64,000 nt of DNA from an uncultured Prevotellaceae bacterium (GTDB lineage Bacteria > Bacteroidota > Bacteroidia > Bacteroidales > Bacteroidaceae), in contig CADCEQ010000007.1 in assembly GCA_902800435.1 (NCBI GenBank), positions 1 to 64,000 on the forward strand, given 5' to 3'. Within the stretch, counting starts at the first letter, position 1. Each line of letters opens with the position of its first letter. The notes beneath the pieces are model-generated. The model worked only from the letters and a program-made list of their open reading frames with translations. It did no database searches and had not been told where the DNA came from. Both the position numbers and the translations under genes were made by a program. Positions 1 to 64,000 of the stretch are shown here, piece after piece.

Positions 1-36
1 CAAATCACGTGCTCTGGCCAACTGAGCTAAAGAGGC
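1..36 (-). tRNA. tRNA-Thr (anticodon TGT expected), 5' part only
   Basis: On the minus strand the sequence begins GCCTCTTTAGCTCAGTTGG, a normal acceptor strand plus D-arm, and continues through the 5' side of the anticodon stem to TTTG at the window edge. The loop would read TTTGTAA, giving anticodon TGT (Thr). The 3' half is outside the window. It follows hpf, as in Bacteroidales where a tRNA cluster leads into tuf. The anticodon is inferred from the partial loop. Confidence 0.85.
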
Positions 37-89
37 TTCTCAAAGCAGCCGTTCTCTGTTTCAGATTTACGACCTGTCGGAAAACGGCT

Positions 90-122
90 GCAAAGTTACT
101 ACTTATTTTTGAATTACCAAAA
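90..122 (-). promoter_or_regulatory. Bacteroidetes-type promoter for the tRNA-Thr cluster
   Basis: Read on the minus strand: TTTTGG, about 18 bp, then TAACTTTGC (rc of 90-98). This matches the Bacteroidetes sigma consensus and lies about 50 bp upstream of the tRNA 5' end, so the tRNA cluster can be transcribed independently of hpf. Confidence 0.65.
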
Positions 123-138
123 CTTTTCCAAGTTTTTT

Positions 139-438
139 TTAGTGATTTCTCAATTTTTCCTTGAATTTCTGAAGTTGAGCCCTCATGGAGTCGACACATA
201 AGTCAATACTTTCCTCAAAAGTGTCACTTGTCTTCTCCACGAACAGAGTGCTTCCCGGCACGGCCACAGAAAGGCTTGCTTCCTTGTTCTGGGCGGTAGC
301 TGGCTTCACAACTTTCAATTGCACCTCTACTTTCTGTATGTCTTCAAATGATTTTTCCAACTTGGCGACCTTTTTCTCAATGAACGCCTCTAACTTCTCG
401 GTGGCGTCGAAGTGAATCGACTGAATTTTAATTTCCAT
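139..438 (-). CDS. hpf: Ribosome hibernation promoting factor (short HPF/RaiA type)
   Basis: This 99-residue protein matches the short HPF/YfiA family in length and layout: an N-terminal beta strand (EIKIQSIHF), a helix rich in Lys and Glu, central strands, and a basic C-terminal helix ending KFKEKLRNH. Family members bind the 30S decoding region in stationary phase and stabilise inactive ribosomes. It lacks the C-terminal dimerisation domain of long HPF. The ATG is preceded by AGGAGGT, a strong Shine-Dalgarno that is rare in this phylum. It lies 37 bp downstream of xerC and is probably cotranscribed with it. Confidence 0.93.
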   Translation of the reverse strand: MEIKIQSIHFDATEKLEAFIEKKVAKLEKSFEDIQKVEVQLKVVKPATAQNKEASLSVAVPGSTLFVEKTSDTFEESIDLCVDSMRAQLQKFKEKLRNH

Positions 439-475
439 AGTTACCTCCTATTTTTTTAATAGTTTATAAATAAGG

Positions 476-1357
476 TTATGCCCTTGGGTGGGCTTCGTTG
501 TAAACTCGCTTCAACTGCTCGAACGTGGTGTGCGTATAAATCTCTGTTGTGTTCAGGCTTTCATGCCCCAGCAGTTTCTTTACACTTTCAAGTCCGGCTC
601 CGTTATTCAGCATGGCTGTTGCAAAGCTGTGCCTCAGCACGTGAGGCGAGCGCTTCTTCAGCGTAGTGACTTCCGAGAGATGTTTCTTGACCAGGTATTG
701 CACCTGCTGTCTGCTCATCCTCTCACCCTTTCCGGTCAGCAACAGAGCCTTCGACTGTTTCTGCACTTCTTGATCACGACGTGCCATATAATCAGTCAAT
801 GCCTGTGCCAGTTCCTCGCCGATTGGGATGATGCGCTGCTTGTCGCGCTTTCCCGTCACTTTCAGCTGCATAGCCACGAAGTCGATGTCTTCATCGTTGA
901 GGCCGACCAGTTCCGCCAGGCGGATACCTGTCTCGTAGAATAATAATAATATGGTACGCGCACGTACATTATTATATTTATCCCCTTCCAAATTCTCGTC
1001 GAAGAGCCTGTCCATCTCTGCCTCGCGTACAAACTGCGGTAGCGGTTTCGGCTTCTTAGGACCTGTAATCCCACAGGCAGGATCTTTCTCAACGAGCTGT
1101 CGTGACAAGGCATAACGGTAGAACGTCCTAACAGCACTCAATCCACGGTTTACCGTAGCGGGCTTTTTACCCTCATCCATCTGGCGCTCCATCCAGCCCC
1201 TGATCAAATCAGCATCGACCGTTAGTAACGAAAGACAATCGTCCACTTCCTGAATGTACGTCTCGAAATCACGTAGACTCTCTTCGTACCACTGCACTGT
1301 CAGCGGACTTCTGTTCCGCTCATAGCGCAGGTAATTCAGAAACTGGTCGACTATCAT
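476..1357 (-). CDS. xerC: Tyrosine recombinase XerC
   Basis: The 293-residue protein has an N-terminal SAM-like DNA-binding domain (about 1-90) and a C-terminal catalytic domain. The full tyrosine-recombinase set is visible: R146 (in GIRLAEL), K170, H239 and R242 (HVLRH), H265 (LLGHESL) and nucleophile Y274 (EIYTH). Xer recombinases resolve chromosome dimers at dif with a partner recombinase. Its position between rpsU and hpf is the housekeeping arrangement of Bacteroidales, so it is not a phage or integron integrase. The ATG is preceded by AAGGT. Confidence 0.93.
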   Translation of the reverse strand: MIVDQFLNYLRYERNRSPLTVQWYEESLRDFETYIQEVDDCLSLLTVDADLIRGWMERQMDEGKKPATVNRGLSAVRTFYRYALSRQLVEKDPACGITGPKKPKPLPQFVREAEMDRLFDENLEGDKYNNVRARTILLLFYETGIRLAELVGLNDEDIDFVAMQLKVTGKRDKQRIIPIGEELAQALTDYMARRDQEVQKQSKALLLTGKGERMSRQQVQYLVKKHLSEVTTLKKRSPHVLRHSFATAMLNNGAGLESVKKLLGHESLNTTEIYTHTTFEQLKRVYNEAHPRA

Positions 1358-1404
1358 AAACGTTACCTTTCTATTCTAGATAAATCGTTAACGTTCGGCC
1401 ATTT

Positions 1405-1420
1405 ATGAAGCACGCTTCAT
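1405..1420. repeat. Short palindrome between rpsU and xerC
   Basis: ATGAAGC and GCTTCAT form a perfect 7-bp inverted repeat separated by 2 nt, in the leader region between the candidate xerC promoter and its start codon. There is no T-run, so it is not an intrinsic terminator. Role unknown. Confidence 0.4.
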
Positions 1421-1450
1421 CACGGCTCTCACTTACTCACGATTTTCGGC

Positions 1451-1484
1451 AACGAATTTACGGAAAAAAATTCGAACCACCAAA
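1451..1484 (-). promoter_or_regulatory. Candidate promoter upstream of xerC
   Basis: Minus strand: TTTG (rc of 1481-1484), 20 bp, then TAAATTCG. The -33 box is good and the -7 box imperfect. It falls between the rpsU stop and the xerC start and could give xerC-hpf expression independent of rpsU. Confidence 0.4.
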
Positions 1485-1499
1485 TTTTTTAGGATTTTT

Positions 1500-1691
1500 T
1501 TATTCCTCAGTGGCGCGGAGCTGCTGTACGTAAATGGCGTGCTCCATCTTCAGGCGCTTCAGAACAGACGGTTTGTCGAACTGCTGACGACGACGCAGTT
1601 CCTTCACGACACCTGTCTTTTCATACTTTCTCTTGAACTTCTTGAGGGCCTTCTCGATGTTCTCGCCTTCTTTTACCGGTACAATAATCAT
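1500..1691 (-). CDS. rpsU: 30S ribosomal protein S21
   Basis: The 63-residue basic protein begins MIIVPVKEGENIEKALKKF, the typical Bacteroidetes S21 N-terminus, and continues with the conserved RRR-x-x-F-x-KPS region. S21 sits on the 30S platform near the 3' end of 16S rRNA and affects initiation; Bacteroidetes S21 has been linked to occlusion of the anti-Shine-Dalgarno. It is the first gene of the rpsU-xerC-hpf block and has its own promoter about 70 bp upstream. Confidence 0.95.
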   Translation of the reverse strand: MIIVPVKEGENIEKALKKFKRKYEKTGVVKELRRRQQFDKPSVLKRLKMEHAIYVQQLRATEE

Positions 1692-1758
1692 TTTGCTTTG
1701 CTTTAAAATTTTAATTGTTAAACTTAGTGCTTCGGGCCAGGGGCCACGAAAAGCGGGT

Positions 1759-1790
1759 GCAAAGTTACTACTTTTTTACTTAACTGCCAA
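1759..1790 (-). promoter_or_regulatory. Bacteroidetes-type promoter of rpsU
   Basis: Minus strand: TTGG (rc of 1787-1790), 19 bp, TAACTTTGC (rc of 1759-1767). Consensus spacing, about 70 bp upstream of the rpsU ATG. Confidence 0.7.
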
Positions 1791-1821
1791 GTTTTTAGCT
1801 ATTTTTTTATAAAATAACTAC

Positions 1822-3123
1822 TCAGAAGGCTCTCATGGCCAAGTAACGATTGATGACATCGACCGTCAAATCCTGTGGCGAGGTGAGCAGCGAGAGGATG
1901 CCGTACTGACGGAGAGTGGCACTGACAAGCTGCTTTTCAGCGACGAACTTTTCGGCAACCTCGTGCTGACAACGCTGTTCGTCGGTAGTAGCGGGAGAGG
2001 CAACGAACTGCTGCAACTCGACGTCGTTGAAGAAGACGACGAGCAGACGATGGCGGCGGGCTATCTGCTGGAGGAACGGCAGCTGGCGCTGCAGGGAAAC
2101 GAGTCCCATGAAGTTGGTGAAGAGTATCAGCAGGGAGTGCTTGCTGATGTGGCGGCCGATACCCACTGAGAGGGCAGAGAAGTCGGTCTCCTCGAAGTTG
2201 GTTTGCTCGGCGTAGAGCGTTTCCATGAGTTTGTTTATATGGCCGGGCCGTCGGTCGGCAGCCACGTAGGTCTCAAGGTTGTCGTTAAAGGTGATGAGTC
2301 CGGCACGGTCCTCCTTGCGCATGGCCACATAGCTGAGTGCCAAGGAGGCGTTGATGGCATAGTCGAGGAGGGTCATGCCCTCAAAAGCCTGCTGCATGAC
2401 GCGGCCCTTGTCGATAATGCAAAACACCTGCTGCGACCGCTCGTCCTGATAGACGTTCACCATCGGACGGCTGAGACGTGCGGTGGCCCGCCAGTTAACG
2501 GTGCGATAGTCGTCGCCGCGCAGGTAGTCGCGAATGTGCTCAAACTCGGTATTGCGGCCTATACGTCGTATGCGCTTGATGCCAGGCTGCTGCAGGTTCT
2601 GGCTGATGGCCATCAGCTCATACTGGTGCAGTTTCTGGAATGAAGGGTAGACGCAGACGTCGCAGGGCGAGGCACAGCGGTAGCGGCGCTCGACGAGACC
2701 GAGGTGCGTAGAGGCGAAGACAAGGACGTGGCCGAAGGCATAGACGCCGCGACGGGTGGGACGGAGGGAGTAGGTGATGGGTGATGGGTGGTGGGTGATG
2801 GGTGATAGGTGGGAAGTGTCGCTGCGCTTCTGGAACTGGAAGGGCAGCTCATCGATAACCTCAAGGCGGACAGGGAATGGGTAGGTGCTCTCAACGCTGA
2901 TGGTGACGGGGTTGTCGTCGCCGTTGCTGAAGCGGGTGCTGAGTCGGCGCTCGGCGGTGATGGCACGGCGGTGCCAGAGCAGGGCGACGTCGGCGAGGGT
3001 GGCTATGAGCAGCAGCAAAGTGAGCAGCCGCCCCGCCGTAAACAGCGGGGCATAAGCATAACCGAGGCCGGTGACGAGGGCGACGGCAAGCAGCAGGAGG
3101 TAGAAGCGGCGACGCAGGTACAT
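1822..3123 (-). CDS. DUF58 domain protein (MoxR-associated, vWA-like)
   Basis: 433 residues from the ATG at 3123; a longer frame needs TTG, so ATG is preferred. Two hydrophobic helices (about 8-25 and 32-50) anchor the N-terminus. The DUF58 core lies at about 185-270, with the signature LRGDDYRTVNWRATARL and a vWA-like IDKGR. DUF58 proteins are encoded with MoxR ATPases, proposed to remodel or load them at the membrane, but their biochemical role is unsettled. Last gene of the minus-strand operon starting at 7741. Residues 103-117 are a low-complexity stretch encoded by a heptamer array, absent from what I recall of the family. Confidence 0.87.
   Translation of the reverse strand: MYLRRRFYLLLLAVALVTGLGYAYAPLFTAGRLLTLLLLIATLADVALLWHRRAITAERRLSTRFSNGDDNPVTISVESTYPFPVRLEVIDELPFQFQKRSDTSHLSPITHHPSPITYSLRPTRRGVYAFGHVLVFASTHLGLVERRYRCASPCDVCVYPSFQKLHQYELMAISQNLQQPGIKRIRRIGRNTEFEHIRDYLRGDDYRTVNWRATARLSRPMVNVYQDERSQQVFCIIDKGRVMQQAFEGMTLLDYAINASLALSYVAMRKEDRAGLITFNDNLETYVAADRRPGHINKLMETLYAEQTNFEETDFSALSVGIGRHISKHSLLILFTNFMGLVSLQRQLPFLQQIARRHRLLVVFFNDVELQQFVASPATTDEQRCQHEVAEKFVAEKQLVSATLRQYGILSLLTSPQDLTVDVINRYLAMRAF
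2773..2814. repeat. Heptamer array (GGTGATG-type, 6 units) inside the DUF58 gene
   Basis: Six consecutive 7-bp units: GGTGATG, GGTGATG, GGTGGTG, GGTGATG, GGTGATA, GGTGGGA. Total 42 bp, exactly 14 codons, so the frame is kept; the protein shows a Ser-Pro-Ile-Thr-His-type stretch. Loss or gain of one unit would shift the frame. Confidence 0.85.
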
Positions 3124-3168
3124 TGGCAGTCTTTCTATGCTGCAACACTGTAGCAGCAAAGGGAACAA

Positions 3169-4137
3169 TTACTTGGGAACCTCCACTTTATCGAGCAGAC
3201 GGAGGGCGACCTTCTGAGGCGTATAGCCCTCCATCTCGGCCTCGGCGGTGAGCACGAGGCGGTGCTGAAGCACGGCGGGCACCACCTGCTTCACATCGTC
3301 GGGCGTCAGGTAGTCGCGGCCCTGAAGCAGAGCGTAGGCCTTGGCCGACTGCAGGATGGCCACCGATGCACGGGGCGAGGCGCCGAGATAGACGACGCGG
3401 CTCTTACGCGTCTGCTGGACGATGTCGACCACATACTGCAGCAGCGACTGTTCGGCATAGACCTCGCTGAGCAGGGTGCGCAACTGCAGCAGTTCGTCCT
3501 TGGTGATGACGGGCTGTACGCGGCTGAGGTCGGTGAACGTGGCGTTCTCATGGTGGCGCTGCAGGATGCGCAGCTCCTCCTCGGCCGACGGATAGTCCAT
3601 CGTGAGCTTCATCAGGAAGCGGTCGGTCTGTGCCTCGGGCAGCTTGTACGTACCCTCCTGCTCCACAGGATTCTGCGTGGCCAGAATGGTGTAGAGTGGC
3701 GACATGGGGTGAGTGGTGCCGTCGATGGTGGCCTGGCGCTCCTCCATCACCTCGAAGAGGGCGGCCTGCGTCTTGGCAGGGGCACGGTTCACCTCGTCGA
3801 CCAGCACGAGGTCGGCAAAGACCGGACCGGCGTGGAACTGGAACTCCTGCGTCTTCATGTTAAACACACTGGTGCCGAGCACGTCGCTGGGCATCAGGTC
3901 GGGCGTGAACTGCACGCGGCTGAACTTGGCGTCGATGAGCCGGGCCACGAGCTTGGCCAGCAGCGTCTTGGCTACGCCAGGCACGCCTTCTATCAGCACG
4001 TGACCGCCGGCAAGGATGGCCGTCAGCAGCAGTTCGACGTTCTGGTCCTGTCCGACGATGACCTCGCCGATGGCCTGGCGCAGCGTCTGTACCTTCTCGG
4101 CGAAGGCCGTCAGGTCTAAGCTTTTTCTTTCTTCCAT
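3169..4137 (-). CDS. MoxR family AAA+ ATPase
   Basis: The 322-residue protein has Walker A GVPGVAKT (51-58), Walker B LVLVDE (110-115), the sensor-1 region ATQNP, and the C-terminal AAA lid. MoxR ATPases act as chaperone-like factors for assembling envelope or metal-dependent complexes, usually with vWA or DUF58 partners. It overlaps the end of the DUF4350 gene by 22 bp, and the DUF58 gene follows after about 45 bp, so the unit is tightly cotranscribed. The cellular client is unknown. Confidence 0.92.
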   Translation of the reverse strand: MEERKSLDLTAFAEKVQTLRQAIGEVIVGQDQNVELLLTAILAGGHVLIEGVPGVAKTLLAKLVARLIDAKFSRVQFTPDLMPSDVLGTSVFNMKTQEFQFHAGPVFADLVLVDEVNRAPAKTQAALFEVMEERQATIDGTTHPMSPLYTILATQNPVEQEGTYKLPEAQTDRFLMKLTMDYPSAEEELRILQRHHENATFTDLSRVQPVITKDELLQLRTLLSEVYAEQSLLQYVVDIVQQTRKSRVVYLGASPRASVAILQSAKAYALLQGRDYLTPDDVKQVVPAVLQHRLVLTAEAEMEGYTPQKVALRLLDKVEVPK

Positions 4138-5177
4138 ATACTCTTATTATGTTTTTGTTTCATGTATTGTAGGGTGCCGATGTGGCGGATGAAGTCGAGC
4201 TGGTAGTTGTGGGGCGGCTTTTCGACGGGGATGGCACGCTGACGGCGGCGGGCACTAAAGCCCATCAGCAGCACGACACCGAGCAGCACGAGGTAGAGCG
4301 CCCAGCGTAGGGGCGGACGCTTCAGCAGCTCTCGGAAGGGTGAACTTTCCGCCACGTCATAGTTGGGCATATAGGCCTCGGTGCGCACCACAGGCAAATC
4401 CTTCAGGCGGTTCAGCAGGCGATGGACGTAGGCGGGATTGTTAAGAATGCCGTAGTTGGTCAGCAGCAGCGGCGTGGTGACGAGGATCAACTCGCCACGA
4501 CCAATGGGATAACTGAGGGCTACGACGTCGGCCACCTTGGTTTTCGACGAATCTGCCTTCATATAAGGGCTGTCCTTGTCGATGTGCTCTTCCGCGAATT
4601 GCATATCTTCCCAATTGTTGATTTTGGCCAGCGGGACGGCGGGGAGCGTGTCAAGGATGCAGGCACTGAGGAACTGCGGGTGGATGTAGGTGACAGAGGG
4701 TGGATAGAGTGCCGAGTCACCAACCCAGTACAGGCTGTCGGAAGGGATTTCCCGACCAAAAGTCTTCTGGAAACCGGCAGCATTGAAATAATTCTTCGAG
4801 TTACAGTAGATGTTCAGCGTGTCGCAGAGTTCATCATCGAAATACGAGTGCGCATAAAGAATGCGGTTGCCTCGGGCAGCCAAGGCAAGGAGGGTGTCGA
4901 TGTTGACCTCCTCAGGGAATGAGCCGTGAGAACGGACGATGATGATAGAACGCGGCGACGATTTCTCTAAAGCCAACTGCGACAGCGACTTACGGCAGAC
5001 GGCATAGCCTTGGGGCATCGTGGTGGCAAGCATGCTGTCGAAGACATAGCAGCCGAATGGCTGGCGGTCGGCATGGGCAAAGGTCGGCTCCCACACGAAG
5101 CGGCGCGGCATCTGGTACTCCAAGACGAGCATCAGCACAGTCAGCCCCAGGATAAGCAACCAGAACTTACGGTTCAC
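4116..5177 (-). CDS. DUF4350-type membrane protein
   Basis: 353 residues. An N-terminal membrane segment (about 5-20) precedes a soluble region containing IIIVRSHGSF and GRELILVTTP, like the DUF4350 fold; a second membrane helix (about 293-310, LYLVLLGVVLLMGF) is followed by a basic cytoplasmic tail. The start is GTG, supported by GGAGGT 6-7 nt upstream, a strong Shine-Dalgarno for this phylum. It overlaps the DUF4129 gene by 11 bp and moxR by 22 bp, implying translational coupling. DUF4350 proteins recur with MoxR/DUF58/DUF4129; molecular function unknown. Confidence 0.78.
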   Translation of the reverse strand: MNRKFWLLILGLTVLMLVLEYQMPRRFVWEPTFAHADRQPFGCYVFDSMLATTMPQGYAVCRKSLSQLALEKSSPRSIIIVRSHGSFPEEVNIDTLLALAARGNRILYAHSYFDDELCDTLNIYCNSKNYFNAAGFQKTFGREIPSDSLYWVGDSALYPPSVTYIHPQFLSACILDTLPAVPLAKINNWEDMQFAEEHIDKDSPYMKADSSKTKVADVVALSYPIGRGELILVTTPLLLTNYGILNNPAYVHRLLNRLKDLPVVRTEAYMPNYDVAESSPFRELLKRPPLRWALYLVLLGVVLLMGFSARRRQRAIPVEKPPHNYQLDFIRHIGTLQYMKQKHNKSIWKKEKA

Positions 5178-5814
5178 GGGCTACCTCCTTTCCTAATTGT
5201 TCCACCTCTTCATAGAGCGGGCGGGTGGCGGGGAAATTGCCGTAGCGAACGCGCAAGAAATGGGCGGTGAGGGTGCGGAAGGCGGCGGGGGCAGCAGCGG
5301 TTGGGACAGCGGCACCGCCGCTGCACAGCGAACAGGCAGCTGAGAACTCGCGGACGTACTGCATTGGGGTTTTGAAGGGCTGCCAGTCGATGAGGCTGGC
5401 GTCAGTGAGGGCTTTGAGGGTCTGGAGGTAGCGCAGACGGATGGCCTCGCGAAAGTTGCTGTTGGCAACAGCCTGGCTGATGGCGGTGCCGAAGTCGACG
5501 CCGTAGATGGTGTCCTCGGCATCACAATCAGTATTCTCTCCCTGTTCCTGTCGCCGGAAGATGCCGCTGTTTTGGCGCCACAGATACCACGCTATGAAGC
5601 CCAGCACACCGACGGCAAGGATGGCAAGCACCCACTGGAAGACGGTGCTGTTGACAGCATCTCCGAAGATGTCATTTAGGAACTCCCTGATCTGCATCAT
5701 CAGCCACTCAGTGAAAGTCATCCCACCTCCGACCAACTCGCGGTTGTAGTCGAAGTCCTGCTGAGCCTGCCACTGGGCTATCTGCGCGCTGTCTATGACG
5801 AGGGTATCGGGCAA
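5167..5814 (-). CDS. DUF4129-type protein with altered N-terminus (TTG start or lost leader)
   Basis: 215 residues in the open frame, with one membrane helix (WVLAILAVGVLGFIAWYL) and a C-terminal DUF4129-like region (HFLRVRYGNFPATRPLYEEVEQLG). The frame starts with TTG at 5814; upstream it runs through a heptamer array to an in-frame TAA with no ATG. As I recall the family, a signal peptide precedes the segment DTLVIDSAQIAQW; none is seen here. An internal ATG (residue 32) would delete a conserved segment. Either TTG is used or the gene is damaged at its 5' end. Confidence 0.68.
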   Translation of the reverse strand: MPDTLVIDSAQIAQWQAQQDFDYNRELVGGGMTFTEWLMMQIREFLNDIFGDAVNSTVFQWVLAILAVGVLGFIAWYLWRQNSGIFRRQEQGENTDCDAEDTIYGVDFGTAISQAVANSNFREAIRLRYLQTLKALTDASLIDWQPFKTPMQYVREFSAACSLCSGGAAVPTAAAPAAFRTLTAHFLRVRYGNFPATRPLYEEVEQLGKEVAREP

Positions 5815-5870
5815 GGTGAAGGGTGAAGAGTGAAGAGTGAAGGGTGAAGGGTGAAGGGTGAGAGGTTAGA
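5815..5870. repeat. Heptamer array (GGTGAAG-type, 7-8 units) at the DUF4129 gene start
   Basis: Units read GGTGAAG, GGTGAAG, AGTGAAG, AGTGAAG, GGTGAAG, GGTGAAG, GGTGAGA, with a decayed eighth, GGTTAGA. The array fills the whole space between the stop of the upstream membrane-protein gene and the TTG start of the DUF4129 gene, and resembles the GGTGATG array in the DUF58 gene of the same operon. Confidence 0.9.
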
Positions 5871-6798
5871 GGGTCTCGAAGTTCTCAATGTCCTGGTCAA
5901 CGCCGACGCCATCGACCTTATCGCAGGCATGGCCGTACTGATAGGCGATGCCAATGCACATCAATGCCATTATGCAACTGCCGGCGAAACTCGACACCAC
6001 ACCCAGCAGATACTGAATGGCCGTATAGCCGAACGACGAGACAAAGCCCGAGGTGTTGCCCTGGGTGGCAAGGAGATTTTTCGCCATGACCATGATGTAC
6101 CACGGTGTGGAAATCAAGCCCGAGATGATGGAGGAGATGATGTAGAGCACAATCATGACGCCAACGATGCCGGCCCACGTCTTCCATCCCAAACGCACCG
6201 ACTTGGCGTAAGCGCTGACGATGCCAGTATCCTCGAACAGGTAGATGGGATAGACCAACACGAAGAGTGGCAGCACCACAACGGCTATGATAATGACCGG
6301 CAAGATGAAGTAAGGACTGGCGGCTATCAGTAGTGCCATCAGCAGGACGAAGACTACAAAAATAGCAATACTCGTGACCAGCAGTACCAGCTGGCGCACG
6401 CACTTCTGAACCACACCAGGCCGAAGGTCGTCGAAAGTGACACCCTTCAGCCGCTCCGACCGCTGCTCGTAGAGCTGCATCATCGTGTAGGAAACGGCAT
6501 AGACCAAGATGATGGCTACGAACTGCACCAACATATACAGGCCCATCGACGAGAGCCACTGCAGCATATCAGCAAAGTTCCGGCCTCCGCCACTTGTAAT
6601 AGCGGTGATGGACTCCATATAGCCCGTCATAAAGTTGTTCATACAGAACGTCTGCACGATTGCAACGGGCAGGACTAAGTAAGTGATGTACTTCAACAGC
6701 GTGCGAAAGTTCTCGCCGACGAAGTCGAACGTGTCAGACAGCTTGTCGCCAAACGTTCTCTTGCGATAGAGTTTAATCAATGGTTTTTCTGAGCTCAT
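5866..6798 (-). CDS. Polytopic membrane protein of the MoxR operon
   Basis: 310 residues from the ATG at 6798 (preceded by AAAAAGAAAA); an upstream extension is rejected because it only reads through the promoter-distal end of the SpoIIM gene. About six hydrophobic segments, including VLYIISSIISGLIST and ILPVIIIAVVVLPLFVLVYPI. The N-terminus (LIKLYRKRTFGDKLSDTFDFVGENF) is cytoplasmic and charged. I do not recognise a named enzyme family; proteins of this layout accompany SpoIIM/RDD/DUF4129 clusters in Bacteroidetes. Overlaps the SpoIIM gene by 26 bp. Confidence 0.75.
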   Translation of the reverse strand: MSSEKPLIKLYRKRTFGDKLSDTFDFVGENFRTLLKYITYLVLPVAIVQTFCMNNFMTGYMESITAITSGGGRNFADMLQWLSSMGLYMLVQFVAIILVYAVSYTMMQLYEQRSERLKGVTFDDLRPGVVQKCVRQLVLLVTSIAIFVVFVLLMALLIAASPYFILPVIIIAVVVLPLFVLVYPIYLFEDTGIVSAYAKSVRLGWKTWAGIVGVMIVLYIISSIISGLISTPWYIMVMAKNLLATQGNTSGFVSSFGYTAIQYLLGVVSSFAGSCIMALMCIGIAYQYGHACDKVDGVGVDQDIENFETL

Positions 6799-7741
6799 GG
6801 TTTTTCTTTTTAGGTAATACAATATAATAATAGATAACAAATGCCAAAGAACAGAGGATGATGCTCAGCCGCAGCAGGTCGGGCCACTCGGTGTGGCGCG
6901 TGAAGAAACCCTCGATAAAGCCCGCCACGACGAACAACGGCACCGCACCCACCACGATGCGCAGACCGCGACGCGCCCCACGCCGGAACGACACGAGCCG
7001 GGGATAGGTGCCAGGGAAGAGCCAGCCGTTGCCCATGGCTATGCCAGCAGCTCCAGCCACGATAATGGCCGAAATCTCAAGCGTGCCGTGCAGCCAGACG
7101 GCCAACGCCGACTGCCACAGCAGGCCGTGCTGGGCGAAGAACGTCTGGAACGAGCCGAGCATCACGCCATTCTGGAACAGGATGAACCCCGTGCCGATGC
7201 TGGTGAACACGCCCAGGACGAAGGTGACGAACGACACCTTGACATTGTTCAGCGTAATCATACTGAACATATCGCTCTCAGGGTCGCCGTTGTAAACGGC
7301 CATCGGCTCGCCATTGGCGATGTTCTGCAGCGTCATGTCCACATAGTTGTCACCAAGAATGATGCGGCAGAACTCCGGATCGAACAACTGCGACAGCATG
7401 CCCACCAGGGCACTCGTCAGGAAGATAATGAACGAAGTCAGCAACTCGCGCCGCGCCTCCCACATCGTGCGCGGCACCTCGTCGGTCCAGAACGTCAGGA
7501 GCCGCGACCAGCGGTAGCGCTGCGAGCGGTAAATCTCGTTGTGAAGGGCAGAAGCAAGGTTATTCAAATAGCGCGTAATCTTCGACTCCGGGTAGTGCGT
7601 CTGCGCAAAGGCCAGGTCGCTGGTCACGTCGATGTAGGTGTCGGCCAGTTGGGTGGCCTCGGTCTCACCGACCGCATCCACTACCAGCTCAGCACTGCGC
7701 CACTTCTCGATGTTCTGCCTGATGAACGTGACTTCCTTCAT
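6773..7741 (-). CDS. SpoIIM/DUF95 family membrane protein
   Basis: 322 residues from the ATG at 7741. A soluble N-terminal part (KEVTFIRQNIEKWR, about 1-95) is followed by several membrane helices, with the family's LFQNGVMLGSF and WLHGTLEISAIIVAGAAG motifs (the latter about 220-240). SpoIIM homologues outside sporulators are encoded beside RDD, MoxR and DUF58 genes and are thought to be membrane scaffolds; there is no sporulation link here. First gene of the minus-strand operon, with a promoter directly upstream facing the RDD gene. Confidence 0.87.
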   Translation of the reverse strand: MKEVTFIRQNIEKWRSAELVVDAVGETEATQLADTYIDVTSDLAFAQTHYPESKITRYLNNLASALHNEIYRSQRYRWSRLLTFWTDEVPRTMWEARRELLTSFIIFLTSALVGMLSQLFDPEFCRIILGDNYVDMTLQNIANGEPMAVYNGDPESDMFSMITLNNVKVSFVTFVLGVFTSIGTGFILFQNGVMLGSFQTFFAQHGLLWQSALAVWLHGTLEISAIIVAGAAGIAMGNGWLFPGTYPRLVSFRRGARRGLRIVVGAVPLFVVAGFIEGFFTRHTEWPDLLRLSIILCSLAFVIYYYIVLPKKKNHELRKTID

Positions 7742-7749
7742 AATTCTGT

Positions 7750-7810
7750 GCAAAGGTACGAAAAAATTTATAATTACAATTGATAATTGATAATAATTTC
7801 GTACCTTTGC
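7750..7810. promoter_or_regulatory. Mirror-image divergent promoters between spoIIM-like and RDD genes
   Basis: Minus strand: TACCTTTGC (rc of 7750-7758) with TTG (rc of 7777-7779) 18 bp upstream. Plus strand: TTG (7780-7782), 19 bp, TACCTTTGC (7802-7810). The two -7 boxes form a perfect 14-bp inverted repeat (TTTCGTACCTTTGC), and the two -33 boxes are adjacent. AATTATC-like heptamers lie between them. The plus-strand start codon is only 7 nt after its -7 box. Confidence 0.75.
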
Positions 7811-7817
7811 CGACGAA

Positions 7818-8528
7818 ATGGCAGAAAAGAGCATCGTTACCGGACAATATGTACGCCTGCGCCAGACACCGGCCAGCGTCAGCGAGCGCATGGTGGCACA
7901 GGTCATCGACTGGGTGGTGCAGATAGCCTACTTCTTTCTGTGGGTGCTTTTCATCCGCCTTACCGGCATTAAGTTCGGCCCTACGGCCATCATCACCCTC
8001 GTCGTTCTGCCAATCCTGTTTTACTGTCCGCTGTGCGAGATGCTCAGTGGAGGCCAGACCATCGGCAAGAAACTTATCATGCTGCGCGTCATCATGGCCG
8101 ACGGCACCCTACCCTCGCCCGCTGCCTACCTGCTGCGGTGGCTGCTGATGATTGCCGACGGCCCGCTGTTAGGCTACGTCGGCGTGCTGGTGATGATTCT
8201 GAACCGCAACAACCAGCGGCTCGGCGATATGGCGGCAGGCACGCTGGTTGTCAAGTTGCACAGCTATTCCAAGATTCAGGTCAGCCTCGACGAGTACGAT
8301 TACCTGACCCGTGGCTACCATCCCTCCTACCCTCAGGCCGCTGACCTCTCGTTAGAGCAGGTCGACATCATCCGTCGCGCCATCGACAGCGAACAGCCCG
8401 AGCGCATCAGCCAGCTGTCGCAGAAGGTGCAGCAGCTTCTGGGTGTCAGTCGGCGCGAGTCGGGCGATGAGTTCTTCCTGCGCCGCATCGTGCGCGACTA
8501 TCAGTACTACGCCTTGGAGGAAATATAA
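7818..8528 (+). CDS. RDD family membrane protein
   Basis: 236 residues. The RDD domain occupies about 20-150, with SVSERMVAQVIDWVV carrying the Arg and Asp positions of helix 1, GGQTIGKKLIMLRV, and NNQRLGDMAAGTLVV closing the domain; a charged C-terminal tail of about 85 residues follows. RDD proteins are small membrane proteins with proposed transport roles. Gene is divergent from the SpoIIM/MoxR operon, a common pairing in Bacteroidetes. The -7 box lies so close to the ATG that the mRNA should be leaderless or nearly so. Confidence 0.87.
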   Translation: MAEKSIVTGQYVRLRQTPASVSERMVAQVIDWVVQIAYFFLWVLFIRLTGIKFGPTAIITLVVLPILFYCPLCEMLSGGQTIGKKLIMLRVIMADGTLPSPAAYLLRWLLMIADGPLLGYVGVLVMILNRNNQRLGDMAAGTLVVKLHSYSKIQVSLDEYDYLTRGYHPSYPQAADLSLEQVDIIRRAIDSEQPERISQLSQKVQQLLGVSRRESGDEFFLRRIVRDYQYYALEEI

Positions 8529-8531
8529 TCT

Positions 8532-10349
8532 TCAGATAGCTTCACAGGCCTCGCGCAACCACTCCACCTCATCATTGTCAAGATGCGGCGACAGGCGGTC
8601 GTAAACCGTCTGGTGATAGTCGTTCAGCCAGTCGATTTCCTCCTGCGTCATCTGCTCACGGATGATGGGGCGCTTGTCGATGGGACAGAGCGTCAGCGGC
8701 TCAAACTGCAGGAAACGTCCGAACTCCGTCTCCTTGTAGGCCGTGATGAGCAGCGTGTTCTCCGTGCGGGCACCACAGCGGCCGGCGAGATAGATGCCCG
8801 GTTCGTCGGTGATGGTCATGCCCTCAACGAGCGGGGCGGGCTTCCACTCCATGCGGAACTGGTGAGGCCCTTCGTGGACGTTCAGGTAAGTACCCACGCC
8901 GTGACCCGTTCCGTGCAGGTAGTTCAGTCCCTCGCGCCACATCGCTGCCCGTGCCAGGATGTCAATCTGCGTGCCGCTGGCCCCACTGGGGAATTTGCAC
9001 AACTCTATCTGGATGTGCCCTTTCAGCACCAGCGTATAGATCAGCTTCTCCTCGTCGGTCAGCGAACCGAGGGCAATGGTGCGGGTGATGTCGGTCGTGC
9101 CGTCCAAGTACTGCGCACCGCTGTCGAGCAGCAGCAGCCCGCGAGGCTCCAGAGGGATGTCGGTCTCGGGCGTCGCCTCGTAGTGGACAATGGCAGCGTG
9201 GGCACCGTAGCCCGCAATCGTGTCGAACGAGATGTCGCGGTAGAGCGGCTGCTCTGCACGCAGGGTTGTCAGCTTGCGGTCCACCGAGATTTCTGTCTCC
9301 CGATGCCCACTTTGCCCATTCAGCCCACCTTGCCCATAAACCCCATCAAGCCACTTCAAGAACTTAACCATGGCGATGCCGTCTTTCAGCATCGCCGACC
9401 TAAAACCCGCTATCTCGGTGGCGTTCTTGACGGTTTTCATCCGCTTGACGGGCGATTCTTCCTCCACCTTCTCGCGGGTAACAGCTTGATAGAGTGCATA
9501 GTTCACTTCGTCAGGGTCGAGCAGGATGTTGTACTCGAAGTAGTCCTTCAGTCCGCGGACGACGTTCTGGTAGTCATCCACCTTGATGCCCTCCTGCTGC
9601 AGATAGGCCGACACCTCGGGCGTCAGCTTCACCTTATTTATATAAAGGGTGACATCCTTCGACGAGATGAGCAGATAGCTGACGAACACTGGATTACAGT
9701 GGACATCGGTGCCGCGCAGGTTCAGCGTCCAGGCTATGTCGTCGAGGGCCGACATCAGCATACCGTCGGCGTGTTTCTCGCGCAGGGCCTTGCGGATGCG
9801 GGCTATCTTGCTGGCCGTCGTTTCGCCGGCATATTCTATCGGGTATATTTCGACCGGGTTCTCGGGTATGGCCGGACGGTTGCGCCAGATCAGCTTCAGC
9901 GGGTCCAGATTGGTGCGCAGCGTCATGCCGCCCTCCTTCCTGAGGTCGGCTATCAGCTCCTTCACGCTGTTGGCCGACGAGCACCAGCCATCGATGCCGA
10001 CCTCGGTGCTAGCGGTAGAACCGCCAGCCACAATCTGACTGTTGAGCCACTGGGCGATGGTCGGCGTGCCCTCAATCTTCAGTTTCATCAGCTGGAACTC
10101 CGTGCCCTTCAGTTGCTCCTCGGCAGCGAGAAAGTAGCGCGAGTCAGTCCAGAGGGCGGCACTGTCCATCGTGACGACGGCGGTGCCGGCGGAGCCATTG
10201 AAACCTGAGATAAACTCACGGCCCTTCCAGTGGTCAGGCACGTATTCGCCTTGATGCGGGTCGGTACTTGGAAATATGAACGCGGCCAGATGTTCGCGCC
10301 GCATCACCTCGCGGAGGTCTTCTAATCGTTGGTTTACCGTGTTGTCCAT
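8532..10349 (-). CDS. Xaa-Pro aminopeptidase, M24B family (three-domain type)
   Basis: 605 residues from ATG 10349 (preceded by AAGGAAAGC). Two creatinase-like N-terminal domains precede the pita-bread metallopeptidase domain. Ligands: the Asp pair in LLDSGAQYLDGTTD, His in HGTGHGVG, Glu in TDEPGIYL and Glu in QFEPLT. The enzyme removes an N-terminal residue preceding proline. Length matches the eukaryotic-like APP1 group. Residues about 333-350 are a Gly-rich nonamer-encoded insert. Last gene of the operon that begins with the glycyl radical activase; gap to the GH31 gene 10 bp. No signal peptide, so cytoplasmic. Confidence 0.92.
   Translation of the reverse strand: MDNTVNQRLEDLREVMRREHLAAFIFPSTDPHQGEYVPDHWKGREFISGFNGSAGTAVVTMDSAALWTDSRYFLAAEEQLKGTEFQLMKLKIEGTPTIAQWLNSQIVAGGSTASTEVGIDGWCSSANSVKELIADLRKEGGMTLRTNLDPLKLIWRNRPAIPENPVEIYPIEYAGETTASKIARIRKALREKHADGMLMSALDDIAWTLNLRGTDVHCNPVFVSYLLISSKDVTLYINKVKLTPEVSAYLQQEGIKVDDYQNVVRGLKDYFEYNILLDPDEVNYALYQAVTREKVEEESPVKRMKTVKNATEIAGFRSAMLKDGIAMVKFLKWLDGVYGQGGLNGQSGHRETEISVDRKLTTLRAEQPLYRDISFDTIAGYGAHAAIVHYEATPETDIPLEPRGLLLLDSGAQYLDGTTDITRTIALGSLTDEEKLIYTLVLKGHIQIELCKFPSGASGTQIDILARAAMWREGLNYLHGTGHGVGTYLNVHEGPHQFRMEWKPAPLVEGMTITDEPGIYLAGRCGARTENTLLITAYKETEFGRFLQFEPLTLCPIDKRPIIREQMTQEEIDWLNDYHQTVYDRLSPHLDNDEVEWLREACEAI
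9304..9355. repeat. Degenerate nonamer array inside the M24 peptidase gene
   Basis: Five to six 9-bp units built on TTGCCCAT/TCAGCCCAC (for example ACTTTGCCC, ATTCAGCCC, ACCTTGCCC, ATAAACCCC). The period is divisible by three, so the reading frame is kept and the protein shows a Gly-x-x run. It falls between two conserved parts of the enzyme. Confidence 0.7.
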
Positions 10350-10359
10350 AATGCTTTCC

Positions 10360-12732
10360 TTATTTCTTGATTTCCTGTAATGCTTTGTCACCAGGCTTGA
10401 AGAGCAGGCCGGTACACTGTTGTGCTGCCGCCTTGTAGGTCTTCAGCTCCACCTTGTCCCACTGTATCTGGTCTGTGCGCTGAGCCAGCGGGGCGTGGGG
10501 AATGATGCTGCCGTCGCGGACGAGGATGATGGCGGGAATACGGCCTGCCGTCAGCGTCTGGTAGCCGCCGTCATAGACCTTGCCGCTCTGGTAGTCAATC
10601 CATTTAGAGCCTACCCCCGACCTCTCCCCAAAAGAGGGGAGATAAACCGTCCGGCTGTCACCGCTCTCCAGCAGCGGAGCAACCAATATCTGCGAGCCGA
10701 ACATATACTCGTCCTCCACGAGCCAGGCTCCGGGGTCGTCGGGAAACTCCACCAGCAGGGCACGCACCATCGGCAGACCGCGTTCAGTGCAGTCCTTGGC
10801 CTGAGCATAGACATAGGGCATGAGCCGGTATTTCATCTCGGCACACTCGCGGAAAGCCTTGGTGAACGACTCGGAGATGAGCCACGGCTCTGTAGGCGGT
10901 GCTCCGTGGGCACGGGTATGACTCGACAGGAAGCCGAAGGGCAACCAGCGGCGGTAGATGTCCTCGGGCGAAGCCGTCACAAAACCGCCCATATCGTGGC
11001 TCCAGAACGAGAAACCGCTCAGGCCGAACGAGAGACCGCCACGCAGGTCGCCCAGCATACCGATATTATTGGTAGCCGCATCGCCGCCCCAGTGGAGGGC
11101 GTAACGCTGGGAGCCTGCCCAGGCCGAACGGGCCCAGATGATGCCCTCGCCGGGATACTGGCTCTCAACAGCTTCCCAGAGTGCCTTGTTATAGCGCAGG
11201 GGATAGAGGTTGTGCTCGTAGAGTCCGCCCTTGCCGCTATGGTAGAAGCCGTTGTAGGGAGCCGCCTCGCCGAAGTCGCACTTGATGGTCGAGACGCCCT
11301 GCTTCAGTAGGTTCGTAATCTTCGACTGATACCAGTTGACAGTCTTAGGATTAGAGAAGTCGAGGATGGCATCCTCCACAGGCATGCCGCCATCTGCATT
11401 CTTCACGTGCATGTCCTCATAGAGAATTTCATTGAAGAAGCGGTTCTTGGGCGTGAAGTAAGGCAACTGCCACAGACAGGTGTGGAAACCGTCGTTGGCC
11501 AACTGTTTGAGCATGCCTACGGGGTTAGGGAAGCGGTCTTTGGCAAACTCATAGTCACACTGCCAGTCGGTGCCGAACCAGCCAGTGTCGAAGTGGATGA
11601 CGTCACTGGGAATCTTGTGCTGGCGCAGCTTCTTGGCAATGTCGAGACCCTCTTCCTGCGAGAAATAGGTAATGCGGCTCATCCAGGTGCCAAAGCTCCA
11701 CAGCGGCAGCATGGGCGACTTGCCCGTAATCTCCGTATACTCGTTCAGGATGTCCTTCGGCTCACCGAAGAACACAAAAAGGTCTATCTCTTCATCCGCC
11801 ATAAACAGGCGCTGGGCCCCAATATACGAAGCCCCAAAGTCGCAAGTGACAGGGGCTGAGGTGTGCATGAAGATGCCGTAGCCGCGATTCGAGAAATAGA
11901 AGGGCACGGGCTTGTACATGCCGTCGGTCTCAGGACCTTGAGGGTCGGTGACGCTGAGGTGTACCTTCTGGCCCACCTTATTCAACGAGGTGAACGACTC
12001 GCCGCAGCCGTAGATGCGCTCGCCGGGCGACAGCAGGAACACGGGGTTCGCGCTGCGCGAGTTGTCACTGCCGCGCTTGATAAACGACAGCGGCAGCAGC
12101 TTCACCTGCGTCGAGTCGTTGTCGATGATATGGCGCGTCTGGGTGAGAATCTTTCCCTTGGCGTCCTTCAGCACGATTCGGAAGGGGTAGCGCTGAATCT
12201 CGATGCAGCCATACTTCGTCTGATAGGCTATCTTCTCGTCGTTATTAGTGGTCTTCAGTTCGATGTCCAAATCCCGCAGAGTAGGCAATTTCTTCTTGAA
12301 TGCCTCGCAGAACATCACATCGTGCGAATCGTCGATTCTCTTAAATGCCGGCGATGTATCCATTCTGATTCTCGCCGTCCTTGGCGTAATCCACTCTATC
12401 ATAATCCGTATTAACGGGTCGTTCTCATACGCCGCATCGGGGAAGTCGAGCATCTGCATACGCACGGGCCAGTAGCCATTGAGGTTGAACGCCTGACGGG
12501 GCGACAGTCGGTAGCGTTTCCACTGCACAAAGCCCATACCCCTTTCGGTATTGAAACCGTCAAGCGAGTCGGCCAGGAAATAGGTATTCGACAGGTCGTA
12601 GAAGTCTGTCGACACGTCTTTCTGCATACACTGCAAGTACTGGATGCCTGCATTGGTCTGGAGCTGGGCAAGACTGCGGGTTGCAAAGATGCCGCAACAG
12701 ACAAGGCTGAGGAAAAGTATTCTTTTATTCAT
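10360..12732 (-). CDS. GH31 alpha-glycosidase, alpha-xylosidase-like, secreted
   Basis: 790 residues from ATG 12732; signal peptide about 1-23 (ending RSLAQ). A GH31 N-terminal beta domain precedes the (beta/alpha)8 barrel. The nucleophile is D486 in KCDFGE and the acid/base D580 in FWSHDMGGF, both close to the YicI-type alpha-xylosidase pattern; HFDTGWFGTDWQCDYEF forms the substrate pocket. Likely acts on alpha-xylosides or alpha-glucosides in the periplasm. In an operon after the BspA-like gene. A GC-rich palindromic insert encodes LPSFGERSGVG in the C-terminal beta domain. Substrate is inference. Confidence 0.87.
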   Translation of the reverse strand: MNKRILFLSLVCCGIFATRSLAQLQTNAGIQYLQCMQKDVSTDFYDLSNTYFLADSLDGFNTERGMGFVQWKRYRLSPRQAFNLNGYWPVRMQMLDFPDAAYENDPLIRIMIEWITPRTARIRMDTSPAFKRIDDSHDVMFCEAFKKKLPTLRDLDIELKTTNNDEKIAYQTKYGCIEIQRYPFRIVLKDAKGKILTQTRHIIDNDSTQVKLLPLSFIKRGSDNSRSANPVFLLSPGERIYGCGESFTSLNKVGQKVHLSVTDPQGPETDGMYKPVPFYFSNRGYGIFMHTSAPVTCDFGASYIGAQRLFMADEEIDLFVFFGEPKDILNEYTEITGKSPMLPLWSFGTWMSRITYFSQEEGLDIAKKLRQHKIPSDVIHFDTGWFGTDWQCDYEFAKDRFPNPVGMLKQLANDGFHTCLWQLPYFTPKNRFFNEILYEDMHVKNADGGMPVEDAILDFSNPKTVNWYQSKITNLLKQGVSTIKCDFGEAAPYNGFYHSGKGGLYEHNLYPLRYNKALWEAVESQYPGEGIIWARSAWAGSQRYALHWGGDAATNNIGMLGDLRGGLSFGLSGFSFWSHDMGGFVTASPEDIYRRWLPFGFLSSHTRAHGAPPTEPWLISESFTKAFRECAEMKYRLMPYVYAQAKDCTERGLPMVRALLVEFPDDPGAWLVEDEYMFGSQILVAPLLESGDSRTVYLPSFGERSGVGSKWIDYQSGKVYDGGYQTLTAGRIPAIILVRDGSIIPHAPLAQRTDQIQWDKVELKTYKAAAQQCTGLLFKPGDKALQEIKK
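10611..10645. repeat. GC-rich palindromic insertion within the GH31 gene
   Basis: The plus strand carries CTACCCCCGACC followed by the hairpin TCTCCCC / GGGGAGA. On the coding strand the order is hairpin first, then the G-rich tail GGTCGGGGGTAGG. Same architecture as the insertions at 14541-14579 and 28141-28177, and in frame. Confidence 0.75.
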
Positions 12733-12743
12733 AGTTTTGGTTT

Positions 12744-14357
12744 CTAGTTCAATCTCCAATTATCAAAATGATCAGTAGAACCGTCCCGCATAATTGTTTT
12801 GACGCTCCTGCTGCCAATCTTCACGATAGTTGTTGTACCCGTTTGCAGAGTGGTGCTGACGGTAGCCGTGCCGTTGTGACTGTAGGCAGAACCGGCCAGC
12901 ACGCCATTCATACCGAAAACCTCCACCTTTATGCCATCGTCAACTCCTGTCACAGTAATGACGCCATTTGTCGCTTGTATCATTACTGGCTGCGTCTTCA
13001 TGTCGTTCACGCTTGAATTCAAGTCAACTATGTCCACAATATTCTTGAAACCACTCCAAGGTTTCGTAGACTTATAGGCTTTGATAGAAGCCGTAGGCAC
13101 ATGCAGCGTGGCTTTTTCGATGTAGGAGCCATCAAAAGCATCAGTACAGGGTGTGTTACTCCAATAATCCTTCATAATTGGCACATTCTCCGCATAGCAA
13201 TAGACATCAGTCAGTTCCAGGCATGATGCAAACGCTCCGGTACCAACAGTTTCTATTCCCTTGCCTATAGTCACAGAAATCAGACCGCTGCAATTACTGA
13301 AAGCTTCGTTTCCTATGCTCGTCACACCGTCAGGAATCGTGACGGAGGTCAGGCTGCTGCAACCATTGAAAGTATAATATTTTATGCTCGTCACGCTGTT
13401 GGGAATCGTGATGGACATCAGGTCGCTACAGCCATAAAAAGCACCCTCGCCTATGTCAGTCACGCTGTTAGGAATCATTACGGAAGTCAGACCTCTGCAA
13501 TAACGGAAAACATTGTTTCCTATGCTCGTCACACTATTAGGAATCGTAATGGAGACCAAGCCTCTGCAATCTGAGAAAGCATTGTATCCTATGCTCGTCA
13601 CGCTGTTGGGAATCGTGATGGAGGTCAGGCCGCTACAACCAGCGAAAGCATTGTTTCCTATGCTCGTCACACTGTTAGGAATAGTGATGGAGGTCAAGCT
13701 GCTGCAAAACAAAAAAGTTCCATCTCCTATGCTCGTCACACTGTTAGGAAAAGTGATGGAGGTCAGGCCGCTACAATCAGAGAAGGCATTGTTTCCTATG
13801 CTTGTCACGTTGTTGGGAATCGTAATGGACATCAGTCCGCTACAGCCTGAGAAAGTGCCTTCTCCTATGCTCGTCACGCTGTTAGGGATTGTGACTGAGG
13901 TCAAGCCACTGCATTCAGTGAAAGCATTGTTCCCTATGCTCGTCACGCTATTAGGAATCGTCACGGAGGTCAGGCCGCTGCAAAACATAAAAGTACAATC
14001 TTCTATGCTCGTCACATCGTTGGGAATCGTGATGGACATCAGGTCGCTACAGCCATAAAAAACACCCATCCCAATGCTCGTCACGCTATTAGGAATCGTC
14101 ACAGAGATCAGACCACCGCAAAACATAAAAGTCTTATCTCCTATGCTCGTCACACTATAACTTGCTCCGCCGCACACCACGTTTTCGGGAATCACAATGT
14201 TACCACTATACTTGGTGGATTTCTTATACTGTATGACCTGAGCCTCTTTCTTATCTGGGTTCAGATTATACCACAAGCCATCAATTTCCACCTCTTCGGC
14301 GAATACACTTGCTGCTACCGATAGCAGGAGCACAATTGTTAAGTTTTTCTTCAACAT
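12744..14357 (-). CDS. BspA-like leucine-rich repeat (LRR_5) surface protein
   Basis: 537 residues with signal peptide 1-20. A short N-terminal module (about 21-70) precedes 13 near-identical 23-residue repeats with pattern [23 protein letters not shown], then a degenerate capping repeat. The C-terminal beta domain (VEVFGMNG...[15 protein letters not shown]) resembles sorting-type C-terminal domains of secreted Bacteroidetes proteins. BspA-like proteins bind host or polymer surfaces. Gap to the activase gene 16 bp and to GH31 11 bp, so it is embedded in a metabolic operon, which is unexpected for an adhesin. Ligand unknown. Confidence 0.9.
13265..14165. repeat. 69-bp tandem repeats encoding the LRR array
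   Basis: Thirteen 69-bp units carry recurring words such as CCTATGCTCGTCAC and AGGAATCGTGA. The conservation of DNA words as well as protein suggests recent duplication or gene conversion. Each unit is 23 codons, so unit number can change without frameshift. Confidence 0.85.
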
Positions 14358-14373
14358 ATTTGTTCTTATTTAC

Positions 14374-15228
14374 TTAGCCGCCGATGATGACCTGCAACCC
14401 GTGGGCTTCCAACAGACTTTTGCAGTGATGTTGCAGCTCCTCAGAAGGCGACGCCATCGGCAAGTGTTCAGGATTGTAGGTGCTACCCATGCGGCTGTGC
14501 TTGTCCTTGCCCACGTCGTGGTAGGGAAGGAGGTGGACAGCCCCACCCCCAGCCCCTCCCCCGTAGGGAGGGGGGAGGCTACTGAGAAAGCGGGCCGTAT
14601 GCTCGATGTTCTCATCGTCGGCATTGACGCCGTCGATGAGGGGGATGCGGATGCGGAAGTCGTGGCCGGTTTCGGCCACGCGGCGTATGTTTTCAAGGAT
14701 CAGCTCATTGCCGACACCCGTGTAGCGTCGGTGCTTCTCCGAGTCCATCAGCTTCAGGTCGACCAGCAGCAGTTCGCATTCGGCAGCCACGGCATCGACC
14801 ACCTCCGGCCGGACATAGAGCGCCGTGTCGACGGTGCGGTGGAAGCCGCGTCGCTTCAATTCACGTAGGATTGCCAGTGCATCGTCGGGGTGCATCAGCG
14901 GTTCGCCACCGCAAAGGGTGACGCCTCCCCCGCTGTCCACCATGATGTCGCGCTCCTTCTCAATCTCGGCCATCAGCTCGTCCATCGTGTACTTGCGGCC
15001 GCACAGTTCGCGGGCGGTGGTGGGGCAGTCGTCCACGGTGAAGCCCGGTTCGTTGCACGTACCACAGCGGATGCACTTCGACTGTTTGAAGAGCACCTGC
15101 GGCTCTGCTGACCAGCTTTCCGGGTTATGACACCACACGCAGCGCAGCGGGCATCCCTTCATGAAGATGGTTGTCCGGATGCCCGGCCCGTCATTAATGG
15201 CATAGCGCTTGATGTCGAAGATGAGCAT
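14374..15228 (-). CDS. Glycyl radical enzyme activating enzyme (radical SAM)
   Basis: 284 residues from ATG 15228 (preceded by AGGAAGAA). Radical SAM cluster CxxxCxxC is C26, C30, C33 (GCPLRCVWCH). A ferredoxin-like insert supplies C52, C55, C58, C68 and C76, which E. coli PflA lacks, so this is closer to activases of dehydratase or decarboxylase-type glycyl radical enzymes. SAM-binding GGGVTLCGGEPL is present. It installs the glycyl radical on a partner. The only partner in the window is the enzyme at 20124-22550. First gene of a four-gene minus-strand operon. A GC-rich palindrome is inserted near the C-terminus (PPPYGGGAGGGA). Confidence 0.88.
   Translation of the reverse strand: MLIFDIKRYAINDGPGIRTTIFMKGCPLRCVWCHNPESWSAEPQVLFKQSKCIRCGTCNEPGFTVDDCPTTARELCGRKYTMDELMAEIEKERDIMVDSGGGVTLCGGEPLMHPDDALAILRELKRRGFHRTVDTALYVRPEVVDAVAAECELLLVDLKLMDSEKHRRYTGVGNELILENIRRVAETGHDFRIRIPLIDGVNADDENIEHTARFLSSLPPPYGGGAGGGAVHLLPYHDVGKDKHSRMGSTYNPEHLPMASPSEELQHHCKSLLEAHGLQVIIGG
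14541..14579. repeat. GC-rich palindromic insertion within the activase gene
   Basis: Plus strand CCCCACCCCCAGCCCC followed by the hairpin CTCCC-CCGTA-GGGAG and a G-run. In frame on the coding strand, adding a Pro/Gly-rich loop between FLSSL and VHLLPYHD, which are normally close together in this family. Confidence 0.8.
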
Positions 15229-15245
15229 TTCTTCCTGTTTTTGTT

Positions 15246-15294
15246 GCAAAGGTAGCTTTTTTCTTGAATATTCCAAAAGAAAATGCTAATTTTG
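15246..15294. promoter_or_regulatory. Divergent promoters for activase operon and ECF sigma operon
   Basis: Minus strand: TTTG (rc of 15274-15277), 19 bp, TACCTTTGC (rc of 15246-15254), 18 nt upstream of the activase ATG. Plus strand: TTG (15264-15266), 20 bp, TAATTTTG (15287-15294), about 37 nt upstream of the sigma factor gene. The two promoters interleave, so they may compete. Confidence 0.65.
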
Positions 15295-15331
15295 CGTAGC
15301 ATTTCGCAAACTTTGGTGTATATAGAAGCAG

Positions 15332-15829
15332 ATGGACAGAGAGACGTACATATCCTGGGCGGCAGAGCTGCGGCGGCGAGCCGTGGAGGCTGCGACGGCG
15401 GTGGTAGGCTGTGAGGAAGCCGAAGACGTGGCGCAGGAGACGATGCTCAGGATGTGGGAACGGCTGGACCAGTTGGATGGCGGCAGGGAGCGGCTATTGG
15501 CTTACGCAGCCACCTCGGCCCGCAACCTGGCACAGAACCGGCGGCGACAGAAGCGACGGCACCCCCTGCTGCAACTGTTGGGGTGGAAGGGCGACCGCAC
15601 GGACGACACGCCACAGCGGCGACTGGAAACGACCGAGACCGACAGCCTGTTTGCCGAGACGATGGCGCAGCTGCCCTACAACTGGCGCACGGTGCTGCAG
15701 ATGCGCAACGTCGAAGATATGAGCTTCGCCGAGATAGCGGCCATCACGGGAATGACGGAGTCGTCGGTGCGGGGCACACTCTCGAAAGCAAGAAAACGGA
15801 TGATAGAACTAATCAATAAACAGCGATGA
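15332..15829 (+). CDS. ECF-type RNA polymerase sigma factor
   Basis: 165 residues. Sigma region 2 at about 12-72 (EEAEDVAQETMLRMWERL) and region 4 at about 108-160 (FAEIAAITGMTESSVRGTLSKARKRM) with the helix-turn-helix. No region 1 or 3, as in ECF factors. Overlaps the next gene by 4 bp (ATGA), the usual arrangement with a cognate anti-sigma factor. Region 2-4 linker contains a basic patch (NRRRQKRR). It probably controls this operon and possibly distant targets. Confidence 0.92.
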   Translation: MDRETYISWAAELRRRAVEAATAVVGCEEAEDVAQETMLRMWERLDQLDGGRERLLAYAATSARNLAQNRRRQKRRHPLLQLLGWKGDRTDDTPQRRLETTETDSLFAETMAQLPYNWRTVLQMRNVEDMSFAEIAAITGMTESSVRGTLSKARKRMIELINKQR

Positions 15830-16428
15830 TGACAGACAAACAGATAAACGACCTGCTCGACCACTTCATGGCGGGCGAAACCAGCGAACAGGAGGAGCGG
15901 CTGCTGACCGACTACTTCTGCACGCGGACGGACATTCCCGAAGCGTGGGCGGCATACGCCGTGATGTTCCGGGGTTTCCGGCAGCCGGCGGCGCACGAAG
16001 TACCCATCAGGAATTACCAGCATCGCTGGTGGCTTTCGGCGGCAGCTGCCATATTGGTGCTGTTAGGCTTCTGGTGGTATATGCCTGAAAGGGAAAGCCA
16101 GTCTGAGACGGTGGCAAAGACGGAAACGCCCGTACAGAAGCCCACGGTGCAACCGGTTGTGGAGGAAACGACGCAACAGGTGGCCGTCGCCGCTGAAACT
16201 CCCAAGCCAGCACGCAAGGTTCGTGCGGTAAAACCGCACGACGCTGTGGAGGCAGAGCCCGCCGAAGTGTCTGTCGGCGAGGCCGAAACAGTAGCCGAAG
16301 CCGTCACCGAAATAGACGACCCGGCCACCAACCTGCTCAACATCGACATGGTCGCCGTGCAACAGCAGGGCGCAGAACTGCGCACGGCTCTGGCCATCAT
16401 GAACCAAGAACTCTTTGAATCGGAATAA
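15826..16428 (+). CDS. Putative membrane anti-sigma factor
   Basis: 200 residues. The N-terminal cytoplasmic part (about 1-65; QINDLLDHFMAGETSEQEERLLTDYF) resembles the short sigma-binding segment of Bacteroidetes anti-sigma proteins; a single membrane helix follows (about 68-86, WWLSAAAAILVLLGFWWYM), then a Pro/Glu/Val-rich periplasmic tail without a recognisable FecR domain. Position and 4-bp overlap with the sigma gene support the call. The periplasmic part could sense a signal, but its ligand is unknown. Confidence 0.72.
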   Translation: MMTDKQINDLLDHFMAGETSEQEERLLTDYFCTRTDIPEAWAAYAVMFRGFRQPAAHEVPIRNYQHRWWLSAAAAILVLLGFWWYMPERESQSETVAKTETPVQKPTVQPVVEETTQQVAVAAETPKPARKVRAVKPHDAVEAEPAEVSVGEAETVAEAVTEIDDPATNLLNIDMVAVQQQGAELRTALAIMNQELFESE

Positions 16429-16432
16429 GCCT

Positions 16433-17467
16433 ATGAGACGAATACTCAATTTGCTGCTCATGCTGACCGTCGGCATCGTCGGCTCGACGGCTCAGGGGCT
16501 GTGGATGAACCGCCTGATGGACGACTTCACGGCCCACGGCGCCAAGGTGTCGGTGTCGCGCATCAACGACAAGTACCACCTGTCGCGGCGCTGGAACGTG
16601 GCCTTCGACCGTGACCTGCCGTTGGCCAATACGGTCTGCATTGTCCTCGACAGCATGGCCCGCCACGCCGTGGAGTCCTACCGCTACGAGTGCCACCGCA
16701 ACGGCAACGACACCATCACTTACTCCATCGCCCTTCGCGGCTACGGCAACAACGACGACTACGTGCTCGACCTGACCCGCGTGGCCGATCAGTCGAGCAC
16801 CTGGACCAACGACTACAACGACTTCAAGAAGACGCACGCCTACCTCTACCGCAACCCCTACATGCTGCAGGAGCGCAACTTCTTCTACCTGCTGCAGGGC
16901 AACAACCGCCGCATGTATTTCGGTGCCCGCGAGGCCGTGATGTTCGACTACGTGCAGGGCCACGGCAACCTCATTGCCATGGCTACCCAACTGAACGAGG
17001 CGCAGGGCACGTACTACCACTTCGTCATCGCGCCCTTGGACAGCCTGCTTGGCACCCTCAACGCCCGGAAGACGCCCGTACACTACCGCCATGAGGCCGG
17101 TCAGCCGGTGGACAAGGCCACCACCTATTATTATACGGACTACCTGCTGCCGAAGTCGAAGGGGAAGAGCGAGTCGCGCGGCACACTGTACGTCGTCAAG
17201 GCCGATGAGGGCGCTGCTGCCCTTTACCGCACGTTGCTCGACGCCGCCAACCGCCACTTGGACGAGAACCCGACGCAGTGTTGCGTGCTGGAGTACACCG
17301 ACCGCCACTTCAAGCTGAGCGGCGTGAGGAACACCACCAAGCTACTGGTCAACGAGATTGCCGAGTCGAGCTTCCTCATGGCCGACCTCGACCGCGACGG
17401 CACGCTCTACGTCCTGCGGCTTGAGGTGGACGGCGAATACTGGATACCGAAGAACTGGAAACAGTGA
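16433..17467 (+). CDS. Secreted protein of unknown function (ECF operon)
   Basis: 344 residues from ATG 16433, chosen because the upstream TTG would overlap the anti-sigma gene and disrupt the signal peptide MRRILNLLLMLTVGIVGSTAQ. No family recognised. The mature protein is hydrophilic with alternating strands (YRYECHRNGNDTITYSIALRGYG). Four bp downstream of the anti-sigma gene, hence cotranscribed and probably exported in response to the sigma factor. No membrane helix beyond the leader, no lipobox. Confidence 0.7.
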   Translation: MRRILNLLLMLTVGIVGSTAQGLWMNRLMDDFTAHGAKVSVSRINDKYHLSRRWNVAFDRDLPLANTVCIVLDSMARHAVESYRYECHRNGNDTITYSIALRGYGNNDDYVLDLTRVADQSSTWTNDYNDFKKTHAYLYRNPYMLQERNFFYLLQGNNRRMYFGAREAVMFDYVQGHGNLIAMATQLNEAQGTYYHFVIAPLDSLLGTLNARKTPVHYRHEAGQPVDKATTYYYTDYLLPKSKGKSESRGTLYVVKADEGAAALYRTLLDAANRHLDENPTQCCVLEYTDRHFKLSGVRNTTKLLVNEIAESSFLMADLDRDGTLYVLRLEVDGEYWIPKNWKQ

Positions 17468-17480
17468 TTTTTTTAAGACA

Positions 17481-17543
17481 ACGAATTACACGAATTATAC
17501 GGATTGCTATACGACCACGAATTATACGAATTACACGAATTGC
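17481..17543. repeat. Nonamer array (ACGAATTAY, 7 units) between two ECF-operon genes
   Basis: Consecutive 9-bp units: ACGAATTAC, ACGAATTAT, ACGGATTGC, TATACGACC, ACGAATTAT, ACGAATTAC, ACGAATTGC. The array fills nearly the whole gap between stop (17467) and next start (17550). Confidence 0.88.
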
Positions 17544-17549
17544 TTGAGA

Positions 17550-18719
17550 ATGATGAAGAGAACAGGAAAATGGCTGATAGCCGCGACGCTGACACTACTG
17601 CCGATGGCAGGGTGGGCGCAGGGCAAACTCATCTGGGTACACAGCAAAGATGAGGGGTGGCGGAAAGAGAATCCGCAGACAGTGCTTTACGACCAAGAGA
17701 AGACACGTCTGCTGATGCCGCAGGGAGCAGCCTTCGGCGTGGAGTGCATACCGTCGTTTTCAACCGAATGGACGCTAACCTACGACTCCGTGGCCCGTGC
17801 CCTCGTCTACCGCGAAGTCGGGAAAAGCCTCTGGCATGCCACGTACAGGGCTTGGCATAAACTGAAGCACATAGACAAGACCCACTCGAAGTGGGAAATG
17901 CGGAAGCGGCCAAAGGACTATGTGGCACCTAGCGTGAAAACCGCCTCGCTCCCCGTCAGCAACGATCAGGCGTGGATGCTGCGGGCCATCTGGGCATCGG
18001 CCTTCCACGATGCCGAGGACCGCGAGATGTTAATCCTGGACGGAACGAAGTGGGAGTTCTTCATCGACGGACGGCGGGCCAAGTCGCACCGCGAGGAAAA
18101 TGCACTCGTCAGCTTTGTCAACGACCTGAAGGGAGCCGTCGCTACAGGCAATGTGAGTCGCAAAGACTCACTCATCGGCAACGCATTCCAGCAGGTGGTG
18201 GCCAGTCTGATAGCCGTCGACAAGCCGCCCCGCAAGAACAACGACTCCATCGTCGTCATCACCAACGGACAGCAGCTGCCCGACTCCCTGTGCCGGTTGA
18301 TCAACCACAGACCCAAGCAGTTCTACTACCAACGGGGCGAACTGGTCACCCATGAAAGCACATGGAGCATTTATGGAGCGAAACAGACCTTTGACATCGA
18401 CTGCCCGGTGCTGGAGCTGAAGACTAAGCCCGACACGCTCAGCGATGCCTACGTCAGCCGGCATCCGGCACTGCAGCAAACCCTCAATCATTATACGGGC
18501 ACCGTCGTTGACCAGGACGACAAACCGATAGCCGGTGCCTGGGTGGGCATCTATGGTGCAGGGGCGGGCGCACCGACTGACTCCGCCGGCCGCTTCTCCT
18601 TCTGGGTGCCGCGCAAGGCTATACGCTTCTACGCCGAATGTCCAGGCTACGAGACGCTGCGCAACATCGACGACATTGACTTTCCGTCCGTCATACGACT
18701 AAAAAAGACTAAGAAGTAA
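17550..18719 (+). CDS. Secreted protein with C-terminal carboxypeptidase-regulatory-like domain
   Basis: 389 residues; tandem ATGs at 17550 and 17553, either possible, just after the nonamer array. Signal peptide about 1-24 (ending MAGWAQG). The N-terminal two thirds match nothing I know. The last about 85 residues (YTGTVVDQDDKPIAGAWVGIYG...GRFSFWVP) form a CarboxypepD_reg-like beta sandwich of the kind found at the N-terminus of SusC proteins and at the C-terminus of anti-sigma-linked proteins. Possibly an envelope sensor or binding protein. Confidence 0.7.
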   Translation: MMKRTGKWLIAATLTLLPMAGWAQGKLIWVHSKDEGWRKENPQTVLYDQEKTRLLMPQGAAFGVECIPSFSTEWTLTYDSVARALVYREVGKSLWHATYRAWHKLKHIDKTHSKWEMRKRPKDYVAPSVKTASLPVSNDQAWMLRAIWASAFHDAEDREMLILDGTKWEFFIDGRRAKSHREENALVSFVNDLKGAVATGNVSRKDSLIGNAFQQVVASLIAVDKPPRKNNDSIVVITNGQQLPDSLCRLINHRPKQFYYQRGELVTHESTWSIYGAKQTFDIDCPVLELKTKPDTLSDAYVSRHPALQQTLNHYTGTVVDQDDKPIAGAWVGIYGAGAGAPTDSAGRFSFWVPRKAIRFYAECPGYETLRNIDDIDFPSVIRLKKTKK

Positions 18720-18742
18720 CAAACCATAAAACAACCAAGAAA

Positions 18743-19603
18743 ATGAAAAGACTCACAACACTCCTGGCCGTCGTGCTGATGGCCGCCACAGGCCTGACGG
18801 CCCAGAACGTGGCTCCTCGCAGGCTGTTCAAGTTGCAACGCTTAGGCTACGAAAACGGACGCCCTGACCACGTGCCCGAGATGGCGCAGTACAAACTCAG
18901 CACCGACTACGTCCCCATGACGCTGATGGTGCGGAAGAACACGCCGCAGGACTACGTCTACTCCATGCGGATGGACGAGCCGCATCCCTACAACTGCACC
19001 GGCGACGTGCCGGTGGGCGAGAACGGACGGGGCACCCGCATCTACGACGGCTACGACGACCGCTTCACGCTGAAGTGGTACAACAACCTGCGACCCAACG
19101 AGGGTGCCGTCTTCCCGATGAACGAGTTCATCACCGAGTATTACGACCGCAAGAACATGGAGCCGCAGATGGTGCGAAGCATCGAGATGCTGCAGATGAA
19201 GCACAAGAAAGCCACGCACCGCTTTGCCGGCAGCTGGCGCATGGTGGGCAACTACGGCCTGGTGGACGGCGAGCGCATCCTGAAAGCCCCGACAACTCAT
19301 CTCTTCAAGGTCTATGGCGAGAAGGACGTCACCTTCCTCTTCTGCTCGCCTCAGCAGCTGACGGGCGGCACCGTCTTCTACAGACCGCTGGTGGTCAAGT
19401 CGGACAACTGCATCAAGGAGGGCGACAACAACGAGTGTACCATCACCTGGAAGAATGACGATGCCTTCATCCTGAAGTTCGACCGCGGCGACGGCACCTT
19501 GGTCGAGGAACTGTGGAAGCGCTCGGGCCTGCCCAAGCCGTTCCAGCAGCTCTTCGGCACCGACGTCCCTGTCTACGACGTCCAGATTCCGAGTGGATTC
19601 TGA
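18743..19603 (+). CDS. Secreted protein of unknown function
   Basis: 286 residues with signal peptide about 1-20 (ending LTAQ). Mature protein is rich in Tyr, Arg and Asp (GYDDRFTLKWYNNLRPNEG) and has no family motif that I recognise. Lies 23 bp after the previous gene in the ECF operon. No lipobox or membrane segment, so periplasmic or surface-released. Confidence 0.68.
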   Translation: MKRLTTLLAVVLMAATGLTAQNVAPRRLFKLQRLGYENGRPDHVPEMAQYKLSTDYVPMTLMVRKNTPQDYVYSMRMDEPHPYNCTGDVPVGENGRGTRIYDGYDDRFTLKWYNNLRPNEGAVFPMNEFITEYYDRKNMEPQMVRSIEMLQMKHKKATHRFAGSWRMVGNYGLVDGERILKAPTTHLFKVYGEKDVTFLFCSPQQLTGGTVFYRPLVVKSDNCIKEGDNNECTITWKNDDAFILKFDRGDGTLVEELWKRSGLPKPFQQLFGTDVPVYDVQIPSGF

Positions 19604-19630
19604 TACCTGCGATTATCACTTACGTAAACA

Positions 19631-20107
19631 ATGGAAGAAATCAAAGTCTATCATTCCGTTTGGAAGAGGCTGCCCGTCATCCTCGTCGGTTTTACCTTTT
19701 CAGTCTGGGCGGTCTTTGCGCTGTGGCAGGGGCTCGGCCAGCCGTGGAAGGCGTGGCTGTGCCTGCTGCTCTTCGGCGTGGGCAGTCTGCTGTACTTGTT
19801 TCTGACGCTGAAGGAGAGATGGTCGGACAAACCGTATCTGACCGTCACCGGCAAGAGCCTCATCGTCAACAATGGCTACGTCTTCGGCCGTGGCTGGTAT
19901 ATGTCGGAAATTGACCTTGCCGACGTAGAGCTTTTCGAACTGGTGCCGAGGAGTATCTTGCATAAGAGAGGCCCGAGGCTGCGTATCCACTACAAAGGGA
20001 GAATGGAAAATAAATATCCCACTGACCTCGTCGGCCAGATTCCCGTCGGCGACATAGACATGAAACCGCAGTTGCTCTGTGACTTGCTAAACGAGCAACT
20101 GCGGTAA
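19631..20107 (+). CDS. Small two-helix membrane protein, STM3941-like
   Basis: 158 residues. Two membrane helices (about 14-33 and 40-58) followed by a PH-like cytoplasmic region (LTVTGKSLIVNNGYVFGRGWYMSEIDLADVELFEL). The arrangement EIKVYHSVWKRL, two helices, then a beta domain recalls the STM3941 family of unknown function. Last gene of the plus-strand ECF operon, 27 bp downstream of its neighbour and convergent with the glycyl radical enzyme gene with only 16 bp between stops. Confidence 0.65.
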   Translation: MEEIKVYHSVWKRLPVILVGFTFSVWAVFALWQGLGQPWKAWLCLLLFGVGSLLYLFLTLKERWSDKPYLTVTGKSLIVNNGYVFGRGWYMSEIDLADVELFELVPRSILHKRGPRLRIHYKGRMENKYPTDLVGQIPVGDIDMKPQLLCDLLNEQLR

Positions 20108-20123
20108 GGGTTAGTTCTGATTC

Positions 20124-22550
20124 TCAGTACTCGTCGTTCTCTGTTCGGGCGATAATCTCGTTCTGAAGCTGCTCGGTCATGTCGTTGAAGTAGTCGCTGT
20201 AGCCGGCGACGCGCACCAGCAGGTCGCGGTACTCGTCGGGATGCTGCTGGGCATCGTGCAGGGTGGCCGTATCGACGATGTTGAACTGGATATGGTGACC
20301 GCCGAACTTGAAGTAAGTGCGGATGAGCGAGGCGAGCTTCCGCTGGTCTTCGTCGCGCTTCAGCAGCTGGGGGACGAAGCGGACGTTGAGCAGCGTGCCG
20401 CCGCTTTTCGTCTGGTCGAGCTTGCCGAGGCTCTTGATGACCGCCGTGGGGCCGTGGGTGTCGCTACCGTGGGCGGGACTGGTTCCGTCAGAGATGGCGA
20501 AATGGGCAAAGCGGCCGTTGGGCGTGGCGCCGCACACACTGCCGAAGTAGTTGTGGCAGGTGGTCGAGAGCATGTTCAGCTGCGTCAGTCCGCCACGGGT
20601 GTTGGGGCGTCCCTCGATGGCTTTCACCAGGTCGTCGTAGACGCGGACGGCAATCTCGTCGGCATACGGGTCGTCATTGCCGAAGAAAGGCGTGTGGTTG
20701 CGGATGTAGGCACGTTGAACGTTGAATGTTGAACGTTGAACGTTATCGCCTTGCTGCCCCCAGTTGCAGGCGCATGCCTCCAACATCTCGTCCATCGTGT
20801 AGCGTTTGTCCTCAAAGACGTGCTTCTTCAGGGCGGTGAAACAGTCGGTGATGGTGCCGAGGCCGGTACACTGGATGTAGGTGGTGTTATAGCGGGCGCC
20901 GCCGCTGTAGTAATCTTTTCCTTTCTCGATGCAGTCGTCGATGTAGAGACTGAGGAAGGTGGCTGGGGCGTAGAGCGAGAACATGCGCTCGATGTAGTTA
21001 TTTACCGAGAGTTTCAGGTTGACGAAGTACACCATCTGGCGGTGCCAGGCATCGTACAGTTCGTCGAAAGACTGGAATGTACGCGGGTCGCCGGTTTCCA
21101 AGCCGAGCTTCTTGCCCGTCTCGGGGTCGATGCCGTTGTTCAACGTTATCTCTAAGATCTTCGGGGTGTTCAGGTAGCCAGTCAGCAGGTAGGACTCCTT
21201 GCCGAAGGCTCCTACCTCGATACAGCCTGAGCAGCCGCCTTCGCGGGCATCCTCTATGGTTTTGCCCTCGCGCACGAGTTCCTTTATATAAGTGTCGGGG
21301 TTGAAGATGGAGGGGTAGCCGTGGCCCTGGCGGATGACCTTGATGCCCTCCAACAGGAAGTCGTCGGGCGTGTTCTGGGCGATGTGGATGGAGAGGCCGG
21401 GCTGTAGCTGGTGCAGTTCCTCTTGTATCTCCAGGATGATGAACGACAGCTCGTTGGTGGCGCTGCGTCCGTTGCGGTCCACGCCGCCGATGTTGATGTT
21501 GGTGAAGTCGTTGTAGGTTCCTGACTCCAAGGCAGTGACGCCCACCTTCGGCGGAGCGGGCTGGTTGTTGAACTTGATCCACAGACAGCTGAGAAGTTCC
21601 TTCGCCTCGTCTCGGGTCAGCGTGCCGTCCTTCAGACCCTGCTCGTAGAAGGGCCACAGATGCTGGTCAATATGTCCGGGGTTCATCGAGTCCCAGCCGT
21701 TCAGCTCGGTCACCGTGCCGAGGTGAACGAACCAGTACATCTGGATGGCCTCCCACAGGTCGCGGGGAGCGTGGGCGGGCACCCAGCGACAGACTGAGGC
21801 AATCTTCTGCAATTCCTTCTTCCGTTGGTTGTTGGTTTCGGCAGAAGCCATCTGCTCAGCCAGCTCGGCATGCCGCCCGGCAAAGAGGATGGCGGCGTCG
21901 CACGAAATGGCCATCGCCTCCAGCTCCTGCTGCTTGTCGGTAGCCTCGGGGTCGTTGATGTAGTCGAGACTCTTAATCTTCGCCTCGATGCGGGCCTTCA
22001 CGTCCAAGAGTCCTTCGTGGTACATCTTGCCGTCCATCGCCGTGTGGCCAGCGGCGCGCTGTTCCATGAACTCGGTGAACACACCGGCGTGGTAGGCCTC
22101 CTCCCATTCCTTCGAGACATGGTTGAAGATGCGCTCGCGCTGTGTCTTGCCCTTCCAATAGGGGATGACCTCGCGCTCGTAGGTGTCGATGTCCTGCTGC
22201 GAGATGGTATAGCGCTGCAGTTCCCGCTCGTTCAGCGTATGCAGGTCCTCTACCGAGTGGCACGTCAGTTCGGGGAACGTCGGCACGGCCTTCGGCTTCG
22301 GTCCGCGCTCGCCGACAATCAGCTCGTCCTCGCCTATATAGATGGTCTTCTTCTTGCAGATTTCGTAGAAGTTCCGCGCCCTCAGCACGGGTGTCGGCAT
22401 CGTGCCGTAGTTCTCCTTATAGAACGCCGTCTCAATCAGCGCCCGCTCTATCGAGAGCGTCGTCGGCGTGTCGAAGTTCTGCTGGCGCAGGCGGCGTATG
22501 CGGTCGTTCATGCCGCCCAGGTTTTCGGGATGTTTGATGGTGTAGTTCAT
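20124..22550 (-). CDS. hypD: Glycyl radical enzyme, probable trans-4-hydroxy-L-proline dehydratase
   Basis: 808 residues. Catalytic C443 in GGCSGCIEVGAFG with E445, and glycyl radical G783 in RVAGYSDYF. Using the C. difficile HypD numbering I recall (C434, E436, H160, D278, S334, F340, Y450), a constant +9 offset lands on C443, E445, H169, D287, S343, F349 and Y459; G765 and T645 map at +18, after a repeat-encoded insert (about 603-613). HypD dehydrates hydroxyproline to pyrroline-5-carboxylate in anaerobes. Its ATG abuts the stop of a Xaa-Pro peptidase gene, which would supply the substrate. It is not pyruvate formate-lyase, which has adjacent catalytic Cys-Cys. Confidence 0.85.
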   Translation of the reverse strand: MNYTIKHPENLGGMNDRIRRLRQQNFDTPTTLSIERALIETAFYKENYGTMPTPVLRARNFYEICKKKTIYIGEDELIVGERGPKPKAVPTFPELTCHSVEDLHTLNERELQRYTISQQDIDTYEREVIPYWKGKTQRERIFNHVSKEWEEAYHAGVFTEFMEQRAAGHTAMDGKMYHEGLLDVKARIEAKIKSLDYINDPEATDKQQELEAMAISCDAAILFAGRHAELAEQMASAETNNQRKKELQKIASVCRWVPAHAPRDLWEAIQMYWFVHLGTVTELNGWDSMNPGHIDQHLWPFYEQGLKDGTLTRDEAKELLSCLWIKFNNQPAPPKVGVTALESGTYNDFTNINIGGVDRNGRSATNELSFIILEIQEELHQLQPGLSIHIAQNTPDDFLLEGIKVIRQGHGYPSIFNPDTYIKELVREGKTIEDAREGGCSGCIEVGAFGKESYLLTGYLNTPKILEITLNNGIDPETGKKLGLETGDPRTFQSFDELYDAWHRQMVYFVNLKLSVNNYIERMFSLYAPATFLSLYIDDCIEKGKDYYSGGARYNTTYIQCTGLGTITDCFTALKKHVFEDKRYTMDEMLEACACNWGQQGDNVQRSTFNVQRAYIRNHTPFFGNDDPYADEIAVRVYDDLVKAIEGRPNTRGGLTQLNMLSTTCHNYFGSVCGATPNGRFAHFAISDGTSPAHGSDTHGPTAVIKSLGKLDQTKSGGTLLNVRFVPQLLKRDEDQRKLASLIRTYFKFGGHHIQFNIVDTATLHDAQQHPDEYRDLLVRVAGYSDYFNDMTEQLQNEIIARTENDEY
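20713..20747. repeat. Heptamer array (CGTTGAA, 5 units) inside the glycyl radical enzyme gene
   Basis: Units CGTTGAA, CGTTGAA, TGTTGAA, CGTTGAA, CGTTATC on the plus strand; on the coding strand GTTCAAC-type units. The same heptamer (GTTCAAT/C) fills the spacer at 47251-47280. It encodes a VQRSTFNVQR-like stretch at about residues 602-613. A one-unit slip would frameshift the gene before G783. Confidence 0.88.
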
Positions 22551-23930
22551 TTATTGCATTTTTGCTTTATAGACTTCCTCGATGGTCATCGGCTTCTTGA
22601 TGGTGCCAAGCAGGCGGGCGCCTTGCTCGGTCATCACGTAGTTCAGTTCGTTGCGCAGACCAGTGAAGTTGCGCCACGGACCGAGGCGATCGTAGCAGAT
22701 GAAGTCGCGGAACTGGCCTTCGGCCTCCCACTTGTCCATCAGTTCGGGGATGAAATAGATGCCCGGCTCGACGGTGAAGACGAAGCCCGGTTCCAACGGA
22801 CGGGCCAGACGCAAAGACTTGAAGCCGAACTGCGTAGACTTCACGGTGCCCTCAGCATAGCCCACGTACTGCTCGCCAAGGTTCTCCATGTCGTGAACGT
22901 CGAGCCCCATCATGTGGCCCAGACCGCAGGGGAAGAACAGGGCGTAGGCACCGGCTTCGGCAGCCTCAGCGGGGTCGCCCTTCATCAGACCCAGCTCCTT
23001 CATGCCACGGGCAATCTCGGTGGCGGCGGCGATGTGGGCATCGCGGAAGGGGCGTCCCAACTGCAGTTTGTCGACAGCAGCCCAGAAACTGCGCAGGTGG
23101 ATCTCGTAGACCTCGGTCTGGCGGGCAGTAAAGCGTTCGCCGACGGGCATCGACGACGAGAGGTCGCCGGCGTAGTGCGAACGGGTCTCGGCTCCAGCAT
23201 CGAGTAGGAAGATGTCGCCATCCTTCAGGTCATGAATAAAACCGTGGTTGTGAAGCACCTGACCCTGAACGGTGGCGATGGTCGGGAATGCCAATGCGCC
23301 TCCTGGACGGCAGGCCACCTGCTCGACCACTGCGGCCACTTCCGACTCATGGATGCCGGGGCGGACGGTGCGATAGGCGGCCAAGTGCATCTTCGTGCTC
23401 AGGTCTACCGACTCCTCTATCAGCCGCAGTTCCTCCTCGTCCTTGTGGTTGCGCTGGCTGACGATGGCCTTGATGAAAGGCACGCTGGCCTTCGCCGGTT
23501 GTGCGGCAGGCTCCACGCCTAAGAGTTCCCACAGCCATACGCGGTGGTCGCCACGGTAGGGCGGCAGGAAGTGGACGGACTTCCCCTTAACGATTGTGGC
23601 CAGTTCGCTCATGGGCCAGACGTCGGTGATGCCCACGGTAGCAGCCAGTTCGCGGAGCGACGGCATCGTGCCTGTCCATACGATGTCGTCGATGGTCAGC
23701 TCGTTGCCGAAGATGATTTCCCGATCGTTGTCGATGTCGATGACGGCGGCCAGTCCGGCGTAGTCCAAGCCGAAGAAATAGAGGAACGTCGAGTCCTGAC
23801 GGAACCGATAGGTGTTGTCGGCGTAATTCATTGCTGCCTCGTCGTTGCCGAGGAAGAGCAGCAGTCCGCTGCCCATGTCGCGCTTCAGCTGGGCGCGGCG
23901 GCGGATGTAGGTTTCCTTACTTATTTGCAT
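22551..23930 (-). CDS. Xaa-Pro aminopeptidase / prolidase, M24B family
   Basis: 459 residues from ATG 23930; the longer frame reads through the RAYT gene and is rejected. An AMP_N domain (about 1-130) precedes the pita-bread domain with metal ligands: the Asp pair of LLDAGAETRSHYAGD, His of CGLGHMMG, Glu of TVEPGIYF and Glu of LRNELNYV. Releases the residue before proline or hydroxyproline. Its TAA is immediately followed by the ATG of the dehydratase gene, so the two are translationally coupled; it overlaps the RAYT-like gene by 10 bp. No signal peptide. Confidence 0.92.
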   Translation of the reverse strand: MQISKETYIRRRAQLKRDMGSGLLLFLGNDEAAMNYADNTYRFRQDSTFLYFFGLDYAGLAAVIDIDNDREIIFGNELTIDDIVWTGTMPSLRELAATVGITDVWPMSELATIVKGKSVHFLPPYRGDHRVWLWELLGVEPAAQPAKASVPFIKAIVSQRNHKDEEELRLIEESVDLSTKMHLAAYRTVRPGIHESEVAAVVEQVACRPGGALAFPTIATVQGQVLHNHGFIHDLKDGDIFLLDAGAETRSHYAGDLSSSMPVGERFTARQTEVYEIHLRSFWAAVDKLQLGRPFRDAHIAAATEIARGMKELGLMKGDPAEAAEAGAYALFFPCGLGHMMGLDVHDMENLGEQYVGYAEGTVKSTQFGFKSLRLARPLEPGFVFTVEPGIYFIPELMDKWEAEGQFRDFICYDRLGPWRNFTGLRNELNYVMTEQGARLLGTIKKPMTIEEVYKAKMQ

Positions 23931-25018
23931 ATTGGTGGTGTTATGATGTTTTCTGTACTTTGTCGGGCCATGCTCTCGGCCAAGGAATTGAGCGCGGAGC
24001 ATTCGTCGCGGGAGATGCGGTGCTGTTGGGGGGCGCCTGTGGAAAGAGTGAGCAACAGCAGGTGGCCATCGGAGCAATGGTCAACCAGCTCGCCAGCAGG
24101 CTTATGGTAGTCTGTGAAAGGTTCTACGCACAGCTGGATGCAGAAGAGTCCTTCGTGGAAAGCCTCATCGCGCACCCGCTTCTCGTATTCGCTGATGAAA
24201 GGACTGATGAGGACGGCCCCGCGGCGGGCAGCGAGGATGCAGCCGTTCATATAGTCGCGGCGCTGTTGGTCGGTGAAATAGCGGCGCACATGAACCGCCA
24301 CAAGGGGCGCATCCAGCAGCCGCACCTGGCCGATGGCCGAGAAGCTCCAGTAGGCAAAGCGCACGTTCCGCTGGACGACGAAGAGGTCAGGATGCTGGCG
24401 GCGAAGCATGAGACGGCGCGGGTTGTCGCGGACGTAGTCGATCATGTTCTGCAGCTGGCCCTCGTGCAACAGCAGGCGGTCGTGGTATCCTTTTTCCCAG
24501 AGGGGGCGCAGAGGGGCGCTCCGGCCGCTTTCTCCGCGCGAATCCGCGCTACACGGGACCGCCGGCACCCCCTGGTCCGGTGCCCCGCATACTTGCGGGG
24601 AAACGCCGTTAAAGGCCCTGGTACAGCCAACCATGAAACCCCTGATAACCTCGCCCAGCGCAACATCCATATCCTTCCTGACAAAGATGATGCCATGGAA
24701 ATGGTCGGGCATCAGCTGGCAGTCCAACAGCGTGATATCACGCTCGCAGGGCTGGCCCGTCTTCGCCGCCTTCTTTTCGGCTATCTGCCGCTGTATCGCT
24801 GGAATCTTCTGCCAGCAGCGCAGCACCTCGCGGCCCAAGGCCGTCGGTTCTATGGCGGCCTCGCCCGGACTGTTTCCCGTCAGACTGCCCAAGAGCGGCT
24901 GGCGCCCTTCGGTACAGAGGGTGACGAGGTAGATGCCCCGGCCGTAATAGTCGTGGTGCTGACTGCGTTTGTGCATATGGGACACGTCGCAGCTGTCGCG
25001 GGATTGGGGCGTGTTCAT
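23921..25018 (-). CDS. RAYT/IS200-like HUH transposase with extra C-terminal domain
   Basis: 365 residues. The Y1 transposase core (about 20-215) has the HUH motif in MPDHFHGIIFV and a catalytic Tyr candidate in LQNMIDYVRDNPRR. The C-terminal region (about 235-350; RGAVLISPFISEYEKRVRDEA, then LCVEP and GHLLLL) looks like a Rossmann or DprA-like nucleotide-binding fold; this is inference. Between the HUH and Tyr motifs about 35 residues are encoded by GC-rich palindromic DNA. No terminal repeats or target duplications are evident, so it appears domesticated. It overlaps and leads the peptidase-dehydratase operon. Confidence 0.77.
   Translation of the reverse strand: MNTPQSRDSCDVSHMHKRSQHHDYYGRGIYLVTLCTEGRQPLLGSLTGNSPGEAAIEPTALGREVLRCWQKIPAIQRQIAEKKAAKTGQPCERDITLLDCQLMPDHFHGIIFVRKDMDVALGEVIRGFMVGCTRAFNGVSPQVCGAPDQGVPAVPCSADSRGESGRSAPLRPLWEKGYHDRLLLHEGQLQNMIDYVRDNPRRLMLRRQHPDLFVVQRNVRFAYWSFSAIGQVRLLDAPLVAVHVRRYFTDQQRRDYMNGCILAARRGAVLISPFISEYEKRVRDEAFHEGLFCIQLCVEPFTDYHKPAGELVDHCSDGHLLLLTLSTGAPQQHRISRDECSALNSLAESMARQSTENIITPPICK
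24583..24600. repeat. REP-like hairpin inside the RAYT gene
   Basis: CCCCGCA, TACT, TGCGGGG: perfect 7-bp stem with 4-nt loop. The adjacent GGCACC...GGTGCC (about 24564-24584) forms a second stem. RAYT proteins normally act on REP hairpins, so hairpins inside the gene are noteworthy. Confidence 0.7.
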
Positions 25019-25179
25019 CGCTTCAACTTAGCTTAGTTTTGCTATTTAGAGTTGACAAAGGTACAAATAACTTCACAAAAACGCTCGTCATTAACTCCTT
25101 TTAACTCCAATAACTCCTTTAACTCCCCAAAAAGCACTATCTTTGCACCACGAATCTAATTTAATTATCACTAAGAAAC
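25019..25179. promoter_or_regulatory. Divergent intergenic region with nonamer array (RAYT operon / mdh)
   Basis: Minus strand carries TACCTTTG (rc of 25056-25063), a -7 box for the RAYT-peptidase-dehydratase operon; plus strand carries TATCTTTGC (25138-25146) for mdh, 33 nt before its ATG. Neither has a clear -33 box. Between them lie 9-bp units ATTAACTCC, TTTAACTCC, AATAACTCC, TTTAACTCC (25090-25126), so the array occupies the upstream promoter zone of mdh. Confidence 0.55.
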
Positions 25180-26172
25180 ATGGCAACATTAACAAACGAC
25201 AAGCTGGTCATCGTCGGCGCAGGCGGCATGATCGGTTCAAACATGGTTCAGAGCGTACTGATGCTCGGCCTTACCAACAACATTTGTCTGTACGACATCT
25301 ACGAACCCGGTGTTCACGGCGTTTACGACGAGATGTGTCACTGTGCCTTCCCCGGCGCAAACATCAGCTATACCGTCGATGCCGCTGAGGCTTTCACGGG
25401 TGCGAAGTACATCATCTCCAGCGGCGGCGCTCCCCGTAAGGAGGGCATGACCCGCGAGGACCTGCTCAAGGGCAACTGCCAGATTGCCGCTGAGTTTGGT
25501 GAGAATATCAAGAAGTACTGCCCCGACGTGAACCACGTCGTCGTCATCTTCAATCCCGCCGATGTGACAGCCCTCACGGCGCTTATCCACTCTGGTCTGA
25601 AGCCCAACCAGCTCACATCGCTGGCCGCCCTCGATTCTACCCGTCTTCAGCAGCAGCTGGCACTGGAGTTCGGCGTGCGTCAGGACAAGGTGACAAACGC
25701 CTACACCTACGGCGGTCACGGCGAGCAGATGGCCGTCTTCGCATCGAAGGCCATGATCGACGGCAAGCCCCTCTCAGAGCTTCCCCTCTCCGACGAGCGC
25801 TGGGCTGAGATCAAGCACATGACCACCCAGGGCGGCAGCAACATCATCAAGCTGCGCGGACGCTCTTCGTTCCAGAGCCCTGCCTACCAGGCTGTCAAGA
25901 TGATTGAGGGCGCCATGGGCGGCGAACCGTTCAAGTGGCCTGCCGGCTGCTACGTGAACAGCGAGGAGCTTGGCTTCAAGAACGTCATGATGGCTATGCC
26001 CACCGTCATCGACAAGGACGGCGTACACTTCACAGCCCCCGAAGGCACGGCTGAGGAGATGGCAGCCCTGCAGGCTTCCTACGAGCACCTGCAGAAGATG
26101 CGCGACGAGATTATCGGTCTCGACATCATTCCTGCAGTGGCTGACTGGAAGACGGAGAATCCGAACCTTTAA
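25180..26172 (+). CDS. mdh: Malate dehydrogenase
   Basis: 330 residues of the LDH/MDH superfamily. The NAD-binding loop GAGGMIGSN is at about 13-21, followed by the active-site region IFNPADV and the YTYGGHGEQMAVFAS segment with the catalytic His. It interconverts malate and oxaloacetate with NAD, feeding the reductive succinate/propionate branch used by anaerobic Bacteroidales. Own promoter upstream; gamma-carbonic anhydrase gene follows after 15 bp. Confidence 0.92.
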   Translation: MATLTNDKLVIVGAGGMIGSNMVQSVLMLGLTNNICLYDIYEPGVHGVYDEMCHCAFPGANISYTVDAAEAFTGAKYIISSGGAPRKEGMTREDLLKGNCQIAAEFGENIKKYCPDVNHVVVIFNPADVTALTALIHSGLKPNQLTSLAALDSTRLQQQLALEFGVRQDKVTNAYTYGGHGEQMAVFASKAMIDGKPLSELPLSDERWAEIKHMTTQGGSNIIKLRGRSSFQSPAYQAVKMIEGAMGGEPFKWPAGCYVNSEELGFKNVMMAMPTVIDKDGVHFTAPEGTAEEMAALQASYEHLQKMRDEIIGLDIIPAVADWKTENPNL

Positions 26173-26187
26173 TTGAGGAATTAATCA

Positions 26188-26694
26188 ATGGCTTTGATTA
26201 AGAGTTATCGCGGTCTCGCTCCCAAGTGGGGGCGAGACTGCTATTTTAGCGAGAACGCCACAATCGTCGGCGATGTGACGATGGGTGACGAATGCTCTGT
26301 GTGGTTCAATGCCGTCGTGCGTGGCGACGTGGCTCCCATCACCATTGGCGACCGGACGAACGTCCAGGACGGATCGTGCGTCCACGTGACCCACGACACA
26401 GGTCCCACCCACATCGGCAGCGACGTGACCATCGGCCACAACGTCACCGTACACGCCTGCACCATCCACGACGGTGCGCTCATCGGCATGGGCTCCACCC
26501 TGCTCGACAACTGCGAGGTGGGCGAAGGCGCCATCGTGGCCGCCGGTGCCCTGGTGCTGCAAGGCACAAAAATACCGCCCCGCGAAATCTGGGGCGGCGT
26601 ACCTGCCAAGTACTTGAAGCCCGTCAGCCCTGGCCAGACCGACAACGCCAAGCACTACGTGGCATATTCCAAGTTTTATTTAGAGGAGGAGTGA
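26188..26694 (+). CDS. Gamma-carbonic anhydrase-like hexapeptide-repeat protein
   Basis: 168 residues with left-handed beta-helix hexapeptide repeats (about 15-145, for example TNVQDGSCVHVTH and HIGSDVTIGHNVTVH), including the three His positions that bind Zn or Fe in YrdA/gamma-CA proteins. Proposed to hydrate CO2 or to be a non-catalytic relative. Cotranscribed with mdh. Its 3' end overlaps the convergent metallophosphoesterase gene by 19 bp, so there is no room for a terminator. Confidence 0.9.
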   Translation: MALIKSYRGLAPKWGRDCYFSENATIVGDVTMGDECSVWFNAVVRGDVAPITIGDRTNVQDGSCVHVTHDTGPTHIGSDVTIGHNVTVHACTIHDGALIGMGSTLLDNCEVGEGAIVAAGALVLQGTKIPPREIWGGVPAKYLKPVSPGQTDNAKHYVAYSKFYLEEE

Positions 26695-27794
26695 AGCGTC
26701 GCCACGACGTACTCTGACTGGGTGCCGATGCGGAACTTGCCGCCCCAGAGGCCGATGCCGCTGCTGACGTAGTAGCGGGTGGCTCCGCGCTGGTACGGCC
26801 CCCAGGAGCACTCGTAGACGTGGTCGGTAATCCAGGAGATGGGCCATACCTGACCGCGATGGGTGTGGCCGCTCAACTGGAAGTCGATGCCGGCCTTCTC
26901 GGTACGGTCGAGGTCGTAGGGCTGGTGGTCGAGGACGATGGTGAAAGCCCCCCTTACGGTCCCCGAGGGGGCTTCATTAGTTTGAGCAATTGTTAAGGGC
27001 TTGCGCCGCCTGTTGGTGCGGTCGTCGCGGCCGATGATAACAATGGCGGAGTCGACGACGGCGGTGCTGTCGATGAGCAGGTGGATGCCGGCATCGCGGT
27101 AGAACTGCTGGGCCTCTGGACATCCGCTGTAGTATTCGTGATTGCCGAGGCAGGCATAGACGGGAGCCTTCAGACGGTGGAACTCCTCGGCCATGTGCTC
27201 CTCCAAAAGCGGGCGCATCGAACCGTCGATGATGTCACCGGCAATGAGGATGAAGTCGGGCTGCTCGGCGTTGACGAGGTCAACCCAGCGTGCCAGCTCC
27301 TTGCGGGGATTGTGGTAGCCTATGTGCAGGTCGCTCATCATCACAACCCTGTAGTCGCGAGGCAGCGGTTTGTCGGTCTGCAAGTCCAGTTCTACGCGTA
27401 CCTTATTCTTATAGTGTAGATTGCCATAGAGGAAGATGCCGAAGATAAGCACTACGATGGCAGCCGCCGACCATCCGTTCTGATAGAGCCACGAGCGGGG
27501 CACCAAGTGGACGAGCCGTCCCAGGTCGAGCACGAGGAACACGATGACGAGATACATCAGGATGAAGATGCTCGACGTGCTGATTTCATAGCACGCCTGA
27601 GCCACCGGGAGCGGCAGGCTGTCGAAACGACGGCCGAAGTTGAGGAACATCAGCAGAAACGAGCCAACGCCAAGGACGATGACCAGCAGTCGCCACACTT
27701 TTGCCACGGGCAACAATACCCAGATGTGCCACGACAAGTAGACGAGAGCCAGCAGTGGCAGCACCATGAACAGCATCATCCACATAGTTTTCAT
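26676..27794 (-). CDS. Membrane-anchored metallophosphoesterase
   Basis: 372 residues from ATG 27794. Three to four N-terminal membrane helices (about 1-125) are followed by a calcineurin-like domain with DLHIGYHN, GDIIDG, GNHEYY, LDHQPYD and GHTHRGQ, all metal-ligand motifs intact. Resembles YkuE/YaeI-type enzymes acting on membrane lipids or pyrophosphates; substrate not defined. Starts 2 bp from the waaA stop, so it is the last gene of a gltX-waaA-phosphoesterase unit. A palindromic insert encodes APSGTVRGA between two conserved motifs. Confidence 0.9.
   Translation of the reverse strand: MKTMWMMLFMVLPLLALVYLSWHIWVLLPVAKVWRLLVIVLGVGSFLLMFLNFGRRFDSLPLPVAQACYEISTSSIFILMYLVIVFLVLDLGRLVHLVPRSWLYQNGWSAAAIVVLIFGIFLYGNLHYKNKVRVELDLQTDKPLPRDYRVVMMSDLHIGYHNPRKELARWVDLVNAEQPDFILIAGDIIDGSMRPLLEEHMAEEFHRLKAPVYACLGNHEYYSGCPEAQQFYRDAGIHLLIDSTAVVDSAIVIIGRDDRTNRRRKPLTIAQTNEAPSGTVRGAFTIVLDHQPYDLDRTEKAGIDFQLSGHTHRGQVWPISWITDHVYECSWGPYQRGATRYYVSSGIGLWGGKFRIGTQSEYVVATLHSSSK
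26945..26977. repeat. Palindromic insertion within the metallophosphoesterase gene
   Basis: Plus strand AAGCCCCCCTTACGG-TCCCCGAGGGGGCTT; stem AAGCCCCC / GGGGGCTT with one bulge. In frame; different sequence from the 14541/28141 type but similar in size and GC-rich hairpin design. Confidence 0.7.
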
Positions 27795-27795
27795 G

Positions 27796-29031
27796 TTATA
27801 ATTGGGCAGCCGCAAGAATCTTGGTGGTCGCACCAGCCTTGCCCATCACGTAGTCGCCGGCAGCCTTGCCGGCCTGCTGAAGGGCTGTCGCATCAGCAGC
27901 AAAACGGTCCATGATGCGTGCAAAGTCGTCGTAGCCGCTGATTTCCAGTCCACCGCCGCACTGTTTCAGCTCCTGTGCCTCCTGGAACTTCTCGTTCTCG
28001 GGGCCGAAGATGACGGGGCGCCCCCACACGGCGGCCTCCACCGTGTTGTGAATGCTCACGCCGAAGCCGCCGCCGACGTAGCAGACGGTGGCGTAGCGGT
28101 AGATGCTCGAAAGCAGACCGAAGCAGTCGATGATGAGGGCAGACCCTCCCCCGGCCCCTCCCTGTAAGGGCGGGGAGTAGTTAGTATAGCGCTGCACGTT
28201 CCAACCTTCCAATTTCCGTTCTATCTGCTGGAGGTGGTCTTCGCCGATGACGTGGGGCGCAATGATGAGCTTCCACTCCGGATGCTCGCAGAAATACTTG
28301 ATAAAGATGTCCTCATCGGGCGGCCACGACGAGCCGGCAACAAACACCTTCGGGGTATCACCCACGAACTGCTCAACCACCGGCAGCTGCTTGGCCTGCT
28401 CCTTAATCTGGAGCACGCGGTCGAAACGGGTATCGCCAGTGATGGTGACGCAGGTAATGCCGATCTTCGCCAACAGTTCTCGGCTCACCTCGTTCTGCAC
28501 AAAGAAATGGGTGAAGCAGTTCAGCACGCGCCCGTACTGCCTACCGTACCACTTGAAGAATATCTGGTCGGGACGGAAGATGCTCGAAACGCTGTAGACG
28601 GGCACGCGGCGGTGCTTCAGGATATGCAGGTAGTTATACCAGAATTCATACTTGATGAAGAACGCCACCTCGGGACGTATCAGCCGCAGGAAGCGGCGGG
28701 CGTTGGTGATAGTGTCGAGCGGCAGGTAGCAGACGATGTCGGCTCCCTCGTAGTCCTTGCGCACCTCGTAGCCCGATGGCGAGAAGAACGTCAGCAGAAT
28801 CTTATACTCCGGATGGTCGCGTCGAAGCTGTTCCATCAGCGGGCGCCCCTGCTCGAACTCGCCGAGCGAGGCGGCATGGAACCAGGCGTAGCGGGCCGTA
28901 GGGTCAACCTTCTCCCTCAGTACGCCGAAGGCAGCACGTTCGCCGCGCCACATCTTGCGCACTTTCTCGTTGAACAGGCTGTAGACGGCCACGCCCAAGA
29001 GGTAGAGGTATATGATCAGGTTATAGAGCAT
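27796..29031 (-). CDS. waaA: 3-deoxy-D-manno-octulosonic acid (Kdo) transferase
   Basis: 411 residues of GT30 type. An N-terminal membrane anchor (about 3-17) precedes the acceptor domain with HAASLGEFEQGRPL and FFSPSGYE (typical Kdo transferase motifs); the C-terminal GT-B domain has VAGSSWPPDED and VCYVGGGFGVSIHNTVEAA. It transfers Kdo to lipid A precursor on the inner membrane. Its ATG overlaps the gltX stop (TGATG). A GC-rich palindrome encodes SPPLQGGAGGGS in the inter-motif region, in frame. Confidence 0.94.
   Translation of the reverse strand: MLYNLIIYLYLLGVAVYSLFNEKVRKMWRGERAAFGVLREKVDPTARYAWFHAASLGEFEQGRPLMEQLRRDHPEYKILLTFFSPSGYEVRKDYEGADIVCYLPLDTITNARRFLRLIRPEVAFFIKYEFWYNYLHILKHRRVPVYSVSSIFRPDQIFFKWYGRQYGRVLNCFTHFFVQNEVSRELLAKIGITCVTITGDTRFDRVLQIKEQAKQLPVVEQFVGDTPKVFVAGSSWPPDEDIFIKYFCEHPEWKLIIAPHVIGEDHLQQIERKLEGWNVQRYTNYSPPLQGGAGGGSALIIDCFGLLSSIYRYATVCYVGGGFGVSIHNTVEAAVWGRPVIFGPENEKFQEAQELKQCGGGLEISGYDDFARIMDRFAADATALQQAGKAAGDYVMGKAGATTKILAAAQL
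28141..28177. repeat. GC-rich palindromic insertion within waaA
   Basis: Plus strand AGACCCTCCCCCGGCCCC followed by the hairpin CTCCCTGTAAGGGCGGGGAG. Same orientation and design as in the activase and GH31 genes; adds a Gly/Pro-rich loop without disrupting the frame. Confidence 0.8.
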
Positions 29032-30548
29032 CAGCCGAGCACTCCAATGGCACGTTTCATTCTACGGATGGTCTCCTCCTTGCCGAGGAAGGCCGAGATG
29101 TCGAACATGCCCGGACCCTTGCCCTCGCCGACTAGCGTCAGTCGCCAGGCGTTCATGATATTGCCGAGCTTATACTCCTTCTCTTCAATCCACAGGTGGA
29201 CAATCTGCTCCTGATTCTCAAGCGAGAAGTCATCGATGCCTTCGAGCACGCCTATCAACTCGGTAAGCTGAGCTGCCGAATCCTCCTTCCAGCGCTTCTT
29301 CGCCGTCTTCTCATCGTACTCCGTGGGAGCCACGAAGAAGAACGAGCACAGGGGCCACAGCTCCTTGACGAACGAGACGCGGTCCTTCATCATCTCGCAG
29401 ACCTTCGTCACGCGCTCCAAGGTCTCCTGCGGGCAGTGCTGCTGCACCTCTGGCAGCCACAGACGGGCAATCTCCTCGGGCGACTTCTTCAGGATATACT
29501 CATGGTTGAACCAGATGCCCTTGTCGTAGGCGAACTTCGCACCGGCCTTCGAGCACTTCGTGATGTCGAACAGCGGCACCAGCTCGTCGAGCGTGAAGAG
29601 CTCCTGCTCCGTGCCGGGGTTCCAGCCCAACAGGGCGAGGAAGTTGATGACGGCCTCAGGGAAGTAGCCGTCCTCGCGGTAGCCGCGGCTCACGTCGCCC
29701 GTCTTCGGGTCGTGCCACTCCAGGGGGAACACGGGGAAGCCCAGCCGGTCGCCGTCGCGCTTCGACAGCTTGCCCTTGCCGTCAGGCTTCAGCAGCAGCG
29801 GCAGATGGGCAAACTGCGGCATGGTGTCGGCCCAACCGAAGGCCTCGTAGAGCAGCAAATGGAGCGGTGCCGACGGCAGCCACTCCTCACCGCGGATGAC
29901 GTGGGTTATCTCCATCAGGTGGTCGTCGACGATGTTGGCCAGGTGGTAGGTGGGCAGCTGGTCGGCACTCTTGAAGAGCACCTTGTCATCGATGATGTCG
30001 GTCTTCACGCGCACTTCGCCGCGAATCAGGTCGTTGACCAGCACCTCGCGGCCCGGCTCAATCTTGAAGCGGACGACGTACTGCTTGCCGTCGGCAATCA
30101 ACTGGTCGACCTCTTCCTTCGGCAGCGTCAGCGAGTTGCGCATCTGGCCGCGGGTGTGGCTATCGTACTGGAAATTCTGTATTTCGGCGCGCTTCGCCTC
30201 CAGTTCCTCAGGGGTGTCGAAGGCGATGTAGGCCTTGCCGTCGTCGAGCAGCTGCTGCACATATTTCTTATAGATGTCGCGGCGCTCGCTCTGGCGGTAC
30301 GGACCTTTGTCGCCGCCGAACGAGACACCCTCGTCGAACTTGATGCCGAGCCACTTGAACGACTCGATGATATACTCCTCGGCGCCGGGCACAAAGCGGT
30401 TCGAGTCGGTATCCTCAATGCGGAACACCAGGTCGCCGCCATGCTGCTTGGCAAACAGGTAATTATACAATGCGGTGCGCACACCACCAATATGTAAGGC
30501 ACCCGTAGGACTCGGGGCGAAACGTACTCTGACTCTTCTTTCTGACAT
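29031..30548 (-). CDS. gltX: Glutamyl-tRNA synthetase
   Basis: 505 residues from ATG 30548. Class I signature HIGG at about 19-22 ([10 protein letters not shown]) and KMSKS-like KLSKRDG near the middle; C-terminal anticodon-binding domain present. Charges tRNA-Glu. Promoter -7 box TATCTTTGC (rc of 30569-30577) lies about 21 bp upstream of the start, opposite the PgpH-like gene. First gene of gltX-waaA-phosphoesterase. Confidence 0.95.
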
Positions 30549-30568
30549 AGTTTTCTCGTAATTTGCGT

Positions 30569-30630
30569 GCAAAGATACGAAATTATTATCAATTATCGGT
30601 TGTCTATTATGAATTATTTTGTAACTTTGC
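30569..30630. promoter_or_regulatory. Divergent promoters between gltX and PgpH-like gene
   Basis: Plus strand: TTG (30600-30602), 19 bp, TAACTTTGC (30622-30630), 21 nt before the PgpH-like ATG. Minus strand: TATCTTTGC (rc of 30569-30577) for gltX with no clear -33 box. Degenerate AATTATC-type heptamers lie between them (about 30580-30618). Confidence 0.65.
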
Positions 30631-30650
30631 AGCGTAAACCCAAGAAAAGT

Positions 30651-32702
30651 ATGAAAAATAAGCAAATAATAGAGAGCACATACTGGCGCAACCTGCTCAT
30701 AAGGGCTTTAATGGTGGTCGGCACCATTGCTCTGATTGTGTGGGCCATGCCGCGCGATAAAGAAGCTAACTTCAAGATAGAGCAGGGCAAGCCCTGGCGC
30801 TACGCCGACTTCACCGCCCCCTTCGACTTCCCCATCTACAAGAGCGGAGAACTGGTGAAGCACGAGCGCGACAGTCTGCTGAAGGAGTTCGAACCTTATT
30901 ATAACTGCAACCGTGAGATTGAGATGCGGCAGATAGGGCAGTTCCGCAAAGACTACGCCGACGGCATACCTGGGCTCCCAAGGGAATACACCGAGCTGAT
31001 TGTCAACCAGTTGCACGAGTTCTACTCACAGGGCATCATGGACATCTCCGACTACAACAGTCTGAGGGCTGACACCTCAAAAACCATCCGCATCGTCTAC
31101 GGCAAGAGTGCGACGAGCCGGCAGGTCAGCCGCCTCTACTCCACCGTCGGAGCCTACGAGCAGATATTCCTCAACCCGAAGCTCTCCGCATACAAGGAAC
31201 TGCTTACCAAGTGCAGCCTGAACGACTACATCATGCCCAACCTGACCTACGACAAGGAGCGGACGGAGACCAGCCGCGAAGACCTGCTCACAGGCATTCC
31301 GCTGGCCAGCGGTGTGGCACAGCGCGGACAAAAGATTATTGACCGTGGTCAGATTGTCGACGAATACACCTACAACGTGCTCGAGTCATACTTCCGCGAG
31401 AGCGAGAGGCGCCAGAGCGACGACACCAAGTTCAGTTTTGTCGTCTTGGGCGAGATTCTCTACGTCTCGCTGCTCATCATCTGCTTCACCATCTACCTGT
31501 GGCTCTTCCGCCGCGACTACTACGAGCAGCCCCGCTCGCTGGCTATGCTCTATGCGCTCATCCTGCTGTTCTCAGTCACCGCCTCGCTGATGATCAGCCA
31601 CAACGTGCTCCACATCTACATCCTCCCCTTTGCCATGGTGCCCATCTTTGTCCGCGTGTTCATGGACTCGCGGACGGCCTTCATGGCCCACACCGTCATG
31701 GTGCTCATCTGTGCAGCCATGCTGCAGCATCCGCTGGAGTTCATCGCCGTTGAGGAGATAGCCGGAATGGTGGCCATCTTCTCGCTGCGCGAGCTGTCGA
31801 GCCGCTCACAGCTGTTCTGGACGGCCGCCCTCATCACGGGTGCCACCATGCTCATCAATCTGGCGCTCTTCTGGATACGCGACGACGATATCACGACCAT
31901 CGACTACAGCGAGTTCAACTACCTGCTGCTCAACGGCTTGCTGCTGTTCTGCTCCTACCCCCTGCTCTACATCATGGAGAAGGCCTTCAACTTCACGTCG
32001 AACATCACGCTCATCGAGCTCTCCGACATGAACAAGGAGCTGCTGCGCCGCATGAGCGAGGTGGCACCGGGCACCTTCCAGCACTCCATTCAGGTGGGCA
32101 ACCTGGCCGCCGAGATAGCCAACAAGATCGACGCCAAGAGTCAGTTGGTACGCACGGGCGCACTCTACCACGACATCGGCAAGACCGAGAACCCCATCTA
32201 CTTCACCGAGAACCAGTCGGGCATGAATCCCCACGAGGGCAAGACCTACGTCGAGAGTGCCCAGATGCTCATCAGCCACGTCACCGAGGGTCTGAAGCTG
32301 GCCGACAAGTATAACCTGCCGCAGGTCATCCGCGACTTCATCGCCACCCACCACGGTCTGGGCAAGACGAAGTTTTTCTATATCAAACAGAAAAATGAGC
32401 ACCCCGACGAGCCTGTCGACGACTTGCTGTTCACCTATCCGGGTCCCAACCCCTCCACTAAGGAGCAGGCCATCCTCATGATGGCCGATGCCGTCGAGGC
32501 CGCCTCCCGTTCGCTGAAAGAATACACCGAGCAGAACATCCGCGACCTCGTCGACCGCATCATCGACGGTCAGGTCGAAGAGGGCTACTTCCGCGACTGC
32601 CCTATCACCTACCGCGACATCCAGTACGCCAAGACCGTCCTCATCGAGAAACTCAAGACCATCTACCACACCCGCATCAGCTATCCGGAGTTAAAGAAGT
32701 GA
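30651..32702 (+). CDS. 7TM-HD phosphohydrolase (PgpH-like, probable c-di-AMP phosphodiesterase)
   Basis: 683 residues from ATG 30651. N-terminal helix (about 19-35), a large extracytoplasmic domain (7TMR-HDED, about 40-270), about seven membrane helices (about 270-460) and a C-terminal HD domain with [27 protein letters not shown] and THHGLG, so the metal ligands are intact. PgpH-type proteins hydrolyse cyclic di-AMP in Firmicutes; extension to Bacteroidetes is by homology. No terminator is seen; a repeat element follows. Confidence 0.9.
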
Positions 32703-32741
32703 CGGTGGGGTCAGTAACATCAAATAATAAATAGTAATTAT

Positions 32742-33166
32742 AAAAACTGCCTACACTGCTTACACTTAAAGCCAATACACTGACTATCAGTACAAAACTA
32801 AGTGTAGGCAAATTGGTTTAGTGTAGGCAAAGCCGCAGAATCAGCACTAATTTCAGAAAGAGATTGCCATGATTCTCGCAATTCATGCTTCAAAGAGCAT
32901 GATCAGATTTATGCAAATTACGGAAATTTCTTTCCGGAACAAGGCAAAAAGGCGTTCCCACGGCTTGGGACGTTTGTTCCACGGCCTGGAACAAATGTTC
33001 CAAGCCGTGGAACAAATCTGGAACAATGCTCTTGATAGCGATGAAGCCCGGCTTTCTTGATGCCATCGCTAGGCCGTTGCCTACACTAAACAAAATTGCC
33101 TACACTGCGCAAACGGCTGTTGGACAACCCGTTAAGCCTCGGTGTAGGCAGTGTAGGCAAATTTTC
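32742..33166. mobile_element. Foldback (MITE-like) repeat element with nested inverted repeats
   Basis: This occupies most of the 513-bp gene-free interval after the PgpH-like gene. Outer ends: AAAAACTGCCTACACTGC (left) and the reverse complement of GCAGTGTAGGCAAATTTT (right). An inner inverted pair of about 35 bp lies at 32800-32835 and 33072-33110, each with two TGCCTACACT words. A central hairpin cluster lies at 32954-33013. No transposase and no credible ORF; short ORFs on both strands are artefacts of the palindromes. A GC-rich palindrome (CGCGCGCATGTGCGCG, 33185-33200) follows. Mobility is inference. Confidence 0.65.
32954..33013. repeat. Three tandem GTTCCACGGCYTGGAAC palindromes
   Basis: Units: GTTCCCACGGCTTGGGAC (32954-32971), GTTCCACGGCCTGGAAC (32976-32992), GTTCCAAGCCGTGGAAC (32997-33013), with a partial fourth. 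Period about 21-22 bp. Each unit is nearly self-complementary; substitutions in unit 1 (CCC / GGG) are compensatory. Confidence 0.75.
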
Positions 33167-33215
33167 AAATTGTTTTCCTGCGCCCGCGCGCATGTGCGCG
33201 TACCTTATTATGTGG

Positions 33216-34715
33216 TTAGAGGCTGACCTCGACGCCGAGGCCGAGCACGCGGTTGGTGCGGGTGAAAGAGTCGCTGACCAGCGGCTGCTTCGAGGTCACG
33301 CGGTCGTAGGTGTCGTACATGGTCTGGAAGTAGGCGGCCTTGAGCGTCACCTTGTCCGTTGCCTTGTAGTTGAAGCCGAAGCCGAGGCTGTAGCTGTTGA
33401 CGACGAACGACATGTCGTTCATATACTCGTCGGTCAGTCCGTAGCGGGTGAGTTGTCCGCCGGCCGAGATGGTCAGGCGGTCGGTGACGTCCCACTCAGC
33501 ACCGGCCAGCAGCTCGTTGGAGTTGTGGCTCAGCTCGTCCTGGGCATTGCCATACCAGTCGGCCTCCTTATCGAAGAAGTGGTGCCAGCCAGCGCTGATG
33601 CGCACGTCGCTGATGGGACTCCACTGCGCGCCGATGGCCAGCAGGGCGGGGGCATCCTCGTTGACCGACTCGCCGTCGCGGTACTTGTTGACGGCCTCAA
33701 TCTCGCTGGCCTCGAAGACCGTCGACTCGTTCTTCATGCGCATCTGCGTCTTGAACTCATACTTGGCGGCGAAGTTGAAGCGGTCGTTCAGGCGGTAGTC
33801 GACGCCGATGACAGGGGCTACGCCGACACCCGACTGGTTGCAGAGCAGGTTGACGCCCTGCGAGTACTTCTGCAGCGAGCTGAAGCTCTTCTTGGCTCCC
33901 TCGAGCTGAGCCTTCGTGGCTACCAGCTCAGCGTACTGAGGCACGGCGGTGGCTCCGGCGGCCTCATACTGCGCCATGCCAGCATTGACCAAGTCGATGT
34001 TGTTGTCGACGGTGGTGGCTGCCGTCTGCAGGAAGCTGCCGAAGTTCATGTAGCGGTCCTCGCCCACGTTAACCATGATATTGCTGATCTTGGCCTTGTA
34101 GGTGGCAGTGCCGTAGAGCACGCGCAGACCACCATAGACCGACAGATGGTCGTTGACCTTGTAGGCCGTTCCGGCCTGAATGCCGAAGTAGTACTGACGG
34201 CCCTCCATATAGCCGTCCATGTCGTAGCCCTGGGCACCGAACGGTGTGAGCTGCGTGGCGATGTTGCCGACGACACTCTCGAAAGAGCCCAGACCGTCGG
34301 CAAACTCACAGCTGCCGCCACCGCCAGGTACCGAGAGATTCAGCTGCCACGACCAGTCGCCCGTGTTGTAGGCAGCCTGCAGCGAGGGAATGAAGGGGGC
34401 GTCGGCCGTACCCTCGAAGGACTTAGTGGCCTGGCCGTTGTTCTTGCGGCCATACTTGAAGAAGTCGTTGGTCGACGTGATGGTGCGCGTCTGGCGGGCA
34501 TACTGCCAGTTGAAGCCAATATGCAGGCCCTCGGGCATGAAGGCCACACCGGCGGGGTTGGAGTAGACGCCGTCGAGTGCGATGGAGGCATCGCGTGCGG
34601 GGTTCCTTAAAAAGTCGATACTCTGGTTTGTGTTGGTAAGAATGCCACCAGCCTGGGCGGTGGTTGCTGCGGCCAGCATCATGGCGCCGGCGAGCGTAGC
34701 TTGAATTTTGTTCAT
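33216..34715 (-). CDS. OmpP1/FadL/TodX-family outer membrane protein (paralogue 1)
   Basis: 499 residues with signal peptide about 1-22 (ending TTAQA). The N-terminal plug carries the family's NPAR and DGVYSNPAGVAFM (the NPA motif); the remainder is amphipathic beta strands ending in GVEVSL. Members take up hydrophobic compounds across the outer membrane. A Bacteroidetes -7 box TACCTTTGC (rc of 34744-34752) is 29 nt upstream of the start. Divergent from a paralogue of 448 residues. Substrate unknown. Confidence 0.88.
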   Translation of the reverse strand: MNKIQATLAGAMMLAAATTAQAGGILTNTNQSIDFLRNPARDASIALDGVYSNPAGVAFMPEGLHIGFNWQYARQTRTITSTNDFFKYGRKNNGQATKSFEGTADAPFIPSLQAAYNTGDWSWQLNLSVPGGGGSCEFADGLGSFESVVGNIATQLTPFGAQGYDMDGYMEGRQYYFGIQAGTAYKVNDHLSVYGGLRVLYGTATYKAKISNIMVNVGEDRYMNFGSFLQTAATTVDNNIDLVNAGMAQYEAAGATAVPQYAELVATKAQLEGAKKSFSSLQKYSQGVNLLCNQSGVGVAPVIGVDYRLNDRFNFAAKYEFKTQMRMKNESTVFEASEIEAVNKYRDGESVNEDAPALLAIGAQWSPISDVRISAGWHHFFDKEADWYGNAQDELSHNSNELLAGAEWDVTDRLTISAGGQLTRYGLTDEYMNDMSFVVNSYSLGFGFNYKATDKVTLKAAYFQTMYDTYDRVTSKQPLVSDSFTRTNRVLGLGVEVSL

Positions 34716-34819
34716 ATCCTAAAAACTTCTTAAAATTTTGGCTGCAAAGGTATAGTAATTGTTCCGAACGGGGCTGTTTTCGTACACAGTATTAGAATAT
34801 GTTAACTTAAAGGAACTTA

Positions 34820-34854
34820 AAAACTGCACAAACCCCTACAGTTTGTGCAGTTTT
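34820..34854. promoter_or_regulatory. Perfect 14-bp inverted repeat between the two fadL-like genes
   Basis: AAAACTGCACAAAC, 7-nt loop CCCTACA, GTTTGTGCAGTTTT. It lies between the two divergent promoters rather than after a gene, so a terminator function is unlikely. Could be an operator for shared regulation or a remnant of a small transcript terminator. Confidence 0.5.
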
Positions 34855-34890
34855 CGAAGTGCTGATTGGAGAGATTTCTTAGGGCTACTC

Positions 34891-34922
34891 TTGGCCGTTC
34901 CACTTTTTTTTGCTAACTTTGC
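34891..34922 (+). promoter_or_regulatory. Promoter of fadL-like paralogue 2
   Basis: TTGG (34891-34894), 19 bp, TAACTTTGC (34914-34922), 25 nt before the ATG. Fully consensus. Confidence 0.7.
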
Positions 34923-34947
34923 AGCGCTTACAAATACACAATCAGCC

Positions 34948-36294
34948 ATGACAAAGAAAATTTATGCAATGATGGCCGCCCTCGCCTTGACGGCGACGGC
35001 TGAGGCCGGTGGTCTCATGACCAACACAAACTATCACATCGCCTTCGACCGCATGATGGCCCGAGGCGCATCTATGGACATTGACGCAGCCTACTCGAAC
35101 CCCGCCGGACTGGCATGGGGATACGACGGCCTGCAGCTGTCGCTGAACTTCCAGAAACCCTGGCAGAACCGCGACATCGAGTGCAACGGCACGAAATATC
35201 CCGGCGAGGCATCAGCACCCATCGTACCTGCACTGTTCGGCTCATACAAGCACGACCGCTGGGCGGTGTCGACGATGATCGGCATCGTGGGCAGTGGCGG
35301 CTTCGTGAAGTTCGAAAACGGCGTGCCCATGTTTAGCGTGCCCATTGGTGCCTTGCTGGCCCAGAACCCCGCAGCAGCAGGCTACACGTTAGACACGGAA
35401 ATGAAGGGCAAGCAGTATATCTATGGCGGACAGCTGAACTTCACGTATAAACTGACAGACTTCCTGTCGGCAGCTGTCGGCCTGCGGGCCAACTACTACG
35501 ATGGCTACTACCGCGGCCATCTCGAAGCAAAACTGCCAGATTATAGTTCTGTCTGGCCAGGCAGGCTCGTCAATCTACAGCTGGACTGCAACCAGAAGGG
35601 CTGGGGCTTTGCACCCATCGTAAGCCTCAATTATCATCAGGGACCACTGACATTGGCCGCCCGCTATGAGTTCCGCACGAAGATACAGACTGAGAACGAC
35701 ACCAAGGAACTCATCGTAGGCACTATGGGACAGGACACCGACGTCAAGGCGATGGCCGAGAAGATGGGCAATGAAGCTACAGTGGCAGCCCTTGGCCAGA
35801 CGGCTCTCGGCGCGATGGCCTCGAAGATTGGCGAATATCTGCCCGACGAGAAGACTCGCTACGACATGCCGGCCCTACTCGCCGTGGCAGCGGGCTACGA
35901 GATTACCCCGAAGCTGCGTGCCACACTGGAGTACCACTTCTTCGACGACAAGAATGCGAAGATGTCGGAGAACCGCCAGGATGAGTTGAAGAGCGGAACG
36001 CACGAGGTGTTGCTCGGTGCCGAGTACGACATCAACGACAAATTTACCGTCAGCCTTGGCGGCCAGCGCACGGACTACGGTCTGAGCGACGGTTACCAGC
36101 GCGACACATCGTTTGCCTGCGACAGCTACTCGGTCGGTCTGGGCGGTGCCTGGAACATCAACGAGAAGCTGCGCCTGAACGCCGGCTACTTCATCACACT
36201 CTATAGCGACTATACCAAGACGGCGGCCTATGGTCAGGAGACCTTCTCGCGTACGAACAATGTGATTGGCCTGGGTATCGACTACAAGTTCTAA
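34948..36294 (+). CDS. OmpP1/FadL/TodX-family outer membrane protein (paralogue 2)
   Basis: 448 residues from ATG 34948; an upstream extension through the promoter is rejected. Signal peptide about 1-18 (ending TAEA). AYSNPAGLAW is the NPA plug motif and the C-terminal strand ends GIDYKF with a terminal Phe, typical for BAM targeting. Its N-terminus aligns with the divergent paralogue (AGG-x-x-TNTN). A bidirectional terminator follows. Substrate unknown. Confidence 0.88.
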   Translation: MTKKIYAMMAALALTATAEAGGLMTNTNYHIAFDRMMARGASMDIDAAYSNPAGLAWGYDGLQLSLNFQKPWQNRDIECNGTKYPGEASAPIVPALFGSYKHDRWAVSTMIGIVGSGGFVKFENGVPMFSVPIGALLAQNPAAAGYTLDTEMKGKQYIYGGQLNFTYKLTDFLSAAVGLRANYYDGYYRGHLEAKLPDYSSVWPGRLVNLQLDCNQKGWGFAPIVSLNYHQGPLTLAARYEFRTKIQTENDTKELIVGTMGQDTDVKAMAEKMGNEATVAALGQTALGAMASKIGEYLPDEKTRYDMPALLAVAAGYEITPKLRATLEYHFFDDKNAKMSENRQDELKSGTHEVLLGAEYDINDKFTVSLGGQRTDYGLSDGYQRDTSFACDSYSVGLGGAWNINEKLRLNAGYFITLYSDYTKTAAYGQETFSRTNNVIGLGIDYKF

Positions 36295-36313
36295 GCCCCT
36301 TCAGACTGGGGAA

Positions 36314-36354
36314 AACTAATCGGGGCCGGCATCATCTGCCGGCCCCGATTTAGT
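36314..36354. terminator. Strong bidirectional hairpin terminator
   Basis: Stem ATCGGGGCCGGCA / TGCCGGCCCCGAT (13 bp, loop TCATC), extended by imperfect AACTA / TTAGTT pairing. Lies between the converging stops of fadL-like 2 and the second SusD gene, so it can end both transcripts, including the long PUL operon. Confidence 0.85.
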
Positions 36355-36369
36355 TATTGAATAACGCCC

Positions 36370-38226
36370 TTACTTGAGGGGCAGGTACCAGTTCTTCTCG
36401 TCGAGCAGCGAGACGGCGGGATGCTTGTAGGCCAGCTTGGCAGCAAGCCACTCACCGCCGTAGTTGGTGCTGTAGAGGCCTGCATGGTTCTTGTGGCGGG
36501 CAATGCGGGTGAGGTCACCGAAGCGGCAGCCCTCGAAGGCCAGCTCGAGTGCCATCTCGTCGCAGATGAGGTCCTCGACGGCATTGATGGTATCGGCCTT
36601 GGTGGTGCCTACGGGAGAGCCCTTGGCTGCAAGCTCAGCGAGCTTGCGACCTACGATGGCATCGTACTGATAGGGCGAGAAGGCGCCCTGGGTGTAGTAG
36701 GTGCCGCGGCTGTGGATGCCCCAGTTGTCCTCGAACATCGTGCTATTCTCTGCCGAGAGGAACGGAACAACATTGCGCAGCATCTCGACGGTCTTGGGCT
36801 GGATGTAGCGTCCGGACTCCAAGTCGGTGCTGTCGCCACGTGCCGTGTATGAGAGCAGGTCATCGTTGATACCGTCCTTGAGGATGGCAAAGGCAGCGTC
36901 AGGATAGCCCATGCGGTTGAGGGCCTCAGCCAGACGGAGGTAGACGGTGGCCGTGCGGTAGATGGGCACGTTGGCACTGTTGAACTTACGCATGACGGAG
37001 AACGAGGAGTCGTTCTTGGCAACCGGATACATGGTGTAGAAGCGGCGGAGGTCGCCCAACTCAGCAATACGCACAACGGTGGAGCCGCCCGTGGCAGCCG
37101 TGGGCGTGTAGTAATAGTCCTGAGCGTAGTTGAGGTCGGTGTAGGCCTTCGAGGCATCAATCTGGCGCTCCACGAGGTAGCGGGCATTCGACGATGCCGA
37201 ACCACCGGTGGTGCTGTAGAAGTCATAGCCGAAGTAGCGGGGCAACTCGGTTACGACACCACGCAGACGGTTGGCTGCCAGAGGAATGTAAGTGATGATG
37301 TCGTTGGTGCTCGTGATGCTGAAGATCTGGCTCCACTGGAACCCGCTGACGGTCATGCTGAACGCCGACGGCATCTTGTCGTCCAACGCTTGGCGAATCC
37401 AGCTTTCGTTTGGCTCAATATAAGCCTGGCGTATCGTCCACTGGTTGGTGCGCAGGAAGTTGAAGTAGTAGCGGGCAGCCAACTCATACTGATGGGTCTC
37501 GAGGAAGAGGTCGCCCAGGATGACGTCGACGGGAATCATGGCGCGGCTTGAGACGACGCTCTTCTCCTGCGGGTTCTCGCTGTCACTACTGTTGAGCACA
37601 CCGGCAGAGATGTTGCCGTAGGTCGGCACCGGGGTACCGCTGAAGCGAATCAGCTCAGGAGCCAGTGCGTCGCAGATGCCCTGGATGTCCTTGGTCTCGT
37701 GCTGGCTGTTGGCATCGCCAATACTGGTCAGCGGGTCGGTGAAGAAGGGCACGGAGCCGTAGTTCTTGGCCAGCTGCAGATAAGCCCATGCACGGACGGC
37801 CAGTGCCTCGGCATATTCGGGAATGGTCACGAGGCGGCTGCCTGTGCGCAACGTCGTATCGCGGTGGGCGATGAAGTAATTGCAGTTGTTGATGACGCGG
37901 TAGTAGACGTAGGCCGAGTCATACTTGTTGGAGGCATCGGCAGAGAAGTCGGCCAGCTGGCGCAGGTCCATCTCGGTATAGCTGTTGGTGGCTGTCAGGT
38001 CGCCACGCATTTCACCCACCATGACGTACTGGTCGGCCAGCATCTGCAGCCCCTTGAGCATGCCAAGGGTGTAGAACATGGAGTCGGTTTTCTGGTCGAG
38101 GGCCGGGTCAAAGATCTGGCGGTCACTGTCGGTCTCGAACATGTCGGAGCAGGCAGTGAGGGCTGCGGCACCGCCGCAGCACAGGAGACAGGCGGTGATG
38201 AGGGTCTTTATGCTTTTGGTAATCAT
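36370..38226 (-). CDS. SusD/RagB-family outer membrane lipoprotein (PUL pair 2)
   Basis: 618 residues from ATG 38226. Lipobox LTAC gives an acylated Cys at about 26 (CSDMFETD). Tetratricopeptide-like helices and RAWAYLQLAKNYGSVPFF are typical of SusD; C-terminal FEGCRFGDLTRIARHKN is also conserved. SusD lids bind glycans over the SusC channel. Paired with the SusC gene immediately upstream in the same transcript. The first 25 codons nearly match those of the fasciclin protein at 43333 although the mature proteins are unrelated. Last gene before the terminator. Confidence 0.93.
   Translation of the reverse strand: MITKSIKTLITACLLCCGGAAALTACSDMFETDSDRQIFDPALDQKTDSMFYTLGMLKGLQMLADQYVMVGEMRGDLTATNSYTEMDLRQLADFSADASNKYDSAYVYYRVINNCNYFIAHRDTTLRTGSRLVTIPEYAEALAVRAWAYLQLAKNYGSVPFFTDPLTSIGDANSQHETKDIQGICDALAPELIRFSGTPVPTYGNISAGVLNSSDSENPQEKSVVSSRAMIPVDVILGDLFLETHQYELAARYYFNFLRTNQWTIRQAYIEPNESWIRQALDDKMPSAFSMTVSGFQWSQIFSITSTNDIITYIPLAANRLRGVVTELPRYFGYDFYSTTGGSASSNARYLVERQIDASKAYTDLNYAQDYYYTPTAATGGSTVVRIAELGDLRRFYTMYPVAKNDSSFSVMRKFNSANVPIYRTATVYLRLAEALNRMGYPDAAFAILKDGINDDLLSYTARGDSTDLESGRYIQPKTVEMLRNVVPFLSAENSTMFEDNWGIHSRGTYYTQGAFSPYQYDAIVGRKLAELAAKGSPVGTTKADTINAVEDLICDEMALELAFEGCRFGDLTRIARHKNHAGLYSTNYGGEWLAAKLAYKHPAVSLLDEKNWYLPLK
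38162..38180 (-). promoter_or_regulatory. Hairpin in signal-peptide codons (susD 2)
   Basis: GCTGCGGC, ACC, GCCGCAGC: 8-bp perfect stem at nucleotides 47-65 of the coding sequence. Equivalent hairpins occur at 43269-43287, 45388-45404 and 47179-47197 with compensatory changes. Confidence 0.5.
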
Positions 38227-38260
38227 AATTCTCAATTTTCAATTATCAATTCTCAATTAG
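38227..38260. repeat. Heptamer array AATTNTC (4-5 units) filling the susC2-susD2 spacer
   Basis: AATTCTC, AATTTTC, AATTATC, AATTCTC, AATTAG. It starts at the base next to the susD ATG and ends within the susC stop codon. Confidence 0.9.
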
Positions 38261-41200
38261 AGGTTAATCTTAAGTCCGAGGGTGAAGGTACGGCCGAGGG
38301 CGATGTTGCCGGCGTCAATGCCCTGATAGAGCACGGCGTTGGCGACGCTTGCTTCGGGATCGTTGCCCAAGTAGCGGGTGACGGTCAGGAGGTTGTTGGC
38401 CTCTGCCCAGACGCTGAGGCCCTGGAGCCATGAATAGTTGACGGGTACGCGATAGTTGAGGCGTACGGTCTTCAGCCGCAGGTAGGAGCCATCCTCAATC
38501 CAGCGGTCGCTAAAGCGAGAGTTGCCCATGGGGTCGCCGTAGGTGACACGGGGAATGTCGGTCTGCTGTCCCTCAGCGCGCCAGCGGTTGGTCATGGCTG
38601 TCGTCTGGTTGTAGAAGTTGCTGCCGCTCTCGAGCAGTGAGCGCTGGTAGTTGAAGACATCGTTGCCCAGCGAGTAGTTCAGTCCGACGTGCAGGGTGAG
38701 GTTCTTCCAGTTGACATTGGCGAAGATATTACCGTAGATATCGGGGTTGGGGTTGCCAATGATGGTACGGTCAGCCTCACCGATAACGCCGTCGCCGTTG
38801 ATGTCGACGAAGCGCACATCGCCGGCCTTGAAGTTCTGGCGGGCTCCCGTCTCATCAATCAGGTAGAGATAGCCTGCCTTGCCTGCAGCGGCAGCTTCCT
38901 TGTCGTCGGCAAAGACGCCGTCGGTCTTGTAGCCGTAGAACATGCCGACTGGCTGACCGACGATGGTAGCAATATTGTCGGAGCCGTAGATGCTGGAAGT
39001 ATAGCCCTGAGCTGTACGCTGACCGTCGACATAGATGCGCGTTTCGTCGGGCAGGCTCTTCACCTTATTTACATAGTGACCTGCACTCACGCCCAACTCC
39101 ATATTGAACTGGCGGGTGACGATGGGCTTAGCCGTCAGCGTGACTTCGAAGCCCGTATTGTCGAGCGAGCCGCCGTTGCTCCAGTAGTTGTTGATACCTG
39201 CCACGGGATTCTCAAACGTCTTAAGGGTGAGCAGGTTCTTGGTGTGACTCATGTAATAGTCGAAGTCAAAACCAATGCGGTTGTTCAGGAAGTATGCCTT
39301 CAGACCAACATTCATCTTGCCGGTCTGCTCCCAGGTGATGCTCTCGTTACCGATATTGTCGAGCAGGGCAGCAGTTGACTTGTACAGGTATTTGGTGACG
39401 CTGAACGACGTACGGGCGGCATTGCCGGCGATGTCGTCGTTACCGGAGATGTCGTAGCCGGCCTTCAGAAGCAGGTAGCTGATAACCTTGTTCTTGGGGA
39501 ACCATGCCTCGTTGGTAAGCGCCCATCCCAGCTGGAGGCTGGGGAAGATGCCCCACTTCACACCGGCAATCTTCACGCCGCCGTCGGCCTCCTTACCGAA
39601 ACGGCTGCAGCTCTCGACGGCAAGTGTCAGCTGAGCGAAGTAGCGGTTGCGGAAGTTGTAGTCAACGTTGCCGTACCAGGTCATCGAGCGCCAGGAGTCA
39701 TCAGCACCAGTGGCGTCGATGAAGTCCATGTTGTTCGAGATGTTAGGCGTCTTGTCGTTACCAGCCGAGGAGTACTGACCCTCAGGCTCGTTGTCGTCGA
39801 AGGCAAACGAGGAGTAGCGGAAACCTGCGAAGGCGCTGACGAAGTGCTCGCGCAGCTGGCGGCTCCACTCCAGGCGGGTGTCGCTCATGACGGACGTCTC
39901 CTTCGAGAACATCGACTTCGACATGTTCTGCACGCGGCCTATACCCTCGATGAGGAAGGTCGGCATGCCGCCCTCAGGACGGTAGTAGCGCTGCGACACG
40001 CGGTCGAGCGTGTAGCTGAACGTCTCGGTCAGCGCGAGGTGGTCGTTGAACTCATAGCGCGGTGCGATGACCGTATTGAAGTGCGTCACCTCGACGCGGT
40101 TCTTGTTGATGGCATCACCATTGGCCAATAGGGCTGTGGGGTTACCAAGGGTAAGATCCTGGTCGAGCACGGTCAGGTAGTCGTCGGCATCGGAGAGCGT
40201 CGACGAGAGCTTGCGCGTCACATTATTAAATGTATAGGGATTGAGGAACGGCGACTTGACGAGTGCCAGGAACGTGGGTGACGAGATGGTACCCGTGAGC
40301 AGGCTCTCGGGTGCGCCGTTATCAAAGACATCGCGGTTGAGCTTCGTATACGACATATCGAAGCGGGTGGTAAGCCGGTTGATGATGTTGATGTCGGTAT
40401 TGAAGCGCACGTTCAGGCGGTCGAAGCCATTCCTGCGCGCCGTGCTCTTTCCGTCGGTATAGCCCAAGGAGAGATTGTACATACCCACGTCGTCACCACC
40501 CTGCACATTGATGTTGTAGTTCTGGTTGAGGGCATTCTCGTAGACCTCGTCCTTCCAGTCGGTGTCGTTGTGGAACTTGGCATAATAGTACTTCGACGGG
40601 TCGTCGACGAGGAACTTGAAGGTCTGCGGGTCGGTGTACAGGTTGATGTCGGGGTAAGATCCCAACATCTCGGAAGCGTAGACCCTGTACTGGGCGGCAT
40701 TCATCACGTCGGGCGTACGGGGCACGAGGGTGACGCCCACGCCGATGTTGGCATCGATACGGGTAGCCATGCTGTGTCCGCGCTTGGTTTCGATGAGGAT
40801 GACGCCGGCGGCGCCCTTGGCACCGTAGAGTGCAGTGGCGTTCTTCAGGACAGTAACCTTGCCGATGTCCTCGGGATTGATGTTCAGCAGCAGGTTGGTG
40901 TAGTCGCCATAGTGGAGCGACGAGCGCGTCTGCTGCATATCCTGCACGATGCCGTCGATGACTATCAGCGGCTGTGCATTGGCATTCAGCGAACTGAGAC
41001 CACGGACGAACATGGCAGCGCCGTAGCCGGGACCTCCCGAGCGGGTGATGCTGCGGACGTCGGCGCCCATCAGTTCCTCGATGTCGGTCTCGATGGTCTG
41101 CGATGTGGTGTTCTTAACATCGGCCGTCGCGGCAGCCACGATGTGCGTGGTGTTGTCGTACATGGGCTGGAACTTATCACTCAGCATCTCGATGGTGAGC

Positions 41201-41565
41201 GCAGCACCCTGACGGCCCAGGCCGACGTGCTGGCTCAGAAACTCCGGCGCATGGACGTAGAGTGCCGTGGCAAACGTCGGGACCTTGATGACGAACGTGC
41301 CGTCCTCTTCGGTCATGGCCGTGTAGTTCTTATCGTTCAGCGCCTGTATCATGACACCAGCCAAGGGCTTCTTGGTGGCAGCATCAACACACTGGCCCTT
41401 GACCTCGACGGTTGGATAAGTCGGGACCTTGACCGTCTTCTTCTTGTAGACGACCTGGACATCGTCGTCGTCATCCACGTCATCATCCTGTGCGTACGCA
41501 GGCATACCCAAGCAGAGCATGCTGAGAATGGAGAAATAAAGAATATGTTGTCTTTTCATTTTCAT
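38257..41565 (-). CDS. SusC/RagA-family TonB-dependent transporter (PUL pair 2)
   Basis: 1102 residues; starts at M1 or M3. Signal peptide about 1-25 (PAYAQ), followed by an unusual acidic run (about 26-36) and basic KKKTVKV. CarboxypepD_reg-like domain about 52-130 (VEVKGQCVDAATKKPLAGVMI), plug about 150-270 with the SusC signature PLIVIDGIV and LKNATALYGAKGAAGVI, then a 22-stranded barrel ending FTLGLKINL. Imports oligosaccharides with its SusD. It follows two fasciclin lipoprotein genes, from which it is separated by about 20 bp. Confidence 0.94.
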   Translation of the reverse strand: MKMKRQHILYFSILSMLCLGMPAYAQDDDVDDDDDVQVVYKKKTVKVPTYPTVEVKGQCVDAATKKPLAGVMIQALNDKNYTAMTEEDGTFVIKVPTFATALYVHAPEFLSQHVGLGRQGAALTIEMLSDKFQPMYDNTTHIVAAATADVKNTTSQTIETDIEELMGADVRSITRSGGPGYGAAMFVRGLSSLNANAQPLIVIDGIVQDMQQTRSSLHYGDYTNLLLNINPEDIGKVTVLKNATALYGAKGAAGVILIETKRGHSMATRIDANIGVGVTLVPRTPDVMNAAQYRVYASEMLGSYPDINLYTDPQTFKFLVDDPSKYYYAKFHNDTDWKDEVYENALNQNYNINVQGGDDVGMYNLSLGYTDGKSTARRNGFDRLNVRFNTDINIINRLTTRFDMSYTKLNRDVFDNGAPESLLTGTISSPTFLALVKSPFLNPYTFNNVTRKLSSTLSDADDYLTVLDQDLTLGNPTALLANGDAINKNRVEVTHFNTVIAPRYEFNDHLALTETFSYTLDRVSQRYYRPEGGMPTFLIEGIGRVQNMSKSMFSKETSVMSDTRLEWSRQLREHFVSAFAGFRYSSFAFDDNEPEGQYSSAGNDKTPNISNNMDFIDATGADDSWRSMTWYGNVDYNFRNRYFAQLTLAVESCSRFGKEADGGVKIAGVKWGIFPSLQLGWALTNEAWFPKNKVISYLLLKAGYDISGNDDIAGNAARTSFSVTKYLYKSTAALLDNIGNESITWEQTGKMNVGLKAYFLNNRIGFDFDYYMSHTKNLLTLKTFENPVAGINNYWSNGGSLDNTGFEVTLTAKPIVTRQFNMELGVSAGHYVNKVKSLPDETRIYVDGQRTAQGYTSSIYGSDNIATIVGQPVGMFYGYKTDGVFADDKEAAAAGKAGYLYLIDETGARQNFKAGDVRFVDINGDGVIGEADRTIIGNPNPDIYGNIFANVNWKNLTLHVGLNYSLGNDVFNYQRSLLESGSNFYNQTTAMTNRWRAEGQQTDIPRVTYGDPMGNSRFSDRWIEDGSYLRLKTVRLNYRVPVNYSWLQGLSVWAEANNLLTVTRYLGNDPEASVANAVLYQGIDAGNIALGRTFTLGLKINL

Positions 41566-41584
41566 TCAGTTTTGAGGGTAAGAC

Positions 41585-43333
41585 TTAATAGTTGCCTGTG
41601 TCGTATTTGTAGTCAGGATGCAGCTTGAGATAGTCGTCAAGCTCCTTCGGACGGAGGATGAGACAGTCTATGCGCAAGTTACGGTCGAAGTTGGCGCGCT
41701 CCCTTGAAGTGACAGAACTGTTGACCCTCAGGTAGGGATAGTAGTTGCCCGTGCCGTAATAGGCCATCGGGAACGTGAAGTCGCCCAGATAGATGGTGTC
41801 AACCTGCGCCGAGTCGCTGACAAACGCGCTCTCAGCCACCCAGCTGCGGTCGCCGTCCTGATTCTTACCGGACTCATCGGCAAAGCCCATTGTCACAGAG
41901 AAGCGATAAGGTTTGGTGGCATTCCTGGGATTGGTAATGTTGGCAGGAACTGTGACCATGTAGATGCTGTAGGTAGTTGAACGTACTTCCGGGAAGTAGA
42001 AGACAACGCCGGGGTTTGTGCTCTGGCTGATAGGCTGCACGTCGAGATAGGCGTTGGACGAGAGGCGGCCCGTCACGTCAGGATTCTGCGTACCGGGAGC
42101 CACGTAGATGCGCTGCGGCTCGTTCTCATTGGCCACATTGACTGCGCTGGCGATGGTGGCTCTGTTCTCGGCCTCTATCCGAAGCTCCGGGTTCCAGACT
42201 GTCCAAGTGCGCATGCGCAGGCTGTCGTCAGTCAGCCATACCCAGCCATTGCTCTTCGCAATGCGACGGGTGTTTTCCAACAACCGTGACGCATCCTCGG
42301 AATAGAATTTCACCTGAAGGGTGCTATAGAGTGAGTCGCAATGGAAGTTAGTTGCGGCATCAGGCGCATCCAACTGTCGGTTGTCGTACATGTTGTTGTT
42401 GAAGAAGAGGCTCGCTGTGAGCATTTGGTTGACGATAGAGTCCTGGAGATATTTGACATCCCTGATCTTGACGTCAACCTTCTTCCTTTCGGTTGTTGAC
42501 GTGTTCTCCATGAACTCAAACGACGGCACGTAGTGGAAGAACTTGGAAACGGTGGCCTTAGCCCTGTTCCATGCCTCGTTGGTAGGCACTATCATGGAGT
42601 AGTTGCTATCCTCGCGGTTGATTAAGGCAAAATAGCGAAGGAAGAGGTCGTTGTGCTCGTCGAAGATGGAGTCAAGGTACGTGATCTCGCCGTTCAGCGT
42701 CGGACCCTGCACGCTCTTCTGCTCATTGAGCTTCCTGACATCAAAGCTGTGAATATACGCACTGATGGAGTCGATGGGGTATTCATAGTTGTTCAGCGAC
42801 TCGTAGATGTTCTGCACAAACGGTATCTTGCCCTTCAGCGTATGGATGGTACCGTTGCCCGTTGCCACGTTAGCCTTGTCGATTCCTACGCCCTGAATGA
42901 CATAGCTGCCGGCGCCGCTGAAAAGCATCAGCTTCTCGTTCAGCGTGTAAACCCTTTGGTCGACAGCGCCAGAGGCGGGATAGTTGTTGCGGGCAATGTG
43001 GTTCTCGACAAACTCCTTCAGCAGACGGTCGCTACTCAGCGAAGCGAGTGTCTCATAATCAAAGGTGCCGTTGACTGGAGCCCAGACGGTGTAAGTCTGA
43101 GTGGCGTTGAGCACTTCGTCATAGCCTGCCTTCTTGAGCAAGGAGGCAAACTGCGACAAGTTCTCATTCTGCGAAATGTTCTGCCAGAGGGTGGCATGCT
43201 GAGTGTCGAGCAGCGACGTGTCGGCATCGTAGTGGTCGTTCCAGTCAGAGCAGGCCGCGAGGGCGAGTGCTGCGACGGTGCCGCAGCACAGCGAACAGGC
43301 GTAGAATAGGGATTTTATGCTTTTGGTAATCAT
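41585..43333 (-). CDS. Fasciclin (FAS1)-domain lipoprotein C of the PUL
   Basis: 582 residues from ATG 43333. Lipobox region ALAACSD places the lipidated Cys at about 28. FAS1-like modules are marked by YTVWAPVNGTF (about 85-95) and YSMIVPTNEAWN (about 250-262); a C-terminal beta-rich part (about 400-560) may bind a ligand. FAS1 domains mediate adhesion in many surface proteins; in PULs their exact role is unknown. Its leader (MITKSIKSL) is nearly identical to that of the SusD at 38226. Confidence 0.82.
   Translation of the reverse strand: MITKSIKSLFYACSLCCGTVAALALAACSDWNDHYDADTSLLDTQHATLWQNISQNENLSQFASLLKKAGYDEVLNATQTYTVWAPVNGTFDYETLASLSSDRLLKEFVENHIARNNYPASGAVDQRVYTLNEKLMLFSGAGSYVIQGVGIDKANVATGNGTIHTLKGKIPFVQNIYESLNNYEYPIDSISAYIHSFDVRKLNEQKSVQGPTLNGEITYLDSIFDEHNDLFLRYFALINREDSNYSMIVPTNEAWNRAKATVSKFFHYVPSFEFMENTSTTERKKVDVKIRDVKYLQDSIVNQMLTASLFFNNNMYDNRQLDAPDAATNFHCDSLYSTLQVKFYSEDASRLLENTRRIAKSNGWVWLTDDSLRMRTWTVWNPELRIEAENRATIASAVNVANENEPQRIYVAPGTQNPDVTGRLSSNAYLDVQPISQSTNPGVVFYFPEVRSTTYSIYMVTVPANITNPRNATKPYRFSVTMGFADESGKNQDGDRSWVAESAFVSDSAQVDTIYLGDFTFPMAYYGTGNYYPYLRVNSSVTSRERANFDRNLRIDCLILRPKELDDYLKLHPDYKYDTGNY
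43269..43287 (-). promoter_or_regulatory. Hairpin in signal-peptide codons (FAS1-C)
   Basis: On the coding strand GCTGCGGC, ACC, GTCGCAGC; an 8-bp stem with one G-U pair, at nucleotides 47-65 of the gene, the same position as in susD 2. Confidence 0.45.
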
Positions 43334-43368
43334 AATTCTCAATTATCAATTCTCAATTATCAATTCTT
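43334..43368. repeat. Heptamer array AATTNTC (5 units) between two FAS1 genes
   Basis: AATTCTC, AATTATC, AATTCTC, AATTATC, AATTCTT. The array spans exactly from the start codon of FAS1-C to the stop codon of FAS1-B (43367-43369). Confidence 0.92.
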
Positions 43369-45454
43369 AGTACATATCTTCCACGTAGCGAGTGTTGTTG
43401 TAGACGTTCTCCGGGCAGAACTCGATATAGTCGAGGTGGAACTGGTGGTGGTCGGCCTCAAGCACACTCTTGAAGCGTAGCCAGTACTCGCCCTGCTTGA
43501 ACTCCTGCTTGGCGATGATGCGGCGCAGGTCCTTGGGGTTGTTTCGGGCATAGTTGCCGGAATTCACACCCACGGTATAATAAAGAGGTCCGCGCATGTA
43601 ACCCTGGTTACGCATGTTGGCATCGGTCTCGATACCCTTGTCATCAAGCTTCTGCCAGTCGCACCAGCCGGTGATGGGGTCAGGATCAAGGTTGGCATTG
43701 TTTTCCGACACGTGACGCATGTCGAGCGGGATGTCAAGAGCCTTCATCGTGGTCAGGTCAGAGGAACTGCCAATATAGAACTGCAGCATACCGCGCTGTT
43801 CGTTACCCTCGGCCGTATAACCGATGCGCAGTTCGTAGGTGCCCTCCGGCACTGGCGGCAGGCGCAGGGCGAAGTCGTAGTTACCCTTACAATTGAACTC
43901 GTCGCCCTGATAGTTACTCCATCCGCTGTTCTGTCCTGAGAGGTAATAGAGGCGGGTGTCGTCGCCATTGTAGATGACGAGGTTCTCGAAGAAGCGCGGC
44001 GGTATGCGGATGTAACTGCCGCTGAGGTCGCCGTCAGTACCGGTCTTACCGCCATTAAGGGCATTGACCTCACTGTCGCTGATACGGCGGAAAGAGTTAG
44101 ACATCATCTCGCCAAAGAAGCTGGCATCATCCATGCGCAGACGCTCGTTGAGTGCACCCTGAGGCACTTTCTTGTCGTAGATGAGCGGACTGTTAATCGG
44201 GTGGATGTAGCCGTTGGCGGCAGCAATCTGTCCGCTGATACCCTTCATCTCGATACCCTCATAGAGCACGGCGTGCATCGCTGGCGAACCCAATTCAGCC
44301 ACCATGTCGGTAAGCGAGCTGTTGGCCGTCCAGCGGTTAATCATCAGCTTACCGCTGTTGCGGGTCACCTTGAGAAGTGTATAGGGCAACATGGTTTCAT
44401 AATACTCGACGAGCGTTACCTTCGATATCTGGTTGTGCGAGTTGACAATCTTATCGTAAGGCAGTTTGAACTTCAGGATGTGGTAGCGCAGGTACATGCT
44501 CAGCGTGTTCCACGGATCCAGATAGTCATCGTCGGTCTTAATCTGAATATGTTTGGTGCGGGCATAGTCGTACCAGCCCGTCTCCTGATCAGCACAGTGG
44601 CCGTAGACGCTGTCGGCATAGGCCTTCAGGTCCTCGATGTTATTGATGCCTTGGGCCGCCAGGGTCTCATCAGTCTCGGCAAAGATGGTGTAGCCCAGCT
44701 CACACTTCTCGGGCAGATAGAATCCGCGCCGGTTGTCGACGGGGTCGAAGTCGGTGCGGCTCTGATCGGAGAGCGAGTCGACAAGTCCCGTCAGCTGGAG
44801 TGCCTGACCGAAAATCTTGTATGTCTCGGGGCGGTTTGTGATTTCACCGGTGATGAGCATGTTGGAGCGGCGTATGACGCAGTCAATCTCGTGGAGCACG
44901 CCATTCTCCAACTCATTATCCATACTGGTAATGGTAGAATGACGGCTGACGACCACCTCGCCCGTTTCCGGGTCGATGCTAGTGTTGATGTCTCGGCCGA
45001 GCATCGTCTTGATAGTCATACCATTGCCCATGTTGACGCCCATGACCTCAGTGTTGAGGAGATGGAACAGGGCGATGTCAGTACAGAGCGAGTCGGTAAG
45101 TCCTTCAAGTCCGCGCTGGGTCATGCCGTTGTGATCAAAGTTCTTGTTCACCGTGTCATCGTAGAGGCTGTCGATGTATTCGGCCACGGCCTCGTTGGTA
45201 GGCGCAAAGCAGGTATAGGTGCCGTATGCAGCCAGAATCTTGTCGTAGCCGATTCGCGAGAGGATGTAGTTGAACGAACTGAAGCGGTCGCTACGGTTCA
45301 AAAGGTAGTCCTCGATAGTCTCGCCGGTGAAAGTGTAGAGGTTCGACTCGTCGATATCCTCCTTACAAGAGGTCAGCGGCGAGAGGACTGCAGCAGCGCC
45401 GCAGAACAGCCAACAGGTGGCGAGGATATGGTGTTTTATGCTTTTGGTATTCAT
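43367..45454 (-). CDS. Fasciclin (FAS1)-domain lipoprotein B of the PUL
   Basis: 695 residues. Lipobox LTSC with lipidated Cys about 30 (CKEDIDESN). First FAS1 module at about 45-190 (YTCFAPTNEAVAEYI); second with YTIFAETDETLAAQG (about 245). A C-terminal beta-sandwich-like domain (about 480-680, EGTYELRIGYTAEGNEQRG) could be carbohydrate-binding. Situated between SusD 1 and FAS1-C in the same orientation. The leader MNTKSIKHH and hairpin relate it to the SusD/FAS1-C leaders. Confidence 0.83.
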   Translation of the reverse strand: MNTKSIKHHILATCWLFCGAAAVLSPLTSCKEDIDESNLYTFTGETIEDYLLNRSDRFSSFNYILSRIGYDKILAAYGTYTCFAPTNEAVAEYIDSLYDDTVNKNFDHNGMTQRGLEGLTDSLCTDIALFHLLNTEVMGVNMGNGMTIKTMLGRDINTSIDPETGEVVVSRHSTITSMDNELENGVLHEIDCVIRRSNMLITGEITNRPETYKIFGQALQLTGLVDSLSDQSRTDFDPVDNRRGFYLPEKCELGYTIFAETDETLAAQGINNIEDLKAYADSVYGHCADQETGWYDYARTKHIQIKTDDDYLDPWNTLSMYLRYHILKFKLPYDKIVNSHNQISKVTLVEYYETMLPYTLLKVTRNSGKLMINRWTANSSLTDMVAELGSPAMHAVLYEGIEMKGISGQIAAANGYIHPINSPLIYDKKVPQGALNERLRMDDASFFGEMMSNSFRRISDSEVNALNGGKTGTDGDLSGSYIRIPPRFFENLVIYNGDDTRLYYLSGQNSGWSNYQGDEFNCKGNYDFALRLPPVPEGTYELRIGYTAEGNEQRGMLQFYIGSSSDLTTMKALDIPLDMRHVSENNANLDPDPITGWCDWQKLDDKGIETDANMRNQGYMRGPLYYTVGVNSGNYARNNPKDLRRIIAKQEFKQGEYWLRFKSVLEADHHQFHLDYIEFCPENVYNNTRYVEDMY
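45388..45404 (-). promoter_or_regulatory. Hairpin in signal-peptide codons (FAS1-B)
   Basis: On the coding strand CTGCGGC, GCT, GCTGCAG: 7-bp stem with one G-U pair at nucleotides 51-67 of the gene. Sequence diverged but pairing kept. Confidence 0.4.
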
Positions 45455-45467
45455 AGTTCTCTATTCT

Positions 45468-47240
45468 TTAATTCTTTGACGTAGACTTCTCCTGAATGAA
45501 GACCGGGTTCTGCCGCAGCAGCGTGTTGACCTTGGTCTCACTCTCCTGAATGGGCCAGTAGAGGAAAGGTTCGCTCTTCATCTTGTATGATACGGCATCG
45601 CCTTCGCCGCCCGAGCCATACTTGCGGATGACCATACGGAGCATCGGCGCATAGAGTTCGGGCCAAGCCTCAGTATCAGCCAGGCACTGGCGGGAGTTGA
45701 CGCCTTCCATGTGGCGGTAGCAGTAGCGCATGAGGTCGAACCAGCGTTTGCCCTCGAAGCACAGCTCACGTTCGCGCTCGGCGAGCACGAGGAGTTCCAT
45801 CTCTTCCTTCGACTTGAAATTCTCAAACTTCAGCGTGTCGGCAGCGTTCTTGAACATAGAGCGCTTGTTGACGGCCTGTACCAGGTTAAACGCCTTCTCG
45901 AGTGTCACGCGGTCACTGTCGTTAGCGGCTGTCTCTACCAGTGCCTCGGCCTGCATCAGCATGACGTCGGTCAGACGGTAAACAATCCAGTTCTGGCGGA
46001 ACTCATCGTAGCTGCGAGAGGTACTTTTGGCAGGACCAACCGTACTGGTCACGGCAACTACCGTCGACGAGGACTCCACCATCTTGCGAATGCTCATCTG
46101 CTGAGCCTCTTCGTTATTGGCATCATAGACGTTGTTCCAGAAGCGATAGTCGTTCTTTGACAGGTAGAGTTTCTGAGCCTCGACGGTGTTGGCATTGGTT
46201 GCCACCGAGTTGAATATCGGCGAAGCCATCAGGATTGACGGGGCATTAGCAGAGTTGCTCGTCTTATAATAGTAGTTCTCGAGTGCAGTGTTCGAGTTGT
46301 TGCGACCGTTGTACTGCCACTCAAGAATGCTCTCACGGGAGTTGCCGCCGTTGGGACTAAAAATGGAGGCCAGTGCCATATCGCCATCCTCCAGGTGATA
46401 GCGGTCCTCTTCCTTGCTGGTGATGTCTAACTCCTGGTAGAGCTTATAATAGGCATCCTTGGCATTGATGACGGAGTCACTGAAGGCGATGGCCTGCTGA
46501 TAGTCGGCCTGACTGTGGTTCATAGCGGCACGCCAAAGATAGATGTCGGCCATCAGGGCGTGGACGGCATCGCGAGTCATGTAGCCCCAGTTGCGCCAGT
46601 CGTTGCGCCCGTAGGAGCCGGACTTCATGATATAGCCGCGAGCCTCCTCAAGGTCTTTGAGACATTTCTCTAGCACAACGTCAGGTGCGCTCTGTGGCAA
46701 GATCTCTACCTGACTATCGTCCTCATAAGAGTGTTCCGTCAAAGGTACGTCGCGGAAGGCACGCACCAAATAGAAGTAGCACAGCGAACGCAGAGCCAGC
46801 ATCTGAGCACGTACTACCTGATAGTCACCCTCGGTGAACTCTGGGTCTTCAATCATCACCTCCGGGGCGTGGTTCAAGACAACGTTGCAGTTGTTGATGA
46901 CCTTGTAGAAGTTGCTCCAGTTGGCATACCTGTTGGTAGGCAGCAGGATGACAGCGCTGATGTTGTCGAGCGTGTTGTCGTTATAATCTTCCAGTTTCAC
47001 CAGCTCGTCAGAACGGTATGCTCCCCACATGATGGCGCTTTCCTGGATGCTCTTGTCAATCATGCTCAGATAGCATCCGTCCACCATCTGGTCAACATCC
47101 GACTTCTTCTTCCAGAAGTCCTCGGCGACGATGCGGTCCGTCGGGTAGATGGTCAGGAAGTCGTTGCAGGCCGTGAGGGCTGCGGTGACACCGCAGCACA
47201 GCAGACACTTCGCGATATATTTCTTTATATTTCTCTTCAT
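45468..47240 (-). CDS. SusD/RagB-family outer membrane lipoprotein (PUL pair 1)
   Basis: 590 residues from ATG 47240. Lipobox LTAC, Cys about 25 (CNDFLTIYP). Conserved SusD segments: NFYKVINNCNVVL, RAQMLALRSLCYFYLVRAFRDVPL, and C-terminal RERELCFEGKRWFDLMRYCY. Works with the SusC encoded directly upstream in the transcript. Spacer between them is a GTTCAAT heptamer array. Leader KKYIAKCLLCCG resembles that of SusD 2 more closely than expected for distant paralogues. Confidence 0.94.
   Translation of the reverse strand: MKRNIKKYIAKCLLCCGVTAALTACNDFLTIYPTDRIVAEDFWKKKSDVDQMVDGCYLSMIDKSIQESAIMWGAYRSDELVKLEDYNDNTLDNISAVILLPTNRYANWSNFYKVINNCNVVLNHAPEVMIEDPEFTEGDYQVVRAQMLALRSLCYFYLVRAFRDVPLTEHSYEDDSQVEILPQSAPDVVLEKCLKDLEEARGYIMKSGSYGRNDWRNWGYMTRDAVHALMADIYLWRAAMNHSQADYQQAIAFSDSVINAKDAYYKLYQELDITSKEEDRYHLEDGDMALASIFSPNGGNSRESILEWQYNGRNNSNTALENYYYKTSNSANAPSILMASPIFNSVATNANTVEAQKLYLSKNDYRFWNNVYDANNEEAQQMSIRKMVESSSTVVAVTSTVGPAKSTSRSYDEFRQNWIVYRLTDVMLMQAEALVETAANDSDRVTLEKAFNLVQAVNKRSMFKNAADTLKFENFKSKEEMELLVLAERERELCFEGKRWFDLMRYCYRHMEGVNSRQCLADTEAWPELYAPMLRMVIRKYGSGGEGDAVSYKMKSEPFLYWPIQESETKVNTLLRQNPVFIQEKSTSKN
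47179..47197 (-). promoter_or_regulatory. Hairpin in signal-peptide codons (susD 1)
   Basis: GCTGCGGT, GTC, ACCGCAGC on the coding strand: 8-bp perfect stem at nucleotides 44-62. Relative to susD 2 the innermost pair changes from C-G to T-A, a compensatory change. Confidence 0.5.
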
Positions 47241-47250
47241 AATAATCATT

Positions 47251-47280
47251 GTTCAATGTTCAATGTTCAACGTTCAATGT
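47251..47280. repeat. Heptamer array GTTCAAY (4 units) in the susC1-susD1 spacer
   Basis: GTTCAAT, GTTCAAT, GTTCAAC, GTTCAAT then GT, ending at the susC stop codon. The same word occurs inverted inside the glycyl radical enzyme gene at 20713-20747. Confidence 0.92.
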
Positions 47281-47281
47281 C

Positions 47282-50200
47282 TTAGAATCCCACTTGAATG
47301 TTCAGCGTAACCGACTTGCTTCGCGGTGTCTGAGAGTTATCGTAGGCAATGCCCCATGAACCGGGAGAGTGCTCCGGGTCTGTGCCGCTGTACTTGCTCC
47401 AGCAGAACAGGTTCTGGCCGGAGATACTTGTCGTCAGACGGTTCAGGCCGATAGATTTCAGCATCTTCTTCTTGAAGTTATAAGACAGCTGAATGTAGCT
47501 CATACGGACGAACGAGGCATCCTCGACGTAGCGGTCGCTGCCAAGCCAGTTGTAACCCGTGTCGAACATAGCGCGCGGAATCTGAGTCACGTCGCCGTTC
47601 TTGCGCCAGCGCCAATTCACGGCCGAGCTTTGGTTGTAGGCGTTGAACATCTCCTCGAGTCCCATCTTGGCCGAGTTCACAATCTTGATACCCTGACGGT
47701 AGCTGAAGCTGGTGCGAAGCGACCAGCTGTCATACTGCAGGTTGAAACCGAAACCGCCGTTGAGGTGGGGGTTGGAGTTACCAAGATAGACAATGTCGAG
47801 CGAGTTGATCTGTCCGTCATTGTTCACATCCTCATAGATGGCATCACCACCCTGGAACTTGTAGGTCGAGGTGCCGTCGTCGAAGTTATAGACCTGGCGG
47901 ATGGGTTCACCCTTGGAGTCCATCATGACGCGTCCCTCGTTGTCGATGGCGATAGGAGCGGTCTTACCCTTGGCCAGGAATTCGTTGTTGATATAGTTCT
48001 TCAGTTGGTCGCCTGTCCAGCCATTGCTCTCCTTCATATTGAGCAGGTACTCGTAGGTGTACTGGTATACACCCTTGTAGCGGAGTCCGTAGATGGAGCC
48101 GAGCGGGTTACCCTTCTGGATGCGGTTCAGATACTGTCCGCGCTTGCTGGGATCCCATTCACCGTTGATGCTCTCGAGCACGCTCTCGTCCATCTCGACT
48201 ATTTCGTTGAAGTTCTGCGAGATGTTGAAGTTAGCACTCAGCGAGAACTTTCCTACATGGATAATTCTGTTGGCCGAGACGTTCAGTTCCCATCCCTTGT
48301 TGGTCATCTCGCCGACGTTTGCCCACGACAGCGATGTGAAACCAGAGGTCGACGGTATGCGAACGCCTGACATCAGCAGGTCCTTCGTACGTTTGAAGTA
48401 GTAGTTGAAGTCACCAGTCAGTTTACCATCCAAGAAGCCGAAGTCGCCACCGAGGTTCAACTGCGAGGTGCGCTCCCACTTCAGGTTGTTCAACTGCAGA
48501 CCGTCCAAGTAGGTCACGCTGTGCTTGTCGGCGACGCTACCGTAGATACCCGACGTGTTGTACTTGGCATACTGCAGGTACTGCGAGCCAGGCTGGCGAC
48601 CTACGATACCGAACGATGCACGGAAGGCCAGCATTGAGAGCGTCGGCTTCAGTTTCTGCATAAACGGCTCATCGGAGATAATCCACTTGGTCGACAAGCC
48701 AGGGAACCAGCCCCACTTCTTCGAATCACCAAACTTCGTGGTACCGTCGGCACGGAGCGACGGGTCCAATACGTAGCGGCCTTTATAAGCAAAGTGGCCA
48801 GTGTAGATCATCGACATCGAGCGCCACTGTCCGTTGCCGGTACTCATGTTCTCGACATTCGTATCAACGGTAGGCGACGTTGTGCCGTTGGGGGCGTTGC
48901 GGTTTACCACGGTCTGGCTGTTGTCGTTGCCGCTGGTCAGCTCCCACTTACCAAGCATCTGGATTTTGATGTCCTGATTGTTGAAGTAGGGAACAAAGGT
49001 CAGCTGGTGGCGAGTTGTGAAGGCCAGCGAGTTGTAGTCATATACCTCCGAGCGGTTATAGTTGCCGTCCTCCCAGCCTTGAGTCGACAGCGAGCCGGGC
49101 CAGTACTTGGGCTCACTCTTCGAGAAGATGTCCATGTAGACCAGTCCGACGTAGTTCAGCTGGGTGGCCGATTCGTCCTTGCTCATCAGGTAGTAATCGA
49201 GACGGAACTCAGGCGAGATACGGTAGGTCTTCTCGTTGCGCCAGGCCTGTTCGGCTATGGCGACGGGGTTACCCAAGCTGCGGATGGCCGACAACTGTCT
49301 CGACGAGGTTCCTGCTGCCGACGAGCCTGCATCGTTCGAGGCACCTTCGGGCAGCATGATATAGAATTCATTGGTATCGTGGCCGTTAGCATCCTGACGG
49401 TAGACAGCCATGTTTGGCGACAGTTTCTGAGAACGACCCAGGATGTTGTCATCGTAGTTGCGCAGGTTGGCCGTATAGGTCAGCGGGAAGGTGGTGCGGA
49501 ATGTAATGCGGTCCGACACGAAGTAGTCGAGTGCCAGCTTCGTGGTGAAACGGTCGAGCTTCTGCTTGATGATGGTACCCGTCTGGTGGTCATAACCGGC
49601 CGAGACGCGGAAGTTGGCCTTCTCTCCACCACCGGTAAGCGTTAGGTAGTGGTACTGGCTCCAACCGGTCTGCTGTACCTCTTTCACCCAATCGGTGTTG
49701 TTGTTCCAGTTCTCGAACTCAGCCCACGAGCGATTGTAGTTGATCTCGTTGATGTTGGTCGTTGCCGTGGCGCTCTGGGCGGGGTTGTAGTACATCTCCT
49801 TCAGCATCATGGTGTAGTCGTCACCGTTCAGCAGGTTGTAGCCCTTGGGCTGCCATGAGGCCTGCACACGCAGCGAGTAGTCCACGCGGGTAGCACCGCG
49901 GGCACCACGCTTGGTGCGGATCTGGATGACACCATTGGCACCGCGCGAGCCCCAGACAGCGGTAGCGGCGGCATCCTTTAGTACTTGGATGTCCTCGATA
50001 TCGGAGGGGTTCACCGACAGCAGCGAGGCATAGGTCTCCTCGTTAGCATTCTGGAAGTCAAAGTTCTCGTCAGGGTTGTCGAAGATGTTGCCGTCGACGA
50101 CGATGAGCGGTTCGGCCGAGCCGTTGATACTGGTCACACCGCGCAGACGCATGGTCGTACCGGCACCGAGGTTACCAGAGTTGGCCACGATGTCGAGACC

Positions 50201-50683
50201 GGCAATCTGTCCCTGCAGGGCTTCGTCGGCCGTTGTGAAGGCCAGACCTTCCACCTCTTTCATGTTGAATGTCTGGGCGGCCACCGACACCTCACGCTCG
50301 GGGATGGCCAGACCACCCTGGTTGAACTTACGCTTGGCAGTGACGGTCACCTCTTTAATTTGTGTGGCGTCCTGCAACTTGATGTCAAAGCGGGTACGTG
50401 TGCCGATGGGCAGTATCTGCGTCTTGTAGCCCACGTACGAAATCTTCAGTTTGTTCTTCGTATTCTTGACGGCCATTGAGAAGTTACCGTTCAGGTCGGT
50501 CTGTGCAAACGAGACGTTACGGTTGTTGCCGTCCACCTCGACGACGTTACACATCATCACCGGACCGAAGGAGTCACTGATGGTACCCGAGATACGGGCT
50601 TCCTGTGCAACGGCCCTGACTGAGAGCAATTGACAACTGACAATTACCAGTCCCAATATTCTGTATAGTCTTTTGCTAATCAT
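47282..50683 (-). CDS. SusC/RagA-family TonB-dependent transporter (PUL pair 1)
   Basis: 1133 residues from ATG 50683; signal peptide about 1-24 (VRAVAQ). CarboxypepD_reg-like domain about 27-115 (ISGTISDSFGPVMMCNVVEV), plug with PLIVVDGNIFDNP and LKDAAATAVWGSRGANGVIQI, then the barrel ending KSVTLNIQVGF with a terminal Phe. No STN domain, so no anti-sigma signalling is expected. Placed after the large FAS1-A gene and before SusD 1. Confidence 0.95.
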   Translation of the reverse strand: MISKRLYRILGLVIVSCQLLSVRAVAQEARISGTISDSFGPVMMCNVVEVDGNNRNVSFAQTDLNGNFSMAVKNTKNKLKISYVGYKTQILPIGTRTRFDIKLQDATQIKEVTVTAKRKFNQGGLAIPEREVSVAAQTFNMKEVEGLAFTTADEALQGQIAGLDIVANSGNLGAGTTMRLRGVTSINGSAEPLIVVDGNIFDNPDENFDFQNANEETYASLLSVNPSDIEDIQVLKDAAATAVWGSRGANGVIQIRTKRGARGATRVDYSLRVQASWQPKGYNLLNGDDYTMMLKEMYYNPAQSATATTNINEINYNRSWAEFENWNNNTDWVKEVQQTGWSQYHYLTLTGGGEKANFRVSAGYDHQTGTIIKQKLDRFTTKLALDYFVSDRITFRTTFPLTYTANLRNYDDNILGRSQKLSPNMAVYRQDANGHDTNEFYIMLPEGASNDAGSSAAGTSSRQLSAIRSLGNPVAIAEQAWRNEKTYRISPEFRLDYYLMSKDESATQLNYVGLVYMDIFSKSEPKYWPGSLSTQGWEDGNYNRSEVYDYNSLAFTTRHQLTFVPYFNNQDIKIQMLGKWELTSGNDNSQTVVNRNAPNGTTSPTVDTNVENMSTGNGQWRSMSMIYTGHFAYKGRYVLDPSLRADGTTKFGDSKKWGWFPGLSTKWIISDEPFMQKLKPTLSMLAFRASFGIVGRQPGSQYLQYAKYNTSGIYGSVADKHSVTYLDGLQLNNLKWERTSQLNLGGDFGFLDGKLTGDFNYYFKRTKDLLMSGVRIPSTSGFTSLSWANVGEMTNKGWELNVSANRIIHVGKFSLSANFNISQNFNEIVEMDESVLESINGEWDPSKRGQYLNRIQKGNPLGSIYGLRYKGVYQYTYEYLLNMKESNGWTGDQLKNYINNEFLAKGKTAPIAIDNEGRVMMDSKGEPIRQVYNFDDGTSTYKFQGGDAIYEDVNNDGQINSLDIVYLGNSNPHLNGGFGFNLQYDSWSLRTSFSYRQGIKIVNSAKMGLEEMFNAYNQSSAVNWRWRKNGDVTQIPRAMFDTGYNWLGSDRYVEDASFVRMSYIQLSYNFKKKMLKSIGLNRLTTSISGQNLFCWSKYSGTDPEHSPGSWGIAYDNSQTPRSKSVTLNIQVGF

Positions 50684-50718
50684 AATTCTCAATTATCAAT
50701 TATCAATTACCAATTCAT
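50684..50718. repeat. Heptamer array AATTNTC (5 units) spanning the FAS1-A stop and susC1 start
   Basis: AATTCTC, AATTATC, AATTATC, AATTACC, AATTCAT. The array begins next to the susC ATG and continues into the FAS1-A gene, where it encodes the last residues (ELVIDN) and the stop codon. Confidence 0.92.
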
Positions 50719-53587
50719 TATCGTATCTCTTATATAAATAGGTGTCGAACTGCCTGCGGTATTCCTGGAGCCGCTGACGTGCACCGGCACCCGTCCAGAG
50801 AGCATCATAACGCTCGGTGTCCTTGTGGATGCAGAACGGCGAGCTAACCTGGTGGACGACGGCAAACGACGACGTCGAGATGGTGTGATTGCGGCTGTTG
50901 ATGACGAAGTCGCGGGCCATCTGGTTGACCATCTTTGAGCCGTTAGTAGCCTCGATTGTGACCTCATGTCCGCGCTTGTCCTTCACATTGAGGAGTCCGG
51001 AGCCGCCCGTGACGGTCAGTTTCTCACGGATACCCAGCGTGTCAGAGCAGGCCGTGGGATAGACTCCCTCATCGATGGTGTTGTCGGCATAGATGGAGTT
51101 GTCCTGGAAGTGGTAGCGTATGAAGGCATTGATTTCCTCAACCATGGCCAGGGCCTTGTCACGGGCAGCCTGAACCTCAGCGCTGATGTTGCCACCGGCC
51201 TTCTCGCGGTCGAGCTGTTCGTTATACTGGTCGTAAATCACCTTGATGTCGCTCCAGCGGGGCAGTCCACGTTCGTAGGCTTTCCGCATGGCCTCGTTAT
51301 CAGGGGCATAGACGGTGTAGTTATATGAATTGAAGTAGTTCACGTTGTCAGTCAGTCCGCCCTTGGCAGCGAAGGTATGGTAAGCCTCCATGCGCTTCTT
51401 CTTCGTGACAGGGTTCACTTCCACCAGTTTGTCGCTGGCAAACTCCATGATAGCATCCATGTCAAAATCGGTACAGAGGTCAAGAAACTCGGTGAACTGA
51501 GAGTCGCCCTGCAGGACGTCAAGCACCGAACGGTGGGGACCTTCTATCACGTGGTCGATGGCATAAGCCGTACCGTTTTGCTGGTTGTAGACCTGCGTCA
51601 CCTGTGAGACAGGTACATTGTTGTCTATCTGTGCGCCGCTCATGACCTTGTCGCCACCAAAAAGGATGGCACCGCCGTGCTTCGTCTTGTAGTACTTGTT
51701 CCCGCCCAGCGTCTCGCCGTCTTTCAGCACGATGGTGTGGTAGTTCAACATGTCGATGAACTGCGTACGGAATTGGTCGGTGGTCACGCGGCCGATAGAG
51801 TCGGTCGGGTCTGTGCCAACAATACCCGTCTCCTTGTCGTACTTCCAGGCCGAGCAGAAGACGTATGGAGACTTCTTCTGGTAATAGAACTTCAGTGCCC
51901 TCGGCTGATCAGAGTTCAGGTAGGCAGGGTCTATGTAGTAGCGCTCAAAAGCATCGTCTGTCGGAATAAAGAAGGCGTAGTTAGCGCTCATGGCCAACAG
52001 GTAAGCAAAGTAGTTGACGTTCAGGGCCAGCGGCTTTCTGCCTCCCTTACCGTCGTTGACGGCCTCATTCATGATGCGCATGTTGCTGCTCAGCGTTACC
52101 GGTGCCGAGACGGCAATCAGCGACGGGGGAGCGAACATACGGTTCAGCATGTAGGCCACGCCGTTGTTAGCTATCTTGACATCGTATGAACCGTTGCTGT
52201 TGACATTGAGCACTTCGAGCGACAGTCCCATGGGGTCGTTAGCCTCATCCATGACACGTCCAAACTTCGACGGAACGGTGCCCACGAACGAATTCTTCAT
52301 CAGGTTACCCACGAGCTGTTGCACGTTCTGCAGAGGTATGGAGTCGATGTTCTCCTCCAGGTTCTCGGCGGTATTGGGCTTCTTGCCGAAAGCGTTGATA
52401 AGGAACTCGCCGCCACCGCCCGGCAGGAAGTACTCCCTCAGGGCTTTGTCGGTAGGCACGAACATGGCTGCGATGTCCTTATAGGCATTCTCGCCGACCG
52501 AACCGTTGTTATAGTTGTTCCATCCCGGATCGTAGGGCAGCACATACTGGGCGTTGGTCTGATTGGGATCCACCGTCAGTGTTCCTCCCTGCGAGCGCTG
52601 GCTCATGTAGCGCTTCTGGAAGATGGAGTCAATCTGCGGCAGGTTGTTCACGATGGCGTAGTCGTTGTAGTTCTTCGTCGTCGCAGCATCGTAATAAGGT
52701 GCGCTGAAACGGTCGAGCATACGGCTGAAGAGGTTGCTCTCGCCATTGTTACGGATGACCTCGGCCAGGTTGCCCGGCGGCACCAGCACATCCTCCATCT
52801 GGTGGATATAACCGTTCTTACAGGTCACGTCGGCACAGATAATCTTGTTGCGGAAGATGTAGGCCGACTTCTCCTCGACGTTGTAGGGCGTACCCGTCAC
52901 AACCTCAAAGTCGCTGTTCTCGCCGCGCGTCTTGATGTTGTTGTTCGTCATCTGCTCCTCGGTGAAGTGCACCATCATCGGGCGTGTGGCATCCATCACC
53001 ATGTAGATGCCCCGATCGTAGTACTTCTCCCAGTAGGGGTTGTTCACGGGCATGTCCTTCCGACCTCTCAGATGGGTAATCGTGTCGATGACGTTGGCAC
53101 CCGTCGTGTGCTTCATAGCCTGGCCTGGCGTCACGGCGGTAGAACCGTCAGGCACGTTCGAGAGCATCTCAACCAGCAGGGCATTGTCGAGCATCGAGGA
53201 GTAGAGCAGCTGGCGCTTCATAGCGTCGGTCAGCTGGCCGTAGTTCTTCACGCCCCACGGGTTGTTGGCGTAGAAGCGGTCAAAGGCCTCATCGTTGGCT
53301 GGGAACACGGTCTTCGAGCCTGTCTTCGACAGGGTCTCGGCGTAACCCAGGTCATCAATCAGCCGCAGGTAGTTGTTGAAGGTACCCTTCAGCACGTTAC
53401 CGTTCTCGCCTTGCAGGTTCTCAGGGTTCTTCATGGCATCATAGATACTGCCACCCAACCATGACGGGTAATTGCCCTCGTCGTCCAGGTCGTAGTCATC
53501 CTTACATGCCGTGAACCCACCACAAATTGCGGCCAGGCACAGTCCCATATAGACGTTCCTGGCTTTCTCAATCAAGCGGTAATTCAT
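50696..53587 (-). CDS. Large fasciclin (FAS1)-domain lipoprotein A of the PUL
   Basis: 963 residues. Lipobox FTAC, Cys about 28 (CKDDYDLDD). Four FAS1-like modules marked by TVFPANDEAFDRF (about 93), AMFVPTDKALREYF (about 380), AFFIPTDDAFERYY (about 545) and YTVYAPDNEAMRKAYE (about 765), making it the largest surface protein of the locus. It precedes SusC 1 and follows the GH2 gene. Its leader is not of the MITKSIK type. FAS1 arrays suggest protein- or glycan-mediated docking at the cell surface; this is inference. Confidence 0.84.
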   Translation of the reverse strand: MNYRLIEKARNVYMGLCLAAICGGFTACKDDYDLDDEGNYPSWLGGSIYDAMKNPENLQGENGNVLKGTFNNYLRLIDDLGYAETLSKTGSKTVFPANDEAFDRFYANNPWGVKNYGQLTDAMKRQLLYSSMLDNALLVEMLSNVPDGSTAVTPGQAMKHTTGANVIDTITHLRGRKDMPVNNPYWEKYYDRGIYMVMDATRPMMVHFTEEQMTNNNIKTRGENSDFEVVTGTPYNVEEKSAYIFRNKIICADVTCKNGYIHQMEDVLVPPGNLAEVIRNNGESNLFSRMLDRFSAPYYDAATTKNYNDYAIVNNLPQIDSIFQKRYMSQRSQGGTLTVDPNQTNAQYVLPYDPGWNNYNNGSVGENAYKDIAAMFVPTDKALREYFLPGGGGEFLINAFGKKPNTAENLEENIDSIPLQNVQQLVGNLMKNSFVGTVPSKFGRVMDEANDPMGLSLEVLNVNSNGSYDVKIANNGVAYMLNRMFAPPSLIAVSAPVTLSSNMRIMNEAVNDGKGGRKPLALNVNYFAYLLAMSANYAFFIPTDDAFERYYIDPAYLNSDQPRALKFYYQKKSPYVFCSAWKYDKETGIVGTDPTDSIGRVTTDQFRTQFIDMLNYHTIVLKDGETLGGNKYYKTKHGGAILFGGDKVMSGAQIDNNVPVSQVTQVYNQQNGTAYAIDHVIEGPHRSVLDVLQGDSQFTEFLDLCTDFDMDAIMEFASDKLVEVNPVTKKKRMEAYHTFAAKGGLTDNVNYFNSYNYTVYAPDNEAMRKAYERGLPRWSDIKVIYDQYNEQLDREKAGGNISAEVQAARDKALAMVEEINAFIRYHFQDNSIYADNTIDEGVYPTACSDTLGIREKLTVTGGSGLLNVKDKRGHEVTIEATNGSKMVNQMARDFVINSRNHTISTSSFAVVHQVSSPFCIHKDTERYDALWTGAGARQRLQEYRRQFDTYLYKRYDNELVIDN

Positions 53588-53618
53588 ACATCATTTATAA
53601 TTTAGTTACTGTAATTCT

Positions 53619-57575
<3,957 letters not shown>

Positions 57576-57599
57576 TTAGTCGTATAAGTGATTTCGTGT

Positions 57600-57682
57600 G
57601 CAAAGATAGCAAAAAAGATTTAATCAGCCTACAAAAAATGCAAAAAAAACTTTGTGGAGCTGCAAGTTATTTGTACTTTTGC
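57600..57682. promoter_or_regulatory. Divergent PUL promoters (GH2 operon and GH5-GH43)
   Basis: Plus strand: TTTG (57651-57654), 19 bp, TACTTTTGC (57674-57682), a near-perfect promoter 32 nt before the GH5-GH43 ATG. Minus strand: TATCTTTGC (rc of 57600-57608) upstream of the GH2 gene with a weak -33 box. Only about 145 bp separate the genes, so one regulator could control both arms. Confidence 0.68.
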
Positions 57683-57714
57683 AGCAAAAATCTAAAAACT
57701 TCATAAACGTAATC

Positions 57715-60700
57715 ATGAGAAAATCACTATTGACACTGGTATTTGCAGCCCTGACCACAACAGGATTGTGGGCGCAGGGCGTGAAGCCGCTACCCTCGAT
57801 CCACGTCGAAGGGAAGTGGCTGGTCGACACGCACGGTAACCACGTCGTACTGCACGGCGTGATGGACACTCCGAGCATGTGGTTCAACGACAACCGCTGG
57901 ACAGGCGGCTACAACTCAACGGGCGCCACCAACTGCCAGAACTACTTTGAGAAGCTGTTCAAGGGACTCGAGCAGGCCAAGTGCAACGTCTTCCGTCTGC
58001 ACATGGATCCCGCCTGGACCAACGACAACAGCTACACCTACCCCATCGCACTCGGACAGTCGACCGAGTACACCGGCGAGGCCGACATCAAGCACTTCAA
58101 CCCCACTCGACTGACGACCTACCTGAAGTCGCTCTACTTCCCGCTGATGCAGCGCGCCATGAAGCACGGTATGTATGTCGTCGTGCGCCCACCGGGGGTC
58201 TGCCCCGGCAACATTCAAGTCGGCGACTACTACCAGAAGTACCTCATCAACGTCTGGGACCTCTTCACCCAGAACGACTCCATCCGCAAGTACTCGGGCC
58301 AGATCAGCATTGAGCTGGCCAATGAGCCTGTCAGCGTCAAGAGCGCCTCGAACACCGACGACAAGAAGGCACTGCACGACTTCTTCCAGCCTGTGGTCGA
58401 TAAGATCCGCGAGAACGGCTTCACCGGCATCGTCTGGGTGCCCGGCGCCGGCTGGCAGTCGGGCTATGCCGATTACAAGACCTACCCCATCACCGGCTAT
58501 AACATCGGTTACGCCGTCCACGACTACACCGGCTGGTACGGATGCAGCGACGAGAGCGTTGACCGCGACAAGAACATCGAGACGAGCAAGCGTAAGAAGA
58601 TTGAGCAGTTCCACAACCAGGTGCCGGTCGTCGACACCAACCCCATCATCATCACCGAGATTGACTGGAGCCCGAAGAAGCCCGGCACCGGCCACTACAA
58701 CGAGCACGGCGAGTGGGTGGAGTCGAACTACGGCACGTGGTCCACAGGCTCCACGTCGAAGTGGGGACAGTGCTACAAGGCCATGCTCGACCACTACGGC
58801 AACATCTCGATGACGCTTTCAGGCACGCACTGCCTCATTGACATCGACGATCTCATCAAGACCGGCGTGGCCAAGCCCTCGTTCGGCGGCGAGCCCGAAG
58901 CCTGCGGCAAAGCCTGCTGGGACTGGTATGCCGAATGGTACGAGAAGGACTACCCCAAAGCCGACTTCAAAAGCGTGCCTGTCAGCGACTTCGGCAAGAC
59001 CTTCCAGAACCCCATCGTCCGTGCCGACTTCCCCGACCCCGACGTCATCCGCGTCGGCGACACCTATTATATGGTATCGACCACCATGCACCACTTCCCC
59101 GGCGCCACCATCCTGAAGTCACAGGACCTGGTCAACTGGGAGTACTGCGCCCATCCCCTTGCCCAGCTGGGCAGCGACGCGGGCTATACCCTGCTCAACA
59201 ATAAGAACGCCTACGCCTCGGGCATGTGGGCCTGCTCCATGAAGTACCACAACGGCAAGTTCCATATCCTCATCAACGAGAAGCGCCCCATCGACGGCTG
59301 GAACCTGAACGGCTACCTGCTGACGGCCACAAACCCCGAGGGACAGTGGACAATGAAGAAACTGTCGCGCAGCTACTACGACCCAGGTATGCTCTTCGAC
59401 AACGGCAAGGTCTACGTGGCTCAGGGCATCGGCAACATCTCCGTCTGCGAGCTTGACGAGAACTTCAACTTCAAGCGCGAGAAGACCGTCATCAGCAACA
59501 AGGACGGACTCGAGGGCAGTCACTTCTACAAGCACGGCGACTACTATTACATCTACGCCACCTACGGCGGCTGGCCCTCAGGTCAGGCCGTGTTCCGTGC
59601 AAAGGATCCCTTCGGACCCTACGAGGAGAAGATGGTGGTCGAGAAGAGCTACGACGGACGTCCTAACACCATCCATCAGGGTGCCCTCGTTGAGGACGTC
59701 GCCGGCAAGTGGTGGACCATCATGCAGGAGGACCTCGGCGCCATGGGTCGATTCCCCAACCTGCAGCCCGTTAAGTGGACTACCGACGGATGGCTCACCG
59801 TAGGCAACAACGGCAAGCCCTACGAGACGTTTGTCAGCAGAGTGGCACGTCCCGCCGCCTCGGGCGACAACGCCGTGAAGCGCCTGCCCACCACCGACGT
59901 GTTCCGCACCTACCCCATCGGCATGCAGTGGGAGTGGAACCACAAACCCGACAACAACGCCTGGAGCCTCTTCGAGCGTCCGGGCTGGCTGCGACTGAAG
60001 ACGTCGAACGTCACCACAAAGCTGCCTCAGGCCCGTAACATGCTCACACAGCGCATCTTCGCCATTAAGGACAAGGAGACGACGGGCACCGTCCGCATCG
60101 ATGCCACCCACCTGACCGAGGGCGACCGCGCCGGCATCTGCATCCTGCAGGACCCCTACGCCATGATCTGTGTCGAGATGGTCGACGGCAAGCTGCAGCT
60201 GTTCTGGGAGCAGGACAAGGTGCGCGACCCGGGCTCAAACTTCACCCCCGCCTCGAAGACGCAGACCGTCGAACTGACCGACAGCATCGTCTACCTGCGC
60301 GCCGGCATGAAGTACGGCGACAACAAGGCCAAGTTCTACTACTCGCTCGACAACAAGACGTGGAAGCCGTTAGGCCAGCAGACCTCGCAGAGCTTCAACC
60401 TCAGCGTCTTCGTGGGCTCGCGCTTCGGCATCTTCTGCTATGCCACCAAGAAGAAGGGCGGCTATGCCGACTTCGACTGGTTCACCACCGAGGCCGACTT
60501 CGACGAGGCCGACTTCTTCCCCGAAGACTTCACCGCACCCGTCGAGAATATGTATAAGGTAACGAAGATTGCCCTGCCCACCAACGTCAAGACCATCGAG
60601 ACGATGATTGGCGGCAAGGCCGTTCCCGTCATCACCGCCACCTATGCCGACAAGCACACCGCTCAGGTCAACAGCCTCGTGGAGTTCACGCCCGAGGAGG

Positions 60701-61416
60701 CTGGCATCGTCGACTTCCACAACGGACAGATGACCGGCCTCGACCAGGGCAGCACCAACGTCAGCATGGCCTACACCGACGTGCTCGGCAACAAGGTCGA
60801 GGGCTCGTTCACGGCCAAGGCCAGCTACTTCCCCTTCGACTATCAGTTCGTGCGCAACAACATTGCCGGCAGCGGCACTTATGTCAAGAATGCCACCAGC
60901 TCGGCCTTCAAGTTCACGACGACCAACAGCCAGATGGGCTGGGTCTACGACAGCAACATCGACTTCACGGCCTATAAGTACCTGGTCATCAGGCTCAGCC
61001 AGAAGCAGCTGGCCGAGGCTCAGCTGAACCTCTACACCACCGACAAGGTAACGGGTCCCTGCTGCTCGACGCCGCTCAACGTCGACGAGTCTGTGACCGT
61101 CGTCGACCTCGAGAACGCTCTCTACACCTCGAAGACCAACAACGGCAAGCCCTTCGATGCCACCCGCGTGCGCATGGTTACCCTGTCGGGCAATGTTATT
61201 AACAAGGTGGTTGCCGTCAAGGAAATCTTCCTTTCCAACGACAGCCAGTACGCTCCCACCGGCATCGCTGAGGCCGTCACTGCTACCAGCCAGAAGGTCA
61301 GCGTCTACACCCTCGCCGGCCAGCTCCTGCGCAGCGGCGTCGACCGCAGTCGCGCCACCATCGGCCTGCCCGCCGGCGTCTACGTCGTGGGCAGCAAGAA
61401 AGTCCTGGTGCGCTGA
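57715..61416 (+). CDS. Bimodular GH5 - GH43 glycoside hydrolase, secreted
   Basis: 1233 residues from ATG 57715; signal peptide about 1-20 (GLWAQ). GH5-like domain about 30-415 with acid/base E204 in ELANEP and nucleophile E315 in ITEIDW. GH43 domain about 428-730 with base D441 (FPDPDVIRVGDTYY), D556 (YYDPGM) and acid E600 (LEGSHFY), followed by a GH43 C-terminal beta sandwich (about 745-940), a Big-like domain, a beta module (about 1040-1190) and a sorting-type tail. Would combine endo-glucanase or xylanase-type cleavage with arabinofuranosidase or xylosidase activity. Both active sites look intact; substrate is not determined. Confidence 0.88.
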   Translation: MRKSLLTLVFAALTTTGLWAQGVKPLPSIHVEGKWLVDTHGNHVVLHGVMDTPSMWFNDNRWTGGYNSTGATNCQNYFEKLFKGLEQAKCNVFRLHMDPAWTNDNSYTYPIALGQSTEYTGEADIKHFNPTRLTTYLKSLYFPLMQRAMKHGMYVVVRPPGVCPGNIQVGDYYQKYLINVWDLFTQNDSIRKYSGQISIELANEPVSVKSASNTDDKKALHDFFQPVVDKIRENGFTGIVWVPGAGWQSGYADYKTYPITGYNIGYAVHDYTGWYGCSDESVDRDKNIETSKRKKIEQFHNQVPVVDTNPIIITEIDWSPKKPGTGHYNEHGEWVESNYGTWSTGSTSKWGQCYKAMLDHYGNISMTLSGTHCLIDIDDLIKTGVAKPSFGGEPEACGKACWDWYAEWYEKDYPKADFKSVPVSDFGKTFQNPIVRADFPDPDVIRVGDTYYMVSTTMHHFPGATILKSQDLVNWEYCAHPLAQLGSDAGYTLLNNKNAYASGMWACSMKYHNGKFHILINEKRPIDGWNLNGYLLTATNPEGQWTMKKLSRSYYDPGMLFDNGKVYVAQGIGNISVCELDENFNFKREKTVISNKDGLEGSHFYKHGDYYYIYATYGGWPSGQAVFRAKDPFGPYEEKMVVEKSYDGRPNTIHQGALVEDVAGKWWTIMQEDLGAMGRFPNLQPVKWTTDGWLTVGNNGKPYETFVSRVARPAASGDNAVKRLPTTDVFRTYPIGMQWEWNHKPDNNAWSLFERPGWLRLKTSNVTTKLPQARNMLTQRIFAIKDKETTGTVRIDATHLTEGDRAGICILQDPYAMICVEMVDGKLQLFWEQDKVRDPGSNFTPASKTQTVELTDSIVYLRAGMKYGDNKAKFYYSLDNKTWKPLGQQTSQSFNLSVFVGSRFGIFCYATKKKGGYADFDWFTTEADFDEADFFPEDFTAPVENMYKVTKIALPTNVKTIETMIGGKAVPVITATYADKHTAQVNSLVEFTPEEAGIVDFHNGQMTGLDQGSTNVSMAYTDVLGNKVEGSFTAKASYFPFDYQFVRNNIAGSGTYVKNATSSAFKFTTTNSQMGWVYDSNIDFTAYKYLVIRLSQKQLAEAQLNLYTTDKVTGPCCSTPLNVDESVTVVDLENALYTSKTNNGKPFDATRVRMVTLSGNVINKVVAVKEIFLSNDSQYAPTGIAEAVTATSQKVSVYTLAGQLLRSGVDRSRATIGLPAGVYVVGSKKVLVR

Positions 61417-61435
61417 CGTTATTCCCCAAAAGTAA

Positions 61436-61472
61436 AAAAATCCTCGAATCGCTTGGCGGTTCGGGGATTTTT
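61436..61472 (+). terminator. Intrinsic terminator after GH5-GH43
   Basis: AAAAATCCTCGAA and TTCGGGGATTTTT form a 13-bp stem (one G-U pair) around an 11-nt loop, ending in a T-run. The loop contains TTGG, the -33 box of the next promoter. Confidence 0.82.
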
Positions 61473-61484
61473 CGGTATCTTTGC
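61453..61484 (+). promoter_or_regulatory. Promoter of the right-end secreted repeat protein
   Basis: TTGG (61453-61456), 19 bp, TATCTTTGC (61476-61484). The promoter overlaps the preceding terminator hairpin. ATG follows about 65 nt downstream. Confidence 0.7.
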
Positions 61485-61548
61485 GGCGTTGAAACGAATT
61501 ATATACCGTGACGACAACGAACAAGTCAAACCAAAGCTTTAGTATATT

Positions 61549-64000
61549 ATGAGGACCAGACTATTTATATTCATTCTCATGCTGCTCGGCATGGCCGCAG
61601 GAGCACAGGCGTACACCCTGAAGGTTGGCGGTGTGACAGTCACCTCGTCGAACGCCTCGAACGTGACGGGTAATAACATCAAAGCCTATTCGAGCAGCGT
61701 CAACGGCGGCAAACCGTCGGTTGTATATAACGAAAGTACGAAGACGCTGACACTCTGGAACGTCAAGATAGATCGCACGGGAAGCGACAACCGCGCCATC
61801 TTGAACGAAGACGTCAGCGGTCTGACGATTATCCTGAAGGGCACGAACTACCTGAAGGCCGCGGACTCGTCGCCTGTGAGACTCAACGCCATGACCACCA
61901 TGAAGTGCCAGGCCTATAATGGGTCGATGAAGACCTACATCTACGGCGGCAGCGAGGATGCCCTCACCGTTGGCAACAGCCAGACGTTGATAATCGAGAA
62001 TGCCGATTTGTATCTGGAATCGATGAGCAGCTGCTTCGATGCCTCGGGCAGTCCATCGCTGTATATCCAGAACTCCACCATCACGGCCAAGTGTACCTAT
62101 AACAAGAACAATGACTGCTACGCGCTGTTCGACTATAAACTGTTGTCGGTCACCAACTCCACAGTTACCCTGCAGGGCTATTCGCAGGCCGTGAAAAACC
62201 TGACGAACTACTCGAAGGCAGCCCGCATGTATGTGAAGACCCCGTCGGGCGGTAAGTTCGACAGTAGCAAGAAGACGTTTGTCAACAGCTCGGGTACGGC
62301 TGCCGGTACGGTGGTGCTGGACATCGATAACGAGACGGGCCTGGCCATCAACCTAACGAACTTCCCCGATGCCAACTTCTACAACTACGTGTCCAACAAT
62401 TGCGATCCCAACGGCAACGGCATACTCAGCGACACAGAACTGAAGAATGTGAAAACGATTGACATCAAGGGCAAGAACATTTATAAACTGAATGGCATTG
62501 AGTACTTCACCGAGCTAACGACCCTGGACTGCAGCAACAACAAGTTGACGGCCCTTGACCTCACTAAGAATACGAAGCTGACAACCGTGAACTGTTATGC
62601 CAACAAGATTGGTATCGACAACATGGCATCGCTTATAGCGAGCCTACCCAAGAGGACGTCGGGCACGAATTACTTAGGGGTCGTGGCTTCGAGCGAGTCG
62701 AGCTATGGCAACACAATTACGTACGGGCAGGTGCAGACGGCTGCGGCCAAGGGCTGGACAGTGTCGAAGTGGACGGGCTCCGGCTTTACCGCATACGCCG
62801 GCACGGCTCCTGCATCATACGGTCTGTCGGTGGGAGGCGTCGATGTGAGCTACGACAACTACAGTAACGTGTCCGGCACCTATATCAAAGCATACAGCTC
62901 GAGTGTGAACGGCGGCAAGGCGTCGGTCAGCTATAACCCGTCGACGAAGACACTGACAATTTGGAACGTCAAAATTGAGCGTACGGGCAACAACAACCGC
63001 GCTATACTGAACGATGCCTGCCCGGATTTGAAGATCGTGCTCAAGGGGCAGAACCTACTGAAGGCTACCGCCTCGGCGCCGGTAAGACTGAACGCGGCAA
63101 CGACCATCAGCAGCAACGACAGCGAGACGACGACCATTACGGGTGGCAGCGAGGATGCGTTCTACGTGGGCAATAATGCCACCGTCAGGCTGTCGGGTGT
63201 CAACCTGAACCTGACCTCGGAGAGCAGCTGCTTCGACACCTCGGGCAGTCCCACACTGTATATCGAGAACTCAACCATCACGGCCAAGTGTACCAAGGAC
63301 AAGAGCGGCGACTGCTACGCCCTGTACGACTACCACCTCGTGAATGTCAGGTACTCCAACGTCACCTTGGAAGGCTATTCGCAGGCGGTGAAGAACGTGC
63401 CTAACCTGGAACTCGGCCCCGGTATGTACATTAAAAACAGCGGCTGGTACAGCAGCGACAAAAAGACCTTTTACGACAAGAACAATAATATCGCAAAAAC
63501 CGTTGAATTGGCCATGGGCACCGACCTGTCGTACAAGGCTGTAATCTACGACGGCATGAAGTGGGACGACAAGATAGCCGCCGTGCTCCTGGCACTTCAG
63601 CTTGAAAGTTTCTTCAGCGTCACCTCCTCGGGCGGCATCGACTATTACAAGACGAGCGCTGGCAAGGTGCTCTGCACCCACAACTGGAGCAAAAGTACGC
63701 TCGGCGTGCCCGGCGACGTGAACCAGTCGGACTTCGTGCGGCAGCCGCTCAGCGATGCGACCCAGTCCGCCCTACTTGCATCAGGCACCGATGTCCTCGA
63801 CGGCTACAAGAGTATCCGTCTGGATATGGAGTTTACCATCAATGAGCAGAACTTCCCCGATAAGAACCTCCGCGAATACATAAAGAAGTGGGACTTCACC
63901 GACGACGGGCGCCTCTCGGCGAAGGAGGTCGACTTCGAGTTTGGTACTTTTGATGTCAGGAACAAGGAGATTACCAATATGAAGGGCATCGAGTACTTCA
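61549..64000 (+). CDS. Large secreted repeat protein with EF-hand-like and LRR motifs (3' end outside window)
   Basis: Open without stop from ATG 61549 to the window edge, 817 codons; signal peptide about 1-20 (AGAQA). Two copies of an about 220-residue beta-rich module (from about 24 and 425) share IKAYSSSVNGGK, TKTLT-x-WNVKI, GGSEDA and SCFD-x-SGSP. Between them a calcium-loop-like DPNGNGILSDTE (286-297) leads into short leucine-rich repeats (LTTLDCSNNKLTALDL). A second such loop, DFTDDGRLSAKE, appears near the right edge. Likely a surface adhesin or polysaccharide-binding protein; it belongs to no enzyme family I know. Confidence 0.82.
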   Translation, partial: MRTRLFIFILMLLGMAAGAQAYTLKVGGVTVTSSNASNVTGNNIKAYSSSVNGGKPSVVYNESTKTLTLWNVKIDRTGSDNRAILNEDVSGLTIILKGTNYLKAADSSPVRLNAMTTMKCQAYNGSMKTYIYGGSEDALTVGNSQTLIIENADLYLESMSSCFDASGSPSLYIQNSTITAKCTYNKNNDCYALFDYKLLSVTNSTVTLQGYSQAVKNLTNYSKAARMYVKTPSGGKFDSSKKTFVNSSGTAAGTVVLDIDNETGLAINLTNFPDANFYNYVSNNCDPNGNGILSDTELKNVKTIDIKGKNIYKLNGIEYFTELTTLDCSNNKLTALDLTKNTKLTTVNCYANKIGIDNMASLIASLPKRTSGTNYLGVVASSESSYGNTITYGQVQTAAAKGWTVSKWTGSGFTAYAGTAPASYGLSVGGVDVSYDNYSNVSGTYIKAYSSSVNGGKASVSYNPSTKTLTIWNVKIERTGNNNRAILNDACPDLKIVLKGQNLLKATASAPVRLNAATTISSNDSETTTITGGSEDAFYVGNNATVRLSGVNLNLTSESSCFDTSGSPTLYIENSTITAKCTKDKSGDCYALYDYHLVNVRYSNVTLEGYSQAVKNVPNLELGPGMYIKNSGWYSSDKKTFYDKNNNIAKTVELAMGTDLSYKAVIYDGMKWDDKIAAVLLALQLESFFSVTSSGGIDYYKTSAGKVLCTHNWSKSTLGVPGDVNQSDFVRQPLSDATQSALLASGTDVLDGYKSIRLDMEFTINEQNFPDKNLREYIKKWDFTDDGRLSAKEVDFEFGTFDVRNKEITNMKGIEYF

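Follow-up and report, generated by a model that had tools for sequence, protein, structure and literature searches.

Heptamer arrays fill four of the seven junctions among the eight genes of an operon in the window (the whole 64,000-nucleotide stretch of Prevotella DNA analysed here), and appear to be the local representatives of a class of heptamer repeats that is scattered between genes in Prevotella and turns over at gene junctions. Taken together with an occasional copying of 5' blocks between genes, and with a hairpin at SusC1 that would hold the FAS1a stop in its stem and may couple the two genes in translation, this makes an explanation whose chances of being right as a whole we judge to be about even. 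The arrays are more than plain filler, and they are probably not a fast mutation switch.

The operon is a Prevotella sugar-uptake operon on the minus strand, with units that read AATTGAN and ATTGAAC on the sense strand (Table 1). The four heptamer-array spacers described in the initial annotation are real, with coordinates within a few bases of those given there, and the array at 50684 does, as had been proposed, encode the C-terminus of FAS1a, supplying its final five residues, LVIDN, along with its TGA stop codon (50696-50698). In the window no array is present at the GH2/FAS1a, SusD1/FAS1b and FAS1c/SusC2 junctions. A scan of the window over periods 4-21 gave strong arrays only at 7 (n=7), 14 (n=5) and 21 (n=3), and five order-1 Markov simulations of it gave none at any period scanned. 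Beyond the operon there are three further strong arrays of period 7, near 2773-2811, 5815-5872 and 20712-20744. A known RNA element was considered and rejected, there being no Rfam match at the gathering threshold over 36000-58000.

Table 1. Genes, arrays, predicted helix arms and 5' blocks of the operon, in window coordinates
Feature	Coordinates	Strand	Basis or remark
FAS1a, fasciclin-domain gene	50696..53587	-	ORF list and domain match
SusC1, TonB-dependent receptor plug domain	47282..50683	-	ORF and domain match
SusD1, SusD family	45468..47249	-	ORF and domain match
FAS1b, fasciclin-domain gene	43367..45454	-	ORF and domain match
FAS1c, fasciclin-domain gene	41585..43333	-	ORF and domain match
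SusC2, TonB-dependent receptor plug domain	38257..41565	-	ORF and domain match
SusD2, SusD family	36370..38226	-	ORF and domain match
AATTGAN array, FAS1a/SusC1 junction	50684..50715	-	includes final FAS1a codons and stop
ATTGAAC array, SusC1/SusD1 junction	47246..47277	-	
AATTGAN array, FAS1b/FAS1c junction	43334..43365	-	
AATTGAN array, SusC2/SusD2 junction	38227..38258	-	
SusC1 start codon and signal peptide MISKRLYRILGLVIVSCQLLSVRAVA	50606..50683	-	peptide end judged by eye
Predicted 22-bp helix, 5' arm	50690..50711	-	FAS1a stop 50696-50698 inside
Predicted helix, 3' arm (inverted heptamer copy in SusC1 signal-peptide coding region)	50625..50646	-	
FAS1c 5' block (-32..+133), matches SusD2 block	43201..43365	-	126/158 positions
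SusD2 5' block (-32..+129), matches FAS1c block	38098..38258	-	

Of 175 arrays across Prevotella, 125 lie between genes where some 28 would be expected, which bears out the suggestion that such arrays concentrate at gene junctions, and they sit in the translation initiation region of the next gene. They are also mostly oriented toward the downstream start codon: among 112 arrays at codirectional junctions stops occur on the sense strand only in 60 and on the antisense strand only in 18, and at convergent junctions (14 arrays) the corresponding counts are 4 and 4, the count leaving out any array that had its midpoint in a called gene or over 75% of its length within such genes. The 5815 array of the window is in antisense orientation, against the prevailing bias. 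Genes were called with a small home-made gene finder, greedy ORF calling having given too much coding sequence (0.92), and the mixed Prevotella and order samples are poorly called, with intergenic fractions of 0.24 and 0.42. Trimmed gene starts hide signal-peptide arrays in the metagene, and so starts were extended to upstream ATGs; 879 genes treated in this way have 15 arrays within the first 90 nt and 18 in the remainder. For the count of inverted spacer matches, starts were chosen by a crude signal-peptide rule that itself favours detecting signal-peptide arrays. A placement of the arrays by adenine phase (A at -3, -6, -12 and -13) was tried and rejected, 65/128 being in register where permutation gave 55.6 on average (p 0.06; 32 distinct arrays out of 39).

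Turnover at a junction mostly affects the spacer as a whole, which is gained, lost or replaced more often than its unit number changes. Different species carry different repeats at the same junction, with unrelated repeats substituting for each other at one site, and by eye the AATTGAN array at the FAS1a/SusC1 junction is missing from 13 of 16 relatives.

Spacer, start codon and signal peptide together appear, from sequence comparison, to make a 5' block that is sometimes common to non-homologous genes of the operon, and this looks new. A non-orthologous gene is the top match for 22 of the 75 blocks, strongly so in 10 and with scores of only 16-29 in 12, as compared with 0/75 for mature stretches, and the other 53 blocks match the ortholog best. 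Just 3/75 find their best match within the species, and for 19 it is a different gene in a different species. The FAS1c and SusD2 blocks of the window match with a score of 142, the best of 100 shuffles reaching 31. Blocks of different lipoprotein genes score on average 22.9 within species and 14.7 between (0/500 permutations), whereas further into these genes the scores are 8.6 and 8.5; as gene conversion would have it, 5' blocks of different genes are more alike within a species than between species, and mature parts are not. Neighbour pairs elsewhere gave 16/363 against 1/3979, the 16 coming from 4 loci of which one may hold remote homologs. A genome-wide mobile cassette was also considered and rejected: the start block GAATTATGATTACCAAAAGCAT is present, with at most two mismatches, in only 4/60 relatives, and although the sister genome G001 has 34 matches to the SusD2 block, at least 72/112 bases are covered only on contigs C152, C34, C23 and C142, the remaining matches being array-only or signal-peptide-only pieces, which argues against a genome-wide element. 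Among literature titles and the beginnings of abstracts, mostly from outside the subscription journals, neither heptamer-derived signal peptides nor shared spacer-signal blocks were found for Bacteroidetes.

The SusC1 signal peptide holds an inverted copy of its own spacer array, which also looks new. Folding predicts a hairpin whose loop carries the SusC1 AUG and whose stem carries the FAS1a stop, the arrangement that translational coupling would need. Translational-coupling hairpins hold the start codon and extend into the end of the gene before it, and the predicted SusC1 hairpin is like them in overlapping the end of FAS1a, but would differ in that its arms are heptamer repeats and its 3' arm encodes a signal peptide. 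Predicted pairing across the SusC1 start is 0.75, 0.79, 0.80 and 0.69 in four species (window, L031, L032 and L046), as compared with a mean of 0.16 and a 99th percentile of 0.52 for 150 other signal-peptide genes; in all four the FAS1a stop lies inside the array, and the predicted helix takes in the end of FAS1a and would hold back the SusC1 start. The pairing register is not the same among the four aligned orthologs, so that no compensatory covariation is claimed for the helix, and the hairpin region of the window has nothing unusual in its total folding energy (z -1.38, and -0.19 against synonymous shuffles). More widely, inverted spacer matches scoring at least 12 occur in 15/554 called signal-peptide genes against 27/2700 swapped pairs (p 0.003), same-strand matches occur in 5/554, and among 13 genes with inverted copies pairing across the start is not significant in 6 and borderline in 2. 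Inverted copies are a minority feature, and signal-peptide hairpins were rejected as a general rule.

How these features could fit together may be set out as follows. Arrays would arise by replication slippage on junction sequence, often containing a stop, and be excluded from most coding sequence; in the sense orientation they make the leader AU-rich and place stops in each of its three frames. In the operon the array forms the upstream part of the 5' block of spacer, start codon and export signal, which may now and then be copied to a non-homologous neighbour, so that leader and signal peptide could be replaced together with the mature protein retained. At SusC1 the leader is mirrored within the signal peptide, and the predicted hairpin that results, with the AUG in its loop and the FAS1a stop in its 5' arm, may restrict independent initiation of SusC1 until a ribosome finishing FAS1a opens it, and in this way SusC1 synthesis would follow FAS1a synthesis.

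The arrays could instead be neutral filler only, products of slippage that survive harmlessly at junctions and permissive 5' ends with no role in translation, which we regard as possible if on the unlikely side. Heptamers are known to be over-represented and slippage has been suggested for them, in the part of PMC4692102 available; their occurrence is patchy, one pattern being found in 110/200 genomes of the same genus, and both the swapping of unrelated repeats at one site and the minority standing of inverted copies sit well with it. The sense-strand bias and the four SusC1 hairpins above the 99th percentile speak against it, although a bias in where slippage starts could also give both. Rather doubtful is a bolder reading in which heptamer arrays are interchangeable parts for the export front ends of glycan-uptake genes, serving as leader in the sense orientation and coding for the signal peptide's hydrophobic core in the antisense one, with the hairpin tying SusC translation to the preceding gene, and with recombination between the repeated front ends of neighbours spreading the blocks, so that leader and signal peptide would share an evolutionary course separate from that of the proteins they belong to.

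Contingency-like tuning, in which frequent change of unit number within a population sets the intercistronic distance and the translation of the next gene, seems improbable. Whole-unit change of length, which the initial annotation had envisaged, does occur (the 5815 array is 14 bp, or two heptamers, longer in the window than in G001), and initiation regions do hold tandem units, but a hypervariable unit number is not supported: between sister species, compared at roughly 92% nucleotide identity with one genome per species, length is unchanged at 3/4 sites sharing an array, with point changes only in the 50684 and 38227 arrays (window, L031, L032) and the SusC1/SusD1 array (L031, L032). The arrays are also short and imperfect, their 4.6-5 or so copies with 88-92% matches falling short of the near-perfect, many-copy repeats of a contingency locus, and replacement outnumbers unit change. 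To judge from the available portion of the published descriptions, simple-sequence contingency loci such as the Haemophilus hmw 7-bp repeats resemble the Prevotella arrays as tandem 7-bp units upstream of surface protein genes; those of Prevotella differ in being short and imperfect and in mostly keeping their unit number between sister species. Recognition of the array RNA by a protein is very improbable, for despite a comparable placement directly upstream of starts in the part of PMC4679880 consulted and an RNA-binding protein that controls polysaccharide use in Bacteroides (PMC11697453, again in part), there is no Rfam match over 36000-58000 and the unit varies by species and junction, leaving no single sequence to recognise.

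Heptamer arrays are over-represented in many bacteria and have no agreed role; here they are linked to an occasional exchange of initiation-plus-export blocks between unrelated neighbour genes, and to a predicted hairpin, with a stop codon in its stem, through which SusC output could be set against that of the preceding gene. If this is so, then signal peptides can be built from simple repeats, and glycan-uptake genes draw their front ends from a common pool that recombines. The Xanthomonas and Nostoc repeats GGGAATC and GGGGA(C/T)T, in the accessible part of PMC4692102, are likewise intergenic heptamer arrays that differ among close relatives and for which slippage is proposed, but they are G-rich and quadruplex-forming whereas the Prevotella arrays are A+T-rich and bear stop codons. 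Intergenic heptamer arrays ahead of start codons are themselves already published, as the TAACTGA direct repeats of Beggiatoaceae, Cyanobacteria and five Bacteroidetes (MacGregor 2015, PMC4679880, the part available). These too are short intergenic 7-bp arrays, mostly directed toward a start a few bases downstream, and some of them extend into the end of the preceding gene; the Prevotella units differ from them and vary by species, and the Prevotella arrays are tied to signal peptides and shared blocks, neither of which terms occurs in that part of the paper. The TAACTGA unit is in 0/7 window arrays, and its relatives CAGTTGA/CAACTGT are present in genomes G010 and G119.

On the minus strand the glycan uptake operon runs GH2, FAS1a, SusC1, SusD1, FAS1b, FAS1c, SusC2, SusD2, with Pfam matches to beta-galactosidase, fasciclin, TonB plug and SusD, and four of its seven junctions are filled by arrays of 7-bp units (AATTGAN or ATTGAAC in sense). 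These arrays exist as the initial annotation described them and are non-random, no strong array arising in five simulated sequences; of all periods scanned from 4 to 21, strong arrays in the window were confined to 7, 14 and 21, the last two being multiples of the first. A protein search with SusD1 returned 19 loci, all in Prevotella or Prevotellaceae assemblies and several from rumen, abomasum or omasum samples, and the operon was found in eighteen relatives (L031-L048), complete or to the extent that the contig reaches. The nearest genome compared, G001, is the assembly of L031 and is 87-97% identical to the window across large aligned blocks (about 92%).

The arrays themselves are of a known kind, since two papers already report heptamer over-representation in bacteria, with polymerase slippage suggested (PMC4692102), and arrays of TAACTGA that precede start codons in Beggiatoaceae, Cyanobacteria and five Bacteroidetes, for which a translational role is proposed (PMC4679880). 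None of the titles and abstracts searched dealt with heptamer use in signal peptides, shared 5' blocks or a stop-in-stem hairpin. With genes assigned by a home-made gene finder, period-7 arrays are intergenic in 4/7 cases in the window, 14/20 in syntenic relatives, 5/12 in G001, 10/17 in G035, 29/30 in G010, and 48/65 in G217 and 15/24 in G119, these last two genomes being a non-random choice, picked for abundance of one array pattern. Pooled over the seven sets, 125 of 175 arrays are intergenic against about 28 expected from intergenic fractions of 0.06-0.24, and so the enrichment at gene junctions that the initial annotation had raised is borne out; sets with poorer gene calls gave 6/6 (mixed Prevotella), 2/2 (other genera of the order) and 1/2 (more of G001). 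In the first five sets, at a lower threshold, period-7 coverage is maximal right after stop codons, at 46 per mille of positions (period 8 reaches 10 there and period 9 reaches 5), has a second peak of 27 per mille right before starts, and falls inside genes. One AATTGAN pattern is present in 110 of 200 same-genus genomes at 0 to 228 copies per genome, its reversed control being zero in most, though not all, of the 200.

Orientation tends to follow transcription at codirectional junctions, where three-frame stops lie on the sense strand only in 60/112, antisense only in 18, both in 14 and neither in 20; convergent junctions have 4 sense-only and 4 antisense-only (n=14) and divergent ones 7 and 4 (n=14). 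Arrays spanning nearly stop to start are purine-rich in sense in 28 of 33 cases. GGTGAAG-type arrays similar to that at 5815 are numerous elsewhere in G001.

Between species the spacers at a given junction consist of AATTGAN, ATTGAAC, AAGTGAG, TAATTAG or TAAATGA heptamers, of GC-rich palindromic repeats (L044, L045), or of no array. The possible contingency-like tuning of SusC/SusD/FAS1 stoichiometry through unit number, proposed initially, has in its favour that the window exceeds G001 by 14 bp at the 5815 array, but arrays common to sister species keep their length at 3/4 sites and whole spacers are replaced; slow gain, decay and replacement of arrays therefore appears, from these sequence comparisons, a better fit than a hypermutable switch. 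In the gene at 20124-22550, which by its look we take to be a glycyl-radical enzyme, a heptamer array stands where G001 carries a GC-rich palindromic stretch. In L044 and L045 the GC-rich palindromic repeats occupy several operon junctions, and at the gene starts the four lipoproteins have signal peptides in common, for example APLTLGGVGGGLL, apparently derived from the same repeat as the junctions.

Non-homologous families of one operon share long stretches around their starts, as found by pairwise alignment of -40..+160 in the window and ten relatives, pairs being reported only if above shuffles. In the window the starts of FAS1c and SusD2 agree at 126/158 positions between -32 and roughly +130, with a score of 142 where 100 shuffles reach at most 31; SusC1 agrees with SusD2 at 49/54 positions between -32 and roughly +24. 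For different lipoprotein genes (SusD1, FAS1b, FAS1c, SusD2) the 5' block, that is spacer, start codon and signal-peptide coding region, averages, over window and relatives, a score of 22.9 within species and 14.7 between species, with orthologs averaging 16.9, and the within-species mean is equalled by 0/500 label permutations; the same order of values is 9.4, 8.1 and 9.1 for the spacer alone (0/500), 16.5, 10.4 and 11.9 for the signal-peptide part (0/500), and 8.6, 8.5 and 49.2 for +150..+262 (95/500). The L031 SusD1 block scores 25 with its window ortholog, 71 with window SusD2 and 67 with its own SusD2 (a block present at 100% on contig C152 of G001), its mature part scoring 79, 11 and 11. 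Best matches of blocks are the ortholog in 53/75, another gene in another species in 19 and another gene in the same species in 3, against the ortholog in 75/75 for mature stretches; 10 of the 22 non-orthologous matches score at least 35 and the remaining 12 are weak (16-29). Elsewhere, block scores of at least 26 occur in 16 of 363 neighbouring signal-peptide gene pairs without detected mature similarity, while 3979 random pairs drawn within one genome include 1. The 16 stem from four loci: 7 from L124, a second SusC/SusD/fasciclin operon; 3 from L091, similar by its look; 5 from L200, whose genes may be remote homologs; and one from L205. Block sharing is thus genuine but occasional. The blocks would spread by short-tract recombination, with the repeats as homology.

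Period-7 arrays at +9..+100 occur in 13 of 1301 genes, all among the 554 called as signal-peptide genes by our own rule (9 in the window and its relatives, 2 each in G001 and G035); the 716 genes of the mixed sample and of G010, G217 and G119 have none. Several of these arrays repeat, in inverted form, the spacer preceding the same start: inverted matches scoring at least 14 number 6/149 (swapped pairs 11/1184) in the set from which the idea of the test came, and 5/405 (swapped pairs 14/29004) in other stretches, related species repeating some events so that cases are partly non-independent. No clear excess is seen among genes lacking a called signal peptide (2/747 at a score of at least 12, against 6/3650 swapped). 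Within 150 bases, 39/177 arrays have an inverted partner and 23/177 a direct one, against 12 and 10 with flanks swapped. By eye, inverted arrays in G119 enclose cores that resemble one another, some 45-60 bases long (GAGAATA...ATATCTC), as might be expected of a small mobile element; a simple pattern recovered 1/5 sites only. A cyanobacterial study reportedly describes small repeats embedded in heptamer arrays.

Heptamer arrays and other features by position (window unless a locus is named)
Position	Feature	Remarks
2773-2811	in-frame GGTGATG array	inside ORF 1822-3168; G001 aligns on either side, length differs across array
5815-5872	GGTGAAG array	separates two genes of the minus strand; stop-bearing strand antisense, opposite to most junction arrays
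13280-14158	large 69/207-bp tandem repeat	inside minus-strand gene
20712-20744	in-frame heptamer array	inside gene 20124-22550
38227-38258, 43334-43365, 47246-47277, 50684-50715	operon junction arrays	
50690-50711 with 50625-50646	predicted continuous 22-bp helix, SusC1	AUG (50681-50683) in loop, FAS1a stop (50696-50698) in 5' arm
L099:10580-10796	very long inverted AGTGAAG arrays	flank gene start on both sides; downstream arm encodes SSLFTLHSSLPTLHSS-type repeats following signal peptide
L199:1655-1771, L199:16944-17060, L204:4430-4600, L204:6345-6457, L204:15748-15866	inverted heptamer arrays, G119	by eye

At SusC1 the leader is predicted to pair across the start with a value of 0.75 in the window, 0.79 in L031, 0.80 in L032 and 0.69 in L046, the three relatives also having the FAS1a stop inside the array, against a mean of 0.16 and a 99th percentile of 0.52 in 150 other signal-peptide genes; synonymous shuffles reach these values in 1, 0, 1 and 4 of 100. 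Total folding energy of the hairpin region in the window is unremarkable (z -1.38; z -0.19), and the window's three other array junctions lack a comparable hairpin (z 0.17, 0.75, 1.17). Among the 13 inverted-copy genes, pairing across the start is not significant in six (three in L038, plus L039, L040 and L091) and borderline in two (L124, L099). By eye, the AATTGAN array is missing from the FAS1a/SusC1 junction in 13/16 relatives. In Flavobacterium johnsoniae, initiation is reported to be lower in the presence of structure around the start and higher with A at positions -3, -6, -12 and -13 (PMC6847099). Ribosomes completing FAS1a would couple SusC1 translation to that of FAS1a, the mechanism that we consider the likeliest at SusC1. 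The gene with the 69/207-bp repeat resembles, by look only, a leucine-rich-like repeat protein.
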